A stretch of DNA of 64,000 bases, taken from NCBI RefSeq assembly GCF_022569295.1, contig NZ_JAKFIA010000002.1:410001-474000 (forward strand). The letters run 5' to 3'. The position numbers were made by a program, and so were the translations under genes. This stretch comes from Pedomonas mirosovicensis. GTDB lineage: Bacteria; Pseudomonadota; Alphaproteobacteria; Sphingomonadales; Sphingomonadaceae. Of the stretch, positions 1-64,000 are shown in pieces; position 1 is the stretch's first letter; each line of letters begins with the position of its first letter. The notes under the pieces were generated by a model. That model made no database searches, was not told the origin of the DNA, and saw nothing but the letters and a program-made list of their open reading frames with translations.

Positions 1-821
1 TTGCGTCCGCTCTGGAACAGGAGAGAGACCGGCAGGGCAGGGGCGGGATCCTCTGCCAGCACGGGTTGGAGCCTTCCGGCCGTCACATGCTCGGTGATCT
101 GGTATGATAACGTTCTGACGATGCCGAGGCCCGCAACGGCCGCCGATATGGCAGCATCCACGCTGTTGACCGACAGGCGCGGTGGCCGCCCTGATCGCCG
201 CCCATCCTCAAGCCGCCATCCGCGATGGAGGTCCGTTTCATCCTCGATCGCGATCAGGTCATGGTTTCGCAGATCAGCAAGCGTCACCGGCTCGCCTCGC
301 TCCATGAGATAATGGGGACTTGCGCTTAGGACCCAGCGGACCTGTCCAATACGCAGCATATGCAACGCGCTGTCCGGCAGATCGGCGATGCGGACCGCGA
401 TATCGATCCCCTCTTCCACCAATCGGATCACCCGATCAAGAAGCAGCAGTCGGACCTGAAGGTCCGGATAGAGACTAAGCAATTCTGTGATGATTGGCAG
501 GACGTGCAGCCGACCGAACATAACAGGCGCAGTTACTGTCAGGGTTCCTCGTGGAGTCGGGCCTCCACCTCGAATGGTCTCGAAGGCCTGATCGATCTCA
601 GCAATGCCAGCCTGACAGCGCTCAAGGAAGATCGCGCCGTCTTCGGTCATCCTCACGCTGCGCGTCGTTCGCATCAGTAGCGGAACGCCAAGACTTGCCT
701 CCAGCGCTGCGATCGTGCGGGTGACTGTGGTCGGCGACATGTTCAGCCGGCGCCCAGCCTCTGCAAAGCTCGCATGTTCCGCCACGCTGATAAAGGTCCG
801 CAGCGCCCGCAGCCTGTCCAT
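1..821 (-). CDS. LysR-family transcriptional regulator (3' end outside window)
   Basis: I translated this gene directly from the minus strand. It starts MDRLRALRTF at 821 and runs off the left edge after 273 codons, against about 300 for the family. Residues 1-60 form the LysR winged helix (SFAEAGRRLNMSPTTVTRTI). The rest is a substrate-binding domain ending in the window at LQPVLAEDPAPALPVSLLFQ. It diverges from the alpha/beta hydrolase operon starting at 953, the usual layout for a LysR protein controlling its neighbour. The 131-bp gap contains AT-rich dyads (for example around 846-875 and 881-897) that could be its operator. Its effector cannot be read from the sequence, although the neighbours suggest a reactive organic compound. 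Confidence 0.9.
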   Translation of the reverse strand, partial: MDRLRALRTFISVAEHASFAEAGRRLNMSPTTVTRTIAALEASLGVPLLMRTTRSVRMTEDGAIFLERCQAGIAEIDQAFETIRGGGPTPRGTLTVTAPVMFGRLHVLPIITELLSLYPDLQVRLLLLDRVIRLVEEGIDIAVRIADLPDSALHMLRIGQVRWVLSASPHYLMERGEPVTLADLRNHDLIAIEDETDLHRGWRLEDGRRSGRPPRLSVNSVDAAISAAVAGLGIVRTLSYQITEHVTAGRLQPVLAEDPAPALPVSLLFQSGR

Positions 822-952
822 CGTCGCCTCCCTTTCGGGATGACATTATCGTTATAAAGCGCAATGATGAACTGCGTTTTCAGCTGATTATCATGATCTG
901 CGCCATGAGCGAGAAAGGGCTATCGCAGCCACTCACTCAAGGAGCAATCACG

Positions 953-1927
953 ATGAGAAGCATCGCATTGGGTGCATTAACCGCAGCATCCATCGGGCTG
1001 GCGGTACCATTTGCGACAGGCTCCGCCCACGCGCAGCCCGTCTCGCCAATGCCAGCGAGCTCAGTGATCCACTATCGCACCGCCAAGATCGAGGGCCTCG
1101 ACATCTTCTATCGTGAGGCTGGTCCGAAGGATGCACCGACCGTGCTGCTGCTGCACGGCTTCCCGAGCTCATCCTTTCAGTATCGCAATCTGATCCCAGC
1201 GCTGGCGGATCGCTACCACGTCATTGCGCCGGACTATCCGGGCTTTGGCCAAAGCAGCGCGCCGGAACATACCCGGTTCGCCTATACCTTCGCGCATCTG
1301 ACGGACGTAATCGAGGCGCTGCTCAATCAGCTCGGCGTTGATTGCTACACAATTTACATTCAGGACTACGGCGCGCCTGTGGGCCTGCGGCTGGCGATCC
1401 GCCATCCCGAGCGCGTCACCGGGCTGATCGTTCAGAACGGCAACGCCTACAAGGACGGCATTCAGGACTTCTGGAAACCGATCGAGGCCCTGTGGGCCAA
1501 CAACACAGCTGCCAACCGTAATGCTCTGCGTATGGCGCTGACCCCGGAGCATATCAAATGGCAATATCTGCATGGGGTTAAGGACCCGAGCCGCGTCGAT
1601 CCCGACACATGGCTGCACGATCAGGCGCTGCTCGATCGTCCCGGCAATGACGAGATCCAGCTCGATCTCTTCTACGATTACCGCACCAATGTCGCGCTCT
1701 ATCCGGAATTCCAAGCCTTCTTTCGCACCCGTAAGCCGCCGACGCTGATCGTCTGGGGCGCCAATGACGAGATCTTTCCTGCCGACGGGGCGAGGGCTTA
1801 TCTGCGCGACAATCCTCAAGCCGAGTTGCACCTGATCGATTCCGGCCATTTTGCGCTGGAGGACCGTGCGGACGAGATCATCCCGCTCATCCGCGATTTT
1901 CTCTCTCGGACTCTGCCGGTCCGCTGA
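953..1927 (+). CDS. Exported alpha/beta hydrolase (epoxide hydrolase/haloalkane dehalogenase-like)
   Basis: A 324-residue protein with a signal peptide [15 protein letters not shown]...SAHA. ATG 953 is chosen because AAGGAG lies just upstream; an in-frame GTG-type extension to 893 would bury the signal peptide. The fold motifs are [24 protein letters not shown] with Asp138 at the nucleophile position, Asp272 in WGANDEIFP, and His299 in DSGHFALED. An Asp rather than Ser nucleophile points to C-halogen or epoxide hydrolysis, with the substrate unknown. The product is probably periplasmic. The GST gene begins 22 bp downstream and the VOC gene follows, so the three likely form one detoxification operon under the divergent LysR regulator. 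Confidence 0.85.
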
Positions 1928-1949
1928 TCTTTGGCACGGGATAAAAGCC

Positions 1950-2564
1950 ATGAAGCTCTACCATTATTCTCTTTCGGGGCACGCGCATCGCGCGGCCCTG
2001 TTCCTCTCGCTCGCCGGCATGCCTCACGAGCTTGTCGATGTTGATCTTGCGGCCGGTGCCCATAAGCAGCCCGGGTTTCTCGCCATGAATGCGTTTGGAG
2101 AGGTTCCGGTGCTCGATGATGATGGCATCATCATCGCGGATTCCCTGGCCATTCTGGTTTATGTCGCGCGGAAGATTGGTCCCTCGCACTGGCTGCCGAC
2201 CGATCCCGTTGAAGAAGCCGAAGTGCAGCGCTGGTTATCCGTCGCCGCCGGTAAGGTCGCCTATGGGGTCTGCGCCGCACGGCTGATGACCGTGTTCGGT
2301 GCGCCCTTCAATGCCGATGAGGTGATGGGACGTGCTCATGCAACGCTCAGCGTGATCGACCAGGTGCTGGCAACCCGCCGCTGGATCGCAGGGACGGAGC
2401 AGCCGAGCATCGCGGATGTTGCGCTCTACAGCTACATCGAACGCGCGCCCGAGGGGAATGTGGCGCTGTCCGGCTACCCTAGGGTTCTGGTTTGGCTTCG
2501 CCAGATCGAACAGCTGCCCGGCTTCATTCCTTTTGCCAGGACGCGCGCAGGCCTTGAGGCCTGA
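1950..2564 (+). CDS. Glutathione S-transferase family protein
   Basis: A 204-residue cytosolic GST. The thioredoxin-like N domain begins [20 protein letters not shown] and carries the glutathione-site block [23 protein letters not shown] (residues about 50-72). A helical C domain follows. ATG 1950 is chosen because homology begins there; the open frame back to 1851 only overlaps the previous gene. The gene lies 22 bp after the hydrolase and 29 bp before a VOC protein, which suggests a shared transcript. GSTs conjugate glutathione to electrophiles or carry out glutathione-dependent dehalogenation and isomerisation. The actual substrate is not deducible. Confidence 0.88.
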
Positions 2565-2593
2565 TCTCCGGTTATTCTACAGGATATAGACCC

Positions 2594-3004
2594 ATGCTAT
2601 TTGGCACGCTCAAGCTCGACCACGTCGGCATTCGCGTCACCAATCTCGCCACTGCTGAGGCATTCTATGGCAAGCTCGGCTTCGTGCGCGACCCCGAGGA
2701 GTTCGCTCCCGCGGTGCAGGCCTGCGGTCTCGTGCACCCCACGGGTCTACGGATCCACCTGATTTATAACGGCGAGGCGGCAAACGAAGGAAACGTCCTT
2801 CTCGATGCCCCTGTAAAACGGCCCGGCTATACCCATGCGGCCTTCATCATCGACAGTATGGATGCGCTGGTCGCCTGGCTGGATCAGGAGGGCATCAAGA
2901 TCAGCGAGGGTCCGCTGATGATGGGCCATGGGCGGCGTAATGTCTGCTTCATTCGCGACCCCGACCTCAATGTTTTGGAGTTTAACGAGATTCTGGCGGA
3001 GTGA
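2594..3004 (+). CDS. VOC-superfamily (glyoxalase/bleomycin-resistance fold) protein
   Basis: A 136-residue single VOC module. The first beta-alpha-beta-beta-beta unit starts KLDHVGIRVTNLATAEAFYGKLGF, with His10 at the usual metal position. The second unit includes YTHAAFIIDSMDALVAWLDQEG and ends FIRDPDLNVLEFNEIL, with a Glu near the C terminus at the metal-ligand position. VOC proteins act as dioxygenases, isomerases, glutathione transferases or lyases. Its position as third gene after an alpha/beta hydrolase and a GST suggests a glyoxalase-like detoxification step, but that is inference from context. Confidence 0.85.
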   Translation: MLFGTLKLDHVGIRVTNLATAEAFYGKLGFVRDPEEFAPAVQACGLVHPTGLRIHLIYNGEAANEGNVLLDAPVKRPGYTHAAFIIDSMDALVAWLDQEGIKISEGPLMMGHGRRNVCFIRDPDLNVLEFNEILAE

Positions 3005-3083
3005 CGCTTGAAGGCCTCTGACTCATGGCGGCTGCTGCTCCGGACAAGGCCTCCCCGGTGACCACGGGAAGGGCGAGGCTCAG

Positions 3084-3701
3084 TTAATGGCTGTGTGCGG
3101 TCGTCTGCATTGATGGCCGCATCCGGAACGCGTCGAACCAGTCGGCGAGCCGTGGCCGACCGATGCGCCAGTTGCGCTCGGGCCAGCGGAACTCAAGATA
3201 GCCAAGCAGAACTGCGACCGAGATCTCCCCGATAGTCGGATTGGGCGCAAAGTCCGCCTGTTCCAGCCAGTCGAGCGTCGCCTCCCGTGCTTCGACAAAG
3301 CGACGCATCATCGCCTCGGAGCGTTCGTTCGCAGGTCTGCGTTCGTCGGCGAACAGTCGGCCCATCGCCGTCATGGCGCCGTCCGCTGCGCCTTGCAATC
3401 GCAATGCTTTCCATCGCGCAGTTCCAGCAGGTGGAAACAGCTGCCGTTGGTCTTTAAGCGAATCCAGGAAATCGCAAATCACTCCGGACTCAAAAAATAT
3501 CTCGCTGCCGTCGACAACAAGCGTCGGGACCTTGGCGAGCGGGTTGCGCGCCCGCAACCGGTTGTCGGTCCAGGGATCGACCCGAACCAGCTCAATCCGG
3601 TCCGCAAGGCCCAGTTCGCAGGCAGCCACGCGTACCTTGCGCGCGAACGGTGATGTCGGCGCGTACCAGAGCTGTAACGTGGGATAAGAGCTCTCATCCA
3701 T
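3084..3701 (-). CDS. Glutathione S-transferase family protein (second GST)
   Basis: A 205-residue GST. The N domain has LWYAPTSPFARKVRVAACEL and the glutathione-binding NPLAKVPTLVVDGSEIFFES. The C domain contains FAPNPTIGEISVAVLLGYLEFRW-type helices. ATG 3701 is preferred over an upstream TTG at 3713. The start overlaps the stop of the DoxX gene by 8 bp (ATGGATGA), so translation is probably coupled and the two form one operon. It is convergent with the VOC gene. It is not a close copy of the GST at 1950. Confidence 0.88.
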   Translation of the reverse strand: MDESSYPTLQLWYAPTSPFARKVRVAACELGLADRIELVRVDPWTDNRLRARNPLAKVPTLVVDGSEIFFESGVICDFLDSLKDQRQLFPPAGTARWKALRLQGAADGAMTAMGRLFADERRPANERSEAMMRRFVEAREATLDWLEQADFAPNPTIGEISVAVLLGYLEFRWPERNWRIGRPRLADWFDAFRMRPSMQTTAHSH

Positions 3702-4152
3702 GTCGTTTCGCAATCCATTGGTCGACTGAAAACGGCCCCGATCCTATCAGAACCAGCGCGGCGAGGCAGGCAAGATAGAGCAGGTCTGCTTCCATGCCGG
3801 GCGGGCCAAACTGTGGGCCTGCGCTGGTGACCGCCATCAACTTGATCGATGTAAAGCCAAATTGGATATGGACCGTGAACATGGCGACCAGCAGCACTGC
3901 CGCCATGGGAATGCTGGCGAGCCCGACGAACGCTCCGGCAAGCACTGCGACGCCGCCGAGCAGTTCAATAAGGATCGTCAGCCACGCCATCATGTGCGGC
4001 ATCGGTGTTCCGATTGCATCCACGATACGCACGAAGTTCTCCGGACCCTTTTCCAGCTTCGCCAGGCCATGAGCAAAAAAGCCATAGCCCACGAGCAGGC
4101 GGAGCGGAATCGGTGCCCAGTGGGCATAGCGGCGAAGTCGTAAAGTCATCAT
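3694..4152 (-). CDS. DoxX-family integral membrane protein
   Basis: A 152-residue protein with about four membrane segments. The family signature is near the start, RLLVGYGFFAHGLAKLEKG, and further hydrophobic stretches follow (LTILIELLGGVAVLAGAFV, IPMAAVLLVAMFTVHI, LLYLACLAALVLIG). DoxX-like proteins are small inner-membrane proteins linked to thiol or quinone redox and oxidative stress. Here it is coupled to a GST by an 8-bp overlap. An inverted repeat at 4216-4238, about 65 bp upstream of the start, is a candidate operator. A second ATG three bases in could also serve as start. Confidence 0.85.
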   Translation of the reverse strand: MMTLRLRRYAHWAPIPLRLLVGYGFFAHGLAKLEKGPENFVRIVDAIGTPMPHMMAWLTILIELLGGVAVLAGAFVGLASIPMAAVLLVAMFTVHIQFGFTSIKLMAVTSAGPQFGPPGMEADLLYLACLAALVLIGSGPFSVDQWIAKRHG

Positions 4153-4215
4153 GGATGCCTCGTCCCTGTCCTGACGCCTTGAAGTTGCGCCTCTACAGTC
4201 GGAATTTCGGACGAA

Positions 4216-4238
4216 CCTGCATGATGGTTACATGCAGG
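4216..4238. promoter_or_regulatory. Perfect 8-bp inverted repeat, candidate operator of the DoxX-GST operon
   Basis: CCTGCATG and CATGCAGG are separated by 7 bp. The repeat lies in the roughly 310-bp gap between divergent DoxX (starts 4152, minus) and the AhpD-like gene (starts 4465, plus), closer to DoxX. Size and spacing suit a dimeric regulator. No regulator gene is adjacent, and the rest of the gap shows nothing convincing. Confidence 0.5.
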
Positions 4239-4464
4239 AGTCCCGTTAATTATGACGCATCTCAACAGGCCTGAATAAGAGCAGGGAGGACCCCGCAGTA
4301 GATACACGACCTTCGGGCCGGGGAGTTGGCCGAGCTAGAAAGAACGATTTCGCTGCACACGGCGTAACCGGATCCTTCGGGCAGACGAATAGTCAATGTG
4401 AGCCAGAAGCCGGACTCGATCCGCGAGCGCCGGTCTAGAGCCGCGTACATAAGTGAGGTCTCAA

Positions 4465-4767
4465 ATGCACGATATGAAAAAGCTCCAGAACCTGAAGAAG
4501 CTGGACAGTGGCGCGCCGGAACCGATGAAGGCTTTCTGGGCATTCGATAAAGCAGTGTTCCAGGAAGGAAGCCTCTCGGTCCTTGACAAGCAGCTGATCG
4601 CGGTTGCGGTTGCGCTGACAACCCAATGTGCATACTGCCTTGAAATACACCGGCAGGAAGCTCGCAAGGCAGGCGCGACGGACGAGCAATTGGCCGAGGT
4701 TGCGGTCGTTGCAGCCGCCATACGCGCTGGCGGTGCGATCACGCATGCTGCTCATTTGTTCGGCTAA
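4465..4767 (+). CDS. Carboxymuconolactone decarboxylase/AhpD-like family protein
   Basis: A 100-residue all-helical protein. CAYC at residues 55-58, followed by His62, is the AhpD-type redox CxxC motif (TQCAYCLEIHRQEARKAGA). ATG 4465 follows GAGGT at 4455-4459; a GTG at 4453 would add four residues. Members with CxxC act as alkylhydroperoxidase-like reductases, while members without it are decarboxylases, so a peroxide or thiol role is the better guess. The gene stands alone in an intergenic setting, divergent from DoxX, with a terminator-like hairpin about 110 bp downstream. Confidence 0.85.
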   Translation: MHDMKKLQNLKKLDSGAPEPMKAFWAFDKAVFQEGSLSVLDKQLIAVAVALTTQCAYCLEIHRQEARKAGATDEQLAEVAVVAAAIRAGGAITHAAHLFG

Positions 4768-4880
4768 AGCCAGGCTTAAAACACCTAATAAAACCTGTTG
4801 CTCTGCATAAAGTCGGCATATGTGAAGCTAAGGGACGATTGAGGCATTGCATTGGTTGTCTGAGAAACAGCGGGCATAGA

Positions 4881-4927
4881 GTGGGGCCTTCACGGCAAGC
4901 CGTTGTCAAAGGCCGTCCAGGCCCCAC
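4881..4927 (+). terminator. Hairpin after the AhpD-like gene, probable intrinsic terminator
   Basis: GTGGGGCCT (4881-4889) pairs with AGGCCCCAC (4919-4927) across a 29-nt loop that has some inner pairing. It is followed by TTGGTTTTGCTGTTTT. It lies in the 311-bp convergent gap between the AhpD-like gene and the GlxA-type regulator. The long loop lowers confidence. The remainder of the gap shows no gene. Confidence 0.5.
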
Positions 4928-5078
4928 TTGGTTTTGCTGTTTTAGCTGCGTCCTGAAATTCTGATCCGCCAGCGGTTCGCCGAAATGCTGTGCGAGCTAT
5001 GCGGAAGAGTGAGCAATGCGGGCTGGTCCCGGCCTGAAGGCCTTCCTGCCGTCACTCGCAAGACATCAAGCGATGGGC

Positions 5079-6056
5079 TCACGCCCGAAATCGTCGCCGA
5101 AACTCGTTAGGCGTCAGGCCGACGATCCGCGTGAACACTTTGCGAAATGCTCCAGGATCAGCATAGCCCACCTCCCAGGCAATCTGGTCGATAGGAAGCC
5201 TTGAGAACTGCAATAGCTCTTGCGCTTTGCCGACCCGGAGCCTCTGAATATACTCTGTCGTCGTCAAGCCCGTTGCCTTCTGAAAGCGTCGCAGGAAGGT
5301 CCGCTCCTCCAGTCCGGCATGTGCGGCGAGTGCCGCGAGATTGGTATCCTTGGCGTCGGTGGCCTGCAACCAGTGCTGTACCTTGAGCACGGCTGTATCA
5401 CCGTGGGTCAATCTCGGTGCGAAAACGCTATAGTAGCACTGCTCCCGCCCAGGCGGATCGAGCAGCAAGTAGCGCGCCGTCTCGATCATGACCGTTGGTC
5501 CGAGGAAGCGATCGACCAGCTTCAGGCCGAGGTCGGTCCAGGCCATGACGCCGCCGGCAGTAATAATATCGCCATCATCGATAATCAGCCGATCGGTTTC
5601 CACACCGCCCACATCCGGAAACCGCGTTCGGAGCAGTTCGCCATAGGCCCAGTGTGTTGTCACGGTCCGGTTCGCCAGAACGCCGGTTTCGCCAAGCACG
5701 AGCGCGCCCGCGCACACCGATGCCAGCGTGATGCCCGAGCCGTGACTGTTTCGTAGCCAGTCAGCATAGAGGGCGGCCGTTTCTCGAGAGACAGGATCGC
5801 CGAGGGTAGGGGGCAGGATGAGCACGGTTGGCTTCCCCTCCTCCCCCGAAATGGTATCGAACACGCGGACTGGCGTTTCTTCCTGCGCCGCTTTTTGCCA
5901 ATGGCTGATCCGGAGCAGGGGTGAGGCCCCAAACGGATGTTTCTCTCTTGCCAGTCGGTCAGCGACGCTGAGCAGATCGGTGAGCCCGAGCACGGCCGCC
6001 ATCTGCGCGCCGGGATACAGCACGATGCCAACCTCGGCTGGGCGATCTGACGGCAT
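5079..6056 (-). CDS. GlxA-type AraC-family regulator (DJ-1/PfpI domain plus AraC HTH)
   Basis: A 325-residue two-domain regulator. Residues about 8-185 are a class-I glutamine amidotransferase-like (DJ-1/PfpI) fold ([20 protein letters not shown]) with the elbow Cys in [15 protein letters not shown]. Residues about 225-325 hold two AraC helix-turn-helices, ending in [20 protein letters not shown]. The DJ-1 domain usually acts as a sensor here, not an enzyme. It diverges from the isochorismatase-family gene, its probable target. Two ATGTCGGT repeats 21 bp apart lie in the shared promoter, one abutting its own start codon, which suggests autoregulation. Confidence 0.92.
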
Positions 6057-6057
6057 A

Positions 6058-6092
6058 TGTCGGTATCAACCTCTATTATGTCGGTTCCGACA
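6058..6092. promoter_or_regulatory. Direct repeats TGTCGG (21 bp apart) plus palindrome, candidate GlxA-type operator
   Basis: TGTCGG occurs at 6058-6063 and again at 6079-6084, which is two helical turns apart. The second copy is half of the palindrome TGTCGGTTCCGACA (6079-6092). AraC-family proteins commonly bind direct repeats spaced by about 21 bp. The sites fill the 103-bp gap between the divergent regulator and the hydrolase gene. Confidence 0.6.
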
Positions 6093-6159
6093 ATTATATG
6101 GGCGTCCTCCCTCCTGTATCAAGCAGCCTCATACTGACCTTGGACGAGAAGGAAGACCC

Positions 6160-6708
6160 ATGAGCAAACGTGCGATTATCGTTGTCGACCTGCAGAACGA
6201 TTACTGGCCCTCAGGAAAGTGGCCCCTCGTTGGCATCGAGAAGGCGGCTGAAAATGCAGCCAAGGTGATCGAGAAAGCGCATTCGGGTGGCGATCTGGTC
6301 ATCCATGTCCGCCACGAGTTCTTAAGTCCAGATGCGCCGTTCTTCATCCCCGGCACGGAAGGCGTGGAAATCAACCCTGCCGTCCAGCCGACCGAGGGTG
6401 AGCCCGTCGTCGTGAAGAACCATCCCAACTCGTTCCACGGGACCGAGCTGAAGCAGATACTGGATGAGAAGGGTATCGAGGAAGTCGTGGTTATCGGCGC
6501 GATGAGCCACATGTGCATCGCGGCTACGGGCCGTGCTGCCGCTGACTTTGGCTACAATACCGTTGTCATCCACGACGCCTGCGCCACCCGTGATGTCGAG
6601 TTCAATGGGATGACGGTTCCGGCCGCGCAGGTCCATGCCGCCAACATGTCGGCCCTGGCATTCGCTTACAGCAAGGTCATCGCTACGAGCGAATACATCT
6701 CTCAGTAA
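6160..6708 (+). CDS. Isochorismatase-family cysteine hydrolase
   Basis: A 182-residue protein starting MSKRAIIVVDLQNDYW. ATG 6160 follows an AAGGAAG ribosome site; the long upstream extension is antisense to the regulator. The family triad is visible: Asp10 in VVDLQND, Lys86 in VVKNHPNSF and Cys119 in GAMSHMCIAATGRAAAD. Relatives hydrolyse isochorismate, nicotinamide, N-carbamoylsarcosine or ureidoacrylate amides. The substrate here is unknown. Divergence from a GlxA-type regulator is a recurrent arrangement for this class. Confidence 0.92.
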   Translation: MSKRAIIVVDLQNDYWPSGKWPLVGIEKAAENAAKVIEKAHSGGDLVIHVRHEFLSPDAPFFIPGTEGVEINPAVQPTEGEPVVVKNHPNSFHGTELKQILDEKGIEEVVVIGAMSHMCIAATGRAAADFGYNTVVIHDACATRDVEFNGMTVPAAQVHAANMSALAFAYSKVIATSEYISQ

Positions 6709-6840
6709 AGAGAGGTCGGCGCGATGTGGCGCGATGGCAATCCGCTCGCGCCACGTCGGCTGCAACAGAATCCCTACCCCCTGTAAACATGCCGGTGCGT
6801 TGCCGCTCGAAGCAGGTGTAACGCACCACGGAGTGCTGAA

Positions 6841-7926
6841 ATGACCGCATCGATTTTTGGAACGCGATTTGGCAATGCGCCGGTTTCTTTATCGATTCTC
6901 GATTTTGCCATGGCAGGCAAGGGCTATACGGCGCGTGAAGCCTTGGCCGGCAGCATTGAGCTCGCCCGTTTGGCTGACCGGAGGGGCTTTACCCGGTATT
7001 GGGTGGCCGAGCATCACGCCATGCCTGGCGTTACCACATCCTCGCCGCCGCTCCTCCTCGCACGCCTTGTCGGCGAGACGGAGCGGATACGCCTGGGTGC
7101 GGGCGGGATGATGCTCCCCAACTTCCCACCTCTGGTTATTGCAGAGCAGTTCGGGCTGCTGGCGTCGCTTGCGCCGGGGCGTATTGATCTGGGCATTGGC
7201 CGGGCGCCGGGGGCGGACATGACGACTGCCAACGCCTTGCGGCGCGGGCAGATCAACGCCGAGGATTTTCCAAACCAGGTCATGGAGCTCATCCGTTTTC
7301 TGGACGATGATTTTCCCGACAGCCATGCTTTCAAGAAAAGCGTCTATGCCGTGCCCGGCCCACGGCAGGACAGGAAAAACGGCGTGCCACGCTCCTTCGA
7401 ACGCCCCCCGGTCTGGCTTCTGGGCTCCTCTGGCTACTCGGCGCAGCTTGCCGCACATCTTGGATGGCCGTTTGCCTTTGCAGCGCATCTGGCAGATGAA
7501 AACGTCGAGCTGGCGCTCGCTCTCTATCGACAAAACTTCAAGCCTTCCACCGTGCTCGATCGGCCCTATGCCATTGTCAGTTTTGGAGTGCTCGCTGCGG
7601 ATGATGAGCATGAAGCCCGGCGTCAGGCGTGGGCCTACTCGCACAGCATGATGCGGATGTCTCAGCGCAAATCCTTTGTTGTGCCGACCCCGGAGGAGGC
7701 AGAAGCCTATCCCTACTCTTCGGCGGAGCGAGATATCATTGAGATGTGGAATGCCAAAATCATGAGCGGGACTGGCGAGCAGGTAGTCGAGCAGCTGAAT
7801 GCCTGGCAACAGCGCCTGGAAGCTGACGAGCTCATGGTGTTGAACCTCGGCCATTCGCCTGACGCGATCTACCGTTCAACCGAGCTCATCGCGGATGCTT
7901 ATGGTATGCCTGACTTTGGCGCATAG
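6841..7926 (+). CDS. Luciferase-like (LLM class) flavin-dependent monooxygenase
   Basis: A 361-residue TIM-barrel protein of the bacterial luciferase family. Typical blocks are FTRYWVAEHHAMPGVTTSSP (residues about 57-76), RIRLGAGGMMLPNFPPLVIA and PGRIDLGIGRAPG. It lacks an obvious N-terminal signal and should be cytosolic, using reduced FMN supplied by a separate reductase. The MsnO8-type subgroup is likely. It sits 132 bp after the isochorismatase gene and could share its regulation, but the gap is large enough for its own promoter. It is convergent with the TBDR ending at 8009. Confidence 0.88.
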   Translation: MTASIFGTRFGNAPVSLSILDFAMAGKGYTAREALAGSIELARLADRRGFTRYWVAEHHAMPGVTTSSPPLLLARLVGETERIRLGAGGMMLPNFPPLVIAEQFGLLASLAPGRIDLGIGRAPGADMTTANALRRGQINAEDFPNQVMELIRFLDDDFPDSHAFKKSVYAVPGPRQDRKNGVPRSFERPPVWLLGSSGYSAQLAAHLGWPFAFAAHLADENVELALALYRQNFKPSTVLDRPYAIVSFGVLAADDEHEARRQAWAYSHSMMRMSQRKSFVVPTPEEAEAYPYSSAERDIIEMWNAKIMSGTGEQVVEQLNAWQQRLEADELMVLNLGHSPDAIYRSTELIADAYGMPDFGA

Positions 7927-7980
7927 TTGCCGCGGGCTCAAGTGCAGCCGGTCGAGCTCCTGCTGGGAGCTGGTTCCCGC

Positions 7981-8007
7981 TGTTGGTAGCTTTTAGAGCG
8001 ACCAACA
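7981..8007. terminator. Imperfect hairpin between convergent genes
   Basis: TGTTGGT (7981-7987) and ACCAACA (8001-8007) form a 7-bp stem with partial inner pairing. It lies in the 82-bp gap between the monooxygenase (plus) and the TBDR stop at 8009 (minus). A short T-rich stretch follows on the plus side. It is weak as a terminator but well placed. Confidence 0.35.
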
Positions 8008-8008
8008 A

Positions 8009-10657
8009 CTACTCTGTTTTGTCAGCCATCCTAGAATTTTTTCGAATGGTCAGGCGAACAGTGCGGCCGAGCGGATCGATTTCGTCGCGGCTGTATCCGG
8101 CCGGAATGCTGCCGTCGCCAAAGGTAACCCGACGATAGCTGTCGAAAAGGTTTTGAACATCGAGCGAGACTTTCAGATTTTTTATCCACCCCTGACCGCT
8201 CAATGAATCGAAGATGCGGTAAGGTTCAATGTGCATCGAGAGATTGTGCGTCATCGACGGCTTGAAATGAAAATCTCCTGAAGGTGTGGTGCCGCGCAAG
8301 CGCGAGGGGCCCGTCCATCTGGCGTTCCAGCTCGCGCCCAGTCCCCGCTTCCCGACCGTAGCCTGGAACGAGAGAGTGTGGCGAGCCTGGCCGCCATCTG
8401 GCCCGAGTTGATCGATTGGCGGGACGCCGGGCCGGATCAGCAATTCGTTCTTCAGGCGCCAGTGATGGTTGAGCGAGGCGGTTACCAGAACGGGGTCTGC
8501 CGGTCTGGCCTGCTGTCCGTCCCCTCCGGCCTTTCGCCCTGACTGCCAGCGCAGCGTGATGCCGGATACCAGTTCGGTGGCGGTGTCATGGGCGATATTG
8601 ACCGCGCGGGCATCGACCGCGATCAGCCGCCCCGCCGCATCGCGCGTCACCCGTTCCGGAAACGCCGCTTCGATTGCGGGGGTCAACTCCGGAAATGCCG
8701 TCACGCCGCCTTTGGCGACTCGCTGGCGATAGCCGATGTTCAGCGACAGATCCTGGTTGCCGAACGGCCGCACCTGTGCGTTCAGGGCAAGGTTTTGCTG
8801 GCTGCCGCGCCCAAGGCTGGGGTTCCCGCCGATGATCCACACGGGCTCGGCCATTTCCTGCCGGGAATAATCATAGATCCGGCTGATGGTCGAGATGACC
8901 GGACCATCAAGCTGTTCGAAGGAGGGCGCCGTCTCGATCTGCTCGAGAGACCCGCGCAGTTGCAGAACGGGGCTTGGCGACCAGGTAAAGCCGCCGCCGT
9001 ATCGCTTTTGCAGGGGTGTGTTCGATTCTGCCTGGCCGCTCATCGAGAGATCGAGGGTCAGGTCTCCCAAGACGCTGGAATCCTCTTCCTCGCGGCGGGA
9101 CAGTGGCAGGCTGAGCGCTATCTGCCCATCCGCCCGCTCGCGCGTCGTCTTGAGCGGCGGCGCCGGGCCGAGAAGGCTGTCGCTCCGCTGGCTGCGGGTC
9201 TGGTTACGGCTCCCGTTCAGGGAAAGATTGGTGGTGAGGGGGCCGGCGGGCAGGTCGATAAGCGTCCTTGAGACATTGAGGCGGGCGCTGAGATTTTCCC
9301 CGCGCGAGTGGTTGCGGTTGCTCAGCAGCAGGCGCTCGTCCCATGGGCCGTAGGGGTTGAAGTCGGGATCCCCGGCGTTGACGAGGGCCTGGACGCGGCC
9401 TACATCGACGCCCTGCTCCAGAAGGTTATCGCTCCAGGTGCGGGCGTACCGGGCGGAGAAATTGGTCTGCCAGCCGCTGATCTTGCCCGAGAGCGTGAAC
9501 GAGGCGCCAAGCGATTTCGACGTGTTGTCGTTCCGCAGCACCTGCTCGCCCGCGAATGGGCGCGTCAGCATCACGTCGCCAGCGAAAGGCGACCAGGGGC
9601 TGCTTGCCGGGATAAGGATGGAGGCCATCGGCAGCCCGCGCCGCCCGTGACTTGTGTTGCGGGTCGCGTTGACGCTGAATGATGCTGAAAACTCCCCCAG
9701 CGGACGGGTTGCGCCCGCGTTGAGCGAGAGGTTGCGTCCGGAGGGCGTCAGGGTTTCGTAATCGTTGGGATCGACCGGGTGCGAGCGGTTTGCGGTGGCG
9801 GCGAAATCGGCCAGCGTCGGTGTTCCCGCGAGCGCTTCCGGCGGTATGGCGGCATAGGTCACGATCCCGCCCGCGGCGAGGCTGAGCGCCGGGTCGATTT
9901 CCGCCCCGTCGGGGCTGGAGATATAGCCCATGCGATCGGCTGGGCCGCCGCGTGGCGGAACGTTGCGCGCGCTCTTGCGTAAGGCGCTGTCGGCGCTGAT
10001 GCGCGCCTGTACGTTCCAGCGGGTCGGCCTGTCTATGATCAGCCGTCCGGCAGACAGGCTGCCGCCATATCGCCCGCCCCTGGTTGCCCATGTCACCCCC
10101 GCATCGGCGGTGAGGCTGGAAAACTTCTTTTTCAGGACCAGGTTGACCACGCGCTTGCCGGAGGGCTGGCCATACTGGGCGGCGGCCTCGGGTGCCAGCA
10201 CGGCAAGGCGTTCCAATGCCTCGGCCGGGTAGGACAGGAACGACCGGTCAAACCCGGCCGGTTGCCCGTCTATAAGGATGACCGGCTCCTCGCCTCCGGC
10301 GTCGATGAACGGCTCCATGCGCCCGAGCAGGTCCTGTATGCTGTCGGCGCCGAACGGGGCAATCTGTTCTTCGTTGAATTCGGTTTCGGCTTTCACCCTG
10401 GCGTCGCCATAACGTTTGGCGGTGACGATGATGTCGTCGCTTGCCTTCGGGGCGCCGCCAGCCGCCGCGCGGTCATGAGGTGCCGCCGCCGCGATCCCTT
10501 GTGACGCCGCCACCGCGCTGGTGGCCCCGCTGTCTGCCTCCGCCCTGGCGTCGCGGCACGGTAGCCCGAGGGAGGCGGCAAGGGAAAGCAGCCCGTGCAG
10601 GGCGATTTGTATTACGCCGAACCGTGTCACTCTCACCAAGATGCGGGCGCCTTCCAT
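8009..10657 (-). CDS. TonB-dependent receptor, divergent plug type (TBDR1)
   Basis: An 882-residue outer-membrane protein. After a hydrophobic leader come a TonB-box-like DDIIVTAKRYG (about 74-84) and a plug with PVILIDGQPAGFDRSFLS and AAQYGQPSGKRVVNLVLKKK. The standard plug string VLRGPQGTLYG is absent, so this is an unusual subgroup. The remainder alternates like a beta-barrel and ends RTVRLTIRKNS plus seven residues, so the usual terminal aromatic is not last. There is no STN domain. It is the last gene of the minus-strand locus, 83 bp after small protein S1. Two strong hairpins lie in that gap, so its expression may be set below that of S1. A GTG shortly after the ATG is an alternative start. 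Confidence 0.85.
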   Translation of the reverse strand: MEGARILVRVTRFGVIQIALHGLLSLAASLGLPCRDARAEADSGATSAVAASQGIAAAAPHDRAAAGGAPKASDDIIVTAKRYGDARVKAETEFNEEQIAPFGADSIQDLLGRMEPFIDAGGEEPVILIDGQPAGFDRSFLSYPAEALERLAVLAPEAAAQYGQPSGKRVVNLVLKKKFSSLTADAGVTWATRGGRYGGSLSAGRLIIDRPTRWNVQARISADSALRKSARNVPPRGGPADRMGYISSPDGAEIDPALSLAAGGIVTYAAIPPEALAGTPTLADFAATANRSHPVDPNDYETLTPSGRNLSLNAGATRPLGEFSASFSVNATRNTSHGRRGLPMASILIPASSPWSPFAGDVMLTRPFAGEQVLRNDNTSKSLGASFTLSGKISGWQTNFSARYARTWSDNLLEQGVDVGRVQALVNAGDPDFNPYGPWDERLLLSNRNHSRGENLSARLNVSRTLIDLPAGPLTTNLSLNGSRNQTRSQRSDSLLGPAPPLKTTRERADGQIALSLPLSRREEEDSSVLGDLTLDLSMSGQAESNTPLQKRYGGGFTWSPSPVLQLRGSLEQIETAPSFEQLDGPVISTISRIYDYSRQEMAEPVWIIGGNPSLGRGSQQNLALNAQVRPFGNQDLSLNIGYRQRVAKGGVTAFPELTPAIEAAFPERVTRDAAGRLIAVDARAVNIAHDTATELVSGITLRWQSGRKAGGDGQQARPADPVLVTASLNHHWRLKNELLIRPGVPPIDQLGPDGGQARHTLSFQATVGKRGLGASWNARWTGPSRLRGTTPSGDFHFKPSMTHNLSMHIEPYRIFDSLSGQGWIKNLKVSLDVQNLFDSYRRVTFGDGSIPAGYSRDEIDPLGRTVRLTIRKNSRMADKTE

Positions 10658-10672
10658 CCGCTACTCAGGGAA

Positions 10673-10700
10673 GGCGGGCGCACAGTGTTGTGCGCCCGCC
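10673..10700 (-). promoter_or_regulatory. 12-bp perfect stem-loop between S1 and TBDR1
   Basis: GGCGGGCGCACA (10673-10684) pairs with TGTGCGCCCGCC (10689-10700) around a 4-nt loop. It lies 40 bp after the S1 stop and 16 bp before the TBDR1 start codon, both minus strand. No U-run follows, so a processing, stabilising or attenuating hairpin fits better than a full terminator. Confidence 0.7.
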
Positions 10701-10710
10701 CAGGGCCTCG

Positions 10711-10727
10711 CGTAACGGGACGTTACG
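10711..10727 (-). promoter_or_regulatory. Second short hairpin in the S1-TBDR1 gap
   Basis: CGTAACG (10711-10717) and CGTTACG (10721-10727) are separated by 3 nt. It lies immediately upstream, in transcript order, of the 12-bp hairpin. Together the two occupy most of the 83-bp intercistronic gap. Confidence 0.55.
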
Positions 10728-10740
10728 AGGGGCTTCCACC

Positions 10741-11181
10741 TTACTCCGAGGCCGACCCTTCAATGGAGCAGTCGCCCGTACCGGAGTCTGCGGGCGGCAG
10801 GACGGCATCAATATCGAGGGTCGTTCCGCTCCATGTGCCGGAGACGTCGCCTTCGCAACCGCCAGAAGTGATCGTGGTCACCTCAACGCCGTAAATCGTG
10901 TAGGTGCCGCTGCTGCTGCCCGGCGAGGATTCAGTAATCGTTACGGGATACGGCCCGCCTAAGTCCACAAAAGCGCAGAGAAAGTCTCCCGGCACCAGTG
11001 AAATATACGCCAGGTCCGGGGTGCCGGAGGTATCGATCGTGATCTCAATATCGCATGTGAGCGTGAGGCCCTTGTGAACAACCACCGTGCCATAGAACGG
11101 GCCGGTGGGCACTGCGGCATTCGCAACGTGTGGAATGAAGAACGCAGACGCCAACATGGCGATTTTTGCAAGCTTGTTCAT
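10741..11181 (-). CDS. Small secreted four-cysteine protein S1 (unknown function)
   Basis: A 146-residue protein with a clear signal peptide (MNKLAKIAMLASAFFIPHVANA). The mature part is beta-rich and acidic with Cys43, Cys69, Cys109 and Cys138. It is a paralogue of S2 at 14969. Shared blocks are GTVxVxKGxxLxC, PGxxLC, GGPY, SGGCxGD, WxGTTLxID and LPPxxSG. The C-x pattern faintly recalls PraB-type alkane-oxidation activator proteins, but I would not assign that. It has a GGGGGAG ribosome site and its own AT-rich upstream region, following a terminator that separates it from TBDR2. Directly downstream lies TBDR1. It could be a periplasmic or surface partner of the receptor, or a ligand carrier. 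Confidence 0.8.
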   Translation of the reverse strand: MNKLAKIAMLASAFFIPHVANAAVPTGPFYGTVVVHKGLTLTCDIEITIDTSGTPDLAYISLVPGDFLCAFVDLGGPYPVTITESSPGSSSGTYTIYGVEVTTITSGGCEGDVSGTWSGTTLDIDAVLPPADSGTGDCSIEGSASE

Positions 11182-11209
11182 GAATCTCCCCCATGTCGTA
11201 TTTGAGGCT

Positions 11210-11223
11210 GCACATTATTGTGC
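11210..11223. promoter_or_regulatory. Inverted repeat in the S1 promoter region
   Basis: GCACA and TGTGC flank TTAT, 29 bp upstream of the S1 start. The 10-mer CATTATTGTG inside it recurs at 11341-11350, where it opens the tandem octamer array. The surrounding 11205-11310 stretch is markedly AT-rich and probably contains the S1 promoter. Confidence 0.4.
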
Positions 11224-11311
11224 AATACGACTATGGGTCGTCATAAAGTAAATTTCCAACATATTGTAAAAATGTAAATTAAATAGTCAAACAAGTATTT
11301 TAAAACAAGGG

Positions 11312-11340
11312 CGGCGGCCCGCTGAATAAGCGGGTCGCCG
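11312..11340 (-). terminator. Intrinsic terminator of TBDR2
   Basis: A 12-bp stem, CGGCGGCCCGCT (11312-11323) with AGCGGGTCGCCG (11329-11340), contains one G-T wobble and a 5-nt loop. On the minus strand it is followed by CCCTTGTTTTAAAATAC. It lies about 75 bp past the TBDR2 stop and isolates S1 transcription. Confidence 0.75.
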
Positions 11341-11342
11341 CA

Positions 11343-11374
11343 TTATTGTGTTATTGTGTTATTGTGTTATTGTG
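11343..11374. repeat. Four exact tandem copies of the octamer TTATTGTG
   Basis: The octamer TTATTGTG is repeated four times without interruption between the TBDR2 stop (11415) and its terminator. Eight-base units are not codon multiples and are prone to slippage, so copy number may vary between strains. It is transcribed as the TBDR2 3' end. Confidence 0.95.
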
Positions 11375-11414
11375 TTTGTCTATTTCATGACATGCATGGC
11401 TATTGTTGTATTCA

Positions 11415-14400
11415 TTAAAACTTCTTGGAGATGCTGAAGGCGATGATGCGTGGATCGAGCGTGAACACGTTAGTGGTCAGGCCGGTGTCGTCGCTGTTGA
11501 CGAAGGTGTCGGTGATCGGCGTGTTGTTGAACACGTTCTTCACGTAAACCTGCATGGTCAGCTCCGACTTTGGGCGCGTGTAGGTCATGGTGAGGTTGAC
11601 ATAATCCCAGGCCTTCAGCCGGTCGAACTCAGTGTTGTAGATTCGCGCATAGCTTTTCGACTGGCGGTAGTAATCGGCGCGGAAGGTCAGATCCCAATCG
11701 TCGGTCTCGGAGAAGAAGGTGTACTGCGCCCCGATATTGACGGTAATGCGCGGTGCGTTGGGCAGTTCGTTCCCGGTTAGGTCGGCGGCAAAGCCGCGTC
11801 CGCCATTGGGTGCGCCGCTTCCGCCCTCTTCGATATTCATGCCGACCGTATCCGGATTATAGGGCGCGAAGGGATCGTAGGTAAAACCGTACCGCTCATT
11901 GAGCATAAACCCGGAATTTACCTTCGGATCGAAGGTGCCGACCCGCGTCGATCCGGGACACAGCGCGGCAAGCGCCTGATGAGGTGGCAGGGGGCTGGAC
12001 AGGACTTTTTCCACAAAGGCGCGCGGCGCGATGCAGTTGGAAGGAACCTGAACCCAGGGGCGCAGCGTCACCCAGTCCGAGTCGCCCTGGGTGCGGTTCA
12101 TCACGTCGATCGACTGCGATCCCTTCTTCAGCCGTGTTTTCAGATAGCCGACAGTGCCGTCGAGGCGGAAGGCGCGGGTCGGCCGCCACGCCGCTTCAAG
12201 TTCCAGGCCCCAGTTGATCGCATCGAAATTCTCGTTGTAGGCAATGCGGTCAACAATCTGGGAAATCTGATAATCCTTGTAATTGTAGAGGAAGCCGTTG
12301 GCATTCAGCGTCAGGCGGCCGCCGTCGAAGCTGTTCTTCGTGCCGATTTCAAGGGACGTGACATATTCCGGTTTGAACGTCTGCGGCAGGTACTGGTATT
12401 GCACCACATCCGAGTTAAAGTCGACGCGCGGCGGGTTGACGCCGCCGCCCTTGTAGCCGCGGGCTGCCGAGAAATAAATCAGCGTATCGTCGGTGAAGCT
12501 CAACTCCGGCTTCCAATCCAGCACCGCGCGGCCGGTAAACTTGCCCCAGGTCTGCTCGATGCTGTCCAGCGCCGGATAGCCGCTGTTCACCCGGCCGCCC
12601 GTGCTATCGCCCACAATCCTCCCTGAATCGATGCCGCCGCCCAGCAGCAACTGGCTGGGAATCTGGTCGGATACCTTCTTATCCTTGGTATAGCGCAGGC
12701 CGAGGGTCAGATTCAGGTTGTCTGCCAGTTCCCAGTACAGTTCGCCGAAGGCGGCCCAGCTTTTGATCCTCACGCCATTCTGGCTGAGGAAGTAGTTGTG
12801 GCCCTGATTGTCCAGGCTGTCGATCGGGTTGCGGTCGACGTAGGGGCATTCACGCGATTCATCGCCCAGTTCGCATGGCAGAAGCATCATGCTGTTTCTG
12901 GGATCTCTGCTATAAAACCAGTCCGCAATAAATGTGAACATGTTATTGAAGACGTAGTAATCGTCCTGCGATTTGAAATCCAAGTAGTTGGCGCCGATGT
13001 TGAAGTTAACCGGCCCCTCGAAACTGGATTGCAAGCGCAACTCTTGCGACCATTGACGGTTACGTGAGCGACTGAGATCAGCGGACAACATACGATCCGA
13101 GCAGCCAAGCTGTGGATCACAGAAAATTCCGCCCGGCGTCGGCCCCTTGTTGACTTCGTTTATTATATTGCCGCGAACATCCACTATGGGTTGGGCGGTG
13201 TCATTGAACAGTGGATTGGTGACGAAGCGGTTATAATCCTGCATCGAATAGAAGCGGTCGCGCGCATAGGCGGTTTGCGAGACCAATTGCAGCCCGTCCG
13301 CCACGTCGAAATCCATATTAAACTGTACGACATCGTTCTTTGCCCGGAATACCGGATCGATGCTGGTCGAGATCTCGCGCAAGTCGCGGGATTGGGTGAC
13401 TCCCTCAAAAGGGTCGCCTGACTTGATCGGACGGGCGGGGTCGCCACGCCCGCGAGGGCGAGTGGGATCATACCAAGCGCCAAGGGTGATATTGTCAGCA
13501 GGATGGGTTATGTAGACCAGACTGTCGCCATTGGGCGTGCCATAGGCGGCATCATCGTAAAGCGAGCCAGGCAGACAGCCTTGGCTCAGCTTCCCGCGTA
13601 TACGCGGGTCGGTAATCGGGATATCTCCCACCATCTCCAGGCCGGGATCGGTGGTGCACAGTTGCTTGCCGGTGCGGGAGCGGTTGTCGTTCTCCTCGAA
13701 ATGCTGCCAGATGACGCTGGCCCGGAAGCGGTCACTCGGCTCCCACTGGACCGAGGCCCGCGTCGACCACAGGTCGCGGTCGTTGACCCGGTTTTCCGTG
13801 AAGGTGTTGTAATCATAGCCGTCGCGCTTGGTCCACGCGCCGGCCACGCGGACCCCGAGGGTGTCCGTGATCGGCACGTTAAGCATACCGCTCAGGCGCT
13901 TGGACTTGTAGTTGCCGAGCTCGCCCTTGATCTCGCCGCCGAACTCGGGCTCGGGCAGCGCCGGGATCATGTTGACGACACCCGCCGTCGCGTTGCGGCC
14001 GTAGAGCGTGCCCTGCGGGCCGCGCAGCACTTCCACCCGCGCCATGTCGAAGAATTCAGACTCAAACAGGCGGTTGCGGACCAGCGGTGTGTTATTGAAG
14101 CTGACGGCGACGGCAGGGTCGCTCGACGCCGAGATCGCCTTGGTCCCGACCCCGCGGATCGAGAAGTTATACATGCTGAAATTGCTTTTGGAGAAATTGA
14201 CGTTCGGGATCGCCCGCAGCAGCTCGGAGCCGCCCTCGATCTTGCGGTCGTCAAGTCCTTCCGCCGTCAGCGCCGTAATCGCGATCGGCACGTCGCTGAT
14301 CCGTTCCTCGCGCTTCTGTGCGGTCACGATGATATCGGCGAGAGTGGCTTCTCCTCTGCGCGCCCCGGCGCTGGGGGCAGCCTCATCAACCTCGCCGGCG

Positions 14401-14735
14401 CTCGCTCCGGCAGCGGGCTGGACGATGAATACGCCCGACTGGCCGACGCGGACGCTTAATCCGGACTCTGCCAGCAAGCGGTCGATCCCGGCGCGCGCGC
14501 TGAATTGACCCGAAAGCGCCGCACTTGTCTTGCCGCGAACGGCCGCCGGATCGAAGGTGACCTGCTGGTTCGCGGCGCGCGCAAAGGCATTGAGCGCGCT
14601 GCCGAGATCCTGAGCGGGAATGTTGAATTCGTAAAGCTGTTCGCGTGTTTCTGCGGCGATGACCGGCTGTGCCGCGATGACGATGGCGGTAAGTGACGTG
14701 GCAGAAACGAGAATGCCTCGCAGAGACCTGCACAT
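11415..14735 (-). CDS. TonB-dependent receptor with STN signalling domain (TBDR2)
   Basis: A 1106-residue outer-membrane receptor. It has a signal peptide (1 to about 28), an STN domain (about 34-107, LYEFNIPAQDLGSALNAFAR), a proline/alanine linker, and a TonB box and plug (134 on, IIVTAQKREERISDVPIAI; VEVLRGPQGTLYGRNATAG). A 22-strand-type barrel ends IAFSISKKF with a terminal Phe. The STN domain is the hallmark of transducers that contact a FecR protein, and FecR and FecI genes lie upstream in the same orientation. Its barrel is longer than most (about 850 residues). The ribosome site AGGGGGA sits in a hairpin loop just before the ATG. The ligand is unknown. Confidence 0.93.
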   Translation of the reverse strand: MCRSLRGILVSATSLTAIVIAAQPVIAAETREQLYEFNIPAQDLGSALNAFARAANQQVTFDPAAVRGKTSAALSGQFSARAGIDRLLAESGLSVRVGQSGVFIVQPAAGASAGEVDEAAPSAGARRGEATLADIIVTAQKREERISDVPIAITALTAEGLDDRKIEGGSELLRAIPNVNFSKSNFSMYNFSIRGVGTKAISASSDPAVAVSFNNTPLVRNRLFESEFFDMARVEVLRGPQGTLYGRNATAGVVNMIPALPEPEFGGEIKGELGNYKSKRLSGMLNVPITDTLGVRVAGAWTKRDGYDYNTFTENRVNDRDLWSTRASVQWEPSDRFRASVIWQHFEENDNRSRTGKQLCTTDPGLEMVGDIPITDPRIRGKLSQGCLPGSLYDDAAYGTPNGDSLVYITHPADNITLGAWYDPTRPRGRGDPARPIKSGDPFEGVTQSRDLREISTSIDPVFRAKNDVVQFNMDFDVADGLQLVSQTAYARDRFYSMQDYNRFVTNPLFNDTAQPIVDVRGNIINEVNKGPTPGGIFCDPQLGCSDRMLSADLSRSRNRQWSQELRLQSSFEGPVNFNIGANYLDFKSQDDYYVFNNMFTFIADWFYSRDPRNSMMLLPCELGDESRECPYVDRNPIDSLDNQGHNYFLSQNGVRIKSWAAFGELYWELADNLNLTLGLRYTKDKKVSDQIPSQLLLGGGIDSGRIVGDSTGGRVNSGYPALDSIEQTWGKFTGRAVLDWKPELSFTDDTLIYFSAARGYKGGGVNPPRVDFNSDVVQYQYLPQTFKPEYVTSLEIGTKNSFDGGRLTLNANGFLYNYKDYQISQIVDRIAYNENFDAINWGLELEAAWRPTRAFRLDGTVGYLKTRLKKGSQSIDVMNRTQGDSDWVTLRPWVQVPSNCIAPRAFVEKVLSSPLPPHQALAALCPGSTRVGTFDPKVNSGFMLNERYGFTYDPFAPYNPDTVGMNIEEGGSGAPNGGRGFAADLTGNELPNAPRITVNIGAQYTFFSETDDWDLTFRADYYRQSKSYARIYNTEFDRLKAWDYVNLTMTYTRPKSELTMQVYVKNVFNNTPITDTFVNSDDTGLTTNVFTLDPRIIAFSISKKF

Positions 14736-14740
14736 GATTG

Positions 14741-14759
14741 ACTATCTCCCCCTGATAGT
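14741..14759 (-). promoter_or_regulatory. Hairpin presenting the TBDR2 Shine-Dalgarno in its loop
   Basis: On the minus strand ACTATC and GATAGT form a 6-bp stem whose 7-nt loop is exactly AGGGGGA, the ribosome site of TBDR2 (ATG at 14735). This could expose or modulate the site. Confidence 0.5.
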
Positions 14760-14785
14760 GTTGCGGTTCTTTCGGGTCCGCAATC

Positions 14786-14799
14786 ACAGGGTAATACGC
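14786..14799 (-). promoter_or_regulatory. Motif GCGTATTACCCTGT upstream of TBDR2, candidate sigma-factor site
   Basis: On the minus strand this 14-mer lies 51-64 bp before the TBDR2 ATG. Near-identical copies precede S2 (15442-15455) and the sigma gene itself (17212-17224). Such restriction to one locus is expected for the target of its own ECF sigma factor. It lies within a diverged duplicate intergenic region (14736-14968 versus 15398-15617), which otherwise holds no gene. Confidence 0.55.
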
Positions 14800-14968
14800 A
14801 TAATCGTCACGATGACACACCGGCCGCTCTATATATTATTCTATAAAGGCGGTTACCTTTTGCGCGAATTCCAGGATTCCGTAGCGTTATCTGCTAGGGC
14901 GTGCTCTTTGGGATATGCCCATCAACCAGAATATATTCTACCCGATGGGGGGCTCCCGATCCTGCATT

Positions 14969-15397
14969 TCAGGAATCCCGAGGAGCGTCGCTAAGTTCGG
15001 CGGTTCCTTTGACGATGCATGGCGAGCCGCTGGTCTTGGGCGGAAGGGTGGTGTCAATCTTCAGGGTCGTGCCATCCCACTGCGCCTCGATATCGCCGGC
15101 GCAGCCGCCGGAAATGGCCGTGGACACGTCGACGTTCCTGAGCCTGACGGTGCTGTCGCTTACCTCGATATCGTATGGGCCGCCCCTGAACGATACCATG
15201 TTGCACAACAGGTTGCCTGGGCTGAGATCAACCGTTGCCTTGTTGTTGGCGACTTCCACTTTGATCCGGCAGGAGAGCTGCTTGCCTTTCTTGACGGTGA
15301 CGGTGCCTGCCAGTTTGCTGTCCGGCAGCGTTGCATGGGCGGTGTGCGCGCCCAAAAGGGCCGATGACAGAACGACGAGTCTTGCAAGCCTTTTCAT
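14969..15397 (-). CDS. Small secreted four-cysteine protein S2 (unknown function)
   Basis: A 142-residue protein with signal peptide MKRLARLVVLSSALLGAHTAHA. The mature part has Cys43, Cys65, Cys99 and Cys127, in register with those of S1. It shares GTVTVKKGKQLSC, GGPY, SGGCAGD and WDGTTLKIDTTLPP with S1 but lacks the serine-rich insertion S1 has before its third cysteine. It is basic where S1 is acidic. It lies between FecR and TBDR2, and its upstream region is a diverged duplicate of the one before TBDR2. A role as accessory protein or signal partner of the STN receptor is inferred from position only. Confidence 0.82.
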   Translation of the reverse strand: MKRLARLVVLSSALLGAHTAHATLPDSKLAGTVTVKKGKQLSCRIKVEVANNKATVDLSPGNLLCNMVSFRGGPYDIEVSDSTVRLRNVDVSTAISGGCAGDIEAQWDGTTLKIDTTLPPKTSGSPCIVKGTAELSDAPRDS

Positions 15398-15441
15398 GAA
15401 TCATCCTCTGACGGTGCCGCAGATCTTATCTGCGCGCAGTT

Positions 15442-15455
15442 ACAGGGTATTACGC
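15442..15455 (-). promoter_or_regulatory. Motif GCGTAATACCCTGT upstream of S2
   Basis: This is the second copy of the locus-specific motif, 45-58 bp before the S2 ATG. A leader hairpin follows it at 15418-15434 (CGCAGAT/ATCTGCG, 3-nt loop). The 220-bp region 15398-15617 also has a hairpin at 15503-15521 and no gene. Confidence 0.55.
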
Positions 15456-15617
15456 GCGATTGCCGCGACGGCACACCACGGCGGGCCGCCTATATTTTTG
15501 CCGCATGAGGTGGCCTCATGCGCGAACGCCAGGTTTCCGTAACGTCAAGGCCCGCTCGCAACTTTCTGCGGGACGAGCCTGAACCTGAATATATTTTTTC
15601 TGATGGGGGGGCGATTT

Positions 15618-16670
15618 TTAGTGGCTGCTGGCCAGCACCAGTTTGCCGGGTTCGCGTGTTGCATTGATCGGATAGAGCGCGGTCACCCCCTCGATGAAGG
15701 CATCAACATCGCCCGCCTCGAAAACGCCGCTAATCTTATAGGACGCGATGCGCTGATCGCGGACGACGATGCGGTTCTTTGCATAGCGGTTCATTCGTTC
15801 GGCGGCGAGTGCAAGTGGCTCGCCTTCAAAGCTGAGAAGGCCGGATTCCCAGGACAGCGAGTGCGTCAGGTCTGCTTCGATGACATGCGCTGCGCTGCCG
15901 GCGGTGGAGGCGATCAACTCCTTTCCCGGACTCAACACGAGGGCGGGCTCGGTGTATTCGGGAATCGACGGCTGTGGATCCGGCGATCGCATGGGCGCCA
16001 GCACCTCGTCGTTCTCCGGGTGATCGATGACCTCAACCTGGCCTTCATAAAGTACGACGCGCACCTGCTCCGGCAGTAATTCGACGCTGAATGACGTTCC
16101 CGTCGCGACCGTCACGCGGTTGCGTGCGCGCACGGTGAAGGGGCGCAGCGGATCATGGACCACATCGAACTTGGCGCGTCCGGCAAGGAGTTCGAGGTTT
16201 CGGCGGTCATCATCCAGCCGGACATCGACTGCGGTCGCGGCATCGAGCGTCAGTCGCGAACCATCATCGAGCATTACGACGCGCCGTTCGCCAATATCCG
16301 TCCTGTAATGGGTCGTGCCATCATGCAGGAGAAGGATTGTCAGGGCCACCAACAGGGCGAGGCAGGCGGCGATGCCGGTGGGGCAGCGCAGGAACGCGCT
16401 GCGCGCCCAGCGCCTTGCATTGAGCTTCCGCAGCGATTCCACTGCCTCAGCGCGATGCCGGATCATTTCAGGGGTATCGGTGATGGCGTCGATCCCCTCC
16501 CATATCGCCACGGCCTCTTCAAAAGCCCGCGCATTATGGGAGTCGGCGGCAATCCAACGGTCGAACGCAGCCTGCTCGTCGGCATCGAGGCGCGCATCGG
16601 CCAGTCGCATGCACCAGAAGGCGGCGCGCTCATCTCTTTTGTCCGATATGGTGTGAATCGGCTCGTTCAT
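15618..16670 (-). CDS. FecR-family anti-sigma/sigma regulator
   Basis: A 350-residue inner-membrane protein. Residues about 14-56 form a DUF4880-type cytoplasmic helical domain (AAFWCMRLADARLDADEQAAFDRW). A single membrane segment lies at about 96-116. The periplasmic FecR domain runs 120-215 (YRTDIGERRVVMLDDGSRLT), and a C-terminal STN-like segment spans about 270-345 (LSFEGEPLALAAERMNRYA). It overlaps the sigma gene by 4 bp and is translationally coupled to it. It would relay occupancy of TBDR2, through the receptor's STN domain, to the sigma factor. Confidence 0.93.
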   Translation of the reverse strand: MNEPIHTISDKRDERAAFWCMRLADARLDADEQAAFDRWIAADSHNARAFEEAVAIWEGIDAITDTPEMIRHRAEAVESLRKLNARRWARSAFLRCPTGIAACLALLVALTILLLHDGTTHYRTDIGERRVVMLDDGSRLTLDAATAVDVRLDDDRRNLELLAGRAKFDVVHDPLRPFTVRARNRVTVATGTSFSVELLPEQVRVVLYEGQVEVIDHPENDEVLAPMRSPDPQPSIPEYTEPALVLSPGKELIASTAGSAAHVIEADLTHSLSWESGLLSFEGEPLALAAERMNRYAKNRIVVRDQRIASYKISGVFEAGDVDAFIEGVTALYPINATREPGKLVLASSH

Positions 16671-17185
16671 TCGCTGTCTTTCCTGGCGCAGGTCATCAGA
16701 TGGACCATGGCGCGCGCCACATGTTTCTCGACCGCGCTGCGCGATATGCCGAAGCTTTCCGCGATGAGGCGCTTCTCGATATTCTCGACACGATACAGGA
16801 CGAAGATGGCGCGCGTCCGCTCCGGCAACTCGGCCAGCCCGGCGGCCAGCACGGCGAGCGCATCGCGCGCGGCTGTAATTTTCTCGGGATCGAGCCAGTC
16901 GATCCCCTGGCCATAGAGGCTGCCAACCGCCTCGCGACTGTCGGTCCGCACCCTTGAGCGCCGCGCACGATCACGCAGCAGATTGGATGCGATCTGGAAG
17001 ACATAGCCTGCATGCAAATCGGGATCGCCTTGGGCGCCGCCAAATACGCGCGCGAAAACGTCCTGAGTCAGGTCCTCAGCCTCGGCATGATCGTGAACGC
17101 GTTTCAGAAAGAACGACATCAACGCCGGACGCCAGCGCCGATAACGTCGCGTCAGTTCATTCTCGCTGTCGGCCTGAAGGTGCAT
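16667..17185 (-). CDS. FecI-type ECF sigma factor
   Basis: A 172-residue protein with region 2 (AEAEDLTQDVFARVFGG, residues about 35-51) and region 4 (ELPERTRAIFVLYRVENIEKRLIAESFGISRSAVEKHVARAM). It belongs to the iron-starvation/FecI branch by length and pairing with FecR. It is first in the minus-strand locus: FecI, FecR, S2, TBDR2, S1, TBDR1. The motif GCGTATTACATGT lies 27-39 bp before its start, so autoregulation is plausible. Whether the signal is iron or some other ligand cannot be told. Confidence 0.93.
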   Translation of the reverse strand: MHLQADSENELTRRYRRWRPALMSFFLKRVHDHAEAEDLTQDVFARVFGGAQGDPDLHAGYVFQIASNLLRDRARRSRVRTDSREAVGSLYGQGIDWLDPEKITAARDALAVLAAGLAELPERTRAIFVLYRVENIEKRLIAESFGISRSAVEKHVARAMVHLMTCARKDSE

Positions 17186-17211
17186 GCCCTTTCCAATGAT
17201 TATTGGTCCGA

Positions 17212-17224
17212 CATGTAATACGCG
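17212..17224 (-). promoter_or_regulatory. Motif GCGTATTACATGT upstream of the FecI-type sigma gene
   Basis: This is the third and slightly shorter copy of the locus motif, 27-39 bp before the sigma-factor start. The rest of the 252-bp gap 17186-17437 shows an AT-rich patch (17260-17290) with ATAGTT/AACTAT arms, and no convincing gene. Confidence 0.45.
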
Positions 17225-17437
17225 CGAACTATGCCATCACGCAGCACCAGGGGCCAAGAAAATAGTATAATAGTTTGCCTGTACAACTATGTGGAGGTTC
17301 TCGGCCTTTGAGGGCGCCTCGCCACCGTGAGAGCGGCAAGGCGTTCGTCTGGCCGGGATGGGGCATCTGGTGGAAGGCGATGATGCGGAGACTGCCATGC
17401 CGTAACAGCCTCGGAAGGGGAAAGGGAGTCGCGCCGT

Positions 17438-18970
17438 CTATTCGGCGGGCTCGACGTAGATCGGGTTGCCGACGAGCAGCAGGCGGCCATCCTTTCCACG
17501 CACGTCGACCCTCAGCCAGTGGCGCCGGCCGTCACCCGTCCAACGGAAGGGGAGCCGTTTCTCGGGGTTGCCTGTCCTGACGATCGGGAGACCGAGGCTT
17601 GTCTCTTCCCGGCCGTCGGCGATCACAGCCAGGCGCCCTTCGCTTATGCCTTTGACCGTCACCGTGACCTCGGCCGTATCGCCTTTGTTAAGTCGCAGCG
17701 TCCCACCCATTGCGACCTCACGGCCGCCGGCCCGCGCGGTCATATCGAGCAGGCGGTTGCGCGTGCCCTCGATGTCGATGAACACTCGGCCCGAGCGCAG
17801 GCCATCGAGCATACCCTTGACCGACAGCTCGGCCATATAAATCACGGTCGTCGGCGACCCGATGGAACTTGGCTGGTCGAGCGGCCGGCCCGCATCGTGA
17901 TTGTCACTACCGCCGATCGCGGTCAGATGCTCGCCCGCATTCAGCCGCTCGTGCCAGAAGGCGAAGCCCTGAAGCGGCGATTCTGCGGACCCCGTCTCAG
18001 ACATCGTCCCACCGTTGACCACCTCAACGGCCTGCGCCGCGCCTGGGGCCAGGCCCTCGATCCGCCAGCCGCATCCCATGCAGATCTCACCCGAGGGCGC
18101 GCCTGGGTGGTTGATCGAGATGACGCCGCCCGCGGCTCGCGCCGCATCGATCCATCTGGCGGCTGCGGCATTGCCAGCAAGGGTCCGGAAGTCCAAAAAC
18201 CCGGTCACACCGAACACATTGGCGTGACCCCAGAAGGTCGTGATCTCCCGTCCCGGCACCAGGAGCAGCTTATCGTAGGCGGGCTGCAAGGCCCGCATCG
18301 CCGCATAATGGGCGGTGGTGTTGTGGTCGGTGATGGCAATAAAATCGAGACCGCGCTTCGCTGCCGCGGCAACCGTGCGATCAACAGGGCAGGGGACGCG
18401 CGCGCCGCTCTGGCTCGCGCAGCGGCCGTCGCTGTTGCCGGTATGGGTGTGAAGATCACCCCGGTACCAGCCGGCAGCGACCTTGAGGGGAGCCTTGGCA
18501 AACTCGGTCGGCTGAGGCGCTCGTTCAATTATGATCCGTGCCTCGTAGCGAGCGGTGGCATTGGGGCGAATGTTGGGTGTGCCCAGGAGCAGATGCCAAC
18601 GCCCGGCTGGCAGGGGGCCGGCCAGGAAGCCGGGAGAGGCATCCTCGACAGCGACGGTGAAGCCAGGATGGCTGCCACCGCCCCAGCCCCGGAACCGCTG
18701 CGGGTCGAGGAGTCCCAAGTCGATGACCGACTTCTGCGCCTTGCCGTCGTAGGAGAAGTTTACGCTGATGCGCGTCGCCCCTTCCGGCACGTCGAAGGGC
18801 ACCTCGCGGTACTGTTCGTGGTCGGCATGGGTGAGCGTACCGGTGAGGACAAACTCGCCCGAAGTCGCTGTCCCGCCCGCGCTTGATGCGGGCGAGACGG
18901 CGGCGACAGGAGCGGCGACCAGCGCCAGGGACAAGGATACAAGAAGAGCGCTGAGCCGCCGCATAGTCAT
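17438..18970 (-). CDS. Exported CehA/McbA-type PHP-fold metallohydrolase
   Basis: A 510-residue protein with a signal peptide (1 to about 24) and a beta-rich N domain (about 40-150) similar to pre-peptidase C-terminal modules. A PHP-type metal site follows: GDLHTHT (171-177), TDHN (214-217), REIT and GHAN (241-251), INHPGA (285-290) and GGSDNHD (352-358). The CehA/McbA family includes carbamate and ester hydrolases as well as uncharacterised phosphoesterases. It begins 12 bp after the stop of TBDR3, so it is last in a FecI-FecR-TBDR operon. It probably processes the imported ligand in the periplasm. Confidence 0.88.
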   Translation of the reverse strand: MTMRRLSALLVSLSLALVAAPVAAVSPASSAGGTATSGEFVLTGTLTHADHEQYREVPFDVPEGATRISVNFSYDGKAQKSVIDLGLLDPQRFRGWGGGSHPGFTVAVEDASPGFLAGPLPAGRWHLLLGTPNIRPNATARYEARIIIERAPQPTEFAKAPLKVAAGWYRGDLHTHTGNSDGRCASQSGARVPCPVDRTVAAAAKRGLDFIAITDHNTTAHYAAMRALQPAYDKLLLVPGREITTFWGHANVFGVTGFLDFRTLAGNAAAARWIDAARAAGGVISINHPGAPSGEICMGCGWRIEGLAPGAAQAVEVVNGGTMSETGSAESPLQGFAFWHERLNAGEHLTAIGGSDNHDAGRPLDQPSSIGSPTTVIYMAELSVKGMLDGLRSGRVFIDIEGTRNRLLDMTARAGGREVAMGGTLRLNKGDTAEVTVTVKGISEGRLAVIADGREETSLGLPIVRTGNPEKRLPFRWTGDGRRHWLRVDVRGKDGRLLLVGNPIYVEPAE

Positions 18971-18982
18971 GACTCCGTTGCC

Positions 18983-21910
18983 TTAGAACCGGTACATCAG
19001 CGCCGCGCGATAAGTGCGGCCGATCAGCGGACGGGCGATGAAGGTGTTCGCGCCCGCGTCCGCATTCTGCAGTTCGCCTGCGCGCGGATTGCCCTCGGTC
19101 AGGCCCAGGGAGTTGGTGAGGTTGTCGATATAGCCGTAGAACGACAGCTGCTCGTTGATCTGCCAGCGCCCGCTCAAGTTGACCGCCTCATAGGACGGCA
19201 GCCGTACGGAATTGGCGGTATCCACATAGCGCTTGCCCTGATGCTCGATAGCCGCCTGCAGGCGCAGGGCGCCGTTGAACAGGTTGACGCCCGGCACCAC
19301 GCGCAGGCTGAACTTCGGCACACGGATGAGCTGATTGCCGTCGTAGTCGTTCAGCTTGCCCGAAGCGTCCGTATAGGTCAGCCCCTTGTACTTCGGTTCC
19401 TGGAAAGTGACGGTGCCGGCCAGGTCAAACCAGGTGGTCGGGCGGATGACGGTCTCGAGTTCGAGGCCGAAGGTCTGGGTGTCGGCGTAGCGCGCTTCGG
19501 ACACCGAGGCGCCGGTTTCAAGGTCGAAGCGGTAGTTGCTGAAGCCCACGTTGTTGTATTTCGTCCAGAAGCCGGTCGCATAGACATCGACCAACGGGCT
19601 GCTGAACTTGAAGCCCACTTCGCCCAGATCCATCGTCTGCGTGTCGGGCTTGGCCGCCGCGTTGGTGATGTAATTGCCAAGGCTCGGCATGCGGCTGGCG
19701 GCGGTATAGCGGGCGAACATGCCCATCCGGTCATCGAATTGGTAGTTCACGCCGACCGTCCAGCCGAGCTTATCGAAGCTGTCGTCATAGTGGCCGAACA
19801 CGCCGGTGCCGGTCTGGATCTGCGAGGTGGGAAGCGAGCCCAGGTTCACGGTCTGCTTGGTCTCGACCCGACCCCTGGCCGTCATCTTCTCCCAGCGCAG
19901 ACCGCCATCGATCCGCAGGGCATCGGTGACCTGCCATTCGTCAGCCAGATAGAAGGCGTGGGTGGTTTGCTCGCCCGAGGCGTTTTCCCACTCATAGCCG
20001 TAGCGCCAGATGCCATTGTCCGTTAGCGACGAGACAACATTGCCCGCTGCATCCACCGCGACGAGATCAAGCAGCCGCGCATTGGTCTGCACGTCGAGCA
20101 GCACGGACGAGGAGTAGCGGCTGAAGTCTTCCTGGATGTGGGCGAAGTAATAGCCGAACGTGATGTCGTGGGTGGAAGATCCCAGCTCGATGCGGTGCGA
20201 GACCTGGGTGTCGCTGATGAATTCCTTCACCGGCATGGTGATGCCACGCAGGCCGCCAACCATGACCAGCCCATTGCCGTTCTGGTTGGCGGTGTTGTAG
20301 ATACCGCCCGGCTCATTGACGTAGCGCAGCTGCAGCCCAGTCGCGCCCGGCACCGAGCCCAGCAGCCCGGCCTGCTGCTCGAGGAAGCTGGTCGCGCTCA
20401 GCAAGGTGTTGGGGTAGACACCGTTGCGCTGGGTCGTCGTGTCGTTGAAGCGCGACGTGTTGACGATCTTCCAGCCGTCCGCCGGCTCGAAGGTAAAGCG
20501 GCCGGTGACTTGCGTGCGCTTGATCTCGGTGCCGCGGGTGTTATCGAACTCGTAAATGCTGCCGTCGCCCATGATCATGTTGATGAGCGAGGTCTCAGGG
20601 CCGGCAACGCTGCCGTGATGCCCATCGAAGCCGGGCACCGCGCGGATCTTGCCATCCGCATCGGTCCGCATGGGAATGCCGGTGTAAAAGGCAACCGTAT
20701 CGTCCACGCGCTTGATGTCCAGCTCGATCGAGCCGCGTTCAAACTCGCGTGACAGGGATGCCCGGATCTGGCCGCCCTTGTTTCCGGTGAAGCCTACGTC
20801 GCGAGCACCATCATAGCTGCGGTAAAAGCCGCCGATCGCCAGCTTCCATTCGCCGATGGGCGCGCCGGTCCAGAAATCAAGGCGGTAGTGGTCATGATCG
20901 CCAACGGTCGCCTTGACCAGGCCCTCTGCCTCATCGCCCACCTTGCGCGGAATGAAGTTGATCGCGCCGGCCGGCGCGTTGGCATAGAACACCGACGACG
21001 GGCCGCCGCGCACTACCTCGATCCGATCGATGGTTTCATCGAGGCGGAAGACCTGGTCGCCGTTCAGGTAGCCGAGCGCCGGGTCGTGCTGGATGGGAAT
21101 ACCGTCTTCGAGTAACTGGACTGAGCCGAAGCCATCCACCGGCACGCCGCGAGCGCGCACGTTGCCGCTGGCCTCGCCGCCCGAGGCCTCTACCCAGAAA
21201 CCGGGAACCGACTTCAGGGCTTCGGTGACGCTGGTCGGCGCCTGGAGGCGCAAAGTCGCCTCATCGATATTGGTTACCGAATAGCTGGTCTCGGCCTTGG
21301 TGCGGACGCCCGTTCCGGCGCGGCCGGTGACGATAATCTCGTCTAGGCTCGATACTCCGGCTTCGTTTGCGACATCCTGCGCGAGCACGCCGGGCGCCTG
21401 TGTCAGCCCTCCGGCAAGCATGCTGGAGCAGAGCAGCACTTTGGTGGTGGATTTCATCTTTTCCCTTTCGCTGTACGCTAGGCAGCGGCGCTGTCCGCTC
21501 AGCCGATTGGGCTTGCGGATCTGGCGCCCCTTTTCTGGTGATGGACTTTCGCCGGGAGACGCCCGGTCTGCGTTGGCCGTTTCAATGCGGGGACGGCGGA
21601 TGGTGATGGCCTGCGGCGTCATGTCGGCGATTTCGAGGGAGCTGCCTGCCAGCAGCCGCTCCAGCGCCTCCTGCCGCGTCATCCGGCCCCGGACCTTCGG
21701 GCTCCGCAGGGCGGCGGCAGCCTCATAGGGCAGGAGGATCTGCCGGTCCGCCTGACGCGCATATTGGTTGAGCGCGTCAGCGAGCGGTTGGCTGGGGATA
21801 TCAAATTGAACGCTGTCACTTGCCGTCTGCGCCGTGGCTGTCGATGGCAGGATGGCCGGTGCAAGCACCGCCATGCTGACAGACAACGCAACAAGGCAAG
21901 GCGTTCTCAT
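18983..21910 (-). CDS. TonB-dependent receptor with STN domain and a second internal signal peptide (TBDR3)
   Basis: A 975-residue reading frame. Residues 1-28 form signal peptide one and 33-107 an STN domain (VQFDIPSQPLADALNQYARQ). A charged linker (108-151) follows. Residues 152-178, MKSTTKVLLCSSMLAGGLTQ and on to VLAQ, look like a complete second signal peptide with its own ribosome site (AAAGGGAAAAG) before ATG 21457. The TonB box and plug (from 191, EIIVTGRAG; IEVVRGGPSSVFYANAPAG) and barrel end AALMYRF. Either this is a fusion of a stand-alone STN protein to a receptor, or two proteins are made from nested starts. The gene follows FecI and FecR and precedes the PHP metallohydrolase. Confidence 0.88.
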   Translation of the reverse strand: MRTPCLVALSVSMAVLAPAILPSTATAQTASDSVQFDIPSQPLADALNQYARQADRQILLPYEAAAALRSPKVRGRMTRQEALERLLAGSSLEIADMTPQAITIRRPRIETANADRASPGESPSPEKGRQIRKPNRLSGQRRCLAYSEREKMKSTTKVLLCSSMLAGGLTQAPGVLAQDVANEAGVSSLDEIIVTGRAGTGVRTKAETSYSVTNIDEATLRLQAPTSVTEALKSVPGFWVEASGGEASGNVRARGVPVDGFGSVQLLEDGIPIQHDPALGYLNGDQVFRLDETIDRIEVVRGGPSSVFYANAPAGAINFIPRKVGDEAEGLVKATVGDHDHYRLDFWTGAPIGEWKLAIGGFYRSYDGARDVGFTGNKGGQIRASLSREFERGSIELDIKRVDDTVAFYTGIPMRTDADGKIRAVPGFDGHHGSVAGPETSLINMIMGDGSIYEFDNTRGTEIKRTQVTGRFTFEPADGWKIVNTSRFNDTTTQRNGVYPNTLLSATSFLEQQAGLLGSVPGATGLQLRYVNEPGGIYNTANQNGNGLVMVGGLRGITMPVKEFISDTQVSHRIELGSSTHDITFGYYFAHIQEDFSRYSSSVLLDVQTNARLLDLVAVDAAGNVVSSLTDNGIWRYGYEWENASGEQTTHAFYLADEWQVTDALRIDGGLRWEKMTARGRVETKQTVNLGSLPTSQIQTGTGVFGHYDDSFDKLGWTVGVNYQFDDRMGMFARYTAASRMPSLGNYITNAAAKPDTQTMDLGEVGFKFSSPLVDVYATGFWTKYNNVGFSNYRFDLETGASVSEARYADTQTFGLELETVIRPTTWFDLAGTVTFQEPKYKGLTYTDASGKLNDYDGNQLIRVPKFSLRVVPGVNLFNGALRLQAAIEHQGKRYVDTANSVRLPSYEAVNLSGRWQINEQLSFYGYIDNLTNSLGLTEGNPRAGELQNADAGANTFIARPLIGRTYRAALMYRF

Positions 21911-22014
21911 CGTACCCCTCGAACAGGTTCCGGGCGTAGACGAGACGGCCTCGTAATTCCGCCATCGCAGCGGAAGAAAAAATCAGACAGGTCTAGATGA
22001 TGCGTCGCATGTGG

Positions 22015-22980
22015 TTAGGCAGAGCGCAGGGTAATGGTTTGCGGGCCAACGTCTGCCCGGATGTCGAAGCCATGCTGCAGCGAGCGCAGAAAACTGGTGG
22101 GGTCGTCGACAAAGAAGCGCCCCTCCAGCCGGATCGCGCCGATTCTTGGGTCGCCGATCACCAGTTTCTTGTCGAGGTAGCGGTTGAACTCACTCACCGC
22201 CGCGTCAAGGCGCATGCCCTTGAAGATGATTTCGCCCCGACGCCAGGCTGAGATGACGTCAGCGGTGCTGGGGGAGACCGCGAGCGTCTGCATGCGGCCG
22301 CCACGATTTGAGACGGCATGCATGGGCGCAAGCGCAATCCGGGTGTTGTCTGGCCGATGAATTACGCCGCCGCCCGAAAGGGCGATCAGCTCCGGGCCAT
22401 TGTCATACAGGCGAAGATTATACCGGCCTTCCGTCAGTCGGGCGATCACGTCGGCGCCATGCAGGACAAAGGGCTGGGCGTGGTTCGTGGCAACGGAAAT
22501 CGCGGCCTCGCCACGCTCCAGCCACATCGATCGGCGCTTGCCGAAATCCCAGGAGAGTACGCTATCAGTATTGAGTTCCGCCGCACTGCCGTCAGGTAGC
22601 CGGATTGCTCGCCGCTCGCCTACCGCCGTCTGGATGCGCTCACGCCCTGCGCCGTGCAGCCACGCCACGCTGCCTGTTGCTGCCAAAACAACGCCTGCGC
22701 CCGCGCCGGCCAGCAGTCGCCGGCGGCTGAATGCAGGTTTCTCTTCCATGTCTTCCTGTATCCTGACTGCGGGCAGGGCCATGTCTGGCCGTTCGGGTGA
22801 CAAACGCAGAGCGCCCGTGCGCTCCCAAATTGCAAGCATCTGGGCAAAGGCAGCGGCATGGCGAGGATCGGCAGCGCGCCAGGCTTCGAACAATTGTGGA
22901 TCCGCACGGCCGGCATCGAGCGCGACCAGCCATTCGGCAGCCTCCGCGATCAGTTCTCCCCCTGCCTTCTCCGACTCCAT
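22015..22980 (-). CDS. FecR-family regulator with twin-arginine-like membrane segment
   Basis: A 321-residue protein. The N-terminal cytoplasmic domain (1 to about 60) contains AAEWLVALDAGRADPQLFEAW. SRRRLLAGAGAGVVLAATGS (85-104) is the single membrane segment and carries a twin-arginine motif. The periplasmic FecR domain contains TAVGERRAIRLPDGSAAELN, and a C-terminal STN-like segment contains IIFKGMRLDAAVSEFNRYLD. It overlaps the sigma gene by 31 bp and is followed 105 bp later by TBDR3, whose STN domain is its expected partner. Confidence 0.92.
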   Translation of the reverse strand: MESEKAGGELIAEAAEWLVALDAGRADPQLFEAWRAADPRHAAAFAQMLAIWERTGALRLSPERPDMALPAVRIQEDMEEKPAFSRRRLLAGAGAGVVLAATGSVAWLHGAGRERIQTAVGERRAIRLPDGSAAELNTDSVLSWDFGKRRSMWLERGEAAISVATNHAQPFVLHGADVIARLTEGRYNLRLYDNGPELIALSGGGVIHRPDNTRIALAPMHAVSNRGGRMQTLAVSPSTADVISAWRRGEIIFKGMRLDAAVSEFNRYLDKKLVIGDPRIGAIRLEGRFFVDDPTSFLRSLQHGFDIRADVGPQTITLRSA

Positions 22981-23525
22981 GCGTCCATCGACCTCGTGAC
23001 TTCACCCTTGTCTGTGGATTTCAGCGCCTCTTGCAATAATCGCAATCCCTTGACGAGGTGTTTTTCAACAGTGGAGACGGCGATGCCCATTTTTTCCGCC
23101 ACTCGACTTGGCGGCAGGCCATCGATGCGCCGCAGATAGAGCGCTTCCCGGCACCGCTGCGGCAGTGCTGTCATCGCACGGGCGACCCGTCGCAACTCCG
23201 CCCGATCGAAAGTAACCTGATCTGGCCAAGGGCGATCATCCATTGCATCCATCTCGTGCAATACAACTGCCCGATCGATTCGCACCACGTCCGCACGGCG
23301 GAAGCGCTCGATCGCGATGTTGCGGATCATCTGCATGGCAAAGGCATGCGGATCGACGATGCGTTGCCAGTCATCCAGCGCCATCAGGCGGGCATAGACT
23401 TCCTGAACGACTTCTTCGGCATCTTCTTCGTTCCTGAGCAGGTGAAGAGCGAATTTCCGGTGAGACAGATGGTGGACATGCACCCTGTCGATGAACCACC
23501 GGTCAATCTGGCGAACCCACGTCAT
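22950..23525 (-). CDS. FecI-type ECF sigma factor (second)
   Basis: A 191-residue ECF sigma. Region 2 includes LLRNEEDAEEVVQEVYARLM (about 30-49). Region 4 includes LPQRCREALYLRRIDGLPPS and VAEKMGIAVSTVEKHLVKGL. It heads a minus-strand operon: sigma, FecR, TBDR3, PHP metallohydrolase. It does not share the upstream motif of the first FecI locus, so the two systems are probably insulated. The 31-bp overlap with FecR suggests coupled translation. Confidence 0.92.
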   Translation of the reverse strand: MTWVRQIDRWFIDRVHVHHLSHRKFALHLLRNEEDAEEVVQEVYARLMALDDWQRIVDPHAFAMQMIRNIAIERFRRADVVRIDRAVVLHEMDAMDDRPWPDQVTFDRAELRRVARAMTALPQRCREALYLRRIDGLPPSRVAEKMGIAVSTVEKHLVKGLRLLQEALKSTDKGEVTRSMDAWSRRRQGEN

Positions 23526-23734
23526 GATCGGCCCTTGCGCGTACGTAACAAGGCGCAGTTAGCCGACTCAGATGACAGCTTGTTGACGTGCGTGCATCTT
23601 ATGCTGCCGTGGCGCGTGAAGCCGGGCGATCGTGACCTGAAAACCCAGCCCATTGAGAGGCTGTTGACGGGCTTATCGAAGAGTTGCTGATGAAAGCCTG
23701 AGCCTGCCAGCGCGAACTTCGCATCATGGCGGGA

Positions 23735-23773
23735 AAATGGGCAGGCCACGCCTTGTCGCGGCCCTGCCCATTT
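23735..23773 (-). terminator. Hairpin after DUF885 gene 1
   Basis: AAATGGGCAGG (23735-23745) pairs with CCTGCCCATTT (23763-23773) around a 17-nt loop; on the minus strand TTTTCCC follows. It sits in the 339-bp gap 23526-23864 between the DUF885 stop and the second FecI gene. Nothing else gene-like was seen there; promoter elements of the FecI operon must lie at 23526-23640. Confidence 0.5.
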
Positions 23774-23864
23774 GTTCGTTGCCGTGTTCTTTCTGCTTCT
23801 TCCCTACCGGCGATCTGGCTCCTGCTGCCCGACAAGGGCCACAGGATGATCGTGGGTGGACAAC

Positions 23865-25640
23865 CTATGGATGCTCTGCGGACGCTGTTGAACTCAGGTG
23901 TGGATTTTTCCCGCCTCCTGCAATCCACTCATCCAGCACCCGTTCAAGGGTCGATAGCGGCACCGAACCCAGGTCCAATATTGTATCGTGGAACCACCGC
24001 TGGTCGAATTGCGCGCCGAGCGCCTTTTCGGCTTCAGCCCGCTTGCGGCGGATCAGCAGCTCGCCAAGCTTGTAGGCGCAGGCCTGGCCTGGGGAATTAA
24101 GGTAGCGATCAACCTCGATTCTGACCTCATGATCCGATAGCGCGGTATGGCTGGCCAGGTACTCAATCGCCTGCTCGCGGGTCCAGCCCATATGGTGAAG
24201 CCCGGTATCGATCACCAGCCGCGCGGCACGCCACATCTCATAGGTTTCGCGGCCAAATTCATCATAAGGCGTTTCATAGATGCCCATTTGGGTGCCGAGC
24301 CATTCCATGTAGAGCGCCCAGCCTTCGCCATAGCCGGAGAAGTAGGTGGTCTTGCGGATCTCCGGGCGATCTGGCCCTTCGAGCGCGAGCGCGGCCTGGA
24401 AGCTGTGACCGGGCGCGCATTCATGCGCGGTCAGTGGTGGAATGGTGTAAAGTGGGCGGGCCGGCAGATTGTAGGTGTTCATCAGGCAGCTATCGAGACC
24501 ACCGTTGCCGCCGGTGGCAAATGGCGCGATGTTTGCCGGCGTCTGCACGATGGTGAAGCGGTAGCGCGGCAGCAACCCAAACAGGAATTTCAGCTGTCCG
24601 TTGATCTTATTCGCGACATATGCCGATTTCGCGATCAATTCATAAGGCGTCTTGGCGTAGAAGCGGGGATCAGACTTCAAATACTTGAGAAAGCCCTGGA
24701 AGTCACCGGTCCAACCCGCTTCTTTCATCGTCGCCTTCATGTCGGCATCGATTCGGGCCACTTCCTTTAGGCCCAGAGCATGAATCTCCTCGGGCGTCAT
24801 GTCCGTGGTCGTATATTGCCGCAGCTTTGCGGCATAATACTCCTTGCCGTTCGGCAGGACTTCGGCTGCCGTGCTCTCCCGGGCATGCGGAATATAGTCG
24901 TCGCGCACAAAAACATGCAGCTTTGCGAAGGCCTTGGCTGCCGCCGCGACTGCGGCCTTGCCTTCCGCGACCAGCGCATCGCGCTCGGCTGCCGGGACGC
25001 TCGATGGCATCTTGGCGAAGGGGGTGTAGAGAGGATTCTTCTCTGCATCGGCAAAGGCAAGAGGCTCGATAGCCTTGTCGCGCCCAACGATTGATATGCG
25101 AGGGTCTGTGAATCCACGCTTCAGCCCTGCGCGCATGTTGGCAATCTGTTCGTCGATGTAGCGCGGCATTTCACCAAGGCGGCTGATATAATCGCGGTAT
25201 TCCGCGCTTGATCCGAAGCCATGGCGTGGCGCGATCCACGTCCAGAAGCCAAAGGGATTTTCGTATTCGCGGAAGCGCTGCTCGGTAATGAAGCCTTCAA
25301 GCGCTGCTTGGAAAACCTCGGCGTTTATCCGCTCCTCAGGGGAAAGCTCGTTGACCGGAATTGCATCGAGCTGCCGGAGCGCGTTCGACCAGTAGGCGTA
25401 GCGGCGTTGCTGGCTGGCTGGGTCGACATGGGGCATGTGCGGTCCGCCGCCTTCGCCATCCTGATCCTTGCCGAACTCCTGCGTGCGCCATTGCCATTCG
25501 GCATCGTAGAGCGCTTTGAGGCGAGCATCTGCGCTTGCTGATGACTCAGCAGCCGTTACCTGTTCGGCTGCGATCGCGTAACCGCTTGCTGAAAATAGCA
25601 GTGAACCTGCGACGGCAATTGCAAAGGAATAGCCCTTCAT
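23865..25640 (-). CDS. Exported DUF885 protein (putative zinc metallopeptidase), copy 1
   Basis: A 591-residue protein starting MKGYSFAIAVAGSLLFSASG with a signal peptide cleaved near AIAA. ATG 25640 has AAGGAG 7 bp upstream; an in-frame start at 25673 would precede the signal. The family core is visible: LTAHECAPGHSFQAAL, a variant of the usual HExxPGHH metal motif in which the second His pair reads HS, and GYGEGWALYMEWLG. DUF885 proteins are periplasmic or secreted, and some are dipeptidase-like. A CGTATACG palindrome overlaps its promoter. A second DUF885 gene lies at 38962. Confidence 0.88.
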   Translation of the reverse strand: MKGYSFAIAVAGSLLFSASGYAIAAEQVTAAESSASADARLKALYDAEWQWRTQEFGKDQDGEGGGPHMPHVDPASQQRRYAYWSNALRQLDAIPVNELSPEERINAEVFQAALEGFITEQRFREYENPFGFWTWIAPRHGFGSSAEYRDYISRLGEMPRYIDEQIANMRAGLKRGFTDPRISIVGRDKAIEPLAFADAEKNPLYTPFAKMPSSVPAAERDALVAEGKAAVAAAAKAFAKLHVFVRDDYIPHARESTAAEVLPNGKEYYAAKLRQYTTTDMTPEEIHALGLKEVARIDADMKATMKEAGWTGDFQGFLKYLKSDPRFYAKTPYELIAKSAYVANKINGQLKFLFGLLPRYRFTIVQTPANIAPFATGGNGGLDSCLMNTYNLPARPLYTIPPLTAHECAPGHSFQAALALEGPDRPEIRKTTYFSGYGEGWALYMEWLGTQMGIYETPYDEFGRETYEMWRAARLVIDTGLHHMGWTREQAIEYLASHTALSDHEVRIEVDRYLNSPGQACAYKLGELLIRRKRAEAEKALGAQFDQRWFHDTILDLGSVPLSTLERVLDEWIAGGGKNPHLSSTASAEHP

Positions 25641-25736
25641 CCCTGGCTCCTTTTGACCACGCAAGCCGAGCAACCCGGCCTATGGGCGTTGTTCGTCACG
25701 GTTTCCGGCGCACGCCCAACCGCAGCAAACGGATAA

Positions 25737-25776
25737 CGTATACGAAACACTCTAGGCGACGATCGAAGCGAGTCAA
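25737..25776 (-). promoter_or_regulatory. Promoter of DUF885 gene 1 with CGTATACG palindrome
   Basis: On the minus strand TTGACT (25776-25771), a 16-bp spacer and TAGAGT (25754-25749) resemble a sigma-70 promoter. TTTCGTATACG lies directly after the -10 box (palindrome 25737-25744). The related TCGTATACGA sits in the S9 peptidase promoter. The rest of the 374-bp divergent gap 25641-26014 holds another TATACG (25915-25920) and no gene. Confidence 0.5.
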
Positions 25777-26014
25777 TAGTGATGGTCTTCCTTGGCTAAG
25801 CGGTTCAGCAGCTTGCCCTAGTCTGCATGGGCGCCAGCTTGAGGCGTCAACATCGCCGGGCTGGCTCACTCTGCCGCCTGGGCTATTGATCGGGTTCGTT
25901 AAGGTTCGGTCATTATACGTAGAAATGGTGATCTGCCCGGTAGGAATGCAATAAACCCAGGCTTTCAGGCGTTGTCTGTTTGAGGAGACGATGGGCCATC
26001 GCTGAGGTCCGATC

Positions 26015-27763
26015 ATGCTTTCGCAGCTCCGAGGAGCCGATCTTGAGCGGCTCATGGACAGTATTGGAGCCCCGACCTTTATCGTAGGGACGGCGGGCGA
26101 GGATCATTTCGTTGTCATCTACGCTAACAAGGCGCTGCAATCGGCAACGGGCCTCCCGGCGGAAAGCGTCAGGGGGCAGCTGCCTGAAGAGATGATAAGG
26201 CCGGAACAGGCCAAAATCTTTAAGCACCATTATCGCTTGTGTAGCCAAACCGGTGAGCCTGTGATCTTCGAGGTGCTGCTGACGCTTCCGGTCGGCGAGC
26301 GGTGGCTCCGCATTACTCTCAACCCGGTCAGGGACCAGGGCGGGAGCGGGGCCGTCGTGCGTATGCTCGGCACGATGGTTGATGTGACCGAGGAGCGGCG
26401 CGCGCACGAAACCCTGCGGTATCAGAATCTTCTTCTGCAAGCGCAACAGGATCTGAGCCCCGATGGCATAATGATTGCCGATGTCCACGGAACCCTTCTC
26501 AATTGGAACGCCCGGTTAAGCGAGTTATGGGGCGTGACGGAGGAGATCGTACGCCAAGGGCGCGAGGCGTTGCTGCCGCGGATACTGGCCCAGCTTGTCG
26601 ATCCGGGCACTTTTCTGACTATGATCGAAGAGGCCTATCGCAATTTGCATGAGAATATTGTCGGCTACGAGGTCGAGCTTAAGAATGGGAAGATTTACCA
26701 GATCTTTAGCCGCGGCCTTATTGATGAATGCAACCTTGGGCGCGGCCGGATCTGGTTCCTGCGCGACATAACCGAGAGCAGGATCTACCAGCGGCGCCTG
26801 AGTGAGGCTCTCGCTTTGCAGAGGGCGATTCTTGACAGTGCTCGTCAAATCATCCTTTCGGTGGACCGGAACCTTGTATTCCGCAGCTTCAATGCTGCGG
26901 CTGAGCGGCTTCTCGGCTACAAGGCCGAGGAGGTGATTGGCAAAAAGACGGCTCTTATCCTGCATGATCCGGCCGAGATCGAAGAGCGCAGGGCGGTCAT
27001 GAGCCAGGAGTTGGGGCGAGATGTCAGCGTTTATGAAATGTTCCAGGGGCAAGTCCTGAAAGGCATGCCGTTGGTTCAGGAATGGTCTTACATCTGCAAG
27101 GATGGAAGCCGCCTGCCGGTCGAGCTGTCACTGACCCGGCTGGACGATGAACAGGGCAGCCTTCTTGGGTTTCTGGCAATCGTGACGGATATTACGGAGC
27201 GCAAGGAGACCGAGCGTCAGCTGTTCGAGTTGGCAACGACAGATGCTCTGACCAAGCTTTGGAACAGGCGCCACTTCGCCGAGCAGGCCGAAAGATCCCT
27301 GATCCGTGCCAGGCGATACGATGAACACATATGCATCGCGCTGATCGATATCGACCACTTCAAACGGATCAATGACACCTATGGCCATGCCGCTGGCGAT
27401 GCGGTGCTCTATCATCTGGCCCGCGCTCTGGACAGGATGCTGCGCGGGTCTGACTTCATGTGTCGTTGGGGAGGCGAGGAGTTTGCGGTACTTTTGCTTA
27501 ACACCGACCCAAGTGAAGCGCTGCAGATTGCCGAGCGTATGCGCCGGACAGTGATGCGCCTGGAAGTGAACTACGAGGACGCACGCGTTCCGGTGACGGC
27601 CAGTATTGGACTGTCGGATTGCCTGTCATGCGACCAAAGCCTGGATGTGGTACTGTCCCGCGCTGATGAAGCCCTCTATGCGGCCAAGGCCGCCGGACGA
27701 AATTGCGTCCGCGCCGTATGGAGTCATGAGGCTGCGGGCCGTGAACCAGCCAGCTCTCTTTAA
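26015..27763 (+). CDS. PAS-domain diguanylate cyclase (GGDEF)
   Basis: A 582-residue cytosolic protein with three PAS modules (about 10-125, 135-250 and 265-395), each followed by a PAC-like VTDITERK-type segment, then a GGDEF domain (about 405-570). The active-site loop is GGEEF at 486-490 in RWGGEEFAVLL, so the catalytic signature is intact. The start TTDALTKLWNRRHF is typical. It should make cyclic-di-GMP in response to a small ligand, light or redox cue bound by a PAS domain. No membrane segment is seen. ATG 26015 follows TGAGGT, which overlaps the stop of a four-codon mini-ORF (25991-26005). A strong terminator follows. Confidence 0.93.
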   Translation: MLSQLRGADLERLMDSIGAPTFIVGTAGEDHFVVIYANKALQSATGLPAESVRGQLPEEMIRPEQAKIFKHHYRLCSQTGEPVIFEVLLTLPVGERWLRITLNPVRDQGGSGAVVRMLGTMVDVTEERRAHETLRYQNLLLQAQQDLSPDGIMIADVHGTLLNWNARLSELWGVTEEIVRQGREALLPRILAQLVDPGTFLTMIEEAYRNLHENIVGYEVELKNGKIYQIFSRGLIDECNLGRGRIWFLRDITESRIYQRRLSEALALQRAILDSARQIILSVDRNLVFRSFNAAAERLLGYKAEEVIGKKTALILHDPAEIEERRAVMSQELGRDVSVYEMFQGQVLKGMPLVQEWSYICKDGSRLPVELSLTRLDDEQGSLLGFLAIVTDITERKETERQLFELATTDALTKLWNRRHFAEQAERSLIRARRYDEHICIALIDIDHFKRINDTYGHAAGDAVLYHLARALDRMLRGSDFMCRWGGEEFAVLLLNTDPSEALQIAERMRRTVMRLEVNYEDARVPVTASIGLSDCLSCDQSLDVVLSRADEALYAAKAAGRNCVRAVWSHEAAGREPASSL

Positions 27764-27820
27764 GGAGGCCATCGCCCTTCACCTTGCGTCCAGGATTGGG
27801 ACCCAAGGCCCAGGCAGTAA

Positions 27821-27848
27821 AAAGCGCCCATTCATCGGCGCTTTTTTT
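27821..27848 (+). terminator. Intrinsic terminator of the diguanylate cyclase gene
   Basis: AAAGCGCC (27821-27828) pairs with GGCGCTTT (27837-27844) and runs into seven Ts (27842-27848), about 60 bp after the stop codon. This is a textbook Rho-independent terminator. Confidence 0.9.
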
Positions 27849-27949
27849 ATGCCTGATTGCTGCAAATCCCAAGCGCTGGTGAGCGCCAATCCGCAAATCG
27901 GCTGGCGGCCACCCCGCCATGAACCCTCGGCTTGAAAACACTCTATTAA

Positions 27950-27977
27950 TTAGGCGATGATTCGTATACGATATAAT
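27950..27977 (+). promoter_or_regulatory. Promoter of the S9 peptidase with TCGTATACGA palindrome in the spacer
   Basis: TTAGGC (27950-27955), a 16-bp spacer and TATAAT (27972-27977) make a plausible sigma-70 promoter with a weak -35. The perfect 10-bp palindrome TCGTATACGA (27962-27971) fills the spacer up to the -10 box, an ideal place for a repressor. Confidence 0.55.
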
Positions 27978-28008
27978 CTTTCGATCGGTCTCAAAGGGGG
28001 TCTTGCCG

Positions 28009-30309
28009 GTGCCAACCTTCGTTCGTGTCCTGCTTGGAAGCCTGCTGCTTGTCTTCAGCGCTACGGCTTCAGCTGCTCCTTCTGCTGCCGATTACGAGCG
28101 TTCGCTATCACTGCGCGATAACTGGATGCTGCTGACCCGCAACATCGTCTTTCCCGCGCAGTGGGTGCCAGGTAGCCATGACTTCGTCTACCGCAAAACG
28201 GTAGAAGGCGGTTTCGCCTTTATCCGCGAGAACGCCGATACGGGCACGCAGGGCCCTGCCTTCGATCAGGCTGCGATTGCCGCAGCGTTGCACCGGGCGA
28301 CGGGCGAGGACTACTCCGCGTTGCAGCTGCCTTTTGAGACCTTCCGCTATGCCGATGGGGGGCAGGCGATCGATTTCGAGCTGCACTATGAGCCCTGGCG
28401 CTGCAGCTTCAAGGAAGCCAAGTGCGTGCCACAGCAGCATGTTGGCCGCCCGTCCGGTTTCGGTGTCGTGCGCGATCTACGCGTTCCCGCCGATAACAGC
28501 CCGAAAATCTCGCCCGATGGCAAGTGGGAAGCCCTTGTCGAAGGCTACAATGTCATTGTCCGTCCTGTTGGCGGCGGCGCTACCAAGGTGCTGAGCCAGG
28601 ATGGTACGGAGGGCAATTTCTATGATCCGCAGACCATCAAATGGTCGCCGGATTCAACAAAGGTCGCCGCTTATCGCGTCCGTCCGGGCTTTGCTCGCTA
28701 TGTGACCTACGTGAGCGCTGCACCCAAGGACCAGCTGCAACCAACGGTACAGCAGGTTCTCTATCCGAAGCCGGGCGATGCGATCGACATTGAGCAGCCG
28801 GTGCTTTTCGACGTCATTGCCGGACGGCAGATCAACGTCTCGAACGCGCTGTTCCCCAACCCCTATCAGCTGCGGCATCTCAATTGGCGGGCGGACAGCA
28901 AGACCGTTGCCTTTGAATACACCCAGCGTGGCCATCAGCTTGCGCGGGTCATCGAGGTGGATGCGAAAAGCGGCGCGGCACGCGCCGTCGTCGAGGAAAA
29001 AGCTGATACCTTCATCTATCAGGACCGCGGTTTCCGCCATGATGTGAACAATCGCGGCGAAGAGGTGATCTGGCTTTCCGAGCGTGATGGATGGGCGCAT
29101 CTCTATCTTTATGACGGCCGCACCGGTCGGGTGAAGAAGCAGATCACCAAGGGTGATTGGGTGGTCAGGGATGTGGTGCGCGTTGATGACAAGGCGCGCC
29201 AGATCTGGTTTGCCGCGAGCGGCATGAACCCAGGCGAGGATCCCTATTTCATACACTATTACCGGATCAACTTTGACGGTTCGGACCTGACGCCGTTGAC
29301 GCCGGAGAAGGCAAACCATCAGGCCAGCTTCTCGTCTGATATGGAATATTATGTCGACGTCTACTCGCGGGTCGATATGCCGAACGTTGCCGAGCTTCGC
29401 CGGGCGCGTGACGGCTCGCTGGTGCGCCGGATCGCGGAAGGCGACATTTCCCGGCTGACAGCTGCCGGCTTCCGGGCGCCGGAGGTATTCGTCGCCAAGG
29501 GCCGCGACGGCAAGACTGACATATGGGGCCTGATCGTTCGTCCGCGCGATTTCGATTCCACCAAGCACTACCCGGTCATTGAGAACATTTATGCCGGCCC
29601 GCACGATAGCTTTGTCCCGAAGAGCTTCTGGCCGTTTGGTTATCATTCGGGGGGCGACAAGGTGATCGGCATGCAGGCGCTGGCGGACCTTGGTTTCGTC
29701 GTCGTGCAGATCGACGGCATGGGGACAGCCAACCGCTCCAAGGCGTTCCAGGATGTCGCCTGGAAGAACCTCGGCGATTCAGGCTTTCCTGATCGCATCC
29801 TCTGGCACAAGGCAGCCGCGGCAAAGTATTCGTGGTATGACATCGGCCATGGTGTCGGCATCTACGGCGGGTCGGCCGGCGGGCAGAGCACGCTTGGCGC
29901 GCTGCTCTTCCATCCTGAATTCTATACGGTCGGCGTTGCCTTTGCGGGCTGTTTCGACAATCGCATGGATAAGATCAGCTGGAATGAGCAGTGGATGGGC
30001 TGGCCAGTTGATGAGAGCTATGCGCGCGCCTCTGGCGTTGAAAACGCCTGGCGTCTGCAGGGCAACCTGCTCATCATTTTCGGCGAGCAGGATACCAACG
30101 TTGACCCGTCCTCGTCGCTTCAGGTGGTCGATGCCTTGATCAAGGCCGGCAAGGACTTTGATCTGATTGAGGTTCCGGGTGAAGGCCACGCCGTGGGCCG
30201 CTCCACCGGCCCGATCCACTACCTGCAACGGCGGCAGTTTGATTTCTTCGTCAGGCACCTGCAGGGCAGCAACACCCCCAACTGGAACCGGGCTGCCACA
30301 GCCCGGTAA
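28009..30309 (+). CDS. Exported S9-family (DPP IV-like) serine peptidase
   Basis: A 766-residue protein. GTG 28009 is preferred over TTG 28003 because AAAGGGGG ends 8 bp before it. A signal peptide (VRVLLGSLLLVFSATASA) is followed by a DPP IV-type beta-propeller (about 100-500, RHDVNNRGEEVIWLSERDGW) and an alpha/beta hydrolase domain. The catalytic triad is Ser622 (YGGSAGGQS), Asp695 (GEQDTNVD) and His727 (GEGHAVG). It likely trims X-Pro dipeptides or other short peptides in the periplasm. Lasso-peptide isopeptidases belong to the same superfamily, but no lasso genes are nearby. It is convergent with egtD. Confidence 0.92.
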   Translation: MPTFVRVLLGSLLLVFSATASAAPSAADYERSLSLRDNWMLLTRNIVFPAQWVPGSHDFVYRKTVEGGFAFIRENADTGTQGPAFDQAAIAAALHRATGEDYSALQLPFETFRYADGGQAIDFELHYEPWRCSFKEAKCVPQQHVGRPSGFGVVRDLRVPADNSPKISPDGKWEALVEGYNVIVRPVGGGATKVLSQDGTEGNFYDPQTIKWSPDSTKVAAYRVRPGFARYVTYVSAAPKDQLQPTVQQVLYPKPGDAIDIEQPVLFDVIAGRQINVSNALFPNPYQLRHLNWRADSKTVAFEYTQRGHQLARVIEVDAKSGAARAVVEEKADTFIYQDRGFRHDVNNRGEEVIWLSERDGWAHLYLYDGRTGRVKKQITKGDWVVRDVVRVDDKARQIWFAASGMNPGEDPYFIHYYRINFDGSDLTPLTPEKANHQASFSSDMEYYVDVYSRVDMPNVAELRRARDGSLVRRIAEGDISRLTAAGFRAPEVFVAKGRDGKTDIWGLIVRPRDFDSTKHYPVIENIYAGPHDSFVPKSFWPFGYHSGGDKVIGMQALADLGFVVVQIDGMGTANRSKAFQDVAWKNLGDSGFPDRILWHKAAAAKYSWYDIGHGVGIYGGSAGGQSTLGALLFHPEFYTVGVAFAGCFDNRMDKISWNEQWMGWPVDESYARASGVENAWRLQGNLLIIFGEQDTNVDPSSSLQVVDALIKAGKDFDLIEVPGEGHAVGRSTGPIHYLQRRQFDFFVRHLQGSNTPNWNRAATAR

Positions 30310-30342
30310 GGTTGGCGCCCTGTGGCCTGAGGGGGCTCTCTG

Positions 30343-31293
30343 TCAGGGCTCGATCCGGTCGGGCTCGGCAGCCCAGAGGTGCAACGCGAACAGGCGGTTG
30401 GGATCGGTCCAGGCGACGAGCGGCTCCCAGCCGCTGGCGCGGGCGAGGAGGCGCGCCTCTTCCAGGGTGTATTTATAGCTGTTCTCGGTGTGGATAGAGT
30501 CTCCGGCATCTAGATGGAAATTGTGGCCGGCTGCGTGGAAGGCGACATCCTCGGCGGTGACCAGATGCATTTCGGTGCGGCCGAGCGTATCGTTCCAGAA
30601 AGCGCGGTGCCTGAAGGCACGGACGGGTATCGTCCCTTCCAGTTCGCGGTTGATCCGGCGGAGCAGATTGAGGTTGAAGGCGGCCGTCAGGCCAGCAGCG
30701 TCATTGTAGGCAGCTTGGATCAGCCGGGGGTCCTTGCGCGTGTCGATGCCGATGACGAGGCGGGTGCCAGGGCCAAGCGTATCACGAAAGGCGCGGAGCA
30801 GCGTCACGGCAGCCCGATGAGTCATGTTGCCAATGGTGGAGCCGGGAAAGAACCCGAGCTTGGGTTCGCCGGCAACCATGGCTGGCAGGGACAAGGGCTT
30901 GGTGAAATCAGCAGCCAACGGCAGTACGTCGAGGCCGGGATGCGTGGCCGCGAACGCCGAAGCCGAAGCATGCAGGTAATCGGCCGAGATGTCGATCGGC
31001 AGGTAGGCGGTTGCTTTAACATGATCGAGCAACAAAGGCGTCTTGGCCGAAGATCCTGAGCCGAATTCAACGAGGACGCGCCCATGCCCGGAAAGGTGGG
31101 CGATATCGGGGCCGTGCGCCCGCAATAACCACACCTCGGCGCGCGTCAGATAATATTCGGACAGACGCGTGATCGCCTCGAACAGTTCGGAGCCGTATTT
31201 GTCATAGAGGAAGCGCGCCGGGATCACCCGAGGGCGCTGCGACAGGCCGGCGATGACCGCGCGGGCAAATTCGGTTTCGGCACCTGTCGTCAT
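30343..31293 (-). CDS. egtD: L-histidine N-alpha-methyltransferase, ergothioneine biosynthesis
   Basis: A 316-residue SAM-dependent methyltransferase. Signature blocks are IPARFLYDKYGSELFEAITR (about 23-42), LVEFGSGSSAKTPLLLDHV (SAM site, about 73-91), PKLGFFPGSTIGNM and a C-terminal HTENSYKYTLEEA. EgtD trimethylates histidine to hercynine, the first step of ergothioneine synthesis. It overlaps egtB by 4 bp (ATGA) in the same operon. The length fits the family. Confidence 0.95.
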   Translation of the reverse strand: MTTGAETEFARAVIAGLSQRPRVIPARFLYDKYGSELFEAITRLSEYYLTRAEVWLLRAHGPDIAHLSGHGRVLVEFGSGSSAKTPLLLDHVKATAYLPIDISADYLHASASAFAATHPGLDVLPLAADFTKPLSLPAMVAGEPKLGFFPGSTIGNMTHRAAVTLLRAFRDTLGPGTRLVIGIDTRKDPRLIQAAYNDAAGLTAAFNLNLLRRINRELEGTIPVRAFRHRAFWNDTLGRTEMHLVTAEDVAFHAAGHNFHLDAGDSIHTENSYKYTLEEARLLARASGWEPLVAWTDPNRLFALHLWAAEPDRIEP

Positions 31294-32486
31294 GCATCGT
31301 CCCTTGCCAGTCGCACGCCGGTAAACTGCCAGCGCTGATGCGGGTAGAAGAAGTTGCGGTAGCTGGAGCGGGAATGGCCTGGGGGCGTGGCGCAGGATCC
31401 GCCACGCAGCACGAACTGGCCCGACATGAACTTGCCGTTGTACTCACCGACCGCGCCAAGAGCGGGACGAAAGCCCGGGTAAGGAAGATAGGCGCTACCA
31501 GTCCATTGCCAGCAGGCATCGAACAGCTGCGGCAGGTTGGGATGCGCCTGGGCCACTGCCTCCCACTCGGCTTCGCGCGGCAACCGGGCACCGGCCCAGG
31601 CAGCATAGGCGCTGGCCTCGTAATAGCTGACATGGGTGACAGGGGCGTCAGGGTCGAGAGCCCTTGGGCCGGCGAGCGTGAAGGTCGACCACCCATCCTC
31701 TTCGCGCCGCCAGTAAAGTGGCGCTTCGATCCGCTCATTCTGAACCCAGGTCCAGCCGTCGGATAGCCAGAGTAACGGTTGGCGGTAGCCGCCATCGGCG
31801 ATGAAGGCGAGCCAGTCGCCGTTGGTCACCAACCGCGCGGCAAGGCGAAAAGGTTGTAGAAGAACGTCGTGCCGGGGCGTCTCGCAGTCAAAGGCGAAGC
31901 CCTTGCCCGCATGGCTGCCGTTATGGCCGATAGCGACAATGCCGCCCGGATGGTTGATCCAGCCATCAGGCGCGGCGGCTGCCACTGGCTGTGGCGCATC
32001 AAGAGCGTAGGCCGGATGAAGCGGATTTTGCGCGAAAAGGTGGAGAATGTCGGTGAGCAGCAGCTCCTGGTGCTGTTCTTCATGGTGAAGGCCGAGTTCG
32101 ATCAACGCCAGCGCTTCGGGATTTAAAGTCGGCAGGGCGTCTTCAACCGCTGCATCGACGTGGGTGCGATAAGCAAGGATAGTCGGCAAGTCGGGACGCG
32201 TGAGCAGGCCGCGGCGGGCGCGCGGCTGGCGGGGGCCTGCAGCCTCATAATAGCTGTTGAAAAGAAAGCCAAAGCGGTCATCGAAGATGTGATAGCCCGG
32301 CACATGGGGATGCAACGCAAAGCTTTCGAAGAACCAACTGCTGTGAGCGAGGTGCCATTTGGCAGGGCTGGCGTCGGGCATGGACTGCACGGTTGCATCA
32401 GCATCAGACAGCGGTGCGATAAGCGCGGCACTCCGCGAGCGTACCGCGCGAAATCGCTCTCTGGACAGACTGCCGAGCATCGTCAT
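31290..32486 (-). CDS. egtB: Ergothioneine biosynthesis protein EgtB (iron-dependent sulfoxide synthase)
   Basis: A 398-residue protein. The N-terminal DinB-like domain has KWHLAHSSWFFESFAL and the HxxxHxE iron motif in HHEEQHQELLLTD. The C-terminal FGE-sulfatase-like domain has GDWLAFIADGGYRQPLLWLSDGW and LRGGSCATPPGHSRSSYRNF. EgtB couples hercynine to gamma-glutamylcysteine or cysteine with oxygen. Gene order egtB-egtD is common. No C-S lyase (egtE) or egtA/egtC is present in the window, so the last steps must be encoded elsewhere. Its ATG overlaps the stop of a possible 31-codon ORF. Confidence 0.95.
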   Translation of the reverse strand: MTMLGSLSRERFRAVRSRSAALIAPLSDADATVQSMPDASPAKWHLAHSSWFFESFALHPHVPGYHIFDDRFGFLFNSYYEAAGPRQPRARRGLLTRPDLPTILAYRTHVDAAVEDALPTLNPEALALIELGLHHEEQHQELLLTDILHLFAQNPLHPAYALDAPQPVAAAAPDGWINHPGGIVAIGHNGSHAGKGFAFDCETPRHDVLLQPFRLAARLVTNGDWLAFIADGGYRQPLLWLSDGWTWVQNERIEAPLYWRREEDGWSTFTLAGPRALDPDAPVTHVSYYEASAYAAWAGARLPREAEWEAVAQAHPNLPQLFDACWQWTGSAYLPYPGFRPALGAVGEYNGKFMSGQFVLRGGSCATPPGHSRSSYRNFFYPHQRWQFTGVRLARDDA

Positions 32487-32578
32487 CCCGCGCGCCCGAA
32501 CAGGCCGTAAATGGCAAGGAGCCCGATGATCGGGGTACGGCCCATGACACCGCTGACGAACCTGAGCAGATGTTGCAT
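32483..32578 (-). CDS. Possible 31-residue hydrophobic small protein coupled to egtB
   Basis: The open frame starts MQHLLRFVSGVMGRTPIIGL and ends LFGRAG. It contains one hydrophobic stretch long enough for a membrane helix. Its TGA overlaps the egtB ATG (ATGA), the same coupling seen between egtB and egtD. AAAGGG lies 8 bp before its ATG. I do not recognise it. It could be a genuine membrane microprotein, a translational leader for egtB, or chance; 31 codons is too short for codon-use arguments. Confidence 0.4.
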   Translation of the reverse strand: MQHLLRFVSGVMGRTPIIGLLAIYGLFGRAG

Positions 32579-32759
32579 GAGGAGAGCCCTTTATCTAGCG
32601 CTCTTCTGACAACTACATAAGTCCGGCAGCGTTCCTGTCCGTAAGCCTGCGGCGCCTCAGGAAGCGAGGCCAGGCTGGGCTGCTACATTTTTAGGCATTG
32701 GGTAGGGACATTAATAAAATCAATGGCAAACAACCGTTGTGCCGGCAAAGTGTACATGG

Positions 32760-32782
32760 TTATCCACAGTTGCTGGGGATAA
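32760..32782. other. DnaA-box pair in the gap upstream of egtB
   Basis: TTATCCACA (32760-32768) matches the DnaA consensus exactly. TGGGGATAA (32774-32782) is an inverted copy with one change. The 303-bp gap 32579-32881 contains these, an AT patch at 32700-32735 and the egtB operon promoter region, with no gene. A full origin is not evident. Confidence 0.4.
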
Positions 32783-32881
32783 ATCGAACCCATGCCAGAC
32801 CTTGGGCCGAGGCGATATGGCGCATTGAATGCCGGCAATCAGCACGAATGGTCTAGATTATTGGGCATGTCGTCCTGATTT

Positions 32882-33199
32882 ATGGCCAAGCCTATTGCGG
32901 GCAGCGATAGCGACCTTACATTGGCGTTTATGGATAACGGCTTTCAAATCACCATGACCCGTGTCGGGGATCATACCTACAGCTGGCGGCCGCAGAGCAG
33001 GCTGTCGAAGCTGTTCCTGACCGTCGTTGGCCTGGCCCTTCTGGTTGCGCTTGCATCCTTCGTCATTGGGGCAATCGTGGTTTCAGCATTCGTCATCATG
33101 GCCTTGGTTGCCACGGCCGTGGTCCGTGTGACGGTCCGCCGTTGGCTGAACCGTCACCGGGGCGGAGCGCCCGCGCCTGCCGATTCCGAAAATCTTTAG
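32882..33199 (+). CDS. Hypothetical small membrane protein
   Basis: A 105-residue protein. The N-terminal part is soluble (LTLAFMDNGFQITMTRVGDH), followed by two hydrophobic helices (about 44-65 and 67-85) and a basic tail (RVTVRRWLNRHRGGA). I do not recognise the family. The start is uncertain: no good ribosome site precedes ATG 32882, and ATG 32930 is an alternative. A terminator with a U-run follows within 20 bp, which supports a real transcript. It is monocistronic between the egt operon and a convergent dehydrogenase. Confidence 0.6.
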   Translation: MAKPIAGSDSDLTLAFMDNGFQITMTRVGDHTYSWRPQSRLSKLFLTVVGLALLVALASFVIGAIVVSAFVIMALVATAVVRVTVRRWLNRHRGGAPAPADSENL

Positions 33200-33213
33200 C
33201 GCGCTCAATGGTT

Positions 33214-33251
33214 GCTTGAGGGCCTGTCAATCGGCTCCCTTCAAGCTTTTT
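33214..33251 (+). terminator. Intrinsic terminator after the small membrane protein
   Basis: GCTTGAGGG (33214-33222) pairs with CCCTTCAAGC (33237-33246) with one bulge; five Ts follow (33247-33251). Confidence 0.65.
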
Positions 33252-33253
33252 CG

Positions 33254-34111
33254 CTATCTTGAATGGGAGGCGCGGATTGTGAAATCGGCCATGGCCGACC
33301 AATCCCGATCGCCGAACCCTGCCTCGACGGTCTCTTTCATTCGTCTGTGCACGGCTTCCAGCATAGGCAGGCTTGCGCCTACCTGCGCGGCCGCTTCGGC
33401 TGCGAGGCGCAGGTCCTTCAGGCCAAGGGTCGCCTTGAAACCCGGCTCGTAGTTTTCATTGGCAATGTTGGCTGAATAAACCTGGTACGAACGGCTGCCA
33501 AAAAGCGTGCCAAGGATCAGTTCGAAGAAGCGATCACGCGATAGCCCGTTGGCTTCGGTCAGAACGACTGCTTCGGCCATGGCTTCGATCGCCATGGTGA
33601 TCATCATATTGCATGCAATCTTGGCGGCATTGGCCATTGGAGCTTCTGTGCCTAGGTCCCAGATTTTGCCGCCGATAACATCAAGCAAGGGGCGGACCTT
33701 CTGAACGGATGGCGGTGCACCGGCGGCGAGAACATGGAGCTCGCCCTTGGCCGCTACATCGGGTCGCCCTAGCACCGGCGCCGAGACGTAACCGATGCCA
33801 TGCTGCTCGTGCAACTTCACAAGTTCATGCGCGAACGCGACGGATATTGTCGATGAGACGATGTGGATGAGGCCTTGCCTTGCCTGCGCCAGCACATCGC
33901 TGTCCAAAACCACTTGGCGGATGGCGGCATCGTCTGAAAGCATTGTCAGCACCGCATCGCCCGTAAACGCTTCCCTGGGTGTGCCGACCATTGTCACCCC
34001 ATCGACACCACCGCCCGAGCGGTTCCATGCCTTCACCACATGACCGGCTGCCGCAAGGTTCTTCGCCATGGCGCGCCCCATCGCGCCCAATCCGATAAAT
34101 CCGATTTCCAT
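33254..34111 (-). CDS. NAD(P)-dependent beta-hydroxyacid dehydrogenase (3-hydroxyisobutyrate dehydrogenase-like)
   Basis: A 285-residue protein starting MEIGFIGLGAMGRAMAKNLA with a GxGxxG Rossmann motif. ATG 34111 has AGGAG 6 bp upstream; an extension to 34171 lacks homology. The substrate-site block LGRPDVAAKGELHVLAAG and the catalytic-Lys motif NAAKIACNMM (about 170-179) are present. Family members oxidise 3-hydroxyisobutyrate, tartronate semialdehyde or related acids. It is divergent from the GH27 gene and monocistronic. Confidence 0.9.
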   Translation of the reverse strand: MEIGFIGLGAMGRAMAKNLAAAGHVVKAWNRSGGGVDGVTMVGTPREAFTGDAVLTMLSDDAAIRQVVLDSDVLAQARQGLIHIVSSTISVAFAHELVKLHEQHGIGYVSAPVLGRPDVAAKGELHVLAAGAPPSVQKVRPLLDVIGGKIWDLGTEAPMANAAKIACNMMITMAIEAMAEAVVLTEANGLSRDRFFELILGTLFGSRSYQVYSANIANENYEPGFKATLGLKDLRLAAEAAAQVGASLPMLEAVHRRMKETVEAGFGDRDWSAMADFTIRASHSR

Positions 34112-34301
34112 ATCGTCTCCTGTCAGGAAAGGTGCCTTCTGCTCTGTCTGTTCTGCACGCCAGCTCGCCATCCACCATCAAAGTTTCACGGCGCGCAATC
34201 ACTTGGTCGCGACAGTGGTAAAACGCGCCACCTCAAGCCCGATCTCAGGTGATTTGGTCGATGCAAGGGCGGCTCTCACCTTAGCCATTTTGCGGAAGCA
34301 G

Positions 34302-34341
34302 ATTGTACAATTCTTGATAGTATACTTTCTACTGATATAAG
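34302..34341 (+). promoter_or_regulatory. Promoter and palindrome upstream of the GH27 gene
   Basis: TTGATA (34314-34319), 16 bp, then TATAAG (34336-34341) resembles a sigma-70 promoter. The perfect palindrome ATTGTACAAT (34302-34311) lies just upstream of the -35 box, where a regulator could bind. The leader to ATG 34456 is about 110 nt. The rest of the 344-bp divergent gap 34112-34455 shows no gene. Confidence 0.55.
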
Positions 34342-34455
34342 AGGCTGAGGCAGGTTCGGCCTTTTCCGGCTCCGCTTGAGCCAGCGGCAGGGCCCGCATC
34401 TGGTTCTTTGGTTGCCGGCTTTGGTTGGTGGCCACACTTCTCGGGGGAGGAAATA

Positions 34456-36450
34456 ATGCAACGGCTTCTACAAACAACGGCGATCGCCTTGTTGGCACTG
34501 GTCAGTTCCGGCGCGCCTGTGCTTGCGGCTCCGCAACAGGCGGACCTCGCCCAGAAGACGCTGACCAAGCCGGAGGGGGCCATCTGGCTTGATACGCTCG
34601 ACCTGACGCATTACCAGCAGCGGCGCGGACGGCCCGTTGCCGGCAAGGCCCTGACCGGCAAGCCGATAACGCTTGGTGGGACCGTCTATCCCCGCGGCAT
34701 AGGCTCGCGCTCGATCGCTGAGTTCATCCTCGACCTGCGGGGACAGGCCGTGCGCTTCCGCTCAATGGTAGGGCTCGATGATCTCGCTGAAGATCCGCAG
34801 CGCGAAGGCTCTGTCCGGTTTCAGCTTTGGGCGGATGAAAAGCTCGTTGCAGACAGTGGCGTGCTGCGCGTAGGCGATGCTCCGAAGTTGCTGGATGTTG
34901 ACCTTCGCGGCGCGCAGACGCTGACAATGCGTATCGACGACGGCGCGGATACGAGCAATGGCGACATCGCCGATTGGGGCGGTGCGATGATCGAAATGCT
35001 TCCCGGCGCTTTGCCGCCAACAGCCTATATTCCGCCCGTGGCGCCCCGCCCTGCCGTTGCTCAGCCTGAGCAAACCCGCACGCAGCTTCACGGTCCGCGC
35101 ATTGTCGGGGCGACGCCAGGCAAGCCGTTTCTCTACCGGATCGGAGCGACTGGCCCTGGGGCGCTGCGCTACGGCGCGCGCGGCCTACCGCAAGGGCTCG
35201 TGCTCGATCCAGAAACCGGCATTATCAGCGGCACGGTCCGTGACGCGGGACAAAGCGAGGTTGTGTTGACGGCGACCGGCCCCGATGGCACGGCGGAGCG
35301 CACGCTGACGATCCTTGCCGGGGAGAATGCGCTCGCGCAGACGCCGCCGATGGGCTGGAATTCCTGGAACGTCTGGGGGACAGCCGTCGACGACGCCAAG
35401 GTTCGCGCGGCAGCTGACCTGCTGGTGTCCAGCGGTCTTGCCGCTCACGGCTACGATTATATCGTGCTGGACGATGCCTGGACGAACGGCCGCAATCCCG
35501 ATGGCAGCATCAAGCCCAACGAGAAGTTCCCTGATATGAAGGCGCTGGTGGACTATGTCCATGCCAAGGGGCTCAAGTTTGGTATCTACTCCTCGCCTGG
35601 CCCCAAGACCTGCGGTGGCTATGAGGGCAGCTACGGCCATGAATTGCAGGATGCCAAAACATTCGCGGAATGGGGCGTCGATTTCCTGAAGTATGATTGG
35701 TGCTCCTATGACGAGGTGACGCCGGATCGCAGCCTGGCGAACCTGAAGAAGCCCTACGAACTGATGGGGCAGGCCCTGGCGGCGCAGAACCGCGATATCA
35801 TCTTCAGCCTGTGCCAGTACGGCTATGGTGATGTCTGGAAATGGGGCGGCGAGGTCGGCGGCCATATGTGGCGCACGACTGGCGATCTGCTCGACAGCTG
35901 GTCGAACCTCGACAGCGTTGGTTTCCGGCAGGCAGGCCGTGAGCGCTATGTCTCGCGTGGCCGCTGGAATGACACGGATATGATGGTCCTCGGGACCGTC
36001 GGATGGGGCCCGAACCTGCATCCGACCAACCTGACACCCAACGAGCAGGTTCTCCACATGACCCTCTGGGCCATGCAGGCAGCCCCGCTGTTTATCGGTG
36101 CCGATCTGTCGAAGCTCGATCCATTTACCTTGGCGCTGCTGACCAATGACGAAGTGCTGGATGTGGACCGCGACATATTGGCGAAGGCAGGCAGCCGCGT
36201 ATGGGCAAAAGACCGGCTTGAAATCTGGAGTCGCCCTCTTGCCGACGGCACCACCGCCGTCGCGCTGTTCAACCGTGGCCTTGCGCCGCGTAGCATCGAG
36301 GCGCGCTGGGAGGATCTGGGGCTGAGCGGGCCCCAAGCCATCCGTGATCTGTGGAAGCGGGCAGACCTTGGCACTTTCGCTGAAGGCTACAGCGTCATGG
36401 TGCCAAGCCACGGCGCCGTGCTGCTCAAGGTCGGCCAGCCCCAACGCTAG
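34456..36450 (+). CDS. Exported GH27 alpha-galactosidase with NPCBM domain
   Basis: A 664-residue protein with signal peptide MQRLLQTTAIALLALVSSGA. ATG 34456 follows GGGGAGGA. Residues about 40-190 form an NPCBM/NEW2 carbohydrate-binding domain (YPRGIGSRSIAEFILDLRGQ). About 205-280 is a putative Ig-like module (LDPETGIISGTVRDAG). GH27 follows from about 290 (PPMGWNSWNVWG). Nucleophile Asp414 lies in LKYDWC and acid/base Asp508 in RWNDTDMM. It should release terminal alpha-galactose from oligosaccharides. It is convergent with a second glycosidase-like gene. Confidence 0.93.
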   Translation: MQRLLQTTAIALLALVSSGAPVLAAPQQADLAQKTLTKPEGAIWLDTLDLTHYQQRRGRPVAGKALTGKPITLGGTVYPRGIGSRSIAEFILDLRGQAVRFRSMVGLDDLAEDPQREGSVRFQLWADEKLVADSGVLRVGDAPKLLDVDLRGAQTLTMRIDDGADTSNGDIADWGGAMIEMLPGALPPTAYIPPVAPRPAVAQPEQTRTQLHGPRIVGATPGKPFLYRIGATGPGALRYGARGLPQGLVLDPETGIISGTVRDAGQSEVVLTATGPDGTAERTLTILAGENALAQTPPMGWNSWNVWGTAVDDAKVRAAADLLVSSGLAAHGYDYIVLDDAWTNGRNPDGSIKPNEKFPDMKALVDYVHAKGLKFGIYSSPGPKTCGGYEGSYGHELQDAKTFAEWGVDFLKYDWCSYDEVTPDRSLANLKKPYELMGQALAAQNRDIIFSLCQYGYGDVWKWGGEVGGHMWRTTGDLLDSWSNLDSVGFRQAGRERYVSRGRWNDTDMMVLGTVGWGPNLHPTNLTPNEQVLHMTLWAMQAAPLFIGADLSKLDPFTLALLTNDEVLDVDRDILAKAGSRVWAKDRLEIWSRPLADGTTAVALFNRGLAPRSIEARWEDLGLSGPQAIRDLWKRADLGTFAEGYSVMVPSHGAVLLKVGQPQR

Positions 36451-36472
36451 AATGGCCTGGTTTTCGAGTTAC

Positions 36473-36501
36473 TTCCAAGGGGGCCTCAGGCCCCCTTGGA
36501 A
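36473..36501. terminator. 13-bp perfect hairpin between convergent GH genes
   Basis: TTCCAAGGGGGCC (36473-36485) pairs with GGCCCCCTTGGAA (36489-36501) around a 3-nt loop. It lies in the 63-bp gap between the GH27 stop and the stop of the convergent gene. It can act in both directions, although no long U-run follows. Confidence 0.75.
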
Positions 36502-36513
36502 TCACTTGCTTCC

Positions 36514-38841
36514 TTATCCGTAGGCGACACTCAGGGAAAAGCTGCCCTGCGGCGTGCCGCTGATGACAATTGTGTCATCCGAGGCAATGCGCGCAGTGCC
36601 AGACGGGATTTTGGAGGTGAGCTGGCGCAGGCGAAGGCCGCGCGCCAGGCGCACGCGCATCTCGACGCTTTCCGGGCCGTTCTCCGGCAGTTGCCCCTCA
36701 ATGGTGATGCGCTTGTTGGAAAGATCATGTGACAGCGCATAGCTCACACGGCCCCAACGGGTGGGCGCATCGCTGATCGCGATTTTTTGTCCCGACATGA
36801 TCCAGTCGCGCGGAATGGCGCGTCCCAGATGCAAGGTGTTGCTGTCGGCGCGCTCGAAGACCAGCATCCAGCGCAGCAGCAGAGGGATGGTGAGTTGCGC
36901 CGGGATGCAGAAGAGCGGCAGGCCGCCATCGATTCCTGCGACCTCGGCGGCAACCCAGCCGCCCGGCGTATGGGCGTGGTGGCGGTGCGAATAGAGGAAC
37001 AGGAGATATTCCTCGATCCTATCCTGCCGCAGCAGTTCCTGCGCGTAACCATAGGTAATAAAGCCGAGTAGGTTGCGATACGTGTCATTGGGAGCGGAAA
37101 AGTTGGCAACGACGCCAAGGACGGTGCCGCCATGACCGCGAACGCAATCAACTGTCAGCCGGGCAAGATCCTCGGGCAGCACATCGGCCTGAAGCAGTTC
37201 GCAATAAACGCGATGTGACCAGCCTTGCTCATTGCGCTGGTGCGTCGCCAGCGCCTCGCGAAATGTCCCCTGTGCGCCGGGCAGGGGGCTGATATAGGCG
37301 GGCGACAAATCGCGTCGAACATTGGCGCGCATGCTTTTGATTAGTGCCTGCTGGAGTTTTTCGGCGCGGCTTTCCCAGCTTTTCGCCAGCGCCTGGCCGC
37401 CTGGATCAATGCTCGTCCAGACCTTTGCAATATCCCGCCAGCCACGCACCGCAAAGGCGCTGTTGTTGTAATAGGGCTTCCACCAGAGGCTGGGATCTGG
37501 ATGCAGGCAGGCGTCGGACTCGCTCCAGCCATGGATCAGGCCATGGCCGCGATCCTGCGGGGGAAGCGCAAGGCTCTGATCGTGGAGTTCCGCCAGAACC
37601 TGCGCCGTTGCGGCGATCTTGCCGCGATACTTGCGGAGCGTGGCGACATCGCCAGTGTAGGTGAGGTAGCGCGCAAGCAGACTGAGCGTCAGGCCGAACT
37701 GTGCCGTTTCGGGCCCTCGCATATTAATCATGCCGTCATCGAAGACGAACTGCGTGAAGTAATTGTCGAGTACGGCCTTCGCCTGCTCGAACCTTCCCCA
37801 CTCCAAATTGGCATAGAGAGAGCTGGTGAAAGTGTCCTGGAATCCGTCGTACTCAGGCCCGAAGTAATCTCGGTCGACAGCGCCATACTTGGGATAAGTG
37901 CCGCCCGGCCGGACCATCAGTTCCTTGACGAAGGCATGCCGGGCCATATCGGCCCAGTCCGCGCGCGGAAGCTCGACTGGTGCCATATCGGCAATTGCGC
38001 CGCGCCAGGTGGCAAGGAACGACAGGAGCGCCGTGTAGAATTGGGCCGGCTCAGGTGGTTGGCGCCGGGGCGGATAGGGCGTGTAGCTGTGGCCGTAGGC
38101 GATCTTCGCTGCCCTGCCATGCTCGACCAGGATCGTGCGGTGCCAGGTCTGAACGACGAGTGGATCATTGGCGTTGACGTCGGCAAACACCAGGAGGTCG
38201 TACCAGCGATCCTTATCGAGCGGGATAACCTTGTGCACCGCAGGATACCAGCCGCCCAGCAAACCTTCCTCGCGCCGCTTTGCGATCTCGTCACCGCTCA
38301 GCTCGGGAAAGACATGCTCGGGGCGGAAGCAGCGGTCGCGCCCATTGGGAAAGATCGGCATGGTGTCGCCAGCCTGGATCGTGCCGACGAAGGTGGTCCA
38401 GGCCATTCGCGAGCCCAACTCCCGTGGGTTGAAATCGGATGCCAGCGGCGGTGCCGCGCGCCGCACCTGCTCCTCGTCGGGGTCGCCGCCTCCTTCAAGC
38501 AGCTTCTGCGCGAGTAGATCGGCATCGGCGCGGGCAATCTCGCGCAGCGACAGGCCGAGATAGGGCGGGTTTGCCGTCGCGTAGGTCGGCTCTGTCCGCT
38601 TGGCAAGACGAATGCCCTGTCCTTGGGCGTCAAGAAGTAGCAGCTCGCCATCGCCCGAGCGCAGATCTTCCCACACCGCCCAGTCTTGTCCATCGGCGGA
38701 AAAGCTGGCGATGCGTACCATGCCGACCAGGGTATCAGCCGCGATCGGCTGGGTCGGTGGCATTGCCTTGGCACGTCCCGCCTGTGATGAGGCGAAGACG
38801 ATGCCTGCCGCTGAAGCCATTAGAAAATCACGCCTATGCAT
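36514..38841 (-). CDS. Tat-exported six-hairpin glycosidase-like protein
   Basis: A 775-residue protein. MHRRDFLMASAAGIVFASSQ is a twin-arginine signal; ATG 38841 has AAAGGGGG 8 bp upstream. The centre and C-terminal half resemble (alpha/alpha)6-barrel glycoside hydrolases: YDGFQDTFTSSLYANLEWGR, GLIHGWSESDACLHPD, WWKPYYNNSAFAVRGWRDIA. The C-terminal beta domain carries LARGLRLRQLTSKIP. No GH family is assigned with confidence. Its neighbour is an alpha-galactosidase, so plant-glycan side-chain degradation is a reasonable guess. Export through Tat suggests that it folds or binds a cofactor before export. Confidence 0.78.
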   Translation of the reverse strand: MHRRDFLMASAAGIVFASSQAGRAKAMPPTQPIAADTLVGMVRIASFSADGQDWAVWEDLRSGDGELLLLDAQGQGIRLAKRTEPTYATANPPYLGLSLREIARADADLLAQKLLEGGGDPDEEQVRRAAPPLASDFNPRELGSRMAWTTFVGTIQAGDTMPIFPNGRDRCFRPEHVFPELSGDEIAKRREEGLLGGWYPAVHKVIPLDKDRWYDLLVFADVNANDPLVVQTWHRTILVEHGRAAKIAYGHSYTPYPPRRQPPEPAQFYTALLSFLATWRGAIADMAPVELPRADWADMARHAFVKELMVRPGGTYPKYGAVDRDYFGPEYDGFQDTFTSSLYANLEWGRFEQAKAVLDNYFTQFVFDDGMINMRGPETAQFGLTLSLLARYLTYTGDVATLRKYRGKIAATAQVLAELHDQSLALPPQDRGHGLIHGWSESDACLHPDPSLWWKPYYNNSAFAVRGWRDIAKVWTSIDPGGQALAKSWESRAEKLQQALIKSMRANVRRDLSPAYISPLPGAQGTFREALATHQRNEQGWSHRVYCELLQADVLPEDLARLTVDCVRGHGGTVLGVVANFSAPNDTYRNLLGFITYGYAQELLRQDRIEEYLLFLYSHRHHAHTPGGWVAAEVAGIDGGLPLFCIPAQLTIPLLLRWMLVFERADSNTLHLGRAIPRDWIMSGQKIAISDAPTRWGRVSYALSHDLSNKRITIEGQLPENGPESVEMRVRLARGLRLRQLTSKIPSGTARIASDDTIVISGTPQGSFSLSVAYG

Positions 38842-38890
38842 ATCTCTTACCCCCTTTGAGCCCAATGTGGCTTGCTCCAAAATAGAATAT

Positions 38891-38901
38891 ATTATACGAA
38901 A
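38891..38901. promoter_or_regulatory. TTTCGTATAAT element in the divergent GH/DUF885 promoter
   Basis: On the minus strand TTTCGTATAAT combines a -10-like TATAAT (38896-38891) with the TTTCGTATA string also found at the DUF885-1 and S9 promoters. It lies in the 120-bp gap between the Tat-exported glycosidase-like gene (minus) and DUF885 copy 2 (plus). Confidence 0.35.
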
Positions 38902-38961
38902 GTAATAGCCGTAATTACAAAACGCGCTTTAAGCGTGGCAACGACGGGGGAGATGTCGCTG

Positions 38962-40724
38962 ATGGGCCAAGCTTCGATGTGGGGGGGCAGGAGCCTCTGT
39001 CTTGCTCTCGTGACGGGAGTCGCATTTCATTTCGCCACGCCCGCAATGGCGCAGCAGCCATCCGCGCGCCTCAGCGCCATCGTTGCGGATTATGAGGGGC
39101 TTGCCGCTGAGGCCAGTGCCAGCAATGGCGCCGCTTGGCCCGATGTCAGCCCGAGCGCGGCCGCCAAGCGGGCAGGCGCCTACGCGGCTCTTCGTGATCG
39201 TCTCGCTGCGCTGCCGGCGGACACGCTGGATGCCGAAGAGGCTCTTACCCGCGAGTTGCTCGACTGGCGGCTCGGTATTCTCATTGAGGAAGCGCGCTTC
39301 GACGAAGACCGTATTCCGTTTAACAACGGTGATGGGTTTTTCAATACCGCCAACTATGCCGCCCAGACCACGGTAATCCGCAGCGAAGCGGATGCTCGAG
39401 GCTGGATCGCGCGCCTGCGAGCATTGCCGGCCTATTATGAGGCCAACATCGCCAATATGCGGCGGGGTATTGAAACCGGTTTCACCCAGCCGCGCCCCAC
39501 GGCAGAAGCTGCGCTGCAGATCTTACGGATCGCGGCAGAACAGCCTGTTGAGGCAAGCCCTCTGCTCAAGCCGTTCTCGGCAATGCCTGCAACAATACTC
39601 GCGGATCGGCGTGAAGCGCTCGTGGCCGAGGCGCGAGCTGTCGTGGAGAAGAGCATCAAGCCGGCACAGCAGGCATTGGTCACCTTCTTTGAGACGGAAT
39701 ATCTGCCGCATGCCCGCCCAAAGCTCGGCGCTTCCAGCCTGCCCAATGGCCGCGCCTATTACGCGTTTGCGGTCCGTCGCTCAACCACGACGGAGATGAC
39801 GCCGGACGAGGTATTTGCCTTGGGCCAGTCAGAGATTGCGCGCATCCGGGCAGAAATGAACGAGGCGATGCGGGAGACGGGCTTCAAGGGGGACCTTCCC
39901 GCCTTCCTTCGCTCCTCGCCGCAATTCTATGTGAAGGATCTTGAGACTTATATCGAGAAAGCGAGCGCGATCGGCAAGCGTATCGATTATCTGCTGCCTC
40001 AGTGGTTCGGAACTCTGCCGCGCCTGCCTTGGGGCATTCGCGTAAAGCCGCCAGAGATGGAAGCATCCTCCGGTGGTTATAATCTGGGCGATCCCGCTGC
40101 GGGCATCTCGGGCGCTGTCGTGATTAGCCGGCAATCCTATAAGAATCCGCTGTTCAGCCTGCCAGCCTGGATGATCCACGAGGGTGTTCCCGGCCACCAC
40201 CTGCAGATTGCACTCGGCCAGGAGCGGCTGGATTTGCCTGAATTTCGCCGCCGCGATGATATCACGGCGTTTGTCGAGGGCTGGGCTCTGTATGCCGAGC
40301 GTCTCGGGGGGAGATGGGGCTCTACGACACGCCCTATGAGCGGTTCGGCCAGCTCTCCTTCGAGATGTGGCGCGCCTGCCGACTGGTAATGGATGTCGGC
40401 ATCCATTGGAAAGGGTGGAGCGCCGAGCAGGCGGCCTCATGTCTGCGCGAGAACACGGCTCTGCCGGAGCGCGCTGTTACAGGCGAGACGCAGCGCTATA
40501 TCGCCTGGCCGGCTCAGGCGCTGGCCTATAAGGTGGGCGAGGTCAAAATCGTCGAGCTTCGTAAGCGTGCTGAAGAGGCGCTTGGACAGAATTTCGATAT
40601 CCGCGAGTTTCATGATCTGCTGCTGACCGATGGCCCGATGCCGCTCTCGGTCGTGGAACGGCGCGTTGACCAGTGGATTACGCGGGTGCAGGAACGGCAT
40701 GGGCGCGGCGCGGTTGTGCATTGA
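38962..40724 (+). pseudogene. DUF885 protein copy 2, broken by a single-base frameshift
   Basis: The first frame (from ATG 38962, MGQASMWGGRSLCLALVTGV with a signal peptide) runs through the metal motif MIHEGVPGHHLQIAL and FVEGWALYAERLGG, then reads into nonsense and stops at 40389. Homology resumes in the next frame at 40314, MGLYDTPYERFGQLSFEMWR, to the stop at 40724. The switch coincides with a run of six Gs (40306-40311); seven Gs would restore one 588-codon frame ending ERHGRGAVVH. The HExxPGHH site is intact and more canonical than in copy 1. A sequencing error, a recent mutation or phase variation at the homopolymer are all possible. Confidence 0.85.
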
Positions 40725-40732
40725 TCTGTGCT

Positions 40733-40759
40733 GCCGGCCTGGCCTATGGCCAGGCCGGC
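40733..40759. terminator. 12-bp perfect hairpin between convergent DUF885-2 and TPR-sulfotransferase 1
   Basis: GCCGGCCTGGCC (40733-40744) pairs with GGCCAGGCCGGC (40748-40759) around TAT; GCGCCTTTT follows on the plus strand. It fills the 50-bp gap and probably acts in both directions. Confidence 0.85.
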
Positions 40760-40774
40760 GCGCCTTTTGGTTAT

Positions 40775-42751
40775 CTATGAGGAAGCCAGTTCGGGGCCGA
40801 GCGCCTCAAAGAGCGGTTCGAGCCACTGCTTGTAAGGGCGCCACTGGCCCACGCCATCACGGTTGATCGGACGGCGAACCTGCTCCGAGCTCGCAGTCCG
40901 CACTGCACGCTTGTTGCGGTGAAAGTCAAGGCAGGCGGGCTCAAACTCAAGTCTCAGAAAGTCGAGCATCCGGCGCACCTGCGCCTCGGTGTCCGCGATC
41001 AGCTCCTCATGCTGCACGCGCAAGATCTTGCCGGGCAGCACCTTGTCCCAGTGCGCCATCAGATCGACATAGCCACGGTAATAGGCGCCGATGTCGCTGA
41101 GGTCATAAGAGAAGTTTTGCCCTTCGGCAAAGAGCTGGCGATAGCAGGAGAAGCAGCAATCAAGTGGGTCGCGCCGCGCATCGATGATTTTCGCATTGGG
41201 CAGGATCAGTTGGATCAGGCCAATGTGCCGGAAGTTGTTGGGCATCTTGTCAGTGAAAAATGGCGCACCCTGCCGGAAAACCTGCGTCTCACGCAGGAAA
41301 CGCTTGCCGAGCTCCCGTGTTTGCCGAGCATCAAGGTCGGCCAGAACGTCGGGATAGCGTGGGCCCTTCCCGTTTTTGCGGGTGCCGCCCAGTTCCTGCG
41401 CGAAGGCCATGATATTGGGCAGCTCCAGCGTACCGTCTATCTGGCTGTGCGATGCCAATATCTGCTCGATCAGGGTCGATCCGGCACGCGGAAGGCCGAC
41501 GATGAAAATTGGGTCAGGGGAGGAAGCGCCATGATCCTGGCGCTCGGCAAAGAAGTCGGCCGTGAGCAGTGATTTTTGCAGGTCGAAGGCGCGCTGCATG
41601 CCCTCGGCCTCATAATCCAGCTCGGCACGCTTGCCCGCATTGCCAATCTGGTAATGGGTAAATGCGGCTTCGTGGTCCTTGCGGCCTTCAAATGCCTTGC
41701 CGAGCGCAAAGGCCAGCCGGTAGCGATCAGGCGGCGCGGTCTCGGGAGAGGCCAGCATGGCCTGCATCGTCTCAATCTCATCATCAGTGAAATGGTAGGT
41801 TTTGAGATTGGCCAGGCTCCACCATGCATCCCCCAGATCGGGGCGCAATTGGCTCGCGAGACGATAGGACTCGATAGCTGCGCCTTGCTGACCAATGGTT
41901 TTTTGGGCATGGCCCCGCATCAGCGCATTAGCAGGGGCACTGCGATGCTCGGCGATCAGTTGGTCATAGACTGCAATCGCATCCTCGTTGCGGCCGACAG
42001 CCGCCAGCGCATCCGCGCGCAGCGACCGCGCCGCGCCGCTCTCCGGCCGGGCGGCACAGGCGATCTCCGCAGCCTCAAGCGCGCTGGCGAATTTCTGCCG
42101 TTGCAGCAGGACGCGTACATGGTCGAGCCGGGCACCGAAATGGCTAGGGTCAAAAACGAGCGCACTTTCGAGCAAATAGTCGGCATCGTCCAGAACGCGC
42201 ATATGCAACCCAATGCGCGCGAGCAGGCGCATGGCCTCCACATTGCGCTTGTCACGCTGGAGAATATTGCGACAGAGCTTCTCTGCCTGATCGAGTTCAC
42301 CATCATGAATCATAACGGCAATGGCCCGAAGAGGCGGCGCCATGGCCGATAGTGCCGCGATTTCCTCGTCCGCTTCGCGAATGAGGGCGGAGTCATTCAT
42401 TGACGCGCCCAGTTCTCTCAGCGCACGCCAACTTGCCAGCAGGGCTGGATTGGCCTGAACGGCGCGCCCAAACGCATTGATGGCGGCGAGAACCTCCCCC
42501 TTGGCAAGGAAGCAATGCCCGCGTTCCTGCCAATCATGGCCATAGCCAGGGCGAAGCATAGATAGCCGCTCGAGCGTTGCTAATGCAGCGTCAGGCTGTT
42601 GCATGTAACGCTGGGTGACAGCAAGGAGATAGAACGCGTCCTTGTTGTCCGGAGCCTTGGCGATCAGGCGTTCGAGCAGATCGCGTGCAGTGCCAAGCTG
42701 TCCCTGTTGCAGGGCGGCTTTTGCTTGGTCCAGACTATCGGCGGTGTTCAT
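40775..42751 (-). CDS. TPR-repeat sulfotransferase 1
   Basis: A 658-residue protein. Residues about 1-360 contain tandem TPR-like repeats (LDQAKAALQQGQLGTARDLL; NANALMRGHAQKTIGQQGAA-type units). About 410-650 is a PAPS-dependent sulfotransferase domain: the 5'-phosphosulfate loop GLPRAGSTLIEQI (419-431) and the 3'-phosphate region NAKIIDARRDPLDCCFSCYR. ATG 42751 follows GGAG; the longer frame to 42910 overlaps the receptor gene and has no TPR character. There is no signal peptide, so it is cytosolic. It lies 58 bp downstream of TBDR4 in one operon. A paralogue lies at 57076, also next to a TBDR. The acceptor is unknown; TPRs may hold a protein or peptide substrate. Confidence 0.9.
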   Translation of the reverse strand: MNTADSLDQAKAALQQGQLGTARDLLERLIAKAPDNKDAFYLLAVTQRYMQQPDAALATLERLSMLRPGYGHDWQERGHCFLAKGEVLAAINAFGRAVQANPALLASWRALRELGASMNDSALIREADEEIAALSAMAPPLRAIAVMIHDGELDQAEKLCRNILQRDKRNVEAMRLLARIGLHMRVLDDADYLLESALVFDPSHFGARLDHVRVLLQRQKFASALEAAEIACAARPESGAARSLRADALAAVGRNEDAIAVYDQLIAEHRSAPANALMRGHAQKTIGQQGAAIESYRLASQLRPDLGDAWWSLANLKTYHFTDDEIETMQAMLASPETAPPDRYRLAFALGKAFEGRKDHEAAFTHYQIGNAGKRAELDYEAEGMQRAFDLQKSLLTADFFAERQDHGASSPDPIFIVGLPRAGSTLIEQILASHSQIDGTLELPNIMAFAQELGGTRKNGKGPRYPDVLADLDARQTRELGKRFLRETQVFRQGAPFFTDKMPNNFRHIGLIQLILPNAKIIDARRDPLDCCFSCYRQLFAEGQNFSYDLSDIGAYYRGYVDLMAHWDKVLPGKILRVQHEELIADTEAQVRRMLDFLRLEFEPACLDFHRNKRAVRTASSEQVRRPINRDGVGQWRPYKQWLEPLFEALGPELASS

Positions 42752-42809
42752 TGTCGCTCCGGCGATGAGAGGGCGGAGCGGGCAGGCAGCCCGCCCCGCG
42801 CAGGCCGCA

Positions 42810-45215
42810 TCAATAGCGGTAGGATACGCGCAGACCGATTGTCTGCGGCCGATTGGTGGTGATACGCGGAATATCATCCTGGGTGTTGTAGAAGAGTTCC
42901 GCGCGCTCATCCGTCAGGTTTTGAACGTACAACTCTGCCTGCCAGCTCTGGTAGGTGGCGCCTAGGGAGGCGTCGAAAATGGCATAGCTGTCCTGCTTGC
43001 GGCGCTCCTCCGCTACCAGGGAACTGTGGGACGTGCTGGCATATCGTCCGCCCATCTGGATAAAGCCATCCACATCATTGGAGAGTGCGCGGGTATAGCG
43101 CGCCCGCAAGTTGGCCTGGAACTTCGGCGTCAGTGGCAATTGGCTGCCCACGGGGGCCAGCGTGATGACGTTGGAGCTGGTGTCGGTGAGCTTTGCGTCG
43201 TTATAGGACAGCGCACCCGAGATTATCAGCTCAGGCGTTGCAGCAAACTCGAAATCACCCTCGAATCCCTTGATCTCGCCATTGGCGGCGTTGTCGATGA
43301 AGGTCAGGATGCTGATATTTGCCGGATCGAAGCGCGATACCTGAATGTTGTTCCATTCGATATAGTAGAACGCGCCATTGAAGCGTAGCCGATTATCAAA
43401 CAAGGTCGTCTTGAAGCCAAGCTCCCAGTTATTGACATTATCTGACTTGTAAAAAACCGGGATCACAAAGTCCGGGAAAGCGCCGCTCGCGCGTGCCTGT
43501 GTGCCGCCTGCGCGGTTGAAGCCGCCAGGGCGATAACCTTCCGAGTATGTGCCGTAGAACAGCAGGTCGCGATTGGGTGTCACCGTCAGTGTGATCTTCG
43601 GGATTACGTCGCGTTGATGGCGGGGGCCGCCGTTCTCGCCAAAGGTAACGTCGAAGTTGTTGCCGCCCAGAACGTCCGGGTCCTGCGTGCCGAAGTTGGA
43701 CGATCCGTAGAAGTCCAGCTTCAGGTCGTAATAGCGAAGCCCGCCGGTAATTGCGACGAGGTCCGGAACAATGTCAAACGTCGCTTCGCCAAAAAGGGCA
43801 ATTTGCTCGTTCTTGCGCGTGATGTCGTTGAAGAAAGTAATGGGCGTTTCACGAACGTCGTCGTTAATGCTCCGCGCGTCCGGCAGTGGTGGCCGACTGA
43901 CAAAGCCCAGATCGGTGGTTGCCATATACAGGAAGTTATCCTGCGTTTCGATTTTCAGCCAATCGTAATAGGCGCCGGCGGTGAAGCGGAAACGCTCTTC
44001 CTGCGGCGAGCTGACGCGCAGCTCATTGGTGAAACGCTTGTTGGTCTGTACGCCTTGGAAGCCTTTAACCGGGGTTAGGCAGGTACGCACGCCATCATAA
44101 CGGCAAGTGTAGAAGGCGATGTATGCGCCCGAGTTGTTGTAACCGGTGTAATCAACCGATTGCTCGACTTCGCGATCGAGGTAAGAGCCGGTATAGATAA
44201 TATCAAGCGCGCCCAGGCGCCCCTCGATCGTTGCCGATGTTTGACTGAACTCATCATCCAGGTAGTCGGGGAAAAAGCGGTTTACCTCAAGATCGCCCAC
44301 GGTCGGATCGTAGTCGAACACGCCATCGGCATCGAGCTTCTGGCGCATGTGCTGCACCAAAACCGACCAGTCGCTATCGATCTCGTATTTGGCGGAAAAG
44401 CGCGCGCCCTGGTAGACAGCGTCGTTGAAGTTGTCCTGCACTAAGGCTGCATTATCCGCGCTTTCAAATGTTGTACCCTCGGGCAGGACTTCGGCGCCGG
44501 CATTGGCATTGATGATGTCGCGATCCGGCGTAAAAATGCCTCGAACATTATCAATGTAGCCGCCGCGATTGTCGTTATAGAAGGTAGCGCGGACGGCCAG
44601 ACGATCAGTGACAGGAACGTTCACGAAGCCTTCGAGCGAGTTTGACATCTCGCCATGCTTGGTAAAAGAAACCGTGCCGGTGAGGCTCGCGTCGAATTTC
44701 CCCAGCTGCGGCTTGTTGGTGATCAAACGAACGGTCCCGGCCTGCGAGCTGTCGCCAAATAGCGTGCCTTGCGGCCCAGGCAGCACCTCAATCCGCTCCA
44801 TGTCGGTGATGTAAACGTCCAGATTACGGCCGGGAATGGTAACCGGCTGCTCATCGAGATAAAGCGCCACATTGGGGAAGGATCCATTGGCGCCAGCCAG
44901 ATAGACGGCCGCGCCATCGGTAGTGAGGCCGCGAATATAGATTTCATTCTGCCCCGGGCCGCGTCCACCTGAACGAACATTGGCCAGGTTGCTCACATAA
45001 TCATCGAAATTCTGAATATGCATCTGCTGCAGGGCCTTGTCGCCCATCGCCATAATGGCGAGAGGGACGTCCTGCATGTTTTGTTTGGTTTTGGTGGCGG
45101 TGACGACCAGGTCTGCCAGGCCATTTTCCGCGGCTGGCACGCTTTGGGAGAATGCTGGCGCTGAAAGACAAATAGCAACAGTGAGCGCGGACGCGCTCGA
45201 GAAAAAACCGGTCAT
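42810..45215 (-). CDS. TonB-dependent receptor (TBDR4), paired with TPR-sulfotransferase 1
   Basis: An 801-residue receptor starting MTGFFSSASALTVAICLSAP, with AAAGGGGGA before ATG 45215. It has a TonB box DLVVTATKTKQNMQDVPLAI and a plug with IEVLPGPQGTLFGDSSQAGT. The barrel ends TIGLRVSYRY. There is no STN domain. It is clearly related to TBDR6: both share QDVPL, LDxQPxT, PGPQGTL-type strings, ITNKP and YIDNVR. The operon partner is TPR-sulfotransferase 1. About 400 bp separate it from the upstream avidin-like gene and its terminator. It should import a ligand too large for porins; the ligand is unknown. Confidence 0.93.
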   Translation of the reverse strand: MTGFFSSASALTVAICLSAPAFSQSVPAAENGLADLVVTATKTKQNMQDVPLAIMAMGDKALQQMHIQNFDDYVSNLANVRSGGRGPGQNEIYIRGLTTDGAAVYLAGANGSFPNVALYLDEQPVTIPGRNLDVYITDMERIEVLPGPQGTLFGDSSQAGTVRLITNKPQLGKFDASLTGTVSFTKHGEMSNSLEGFVNVPVTDRLAVRATFYNDNRGGYIDNVRGIFTPDRDIINANAGAEVLPEGTTFESADNAALVQDNFNDAVYQGARFSAKYEIDSDWSVLVQHMRQKLDADGVFDYDPTVGDLEVNRFFPDYLDDEFSQTSATIEGRLGALDIIYTGSYLDREVEQSVDYTGYNNSGAYIAFYTCRYDGVRTCLTPVKGFQGVQTNKRFTNELRVSSPQEERFRFTAGAYYDWLKIETQDNFLYMATTDLGFVSRPPLPDARSINDDVRETPITFFNDITRKNEQIALFGEATFDIVPDLVAITGGLRYYDLKLDFYGSSNFGTQDPDVLGGNNFDVTFGENGGPRHQRDVIPKITLTVTPNRDLLFYGTYSEGYRPGGFNRAGGTQARASGAFPDFVIPVFYKSDNVNNWELGFKTTLFDNRLRFNGAFYYIEWNNIQVSRFDPANISILTFIDNAANGEIKGFEGDFEFAATPELIISGALSYNDAKLTDTSSNVITLAPVGSQLPLTPKFQANLRARYTRALSNDVDGFIQMGGRYASTSHSSLVAEERRKQDSYAIFDASLGATYQSWQAELYVQNLTDERAELFYNTQDDIPRITTNRPQTIGLRVSYRY

Positions 45216-45551
45216 GTTTCCCCCTTTAAGTGAAGGAGTGGATTGTTGGGCAGGCGCAAAAAGCGCCCTGCGGAACCGGCGCCATCGCGAAGCGACGGCA
45301 AAGCAGAAAGACTGCACCGGACGAAAGAGGCCAATGCTGCGGCCCCTTGAAAACAGGGACAGCGTGTAACCGTTTAATTTCGCTATGCCAACCGTATGGG
45401 CGGAAAATCGGGGTCATGCCAGCTTGATGTGTGGCATAATTATCACAATTTATTTGAGAGAATTAATTGATTTGCCGCTGCAAAAGTGGTGCGGGCAGGC
45501 GCCCCAAGCCTGATCGATACTGATGCCATGGTGCTACGCGATCATGAAAAA
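45216..45551 (-). promoter_or_regulatory. Long leader/promoter region of TBDR4
   Basis: A 336-bp gene-free stretch between the avidin-like terminator and the TBDR4 start. The AT-rich part (45430-45475, with ATAATTAT) is the likely promoter, leaving a leader of roughly 200 nt. That leader contains GCCATCGC/GCGACGGC (45286-45304), a hairpin with one mismatch. No small ORF with a good ribosome site was found. Confidence 0.4.
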
Positions 45552-45573
45552 AAGCGCCCCGAAAAGGGCGCTT
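45552..45573 (-). terminator. Intrinsic terminator of the pepsin-avidin operon
   Basis: AAGCGCCC (45552-45559) pairs with GGGCGCTT (45566-45573). On the minus strand the stem runs into seven Ts. A second small hairpin, CCAGCT/AGCTGG at 45582-45597, lies between the stop codon (45614) and this terminator. Confidence 0.9.
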
Positions 45574-45613
45574 ATATTGCTCCAGCTGCAAAGCTGGCAG
45601 TGACCAGTGATTA

Positions 45614-46396
45614 TCAATTTCTTGTGAAGGTTTTCGACGAAACCTGAGTTTGAACGTAGGTGGCATTGGCTGCTGTTGGCTGGGATTGCAAATCCAGAAG
45701 AGTCAAGACCCCGGTCTGCAGGTTGAGAGTGCCGCCGAAGGCAACTGCTGGGCCGCTGGTGCCCATCAAGGCCGTAATTGCGACGGACTGCAGGGTCAGG
45801 CCATTGGATGCGGCATTGATATCGGTCACGCCTTGAATTTCGCAGACGACGCCGCCGATGATCGCCTTGCCCCGAACCCAGCCAAACTCCCCATTGGTGT
45901 AAGGCGTAACATTGGTGATGAGCAGGCCCGTGCCGTCGTTTGCCGACCAACTGCCGACCATGGGATCTGCCAGAGAGGCATCTTCCTGCACTGTGACGGT
46001 TGCCGGGCTGCGTTCATCTGAAACGCGCGTATAGATAAGTTTGTCAATATAAGTTCCGGCCGTTGCCAAACCGGGAAAGTCGGTTGAGGCGACCATTGCA
46101 TGGGCAAGCACAAGGCTTTCGGCATTATTTTCAATGCTGATCTGCCCGCTCAGGCCAGATACCCAGTGCCAACTGTTATCGCCTTGCCCGCCCGTAATCG
46201 AGTGCCACTCAATGGCGAGCGCCACGGCCTGCCCGGCATTGGTGGTCGGCTCGGCTGAGGTTTGGTAGCCGATGACCGCATAGGTGCCGGTCGATCCTGT
46301 TGTTGATGAATAGGTCCCAATCACCAGGTTCGTATTCAGCTGCGCGAGCTGCATTTTCGAGCCGTATTCATTTACCCATGTGCCGGCAAGTGTCAT
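45614..46396 (-). CDS. Tandem avidin-like protein
   Basis: A 260-residue protein without a signal peptide. ATG 46396 follows GGAG at 7 bp; an ATG 12 bp upstream is possible. Residues about 2-125 match the avidin/streptavidin fold: LAGTWVNEYGSKMQL, GTYSSTTGSTGTY, ALAIEWHS, SWHWVSGLSG and a final KLIYTRV. Asn and Ser of the first strand, the Tyr/Ser of GTYSS and two Trp positions of the biotin pocket are present, but the late Asp of streptavidin is not clearly aligned. Residues about 130-260 look like a degenerate second barrel (GSWSANDGTGLLITNV ... AFGGTLNLQTG ... KTFTR). It is downstream of a pepsin-like gene by 60 bp. Biotin binding is plausible but unproven. Confidence 0.78.
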   Translation of the reverse strand: MTLAGTWVNEYGSKMQLAQLNTNLVIGTYSSTTGSTGTYAVIGYQTSAEPTTNAGQAVALAIEWHSITGGQGDNSWHWVSGLSGQISIENNAESLVLAHAMVASTDFPGLATAGTYIDKLIYTRVSDERSPATVTVQEDASLADPMVGSWSANDGTGLLITNVTPYTNGEFGWVRGKAIIGGVVCEIQGVTDINAASNGLTLQSVAITALMGTSGPAVAFGGTLNLQTGVLTLLDLQSQPTAANATYVQTQVSSKTFTRN

Positions 46397-46456
46397 TGTA
46401 AGCTCCATCCCATAGGTTGATTGCGCTAGGAATCAGCTATTTCCAGCGTGGCGGGG

Positions 46457-47593
46457 CTATTTGGGCATGCCTCGACCCGGCGTGACTTCGCGCGGGCCAA
46501 GCTCTGGTATGGCTGACGGCTGCGTGATGATTTTCGGGCCGTTCACCTTGTTGAAGGCGTACATCCCAACTGGTGCCAGGGAGTAGACGCCGGGCGAGCA
46601 TTGTACGACGCGGTAGGTGAAGATTGTGTAGCAATATTCCATGAGGATGGAGCCAACCAGCACCAGATTGGTCAGTCCGAGTGGCTTGAATTGCGGAATC
46701 GTCTTGCCTTGGTCCGGTCCTGCCTGGATCGTGATATTATACAATGCGGGTGGCACGACAATCTGGCCGCCGCCAATGCCGAGCGTGACATCTGGCTGGC
46801 CAAGCTGCTGAATGAGCTGCAGCGTCTGATTCATGATGTCGTTGTCGCCTTTGAACTGAGACGAGCCGGAGTCGAGGCAGAACTGCACATTCTGCGCGAT
46901 AACCTTGCCGCCGACGGCATAGCTGTCCAGAGGCGTGGACCAAATATATTCAACACCCTCAAACGCCGTGTACGGCGTCCAGGGCATGTAAATGCCTTCC
47001 GAGGGAATGTACTGTGAGCTGTCAAATCCGCCGATCTGGCAGCTGCCAGTGCTACTGGCCCGATTCCAGTTAAAAGAGACATAAGGGTAGAGCGGCGAGA
47101 TCATGCCATTGTTCATGAGCGCTTCGACGATGAACGTCGTGCCGCCCTGGGCATAGGGACTGCCGGATGGGATACCGATGCCGCCGTCCCAATCGATCTG
47201 CGCGAACTGGGAACCGGAATAATCGGCTGAAAGATAGAAGGTAAGCGGCAGAGAAGTTTGCCCTGGGATAGCCATCACGTCACTGCCGGTCTCCACCTGC
47301 ATCGTACCCCAAGGGCCGAAGCTGAACGGAACCTGGATGCAGTCCACAAATCTGTAGCTGCTCGATTTCTCCCAGATAAACCGGCCGCCGCTATAGTGCT
47401 GGCAGCTGGTTGGCGAGCAGAGAGAAGAAGTGGACCACACTATGTTGGTGCCGGTGTCCATGGCGAATTTAAGCCTTTGGGGTGGCGTTCCCAAGGATGT
47501 TTCCGTGTACCAGGGACTGGCTCCGTTGTTTTGAAAAGGGCCCCGCTGCATCGGGAAGATAACCCCGGTGAGGGCAAGCGACGCATTGCTCAT
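46457..47593 (-). CDS. Pepsin-like (family A1) aspartic peptidase
   Basis: A 378-residue bilobal aspartic peptidase. The N lobe has WYTETSLGTPPQRLKFAMDTG, with catalytic Asp46 in DTGTN, and a CSPTSCQHYSGG loop resembling pepsin's first disulfide. IDWDGGIGIPSGSP matches the pepsin D-G-I-x-G-L strand. The C lobe has FCLDSGSS with Asp241, and LVLVGSILMEYCYTIF ... YSLAPVG matches the terminal pepsin strand. There is no signal peptide or obvious propeptide; ATG 47593 has AGGAG upstream. Bacterial A1 peptidases are rare compared with eukaryotic ones. It is first gene of a two-gene operon with the avidin-like protein and diverges from the MalT-type regulator. Confidence 0.85.
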   Translation of the reverse strand: MSNASLALTGVIFPMQRGPFQNNGASPWYTETSLGTPPQRLKFAMDTGTNIVWSTSSLCSPTSCQHYSGGRFIWEKSSSYRFVDCIQVPFSFGPWGTMQVETGSDVMAIPGQTSLPLTFYLSADYSGSQFAQIDWDGGIGIPSGSPYAQGGTTFIVEALMNNGMISPLYPYVSFNWNRASSTGSCQIGGFDSSQYIPSEGIYMPWTPYTAFEGVEYIWSTPLDSYAVGGKVIAQNVQFCLDSGSSQFKGDNDIMNQTLQLIQQLGQPDVTLGIGGGQIVVPPALYNITIQAGPDQGKTIPQFKPLGLTNLVLVGSILMEYCYTIFTYRVVQCSPGVYSLAPVGMYAFNKVNGPKIITQPSAIPELGPREVTPGRGMPK

Positions 47594-48024
47594 GACAGTC
47601 TCCTGCTTGGCTTCGGCTCCCTGCCGTCCTGAAAGCAACTGTCCTCAACTCAATGTACGCATCGTCGGGTATGTGGCGCGAGAGCGTCTTGTGGTCCGGT
47701 AATGCTCACCGATCGTGATGCGTGGTCAAAGTCATTTCGGCTTCGATGATCCTGCCTGTGCGGGTGGCGGGACTGCGGGCGCTTTTGCGGTCCTACCCGT
47801 TAGGGTGGAACCTCCTGGTGTATGCGGATGCCTGGCAGGCGCAGGAAGGGAGAGGTACGGGCGCCGCGAATGTTATCCCGTCCTTGAGTTTTAACCATTT
47901 CTTTGGGCTGAAGCCGTCGTTGGCCCCTGTCGACGGGAAGGCGGCTTGCACTCTGCGGTTGAACCGGCACTTGACAATTTGGCGGGCTCTGCCCCTCATT
48001 GTCCAATGGGGGTGTGGGATTACC
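47594..48024. promoter_or_regulatory. Divergent promoter region, pepsin-like gene and MalT-type regulator
   Basis: A 431-bp region. TTGACA at 47971-47976 with CTCATT 17 bp later is a weak plus-strand promoter for the regulator. The open frame continues upstream to 47722 but shows no homology, so the region is treated as non-coding. The promoter of the pepsin-like gene must lie in the left part; no clear box is visible. Confidence 0.4.
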
Positions 48025-50724
48025 ATGGGTGAAGGCCTTGACTTGACCTCTGGTCAAGGATCGCGCGTTTTGGTCGGCAAGCTGCGGCCGCCGCAGCAGC
48101 GTCTGTTCCTCATGGACAGGCCGGCTCTGCTGGCGCGCCTTGACGAAGCGTTGTCCTGTCCGCTGACGATCATGCTGGCGCCGCCGGGCTTTGGTAAGTC
48201 CACGCTGCTAACACAATGGTGGCATCGGCTTCGGGCGGCGGGCGGAACCTGTGTTGCGTGGCTGACGCTCGATGAACGCGACGCAGAGATTACAAGCTTT
48301 GTCGCCCACCTCATTCTTGCCCTGACCGAGGCTGGGGTTGACCTCGGCATGCTCGATGAGCTTGCGCGGCGCGATCTCTCCCAGGCGGATGCCAAGGCGA
48401 CAATCTATCAGTTGCTCGACCTGCTCCATCGCGGCGAAAACAGGGTCGTCATCATTCTGGATGACTATCACCGCGTCCGTTCAGATCCTGTTGACGCGAT
48501 CATGAACATGATTATCCGCAACGGCGGGGCGCGGATGCATATGGTGGTGAGCGGCCGCGATCGGCCCAATCTGGCCCTCGCCGAACTGGAGACGCGTGGC
48601 CTCGTCAGTACCTTTGATGCACATGATCTGGTCATGTCGTTCGAAGATACCTTTCGCTTCTTCCGGGGGCGGCTTTCGCGGGAGGAGGCGGAGGTTCTCC
48701 ACCGCCGAACCGAGGGCTGGGCCGTAACTCTCCAGCTCGCCAGCCTGTGGCTCGACAAGGATGACCGGCGGCGCCAGGCGTTGCATGACTTCTCCGGCCG
48801 GACCGTTGAGATCACCCGATATCTGGTGGAGCAGGTTTTGAGCGATCTTAGCCAGGATCTGCAGGACTTTCTGGTCGACACCTCCATTCTGGAGCGGTTT
48901 GACGCCAGCCTTGCCAATGCGGTGCGCGACAGGGACGACAGCGAGCTGATGCTGGAGCGGTTGGCGCATTTCGATGCCCTGTTGCTGGCGCTTGATTCTG
49001 GCCGCCGGTGGTTTCGTTATCATCATCTCTTTGCGGACTTCCTCCGGCAACGGCTGCTTCTGCGTGGCGCTGACCAGGTCGCTGGTCTGCACCACCGTGC
49101 GGCGCTCAGGCTAAATGCGGAGGGCAATCTCCTGGAAGCGGTTCACCACGCCTTGCAGAACGGCGATACCCGGCAGGCCATCGGGTTTGTCCGCGCTGCC
49201 GGCGGGTGGGAGCTGATCCTGAGCCGCGGTATCGGATTTGTTCGGAATCTTCTGAAAAATTTCAGCGAGGATGCCATTCGCTCCTCTTCGGTGCTGCTGC
49301 TTGCTCAAGGTTATCTTCAGATCAAGCTCGGCAATGTCGACGCTGCCACCCGCTGGATCGAGCAGGCGGCGATCGTTGGAGACAAGGAAGAATCCACCAG
49401 GCGCGATCAGATTATCGTCGAGACACTTCTGCGGGCCTATGCGGATGATCTGGATATGCCGGGGTGGACGGAGACCCTGACCAGCCATATCGAGGCGCTG
49501 GATCGTGACGATCACCTTGGCCGAGCAACGCTTCTGGCGGCGCTGGCCGTCAGCGCGCTGGCGATGGGTGATTTTCAGCGCACCGAACATGAAAGCCGCG
49601 CTGGAATGCGCGAAATGGAAGTCGCGGGTTCGGTACTGGGCAACACCTACTGCATGTTCCATCTGGCGCAGAGCTGGTTTTACCGCGGGCTCCTGCGCGA
49701 GGCGGAGGCGTTGCTGCGCCAGGCGCTGGTGATTGCGGAGGCGCACTACGGACAGGATAGCGCGCTCAAGGCGATTGGCAGTTGCCTGCTGGCCCAGATT
49801 CTTTTCCTCGGCAATGAAACCGACGAGGCGCTGACGCGCATTACCTCAGCCCTTCCTGCGGTTGAGGCGCATGACAGCTGGATGGATGTGCTGGCCAGCG
49901 CCTATGGCACGGCCGTCATGCTCGAACGAGCGGACCGCGGCATTCCAGCGGCCCTCAAGATGGTGGAACGCGCCGAGGCAACCGGCCATGCGCGCGGCCT
50001 CGGTTGTTTGATCGACATGGCAGCGGCATGGCGGCTTGAGTTGCTGCTCGCGTTAGACCCGAGCGCCGCCAATGCCTACGTCCGTGCCGCGGAGCTCGAA
50101 CACCGGCTCAAAACCATGGTGGGGCCTTATCGATGGCGGCAGCGCACGGCGTTGGGAATGGCGCTGGGGCAATGGCATCTCGCCGGCGGCCGCTCAGCCG
50201 ATGCCCTGCGTATCCTGCGCCCGATCGAGGAAGAATGCGCGACTGCGGGTCGCAAGCTCGATGGCGGGCGCGTGGCGCTCATCCTGGCCGCGGTCTTCAA
50301 GCAGCGCGGCGAGGGAGCCAAAATGATCGAGAATCTCTGCCGTGGGCTTGACCAGCTGATGGAGCCTGGGGCGATGAGGCTTGCCCTGGATCTCGCGGTT
50401 CCCGTAGCGCCCCTTCTCCAGTATGCGGCGGCTGAATATGCCGATCAGTTGGAGGAGCGGCAGGGGGCATATATCAGCAGCCTCCTCCACGAGCTGAAGG
50501 CCACGACCGAAGCGGACCCGAACGAATTGAGCGGGCGGGAACGGGAGGTTCTTCGTCAGCTTTGCCTTGGATATTCAAACAAGCTGATCGGCGCCAATCT
50601 GGACCTCTCCGAAAACACCGTGAAGTTCCACCTGAAGCGCATTTACCAGAAGCTTGGGGCCAACTCGCGCAGTGCGGCGGTTTTAACCGCGATCCGCCGA
50701 CAGCTGGTGGATGCGGCGCCTTAG
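48025..50724 (+). CDS. MalT/LAL-type LuxR-family ATP-dependent transcriptional activator
   Basis: An 899-residue regulator, close to the usual MalT length. ATG 48025 is chosen because family homology begins at VLVGKLRPPQQRLFLMDRPA. The Walker A motif APPGFGKST is at 52-60 and VVIILDDYHRV is the Walker B/sensor area. A long helical TPR-like sensor region follows, and a C-terminal LuxR HTH (about 835-899) contains LSGREREVLRQLCLGYSNKL and LSENTVKFHLKRIYQKLGA. Such proteins activate when a ligand triggers ATP-dependent oligomerisation. It sits between two operon arms, each with a TBDR and a TPR-sulfotransferase, and is followed by nested inverted repeats before TBDR5. Confidence 0.92.
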   Translation: MGEGLDLTSGQGSRVLVGKLRPPQQRLFLMDRPALLARLDEALSCPLTIMLAPPGFGKSTLLTQWWHRLRAAGGTCVAWLTLDERDAEITSFVAHLILALTEAGVDLGMLDELARRDLSQADAKATIYQLLDLLHRGENRVVIILDDYHRVRSDPVDAIMNMIIRNGGARMHMVVSGRDRPNLALAELETRGLVSTFDAHDLVMSFEDTFRFFRGRLSREEAEVLHRRTEGWAVTLQLASLWLDKDDRRRQALHDFSGRTVEITRYLVEQVLSDLSQDLQDFLVDTSILERFDASLANAVRDRDDSELMLERLAHFDALLLALDSGRRWFRYHHLFADFLRQRLLLRGADQVAGLHHRAALRLNAEGNLLEAVHHALQNGDTRQAIGFVRAAGGWELILSRGIGFVRNLLKNFSEDAIRSSSVLLLAQGYLQIKLGNVDAATRWIEQAAIVGDKEESTRRDQIIVETLLRAYADDLDMPGWTETLTSHIEALDRDDHLGRATLLAALAVSALAMGDFQRTEHESRAGMREMEVAGSVLGNTYCMFHLAQSWFYRGLLREAEALLRQALVIAEAHYGQDSALKAIGSCLLAQILFLGNETDEALTRITSALPAVEAHDSWMDVLASAYGTAVMLERADRGIPAALKMVERAEATGHARGLGCLIDMAAAWRLELLLALDPSAANAYVRAAELEHRLKTMVGPYRWRQRTALGMALGQWHLAGGRSADALRILRPIEEECATAGRKLDGGRVALILAAVFKQRGEGAKMIENLCRGLDQLMEPGAMRLALDLAVPVAPLLQYAAAEYADQLEERQGAYISSLLHELKATTEADPNELSGREREVLRQLCLGYSNKLIGANLDLSENTVKFHLKRIYQKLGANSRSAAVLTAIRRQLVDAAP

Positions 50725-50726
50725 GT

Positions 50727-50773
50727 CTACCCAGGTGGGTAGGTAGCTCCGGCGCCAGCGGCGAGGGCTACCT
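50727..50773. promoter_or_regulatory. Nested inverted repeats upstream of TBDR5, candidate MalT-type operator
   Basis: CTACCC-AGGT-GGGTAG (50727-50742) is a perfect inverted repeat. AGGTAGC (50741-50747) and GCTACCT (50767-50773) form a second, overlapping one. A further GGGTA lies at 50778-50782. All are in the 139-bp gap between the regulator stop and the TBDR5 ATG at 50864. Confidence 0.5.
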
Positions 50774-50863
50774 CCTTGGGTATCTGGTGCGAGATCTATT
50801 CCGCTCGCGCACAAGCCGATCTGGCCCCAATATTTGGACAAAATCACTGACGGGGGGTCAGGA

Positions 50864-53068
50864 ATGTCACGCAAGACCATAAAGACCATCTGCTTCCATG
50901 GCGCGTCGCTGGTTGCGATGGCGCTGTTATCCACCTCGGCATTCGCGCAGGAGGGCGGAAGGTCTTCGCTGGCGGCTGGGCAGGCAGACGAAATCATCGT
51001 CACGGCACGCCAGCGCGAGGAGCGGCTTGTCGATGTGCCGATCGCAGTGAATGCCTTCGGCGAAGCGCAGATCGCCGATGCCAAGATCGACCAGGTGGGC
51101 GACTTCATCGGCCTGATTCCGAACGTGACCATTGCCCAGTCGGAAAGCGCAGGGCTAAACGCCATTTCCATTCGCGGCATCACCCAGGTCCGCAACAGCG
51201 AATCTCCTGTCGCGGTTGTGGTTGACGGAGTGCTTCAAAGCAATTCGCGCCAGTTCACCCAGGAACTCTTCGACGTTCAGTCGATCGAGGTGGCTCGCGG
51301 CCCGCAGGGCGCGCTCTATGGCCGGAATGCGACCGGCGGCGCGATCATCATTACCACCCGCCAGCCGACGAACGATTTTGAAGGCCACGTGCGCGCCGGC
51401 TACGCAACTGGCGACGAACGGATGATTGAAGGCTCGGCCAGCGGTCCCATCATCGAGGACCGGCTGCAGTTCCGCGTCGGGGCCCGCTATCTCGATCGGG
51501 ATGGCTACTTCGATAACCCGGTTATCGGCAAGAAGCAGGACCCCTACAAGGACTTCACCGTTCGGGGCCTTCTGAAGTGGATGCCCTCTGATGACCTGAC
51601 CTTCGCACTCAATGGCTCCCGTTCGCGCACGCGGGGCGGAGCGCTCGACTTCCGTTTCCAGCAGGCCGTTCTCAACCCCGACGGGACGCTTTCCGGCATG
51701 GACTTCACAATTCCGGGCGATGCCGACAAGGTGGAACGCACCTTCTACTCGAACAATCGCGGGCAGGATGATCGCGATATCGACGAACTTTCGCTGAAAG
51801 CTGAGCTGGACCTGGATTTCGCCACGCTCACCTCGGTCACCGGGTATGTCCGGCTGAAGGAATATACGGCCGGAGATGCCGCTCCCTATTCAGCTTCGTT
51901 GGACGGAACGCAAACCCAGTACACCGACGTTGAAAGCTGGAGTCAGGAGTTGCGCCTGACCTCGCCATCAGACCAGCGGTTCCGCTGGATGGCAGGCTTC
52001 TACTATATTTCGATCGACCGGTTCATCTCGACCACCACGGGCGTGGACACGGGCGATGGCATCCGTCGGGTCATCCGCACGCCTGCCTTCGATGCAGCGG
52101 CCAATCCGACGGCGACCTTCCTGGCCGACGACAATGATAACGAGGACATCGCGGGTTTTGCCAACATCGCCTACGATATTCTGCCGGGCCTCGAGGCGAG
52201 CGCGGCGCTGCGCTATGACCGGGAGACGCGGCATCAGCACGTCTCCCCGCTCAACACGAGCGGCGCGCCCGGAGCCGAAAACCAGGCGACGTTCGAGAAG
52301 TGGCAGCCTAAGGTCACTCTTTCCTACAAGCCGACCGACACGGTGAATATTTACGGCTCCTACGGCGTTGGTTTCCGCAGCGGCCAGTTCAACCAGAACG
52401 GAACGGCGGCCCTGGCTGCGGCGGGCGGCGTGTCCGGGGTGTTCGATCTGGTCCCGCAAGAGAACACGACCACCGGCGAGATCGGCTTCAAAACCGAATT
52501 TGCGGACCGGCGTGTGCGGCTGAACGGTGCCCTGTTCCGCACCAACGTTGAGAACCAGCAGTACTTTGTGTTTCTGAGCGCGGTGGGCGCACAGGTGCTC
52601 GTGCCGATCGATAAGGTGCACCTGTTCGGCGCCGAGCTGGAGCTGACCGCCAACCTTGCCGAAGGTCTGGACGCCTATGCCAGTGTCGGGTTCACGGACA
52701 GCGAGATCAAGCAGTACGGAGCCAACCCTGCGGCGAAGGGCAACGATGCGCCCTATGCGCCGAAGATCACGATCAATGCCGGCGTGCAGTACCGCACGCC
52801 GATTTACGGGCCCCTTGGTTTGTTCAGCCGTCTTGATTATCGCCGTCTCGGCAAGCAGTACTGGGATCCGGAAAACAGCACGCCCCGATCTGCTGTCGAT
52901 CTGGTTGATGCCAGGCTCGGCCTCGAAAATATCGATCGGACTTGGTCAATAACCGTCTCGGCCGAGAACCTCTTCGATAAGAAGTACAATTCGGAGTTCG
53001 TGATCCCAGGCTTCGCGCATGCCGCTGCGCCGCGCATCTGGCGCATCGACCTGCGTTACAGCTTCTGA
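50864..53068 (+). CDS. TonB-dependent receptor (TBDR5), upstream of hydantoinase genes
   Basis: A 734-residue receptor. MSRKTIKTICFHGASLVAMA and on to SAFAQ is the signal peptide; ATG 50864 has GGGGGGTCAGGA upstream. It has a TonB box DEIIVTARQREERLVDVPIA, a plug with IEVARGPQGALYGRNATGGA, and a barrel ending RIWRIDLRYSF with terminal Phe. There is no STN domain, so regulation probably comes from the adjacent MalT-type protein. hyuA-like and hyuB-like genes follow at 41 and 13 bp spacing. This suggests uptake of a cyclic amide or a related small molecule bound in a larger ligand, although that substrate assignment is inference. Confidence 0.93.
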   Translation: MSRKTIKTICFHGASLVAMALLSTSAFAQEGGRSSLAAGQADEIIVTARQREERLVDVPIAVNAFGEAQIADAKIDQVGDFIGLIPNVTIAQSESAGLNAISIRGITQVRNSESPVAVVVDGVLQSNSRQFTQELFDVQSIEVARGPQGALYGRNATGGAIIITTRQPTNDFEGHVRAGYATGDERMIEGSASGPIIEDRLQFRVGARYLDRDGYFDNPVIGKKQDPYKDFTVRGLLKWMPSDDLTFALNGSRSRTRGGALDFRFQQAVLNPDGTLSGMDFTIPGDADKVERTFYSNNRGQDDRDIDELSLKAELDLDFATLTSVTGYVRLKEYTAGDAAPYSASLDGTQTQYTDVESWSQELRLTSPSDQRFRWMAGFYYISIDRFISTTTGVDTGDGIRRVIRTPAFDAAANPTATFLADDNDNEDIAGFANIAYDILPGLEASAALRYDRETRHQHVSPLNTSGAPGAENQATFEKWQPKVTLSYKPTDTVNIYGSYGVGFRSGQFNQNGTAALAAAGGVSGVFDLVPQENTTTGEIGFKTEFADRRVRLNGALFRTNVENQQYFVFLSAVGAQVLVPIDKVHLFGAELELTANLAEGLDAYASVGFTDSEIKQYGANPAAKGNDAPYAPKITINAGVQYRTPIYGPLGLFSRLDYRRLGKQYWDPENSTPRSAVDLVDARLGLENIDRTWSITVSAENLFDKKYNSEFVIPGFAHAAAPRIWRIDLRYSF

Positions 53069-53109
53069 TCCCATTCTCCAGCCGCCAGATTCTAACCGGA
53101 AGACTGAAC

Positions 53110-55176
53110 ATGGCTCACAAGCTCAGGGCCGCCAGCGATGTTGGCGGCACGTTCACCGATCTTGTCTATTACGAAGTGGCGCAAGGACCGGGAGGAGCCG
53201 GGACCGTTCGAGCGGTCAAGGCGGATACGACGCCCCCTGATTTCGAAGAGGGCGTCATGGCTGCGATTGCAAAGGCGCAGTTCGATCCTGCGGATCTCGC
53301 CTTCTTCGCGCATGGATCAACTGTGGTCATCAATGCTCTGACGGAACGCAAAGGCGTCCGCACGGCGCTCATCACCACGGCAGGGTTTCGCGACGTGCTG
53401 GAGATTGCCCGTGGCAACCGGCCGGACCTGTTCAATTTCAACTTTCGCAAGCCCAGGCCCTTCGTCGACCGTTACCTGCGTGCCGAGCTTTCGGAGCGCA
53501 CCAACTTCAAGGGGCTTGTGACGAAGCCTGTCGACCTCAAGCCCTTGCCGGAGATGCTGGAGTTTTTCCGCGCCGAGGGCGTCGAGGCAATCGCCGTCTG
53601 CTTCCTGCACGCATACCACAACCCGGAGAATGAGCGCGCCGTTGCTCAGGCGATTCGCTCGCTGTGGCCAGAAGTGGCGGTTCTGGCATCTCACGAGATC
53701 AGCCGGGAATGGCGCGAGTATGAGCGCACCAACACCACGGTCCTTTCAGCCTACGTGTCGCCCATCGCGCGCAAATACATTGACTCGCTTGAACGCAAGC
53801 TTGCCGACGGCGGCTTTCCCGGCCAGCCCTATATGATGCAGTCGAACGGTGGTATTGCCACGGCGGCGGCGGCAAAAGCCAACCCCATTACGATGATCGA
53901 ATCCGGTCCCGCGAGCGGAATTTACGCAGCCGCCTATCTCGGCCGTGAAATCGGAGAGCCCAACCTCATCGTTCTGGATGTCGGTGGCACAACTGCCAAA
54001 TGCACGTTGATCGAAAACGGCCAGATCAGGGTATCGACCGATTATTACATCGAGCGGGACAGGCGCAACCCTGGCTATCCGGTGCAGACGCCCGTCTCCG
54101 AAATCGTCGAGATCGGCAATGGCGGCGGTTCCATCGCCTGGATCGATGCGGGCGGCAAGCTGCATGTTGGTCCGCAATCGGCGGGCGCGCGCCCTGGTCC
54201 TGCGGCCTATGGCCGGGGCGGAACCAGGCCAACCACCACGGATGCCAACCTGGTGCTCGGCCGGATTGACCCAAGCAGTTTTGCGGGCGGCGAGATCGAG
54301 CCCGATTGGCAGGCGGTCAGCGCAGCCTTCAAGCCGCTCTGCTGCCAGATGGGACTCAGCCAGGAAGAGCTGGCCCGCGGCGTGATCCGCATCGCCAACG
54401 CCAACATGACGACGGCTCTGAGGCTCGTTTCGACGAACAAGGGACACGATCCCCGTGAGTTCGCGCTCATGGCCTTCGGCGGTGGCGGGGCGATGCACGC
54501 GGTGGCGCTGGCCGAGGAGCTCAAGGTCCCTAAGGTCATCGTTCCGGTGAATTCGTCGGTCTTCTCGGCCTGGGGTATGTTGCTGACCGACCTGCGGCGC
54601 GATTACATCCGCACGCGTCTGACGCCGCTCACGGCTGAGCGGCTGGCGGATATCCGAGAGGTGTTTGACGCCATGGTGCGTCAGGCGATCACGGAATTTG
54701 CGGCGGAAGAGGCGGGCGGCGTGCCGAGTTTCGAGTTCCGTGCGGATCTGCGCTATGTTGGACAGGAGCACACGGTCAGCGTACCGTTCGCGCTGGATAC
54801 GGCCGATCCGGTCGTGGAGGCGATCGAAGCCTTCCATGTGAGCCATGAGAAGCGGTTTACCTACCGGCTCGACAATGCTGTCCAGCTGGTCAACTTCCAT
54901 GTCATTGGAACCGTGCCGATCGAAAAGCCGCGGCTTGCCGAGCGGAAAGTTACCGGAAAGGCCGTGCTCGATGCCGTGCTCGGCATGCGTCGGGTCGACT
55001 TCGATCAGCACGGCATTCACGACGCCACGATCTACAACGGCCTCGCCATGGAACCGGGCATGAGCGTCTTCGGCCCGGCCGTCATTCAGGAACCATCGGT
55101 TACCTTGCCGTTGCCGCCGGGAACGCGCGCCGAGCTGGACCGGTTCGGCAACTACCATGTTCACCTCGGGGCTTGA
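53110..55176 (+). CDS. Hydantoinase/oxoprolinase family protein, subunit A
   Basis: A 688-residue ATP-binding ASKHA-type protein starting MAHKLRAASDVGGTFTDLVY, with the phosphate-binding DVGGTFTD at 10-17. Further signatures are FAHGSTVVINALTERKG, the second phosphate loop LDVGGTTAKCTLI, and GGGGAMHAVALAEEL. HyuA-type subunits pair with HyuB to hydrolyse hydantoins or 5-oxoproline, or to carboxylate ketones such as acetone and acetophenone, with ATP. The B-subunit gene starts 13 bp downstream but is frameshifted. It is co-directional with TBDR5. The substrate is unknown. Confidence 0.93.
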   Translation: MAHKLRAASDVGGTFTDLVYYEVAQGPGGAGTVRAVKADTTPPDFEEGVMAAIAKAQFDPADLAFFAHGSTVVINALTERKGVRTALITTAGFRDVLEIARGNRPDLFNFNFRKPRPFVDRYLRAELSERTNFKGLVTKPVDLKPLPEMLEFFRAEGVEAIAVCFLHAYHNPENERAVAQAIRSLWPEVAVLASHEISREWREYERTNTTVLSAYVSPIARKYIDSLERKLADGGFPGQPYMMQSNGGIATAAAAKANPITMIESGPASGIYAAAYLGREIGEPNLIVLDVGGTTAKCTLIENGQIRVSTDYYIERDRRNPGYPVQTPVSEIVEIGNGGGSIAWIDAGGKLHVGPQSAGARPGPAAYGRGGTRPTTTDANLVLGRIDPSSFAGGEIEPDWQAVSAAFKPLCCQMGLSQEELARGVIRIANANMTTALRLVSTNKGHDPREFALMAFGGGGAMHAVALAEELKVPKVIVPVNSSVFSAWGMLLTDLRRDYIRTRLTPLTAERLADIREVFDAMVRQAITEFAAEEAGGVPSFEFRADLRYVGQEHTVSVPFALDTADPVVEAIEAFHVSHEKRFTYRLDNAVQLVNFHVIGTVPIEKPRLAERKVTGKAVLDAVLGMRRVDFDQHGIHDATIYNGLAMEPGMSVFGPAVIQEPSVTLPLPPGTRAELDRFGNYHVHLGA

Positions 55177-55189
55177 GAGGACACAGACG

Positions 55190-56882
55190 ATGGCGAGCGA
55201 TCCATTTACGCAAGAGATCATCAAGGACGCCCTGGTTGCGCTCGGGGATGAAATGTTCAACGCGATGATCCGCACCTCGATGAGCCCGATCATCTACGAG
55301 ACGACGGACTTCGCCGTCGGCGCCACGGATGCGCGCGGTAATCTTCTGGCCCAGGGCAATGGCGTTACCGGCTTCCTGGCTACCCTCGATACGGCGGTGC
55401 AGAGCACGCTCGAACACTGGCCGCTCGAGAAGATCTCGGCCGGGCGACATCTTCATAACCAACTCCCCCTATGAGGGTGGAGGCACCCATCTGTCGGACG
55501 TGGTCATCCTGCTGCCGGTTTTCATGGGCGACCGGCTCATCGCCTGGACCGTTAACAAGGCGCACTGGACCGAGGTGGGCGGAACCTATCCGGGCAGCGC
55601 GACGACGGCATCGACCGATATCTTTCAGGAAGGATTACACCTGCGCTTCCTCAAGCTCTACGATGAGGGCCGCCTCAACGAGGCGCTTGTTGGGGTGATC
55701 CGGGCCAATGTCCGCCTGCCCGACAGCACGATCGGGGACATGCATGCAGGCGTTGCGGCCTGCCGCGTCGGCAGCCGGCGTATCATCGAGCTTGCCGAAA
55801 AACACGGCCTGGAGAGCCTGCTCGACGCCATGGAGGCGTTACTTGGCTATGGCGAGCGCATGACCCAGGAGGAGCTGAAGAAGCTGCCCAAGGGCGTGTT
55901 TACGGCGGAGGACGTGGTTGAAGAAGACGGCCACGGCAACGGCCCGTTTACGATCAAGGTGAAGATCACCATTACCGACGAGAAGATGGTTGCTGATTTT
56001 ACGGGTACCAGCCCCCAGGCGGTCGGCCCGATCAACCTCAGCTATGCCGGTTTAATCACCGGGGCGCGGTGCCTGTTCAAGGCGGTCACCAACACGGAAA
56101 TTCCTGCCAACGGCGGCTGCTTTCGGGCGCTTGAGGTCATCTGTCCGCCGGGCACCATTCTTTCCGCGCGAAGCCCGGCGCCGGTTTCGATCTATTATGA
56201 GTCCCTGCTCGGCGCGATCGAGGTGATGTGGAAGGCGCTTGCCCCCGTTATGCCGCACAAGTTGACGGCCGGCCATCAGCGCACCGTCGGGGCCACCTTC
56301 ATCTCCGGGCAGCTGCCTGAGACGGGGGAGTTGTTCGTCATGGGCGAACCGCTGGTGGGCGGCTGGGGCGCTGGCATTGATCGCGATGGCGACAGTGGCC
56401 AGTTCTGTTGCGCCAATGGCGAGACCTTCAACATTCCGGTCGAGCTTGCCGAAAGCCGTTATGGTTTTGAAATTGACCAGTATGCGCTGCACCAGGAGGA
56501 TGGCGGCGCGGGCGAATACCGCGGCGGCAAGGGCGTCGTGCTCGACTACCGGGTCACTGCAGACGAGGCATACCTGACCTATTCGGCAACGCGCACCCGC
56601 TCCCGCCCCTGGGGTCTGGAGGGCGGCCAGGAGGGCTCCTGCAACCGTGCCGAGGTTCACCGTAAGGACGGCACTGTCGAGACCTACTCCATGGTGACTG
56701 GTCTGAAGGCTGTGCGTGGAGAAGTATTCCGGCTCGTCACGGGCACCGGCGGAGGCTACGGCGACCCGCGCAAGCGCTGTCGCGACAAGCTGGCGCAAGA
56801 CCTGCGCGACGGCTACGTGACCGAGGAGCAGGCCCGGCGGTACTACGGCTGCGATGCAGGTCCTAAAACCGGCATGTCGTGA
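55190..56882 (+). pseudogene. Hydantoinase B family protein, broken by a single-base frameshift
   Basis: Frame one starts MASDPFTQEIIKDALVALGD at ATG 55190 (GAGAGG upstream) and reads through TTDFAVGATDARGNLLAQGN to HWPLEKIS, then goes out of frame and stops at 55474. Homology continues in another frame as PGDIFITNSPYEGGGTHLSD to the stop at 56882 (C-terminal GTGGGYGDPRKR). Deleting one G at 55438-55439 yields EKISPGDIFITN, exactly as the family expects. The gene otherwise looks full length, with no further stops, so the lesion is either very recent or a sequencing error. If real, the HyuA partner is orphaned. Confidence 0.85.
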
Positions 56883-57075
56883 CTACCTGGCTAGGCTCGT
56901 CACGGCGTGCCTCTGTTGCGAGCGGCTCCTGCCTGCTGAAATTATGAGTGCCTGTGCATTGGCTATCAGCCAGCATTTTGGCCTCGCCCACCCAATTACT
57001 GTTTGACGATTGTATAATTCACCCGCAGGATGAAGTTGAATCCAAGCGGACCATGCAATCGACAAGGGGGCAGGC

Positions 57076-59106
57076 GTGAGGGCTCAGGACACGACGACGG
57101 ATCTTGCCCGCGTGGTCCGGGAGACGAGCCGCCTCCTATCGCAAGACCCGGTTGCGGCAGAGAGGCGCGCGCGGGAAATCCTTTCGGGCCACCCTGGCCA
57201 TGCCGATGGCATCCTGCTGCTGGCGGCTGCATTGCGCCGGCAAGGAAAAGCGGCTGAGGCCCGCGCCCTTCTGGAGCCGTTGGCCCGGCAGCCGGAGGCC
57301 CGTAGCGATGTGCACCTGGAATTAGGGCAGGCCCTGGCCTCGCTGGGCGAGCACGCTGCAGCATTGGCTGCGCTGCGGCGCGCGGTTGCCCGCAATTCCC
57401 GCCATGCGGCAGCATGGCGGGCGCTGGCGGCAGAGTTGTCGCTGGCAGGACTCTCTCAGGAAGCGGATCGGGCCCATGCTGAGGCTATTCGCGCCTCCGT
57501 CACCGATCCCGAACTCATCGAGGCGGCGGACGCCCTTCTCGACAATCGCCTCGCCATTGCCGAACGGTTGCTGCGCCAGCGGCTGAAGCGCCAGCCGTCG
57601 GATGTGGCGGCCATTCGCATGCTGGCGGAGGTGGCGGCGCGCATTGGTCGGTATGAGGATGCGGAAAGGTTGCTTGCCCGGGCGCTGGAACTGGCACCCG
57701 GCTTCCACGAGGCCCGCCGCCACTATGCGCTGGTATTGAACCGCCAGAACCGCTCCGCCGAGGCGCTGGCGCAAATCGAGCAGTTGCTGGCTCGTAATCC
57801 GGAGGATGTGGGGCTTCGCAACCTCAAGGCGGCGGCGCTGGGGCAGATCGGCGAATACGAAGCCGCCATTGCCCTCTATGAGGAGGTGCTGAAAGCCCAC
57901 GCCCATCAGCCGCGGTTATGGATGAGCTTAGGCCATGTGCTGAAGACGGTGGGCCGGAAGGCGGACAGCATCGCGGCGTACCGCCGCTGCTTGGCCCTGG
58001 CCCCGACGCTTGGAGAAGCGTGGTGGAGCCTTGCCAACCTCAAGCGGGTATCCTTCACTCCGGAGGACTGCGCCACCATGCGACAGGCCTTGACGCAGGA
58101 GATCTCGGAGGAAGATCGCTTTCACCTGCACTTCGCGCTGGGCAAGGCGGAGGAGGACGCGGGTCATTTTGCCGAGTCTTTCCGCCACTACGCCGAGGGT
58201 AACCGTCTGCGCCGGGCCCTGGTGCATTACGACCCGGAAGACGTGGCCAGCCATGTGCGGCGCTGCAAGGCTTTGTTCAGCGCGGATTTTCTCCGCAGCC
58301 GGGAGGGGGGCGGTTGTCCTGCGCCCGATCCCATCTTCATCGTCGGCATGCCGCGGGCAGGGTCGACCTTGATCGAGCAGATTCTCTCCAGCCACCCGCT
58401 GGTGGAGGGCACCATGGAGTTGCCCGATCTTCCTGCCATGGCGCGGCGGCTGGGCGGGCGGCAGAGCCGCAGCGACGAGACCCTTTACCCCGACATTCTG
58501 GCGACGCTCAGCCCGGAGGAACTGGCCGGGCTGGGGCAGGAGTACCTTGAGCGTACGCGGGTGCAGCGCAAGACCGACCGGCCGTTCATGATCGACAAGC
58601 TGCCCAATAATTTCCTGCACGTGGGGCTGATCCGGCTTGTCCTGCCGAACGCGAAGATCATCGATGCCCGGCGCGATCCCATGGGGTGCTGTTTTTCCAA
58701 CTTCAAGCAGCATTTCGCGCGGGGGCAGACCTTCTCCTATGATCTGAGAGAACTTGGCGACTACTACGCACGATACGTGGAACTGATGGCGCATTTCGAT
58801 GCGGTGCTGCCGGGCTACGTGCACAGGGTGCAATATGAGGACATGGTGGCGAATACGGAGGCGGAGGTTCGGCGGTTGCTAGCCTTCCTCGGCCTGCCGT
58901 TTGATCCGGCATGCCTGCGCTTTTATGAATCGCGCCGGGCGGTCCGCACGGCCAGTTCCGAGCAGGTGCGCCAGCCCATCTTCCAGGATGGCGTGGATCA
59001 CTGGCGGCATTTCGAGGCCTGGCTTGACCCGTTGAAGGAGGCTCTGGTGCCGGCTTTGCCTCAGTCTGTCCGTGCAAGCGTGCAGGAAAAAGCACAATCG
59101 GCATAA
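57076..59106 (+). CDS. TPR-repeat sulfotransferase 2
   Basis: A 676-residue protein. GTG 57076 follows AAGGGGG at 5 bp. TPR-like repeats occupy about 10-370 (LELGQALASLGEHAAALAAL; SLGHVLKTVGRKADSIAAYR). The sulfotransferase domain (about 415-660) has the PAPS loop GMPRAGSTLIEQI from residue 424 and NAKIIDARRDPMGCCFSNFK. It shares long blocks with TPR-sulfotransferase 1, including PNNF, SYDL, YYARYVELMAH-type and RAVRTASSEQVR. There is no signal peptide. A TATAAT box lies at 57013-57018. TBDR6 follows after 195 bp. It may sulfate a protein, peptide or glycan; the acceptor is unknown. Confidence 0.9.
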   Translation: MRAQDTTTDLARVVRETSRLLSQDPVAAERRAREILSGHPGHADGILLLAAALRRQGKAAEARALLEPLARQPEARSDVHLELGQALASLGEHAAALAALRRAVARNSRHAAAWRALAAELSLAGLSQEADRAHAEAIRASVTDPELIEAADALLDNRLAIAERLLRQRLKRQPSDVAAIRMLAEVAARIGRYEDAERLLARALELAPGFHEARRHYALVLNRQNRSAEALAQIEQLLARNPEDVGLRNLKAAALGQIGEYEAAIALYEEVLKAHAHQPRLWMSLGHVLKTVGRKADSIAAYRRCLALAPTLGEAWWSLANLKRVSFTPEDCATMRQALTQEISEEDRFHLHFALGKAEEDAGHFAESFRHYAEGNRLRRALVHYDPEDVASHVRRCKALFSADFLRSREGGGCPAPDPIFIVGMPRAGSTLIEQILSSHPLVEGTMELPDLPAMARRLGGRQSRSDETLYPDILATLSPEELAGLGQEYLERTRVQRKTDRPFMIDKLPNNFLHVGLIRLVLPNAKIIDARRDPMGCCFSNFKQHFARGQTFSYDLRELGDYYARYVELMAHFDAVLPGYVHRVQYEDMVANTEAEVRRLLAFLGLPFDPACLRFYESRRAVRTASSEQVRQPIFQDGVDHWRHFEAWLDPLKEALVPALPQSVRASVQEKAQSA

Positions 59107-59301
59107 GGAACGTAAGCTGGAAGCTCTAAGCCGCTTGACAGTCAAAAATCTTTATTATTCATTTGTACAACAAGCGGTCTGCCGGATGTTTGAAGGCAGA
59201 AGCGCATCCTCGCAGGGGAGGGCAAATCGGTTGCGACGCGTAGGGCGGAGTTATGCGTAATCCGCCGCGGTAATCCGTTTTTTGACCTCTGGGGGAGAGG
59301 C

Positions 59302-61692
59302 ATGATGGACTATTCGAGCCGGCCGGTTTTTACATCCATTTTGCTGGCCACATCGGTCCTGGGATATTCGAAAGTTGCTGTCGCGCAATCGGCTGAGGAC
59401 AGCGCCCCGCAATTCACTGACATCGTAGTGACGGCGCAGAAGCGCGCGCAGAACTTGCAGGACGTGCCGCTGAGCATTCAGGCGATCTCGACTGAGAAGC
59501 TCAGCGAGCTACAGATCCAGGCGTTTCAGGACTACGTGAAGTTCCTGCCCAGCGTTGCGACGCAGAATGTGGGGCCGGGATATAGTCTGGTGCACATGCG
59601 CGGCGTCGTCAGCGGGGGCGATGGCAACCACTCCGGTTCGCTGCCGACGGTCGGCACCTATCTGGACGATCAGCCGATCACCACCGTCCAGGGCAATCTG
59701 GATATCCACCTTTACGACATCGCCCGCGTCGAAGCGCTGGCCGGGCCGCAGGGCACGCTTTATGGCGCCAGCAGCGAGGCGGGCACCATCCGCATCATCA
59801 CCAACAAGCCCGACGCTGGGAAATTCGAAGGCGCGGTCGATGCCGAACTGAATACCGTGGCGCACGGCGACATGGGTGGCACGCTGGAAGGGTTTATCAA
59901 CGCGCCGTTGTCGGAGAAGGTCGCGGTGCGTGCCGTCGGCTGGTATCGTCACGATGGCGGTTACATCGACAACGTGCGGGTGGTGCGGGATTATCCCAGC
60001 TCCGATGCGGTGGCGGACAACGAAGCGCTCATCGAAGATGACTTCAACGACGTGGACACCTATGGCGGGCGCCTGGCGCTTGGGATCGACCTGGATGACA
60101 ACTGGACCATCATGCCGACCATCATGGGCCAGAAGCAGAAAAGCCATGGTACCTTCGGCTACAATCCGGAGGTGGGCGATCTGGACATCAACCGCTATCG
60201 CGCGGAGTTCCAGAACGATCGCTGGTATCAGACAGCCCTTTCCATCCAGGGCAAGATCGGCAATTTCGACGTGGTTTATTCCGGCGCCTATCTGAAGCGC
60301 AAGCTCGACGGCGTCAGCGATTATGCCGACTACACCTACGCCTACGATGTTTATTACCATAACATCGGCTATGAGTTCGGCGAGTACTTCGTCGACGACA
60401 ACGGTAATCCAACCAATCCGTCGCAATATTTCCGCAACCGCGACCGCTTCACCAAGCAGAGCCACGAGCTTCGGATTTCCTCGCCAGCCGAGCACCGGCT
60501 GCGGCTGGTGGCAGGCCTATTCTACCAGCGCCAGAAGCACGATATCGAACAGCGATACATGATCGACAACATCGGCACGGCTATTGAAGTGCCGGGCTGG
60601 TCGGACACCATCTGGCTGACCAAGCAGGACCGTATCGACCGCGACAAGGCGGTCTTCGGCGAGCTGGCCTATGATATCACGCCAGCACTCACCGTAACCG
60701 GCGGCCTGCGCTATTTTGAATACAACAACACGCTGGTGGGCTTTAACGGCTATGGCGCGGGCTTTAGCAGCACGACCGGTGAGGCCGCGTGCTTCGGGCC
60801 GCCCACGACCGATAATGCGCCCTGCACCAACCTCGGCGATCTGGACGAGGACGGCAATGTGATCCCGAAGCGCGCCAAGGGCGACGGCGTCACTCACCGG
60901 CTCAATCTGTCCTGGAAGATCGACCCTGAGCGTATGGTCTACGTCACCTGGTCGCGAGGCTTCCGACCGGGCGGCATCAACCGGCGCACCGGGCTCGATC
61001 CGTACAACGAGGACTATCTCACCAACTACGAGTTCGGTTGGAAGACCACCTGGTTTGACCGCCGCCTGCGATGGAACGCGTCCTTCTTCCATCAGGATTG
61101 GAAAAATTTCCAGTTTTCTATCCTCGGCCCCAACGGTCTCACCGAAATCCGCAACGCGGCGCGGGCGCGCATCCGAGGCGTTGAGAGCGATCTCAGCTGG
61201 ACCATTGTGCGCGGCCTGACGTTGACCGCCAACGCGGCATACATCGATGCCAAGCTGTCGGAGAACTATTGCGGCTATACGGACGAGCAGGGCGAGCCGG
61301 TGACGGACTGCGCCGCGCCGGAAGCGCCGGAGGGCACCCAACTGCCGGTCACGCCCAAGTTCAAGGGCAACATGACCGTGCGCTATGATTTCCCGGTCGG
61401 GGAGTTGGATGCCCACGTGCAGGCGGCCGCGGTTTACCAATCGAGCGTATGGTCAGACCTGCGGCTGATCGACCGGGCGATCGGCAAAAGCGACGGCTAC
61501 GGCTCGGTCGATCTGTCCGCCGGCTTGCGGAACGATGTGTGGCGCGCGGAGGTCTTTGTCACCAACCTCTTCGACGTGCGCGGCAATCCCTTCCGTTACA
61601 CCCAGTGCGCCGTCGAGTATTGCGGCGACATCTACTATGTCGCGCCGATCACGCCTCGGATGATCGGCCTTAAGGTGGGGTTGGATTTCTAG
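59302..61692 (+). CDS. TonB-dependent receptor (TBDR6), paired with TPR-sulfotransferase 2
   Basis: A 796-residue receptor. ATG 59302 follows GGGGGAGAGG. The signal sequence ends near VAVAQ. The TonB box is DIVVTAQKRAQNLQDVPLSI, and the plug has VEALAGPQGTLYGASSEAGT. The barrel ends MIGLKVGLDF with terminal Phe. It is related to TBDR4 along its length. There is no STN domain. Upstream, TTGACA at 59135-59140 may be the -35 of its own promoter, and TTGTACAA follows at 59164-59171. It pairs with TPR-sulfotransferase 2, mirroring TBDR4 with sulfotransferase 1 but in the opposite gene order. Confidence 0.93.
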   Translation: MMDYSSRPVFTSILLATSVLGYSKVAVAQSAEDSAPQFTDIVVTAQKRAQNLQDVPLSIQAISTEKLSELQIQAFQDYVKFLPSVATQNVGPGYSLVHMRGVVSGGDGNHSGSLPTVGTYLDDQPITTVQGNLDIHLYDIARVEALAGPQGTLYGASSEAGTIRIITNKPDAGKFEGAVDAELNTVAHGDMGGTLEGFINAPLSEKVAVRAVGWYRHDGGYIDNVRVVRDYPSSDAVADNEALIEDDFNDVDTYGGRLALGIDLDDNWTIMPTIMGQKQKSHGTFGYNPEVGDLDINRYRAEFQNDRWYQTALSIQGKIGNFDVVYSGAYLKRKLDGVSDYADYTYAYDVYYHNIGYEFGEYFVDDNGNPTNPSQYFRNRDRFTKQSHELRISSPAEHRLRLVAGLFYQRQKHDIEQRYMIDNIGTAIEVPGWSDTIWLTKQDRIDRDKAVFGELAYDITPALTVTGGLRYFEYNNTLVGFNGYGAGFSSTTGEAACFGPPTTDNAPCTNLGDLDEDGNVIPKRAKGDGVTHRLNLSWKIDPERMVYVTWSRGFRPGGINRRTGLDPYNEDYLTNYEFGWKTTWFDRRLRWNASFFHQDWKNFQFSILGPNGLTEIRNAARARIRGVESDLSWTIVRGLTLTANAAYIDAKLSENYCGYTDEQGEPVTDCAAPEAPEGTQLPVTPKFKGNMTVRYDFPVGELDAHVQAAAVYQSSVWSDLRLIDRAIGKSDGYGSVDLSAGLRNDVWRAEVFVTNLFDVRGNPFRYTQCAVEYCGDIYYVAPITPRMIGLKVGLDF

Positions 61693-61869
61693 GGCAGGGC
61701 GGTCGGCGCGTCCCCTTCCGAAGCGCGCCGCATCGCCTGCGCCAGTTCGTGCGCCGGGGGGCAAAAGGGGCAAGGCGCACGGCAGTTGCGTGGCGTTTCG
61801 TTTGTGATCTTCCTGAAATGCACGTTGCTATTGCACGGGAAGAGAAGCGTTTGCGTTTTCAATCTAGGC

Positions 61870-61898
61870 TCAGGGCGCAAGCAGGTCTTGCGCCCTGA
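61870..61898. terminator. 12-bp perfect hairpin between convergent TBDR6 and FAD oxidoreductase
   Basis: TCAGGGCGCAAG (61870-61881) pairs with CTTGCGCCCTGA (61887-61898) around CAGGT. It lies in the 237-bp convergent gap 61693-61929. No long U-run is present on either side, but position and stability fit a bidirectional terminator. The rest of the gap shows no gene. Confidence 0.7.
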
Positions 61899-61929
61899 CT
61901 CTTCGATATTGCTTACAGAAAAGAGGCGC

Positions 61930-63540
61930 CTACCAGCGGCGGAACAGGCCTGCCATTCGGCCGCGATCCGCGAGGATTTCGCGGGCGGCATTATGCCCCG
62001 GCGCACCGGTCACGCCGCCGCCGGGGTGGGTACCGGCGCCGCACATGTAAAGGCCCCGGATGGGCGAGCGGTACGCACCATGCCCCAGCATCGGCCGTGC
62101 CGACCATAGCTGGTCGAGCGTCATATTGCCGTGCATGATGTCGCCGCCGACGAGGCCGAACTTGCGCTCCAGATCGAGCGGCGAATGGATCTGCCGGGCA
62201 ATCACGGAGTCCTTGAAGCCGGGCGCCCAGTGGTCGACCGTATCGATGATGAGGTCGGCCGCGGCCTCGCGTTCGTCGTCCCAGTTGCGGCCGTTGGGTA
62301 GCTCCGGCGCGAACTGCTGGCAAAACAGGCTGGCGACATGGCACCCCGGCGGGGCGAGGCTGTCATCGACTGTCGAGGGAATCAGTATCTCGACAATGGG
62401 CTCGCGCGACATGCCGAACTGTTTGGCATCCAGAAATGCCCGGTCCATGTAGTCCAGCGTCGGCGCGATGATGATGCCCGAGCGGTGGTGCTCGCCCTCC
62501 TCCGGCAAGGCCGAGAAGCGGGGCAGGGCGGAGAGCGCCACATTCATGCGGAACGTGCCTGAGCCTGCCTTGAACGCGCGGATGCGTCGCCGAAAATCAT
62601 CGGGCAGGGCAGACTGCTCCACCAGCCGGTCATAAAGCAGGCGCGGTCCCACGTTGGCAGCGACAATCCCGGCTGTAATCTCCTCCCCGCTCTCCAGCCT
62701 CACGCCAGCTGCGCGGCTGCCGTTAAGCAGCACGCGCTCGACAGGGGACTCGAGACTGGTCTCGACCCCTGCTGCCCAGCACGCGGCGGCCATCGCCTGG
62801 GTGATGGCCCCCATGCCGCCCACCGCATGGCCCCAGGCGCCCTTCTTGCCATTGACCTCGCCGAACACGTGATGCAGCAGCACATAGGCCGAACCGGGCG
62901 TGTCCGGGCTGGCGTAGTTGCCCACCACCGCATCGAAGCCGAAGGCCGCTTTCACCGCCTCGCTTTCGAACCAGCCGTCGAGGAAACTGCGGGCAGACTT
63001 GACGAAGAGGTCCAGCACGTCGCGCTGCTGTTCCAGCGACAGCCCGGCCAGCTTGCGGCCCTGCCGCACGGCATCGAACAGCGTGCGCGGCCCCTCGCCC
63101 ACGTTGGGTGGGGTTTGCAAGGCAAGGTCGCGCAGCACGTCTGCCACAGTGTCGAGCGCCTCGTAATAGGCAGGCAGGCTTTCAGCATCACGTGCGGAGA
63201 ATTTGCGAAACTCGGCCTGCGTGCGCTCCAGCCCACCGCCCAGTTTCAGATAGCCGCCGTCCAGCTGAGGCAGGAAATTGGAAATGGGACGCTCGATGAC
63301 ACGGTAGCCATGGTCCGCCAGTCGCATGTCGGCGATAACCTTCGGGTTCAGCAGGCTCACGGTGTAGCTGGCTGCCGAATTGCGAAAGCCGGGGTGGAAC
63401 TCCTCGGTCACCGCTGCGCCGCCGACGACCGGGCGGCGTTCCAGCACTCTCACCTTCAATCCGGCGCGGGCCAGGTAAAAGGCGCAGACCAGCCCATTGT
63501 GGCCGCCCCCGATGACCACCGCATCATAGTATTTCGTCAT
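61930..63540 (-). CDS. FAD-dependent oxidoreductase, phytoene desaturase/PYROXD2-like
   Basis: A 536-residue amine-oxidase/phytoene-desaturase-fold flavoprotein. The N-terminal FAD motif is YDAVVIGGGHNGLVCAFYLA, followed by LERRPVVGGAAVTEEFHPGF. The C-terminal flavin-contact block is LYMCGAGTHPGGGVTGAPGH. There is no signal peptide. Members named phytoene dehydrogenase-like or PYROXD2-like act on varied hydrophobic substrates, so carotenoid synthesis is not implied; no crt genes are nearby. It begins 30 bp after the stop of the ring-hydroxylating dioxygenase gene and is probably in its operon. Confidence 0.88.
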   Translation of the reverse strand: MTKYYDAVVIGGGHNGLVCAFYLARAGLKVRVLERRPVVGGAAVTEEFHPGFRNSAASYTVSLLNPKVIADMRLADHGYRVIERPISNFLPQLDGGYLKLGGGLERTQAEFRKFSARDAESLPAYYEALDTVADVLRDLALQTPPNVGEGPRTLFDAVRQGRKLAGLSLEQQRDVLDLFVKSARSFLDGWFESEAVKAAFGFDAVVGNYASPDTPGSAYVLLHHVFGEVNGKKGAWGHAVGGMGAITQAMAAACWAAGVETSLESPVERVLLNGSRAAGVRLESGEEITAGIVAANVGPRLLYDRLVEQSALPDDFRRRIRAFKAGSGTFRMNVALSALPRFSALPEEGEHHRSGIIIAPTLDYMDRAFLDAKQFGMSREPIVEILIPSTVDDSLAPPGCHVASLFCQQFAPELPNGRNWDDEREAAADLIIDTVDHWAPGFKDSVIARQIHSPLDLERKFGLVGGDIMHGNMTLDQLWSARPMLGHGAYRSPIRGLYMCGAGTHPGGGVTGAPGHNAAREILADRGRMAGLFRRW

Positions 63541-63570
63541 GTCACGCCCCGCCCGCTGATAAACTGAACA

Positions 63571-64000
63571 TCAGGTTGTGCTGCCTTGCCGTCGGCTCCA
63601 GCCCGGCGCGGGCTTGTGCCATTGGCGTGCCTCGGGAATGAGCGTCCGGATTTTCCGGCAGAAGCTGCGAAGGGCAACCTCACTCTTTCCCAGCGGCCCA
63701 ACGGTAAAGCTCTCGGAGGCCATGCCCTGCTGTACCCTGGTGATGAGCCCGGTATCCTCCGCATTGACCTGCCGGTTTATGCGCCAGTTGAGGTAGCGGG
63801 CGGCACGCATTTCGCGCCGGTCGTCCGGCACTGCGTAGGCGATTTCACGGATCAGGGTTTCCGTCGGTGAGACGGGCAGCCATTGCATGAAGTCCACCTG
63901 GTCGGGATAGATGTCGAATGCAATGTTCGGCCAGAGTTTGAGGTAAAGCCACGTTCGTTGCCGCTCGGGCGGCAGATGCGGCACATGGGGCAGGTATTTT
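63571..64000 (-). CDS. Aromatic ring-hydroxylating dioxygenase alpha subunit, C-terminal part (5' end outside window)
   Basis: The frame is open to the right edge, reading KYLPHVPHLPPERQRTWLYL at the window border. The visible 142 codons show the C-terminal catalytic domain: LKLWPNIAFDIYPDQVDFMQ, RYLNWRINRQVNAEDTGLIT, RVQQGMAS and FTVGPLGKSEVALRSFCRKI. The Asp in AEDTG matches the mononuclear-iron Asp position of Rieske oxygenases. The Rieske cluster domain lies outside the window. It precedes the FAD oxidoreductase on the same strand. No ferredoxin or reductase gene is in view. Confidence 0.85.
   Translation of the reverse strand, partial: KYLPHVPHLPPERQRTWLYLKLWPNIAFDIYPDQVDFMQWLPVSPTETLIREIAYAVPDDRREMRAARYLNWRINRQVNAEDTGLITRVQQGMASESFTVGPLGKSEVALRSFCRKIRTLIPEARQWHKPAPGWSRRQGSTT

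Follow-up and report, generated by a model that had tools for sequence, protein, structure and literature searches.

The window analyzed here, a stretch of 64,000 nucleotides from Pedomonas mirosovicensis (contig NZ_JAKFIA010000002.1, positions 410,001 to 474,000), contains a cluster in which two small, putatively secreted proteins, named S1 and S2, stand beside two TonB-dependent receptors (TBDRs) together with an ECF sigma factor. What do these small proteins contribute to the receptors, and what kind of ligand is sensed?

Organization of the Gene Cluster

The six genes listed by a first-pass annotation were all found on the minus strand, with the sigma factor and FecR at the head, in the order sigma factor, FecR, S2, TBDR2, S1 and TBDR1.

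16667-17185, minus strand: ECF sigma factor, FecI-like (Sigma70_r2 1.9e-9, Sigma70_r4_2 5.8e-11)
15618-16670, minus strand: FecR-type sigma regulator (FecR PF04773 1.8e-20, DUF4880 2.8e-9)
14969-15397, minus strand: S2, putative PraA-like secreted four-cysteine protein, 142 aa (39% identity with S1; S profile; upstream region homologous to that of TBDR2)
11415-14735, minus strand: TBDR2, STN-type TonB-dependent receptor, 1106 aa (STN 4.9e-8, Plug 2.5e-15, barrel 2.2e-38)
10741-11181, minus strand: S1, putative PraA-like secreted four-cysteine barrel protein, 146 aa (AlphaFold2 model; remote PraA/PraB kinship)
8009-10657, minus strand: TBDR1, divergent TonB-dependent receptor without STN match, 882 aa (TBDR1 identities; PirA/PfeA/FepA-type fold)

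One cluster thus holds an ECF sigma factor, a FecR-domain protein and an STN-domain TBDR, the components of a FecI-FecR-STN system. The STN type proposed for TBDR2 agrees with its matches to STN, Plug and barrel domains. The cluster appears to co-induce two outer-membrane receptors and two small secreted barrel proteins.

S1 and S2 are paralogues which align over 145 columns (E 1e-34). The motifs reported for them beforehand (KGxxLxC, PGxxLC, GGPY, SGGCxGD and WxGTTLxID) can all be read in both proteins, their four cysteines align and are kept without exception among the 24 family members aligned, and both carry a putative signal peptide as judged by eye. A third paralogue, S3, which the first-pass annotation had missed, is encoded in the same genome (G000:C2:239026-239394). 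The S family diverges fast, with 18-46% identity to S1, and the (nearly) invariant columns of the 24 S proteins hold Cys, Gly and Pro only and no His, Met or Tyr. The NCBIfam models gave no significant match for S1 or S2, and Pfam gave no family for S1 and only two insignificant matches for S2.

Conservation of S Proteins beside Two Receptor Types

A search with S1 matched 13 of 397 genomes, of which nine were kept after four had been dropped. The weak matches in the dropped genomes (G020, G105, G213, G358) lie in frames of about 1100 aa; by look, these Oar-like stretches resemble N-termini of the carboxypeptidase-regulatory type and not S. A more sensitive S profile matched 16 of the 397 genomes. 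A TBDR adjoins 20 of the 22 S places found with this profile, in eight of nine genera and in two classes. The S proteins of G066, G154 and G261 and a second S in G106 were missed by the profile, found via their receptors and left out of this count. The profile search and neighbour tabulation, suggested earlier as a check, thus yielded repeated TBDR adjacency. Together with the shared promoter-like motif described below, which suggests one regulon, it is in line with the earlier proposal that the small proteins are receptor partners. No TBDR adjoins S3 or the S of locus L055, although L055 has a TBDR2-type gene at a distance of about 6 kb. Iron-type genes occur next to some S loci. A search for S1 relatives among genome contigs found none, tblastn of S1 against plasmids gave nothing, and tblastn of the L060 S against plasmids gave three Burkholderia records.

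The usual unit is TBDR2-S-TBDR1 with a single S. Thirteen other loci carry both receptor types, ten with one S and three with two; in L024, L027 and L165 two S genes stand side by side between the receptors. These 13 loci do not support the idea that each receptor has its own cognate small protein. S2, encoded between FecR and TBDR2, is an additional copy.

TBDR2 shares 50-70% identity with its counterparts at 16 other S loci and 23% with another TBDR of the window (18983-21910). An S gene lies within 1.5 kb at 13 of 18 TBDR2-type loci with at least 48% identity and at none of eight with 33-44% (Fisher 8e-4); the five loci of the first group without such an S are L130, L135, L136 (the L055 receptor), L153 and L154.

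TBDR1 has counterparts at 12 other S loci, with which it shares 37-59% identity. Its plug, called unusual in the first-pass annotation, is indeed so by Pfam, where its match (E 0.027) stays below the cut-off, but the fold is ordinary. The TBDR1 model (pLDDT 77) matches receptors of the PirA/PfeA/FepA type (Foldseek E 1.6e-22, TM about 0.46), and on this model TBDR1 is probably a divergent subfamily of the ordinary receptor fold. Each of its ten best matches belongs to an S cluster: nine have an S in the 1.5-kb flank, and in G106 the order is TBDR1-TBDR2-S; eight of these ten went into the profile, and only G106 and G154 are independent. In the 1.5-kb flanks of 20 lower-scoring TBDR1 loci (L109-L128) no S was found, and G154 carries another gene of the TBDR1 type, L167 (721 bits), that lacks an S.

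A Promoter-Like Motif Shared by S2 and TBDR2

Inspection of the upstream regions revealed the following sites.

15447-15477, minus strand: promoter-like site before S2, GGTG-N19-CGTAATAC
14791-14821, minus strand: promoter-like site before TBDR2, GGTG-N19-CGTATTAC
17215-17248, minus strand: variant before the sigma factor gene, GGTG-N22-CGTATTAC; the same variant precedes the sigma factor gene of L166
11224-11229, minus strand: CGTATT, a weak half-site 48 bases before S1

Across 1.24 Mb, the motif GGTG-N19-CGTAWTAC was found at four distinct places, each of which precedes S2 or a TBDR2-type gene; from the shuffle rate about 0.4 bipartite sites are expected. The two places outside the window both precede TBDR2-type genes that are accompanied by a sigma factor at least 70% identical to that of the window. 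Taken alone, the hexamer CGTAWT carries marginal weight: a pattern just as rare was shared within 78 of 2000 random sets of four other genes. The two-part motif makes a stronger case, but its form was fixed after the sequences had been seen. Two of the four upstream regions, those of S2 and TBDR2, are homologous to each other. The S of L166 has no motif, and S1 has half of it only. The motif common to S2 and TBDR2, which tracks sigma factor identity, suggests that both genes belong to one regulon.

Kinship with PraA/PraB and Predicted Fold

S1 and S2 are, by a transitive link through intermediates and a profile-profile match, distant members of the PraA/PraB family, annotated as "alkane oxidation protein activator" (models NF041561, 166 positions, and NF041562, 163 positions). 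S1 and S2 themselves gave no direct PraA/PraB match. The S of L060 matched PraA at 1.2e-33 and PraB at 1.2e-30, and still at 2.3e-31 and 3.5e-28 after removal of its signal peptide; the same removal abolished the matches of L055 and L058 and weakened that of L054 to 0.13. No S reached the curated PraA/PraB cut-offs; that of L060 came closest, with 115.9 bits against 150 and 106.3 against 120. An alignment of seven mature S with six mature Pra sequences gave an hhalign probability of 97.3% (E 2.6e-11), and in G625 the S profile picked up PraA (3e-15) and PraB (1e-16). The four cysteines are invariant in 15 of 15 aligned rows, four Pra rows among them. In a tree the Pra rows nest with two S proteins from TBDR-linked loci, L060 and L165 (the fork, at 90/81, is not starred).

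Pra genes proper have other neighbours. The gene order at L161 is AlkB-PraA-PraB-FadL, at L162 a PraB-like gene adjoins FadL and HlyD/MacB genes, and in Burkholderia OmpW is followed by a Pra-like gene. Neither alkB nor FadL was found beside S1 and S2. NF041561 matched four of 279 genomes of the phylum and not the Pedomonas genome, where PF10118 is absent as well; AlkB of G625 had no match there in a search without positive control, which shows little. PraA and PraB are described as activating alkane oxidation, and in the part of the report consulted an alkane-solubilising effect is the sole mechanism given (PMC4542665). Kinship with a family of known unrelated role had been named in advance as speaking against receptor partners. 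A named family was indeed matched, but its role in alkane use, as far as that part of the report describes it, is compatible with uptake.

The AlphaFold2 model of S1 (pLDDT 88.8) is a small, compact, single eight-stranded beta-barrel with no further domain. Its structural matches are generic (designed barrels, OprF, avidin and TbpB, Z 8-11), and the fold therefore proves no ligand. Among the matches listed there is no closer structural relative, which does not make the fold new. A search of the S profile against PDB sequences found nothing.

Proposed Function and Alternative Explanations

The model we propose, and hold with about even confidence, is a self-sensing and self-inducing uptake system with the layout of the has operon, in which a PraA-type carrier replaces HasA. 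S1 and S2 would leave the cytoplasm by their signal peptides, fold into small disulfide-bonded eight-stranded beta-barrels, carry or solubilise a poorly soluble ligand and hand it to TBDR2 and TBDR1. Binding of the ligand, with or without S, to TBDR2 would move the STN domain, whereupon FecR would release or activate the sigma factor. The targets of the latter would be its own gene together with S2 and TBDR2, and probably S1-TBDR1. The apparent joint induction of receptors and distant relatives of Pseudomonas proteins for the use of oily alkanes suggests that PraA/PraB-like proteins bring a nutrient of low solubility to TonB-driven receptors. The favoured ligand is a hydrophobic organic compound, because relatives adjoin AlkB/FadL, OmpW and, in one case, genes for P450 and Rieske oxygenase.

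The same layout could serve an iron chelate, heme or a corrinoid, with S as a hemophore-like or siderophore-binding partner. Iron carriers are the best-known ligands of FecIR-STN systems in the consulted part of PMC9249621, and the S1 barrel resembles those of hemophilin and the TbpB C-lobe (Z 8.3-10). Beyond TBDR1, locus L023 encodes an ABC transporter. Its ATPase and permease score best with models for heme, B12 and Fe-siderophores, all below cut-off; L024 and L027 resemble L023 by look. ApbE genes lie near S3 and L057, and a PepSY gene near L057. However, these ABC neighbours are confined to one genus (g5), the (nearly) invariant S columns include no His, Met or Tyr that would be likely to bind heme, and Pra relatives accompany AlkB, FadL and OmpW, so that we consider an iron-type ligand rather unlikely.

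The S proteins could also bind no nutrient and act as periplasmic accessory factors, assembly helpers or plugs, of these TBDR subfamilies. Their tight adjacency to two particular subfamilies, the small compact fold and the lack of an exporter in the window cluster would fit such a role. It is nevertheless improbable, as Pra proteins also adjoin the non-TBDR outer-membrane proteins FadL and OmpW, the activation of alkane oxidation and the solubilising effect (in the consulted part of PMC4542665) point elsewhere, and five of 18 TBDR2-type loci lack a nearby S. Small secreted proteins which use TBDRs are well known, and S proteins diverge fast; both would suit secreted bacteriocins or signals that enter via the neighbouring TBDR and are sensed by the sigma system. 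This explanation is very improbable, since S1 and S2 match no toxin family, no immunity candidate was found among the six cluster genes, and S proteins are related to PraA/PraB and remain linked to one receptor type across two classes.

Returning to the carrier model, we tentatively extend it: PraA/PraB barrels may be widespread secreted carriers of hydrophobic nutrients for FadL, OmpW and TonB receptors, an oily counterpart of hemophores. In sphingomonad-like bacteria they may have joined an ECF-sigma sensing circuit, with one carrier feeding the transducer TBDR2 and a second importer, TBDR1.

Comparison with Known Systems

PraA/PraB relatives fixed beside two TonB-receptor subfamilies, in many cases together with a sigma factor of their own, offer a testable mechanism of ligand capture and hand-over, and the inducer of the sigma factor is a route to identifying the ligand. 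If the ligand is hydrophobic, the system would provide a carrier-assisted and sensed way through the outer membrane for oily compounds, whose passage is an open question.

TBDRs have been implicated in alkane detection and uptake in the case of OmpS/TOL_0244 (consulted part of PMC6304351). TBDR2 differs from this family, scoring 61 bits against a cut-off of 645; the TBDR at 18983-21910 scores 36. HphA-HphR hemophilin and TbpB-TbpA, whose barrel proteins are T11SS cargo, combine an extracytoplasmic eight-stranded barrel with a TBDR (PMC8560813 and PMC12282271, each in part), whereas S is predicted to be a single barrel and has no TbpBBD match, and no T11SS (Slam) gene was found among the six cluster genes. 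With PraA/PraB the S proteins share small size, an N-terminal signal-like stretch, four invariant cysteines and, via intermediates, a profile match of the mature part. They differ in that S1 and S2 stay below the curated cut-off and that Pra proper adjoins AlkB and FadL, while S adjoins TBDRs with or without FecIR.

The has operon encodes a sigma factor, an anti-sigma factor, a TBDR, a secreted carrier and an exporter (consulted part of PMC9249621). In contrast to it, the window has two receptors, a putative PraA-family carrier instead of HasA and no exporter in the cluster; neither a HasA-family match nor a HasDE exporter was found among the six genes. In three related loci (L058, L060, L061) TolC/HlyD- or MacB-type genes lie upstream of the sigma factor gene. 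As in HasI-HasS-HasR-HasA-HasDE, an ECF sigma factor, an anti-sigma factor, a signalling-domain TBDR and a putative secreted carrier stand in one cluster. The first-pass annotation knew of no described system with this composition; this was too strong, as the has operon, according to the same part of PMC9249621, has the same layout and the S proteins are distantly related to the named PraA/PraB family.

Gene Cluster and Encoded Proteins

The cluster consists of six genes in the order sigma, FecR, S2, TBDR2, S1 and TBDR1 on the minus strand. The assignments are based on domain scans against Pfam and NCBIfam.

Genes of the cluster (window coordinates) and their Pfam matches
17185-16667, minus strand: sigma factor (FecI-like); sigma-70 regions 2 and 4
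16670-15618, minus strand: FecR; FecR and DUF4880
15397-14969, minus strand: S2, small, putatively secreted four-cysteine protein; two matches, both insignificant
14735-11415, minus strand: TBDR2, STN-type TonB-dependent receptor; STN, Plug and barrel
11181-10741, minus strand: S1, paralogue of S2; no family match
10657-8009, minus strand: TBDR1, TonB-dependent receptor (TBDR); sub-threshold Plug match only

S1 and S2 share 39% identity (E 1e-34), and a third paralogue, S3, is encoded in the same genome (G000:C2:239026-239394). S3 (L004 6988-7404) is a lone gene in convergent orientation to a cluster that includes ApbE and flavoprotein-reductase genes. A structural model of TBDR1 (pLDDT 77) was matched by Foldseek to PirA/PfeA/FepA-type receptors (E 1.6e-22, TM about 0.46), and by this predicted likeness TBDR1 is a divergent but ordinary TBDR.

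Directly upstream of the cluster (17438-22980) a CehA/McbA-family metallohydrolase gene (265 bits, cut-off 80), another TBDR gene with a weak STN match and a gene that is FecR-like by look only were found. This region is apparently a second surface-signalling unit adjoining the cluster.

S Genes Adjoin TonB-Dependent Receptor Genes

Profile searches with S revealed 25 S genes, one broken copy included, at 22 places, where tandem copies were counted as one place and S1 and S2 as two. Within the same family, S was present in 16 of the 397 genomes searched; in a sample of 349 genomes of the phylum it was found in the own genome and in G516, which by its kinship label belongs to another class. A TBDR gene adjoins S at 20 of the 22 places, the two others being S3 and locus L055, and in eight of nine genera. 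The own genome contains 43 Plug matches in 3.6 Mb, and we estimate the chance of a TBDR beside a random gene at perhaps 3 in 100. Calculated with a chance of 10% per gene, p is 2e-18 for the places and 8e-8 for the genera. Since related loci cannot be counted as independent, the latter figure is the fairer.

The most frequent arrangement is a unidirectional TBDR2-S-TBDR1 unit. It carries FecI-FecR (FecIR) at its head in L054 and L056, divergent FecIR genes in L021 and L022, a divergent sigma-FecR pair by look in L059, and no FecIR beside it in L023, L024, L027 and L057. Further forms are S-TBDR1 (L025, L026, L028), FecIR-TBDR2-S (L058, L061), FecIR-S-TBDR2 (L060) and TBDR2-S (L053, L066); in L065 of G516, S and TBDR2 are convergent. 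This last locus also holds a tandem second S copy (5968-6618) with an in-frame stop, by its sequence a decaying duplicate.

The TBDR2 proteins of 16 other S loci, among them the two receptors of G516 (56 and 50%), are 50-70% identical to the window TBDR2; the window TBDR at 18983-21910 shares only 23% identity with it. A search with TBDR2 alone in 269 genomes yielded 18 loci at ≥48% identity in 14 genomes. S was located within 1.5 kb at 13 of these 18 loci compared with 0 of 8 loci at 33-44% identity (Fisher 8e-4), a boundary chosen after the list was seen. TBDR1 showed a like trend of S linkage, which results partly from the construction of its profile.

Thirteen other loci contain both receptor types (L021, L022, L023, L024, L027, L054, L056, L057, L059, L163, L164, L165 and L166), with L165 (TBDR1 of only 286 bits) and L166 (TBDR1 incomplete, model positions 516-855) as weaker cases. 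Ten of them have one S, and L024, L027 and L165 have two side by side between the receptors; the order in L164 is TBDR1-TBDR2-S. Compared with these 13 loci, only the window has one S before each receptor. The DNA upstream of S2 and of TBDR2 is homologous (local score 54 versus 17.0 ± 2.2 for shuffled sequences, 0/300), which suggests that S2 arose together with a duplicated promoter region.

A Promoter-Like Motif

The hexamer CGTAWT, by itself marginal, lies upstream of sigma (37 bases), S2 (57), TBDR2 (63) and S1 (48), and within 100 bases upstream of only 1 of the 41 other genes called in the window. A further CGTAATAC is located at 10609-10616, shortly downstream of the annotated TBDR1 start. 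In the whole 64-kb window CGTAWTAC occurs four times, each time in the cluster and on the minus strand. The bipartite motif GGTG-N19-CGTAWTAC was found at four distinct places in 168 sequences (1.24 Mb, overlaps included), namely in front of the window's S2 and TBDR2 genes and of the TBDR2 genes of L166 and L135. Window shuffles gave 0.02 N19 sites per 64 kb, corresponding to approximately 0.4 expected in 1.24 Mb. With a spacer of N22 the motif was found twice, upstream of the window's sigma gene and of that of L166.

The sigma factors of L166 and L135 are 70 and 74% (over a 74-residue stretch) identical to that of the window, the other nine of eleven 34-47%. CGTAWT was absent from the scanned upstream regions of these nine loci, before the S gene of L166 and in the 200 bases upstream of S3. 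The motif is a probable promoter of the cluster's sigma factor.

Kinship to PraA/PraB and Predicted Fold

In NCBIfam, PraA and PraB (NF041561/NF041562), the "alkane oxidation protein activator" families, each matched two of 12 S relatives (best for PraA 1.5e-7). With 24 members and E up to 1, PraB matched nine and PraA seven. The best PraB and PraA matches, both to S of L060 (1.2e-30 and 1.2e-33), are just below the curated cut-offs. Since signal peptides can inflate such matches, the scan was repeated with the mature parts of ten proteins. The matches persisted for L060 (2.3e-31), L065 (1e-10), L061 (8.5e-6), L066 (9.6e-6) and L023 (1.5e-4), fell to 0.13 for L054 and disappeared for L055 and L058; S1 and S2 gave none.

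When a profile of seven mature S proteins (S1, S2, S3 plus four relatives) was compared with one of six mature Pra proteins, the match reached 97.3% (E 2.6e-11). An S profile detected PraA and PraB of genome G625 at 3e-15 and 1e-16. The four cysteines are invariant in 24/24 S proteins and in 15/15 rows including four Pra rows. A tree of 35 rows grouped S1, S2, S3 and L021's S with support (99/97), S3 being the sister of S1 (97/88). The Pra rows from G625, G581 and Burkholderia fall with the S of L060 and L165, which are linked to TBDRs (fork 90/81, not starred). The mature-part, profile, cysteine and tree results together place S1 and S2, at the level of sequence, as distant members of the PraA/PraB superfamily, connected via intermediates without a direct match.

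For S1, AlphaFold2 (24 sequences) predicted eight strands of 7-12 residues each; the mean pLDDT was 88.8, with low values confined to the first ~20 residues. No Foldseek match fell below E 0.001; 3rwx came closest, at 4.9e-3. VIA-align gave Z values of 8-11 to many small barrels, including designed barrels, the OprF N-terminal barrel, avidin, fHbp and hemophilin, and a Z of 10.0 to the TbpB C-lobe 5kkx (rmsd 2.4 over 109). The model fits an eight-stranded barrel, with no finer assignment, and is compatible with a ligand carrier.

Gene Neighbours and Possible Ligands

In G625 the gene order is AlkB-type desaturase, PraA, PraB, FadL. It agrees with the alkB-praA-praB-ompP1 cluster described in PMC4542665, where PraA and PraB are alkane oxidation activators with an alkane-solubilising effect. 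In G581 (L162) a PraB-like gene sits between a FadL gene and HlyD-/MacB-type genes, and in Burkholderia stagnalis an OmpW gene is followed by a Pra-like gene. Upstream of the sigma gene, Pfam identified TolC- and HlyD-type genes in L058, a TolC-type gene in L061 and a MacB-type gene in L060, with further parts of these sets by look. Such genes recur near PraA-like clusters in two classes (L058, L060, L061, L162) and are a possible export route for PraA-like proteins.

A PF10118-type gene ("predicted metal-dependent hydrolase") is located near S in L025, L057, L059 and L060 (Pfam-confirmed) and in L026 and L028 (by look), and by Pfam also near the alkB-praA-praB-fadL cluster of G625 (L161). It is a shared partner of S loci and this cluster; none was found in the own genome. 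L164 contains a P450 gene and a KshA-type Rieske gene. Against a hydrophobic ligand stand a putative heme/B12/iron-type ABC transporter adjoining TBDR1 of L023, similar neighbours by look in L024 and L027, ApbE genes near S3 and L057 and a PepSY gene near L057.

Proposed Function and Comparison with Known Systems

The names praA/praB have also been given to unrelated genes, such as praB of a catechol pathway (PMC11784303). In the literature covered, which was partial, no link of this PraA/PraB family to TonB receptors or FecI was found. Precedents for alkane-linked TBDRs are OmpS and TOL_0244 (PMC6304351). The parts are known; their combination and the conserved S-receptor link are apparently undescribed in the literature covered.

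The model for the role of S is the hemophore operon has (HasI-HasS-HasR-HasA-HasDE). In it, the genes for sigma factor, anti-sigma factor, TBDR and a secreted carrier form a single operon, and this carrier contributes to signalling (PMC9249621). The window cluster has the same set if S is the carrier. By this analogy S would be exported, bind and deliver its ligand and take part in signalling; TBDR2 would act as both transducer and importer, and TBDR1 would be a second importer supplied by the same carrier.
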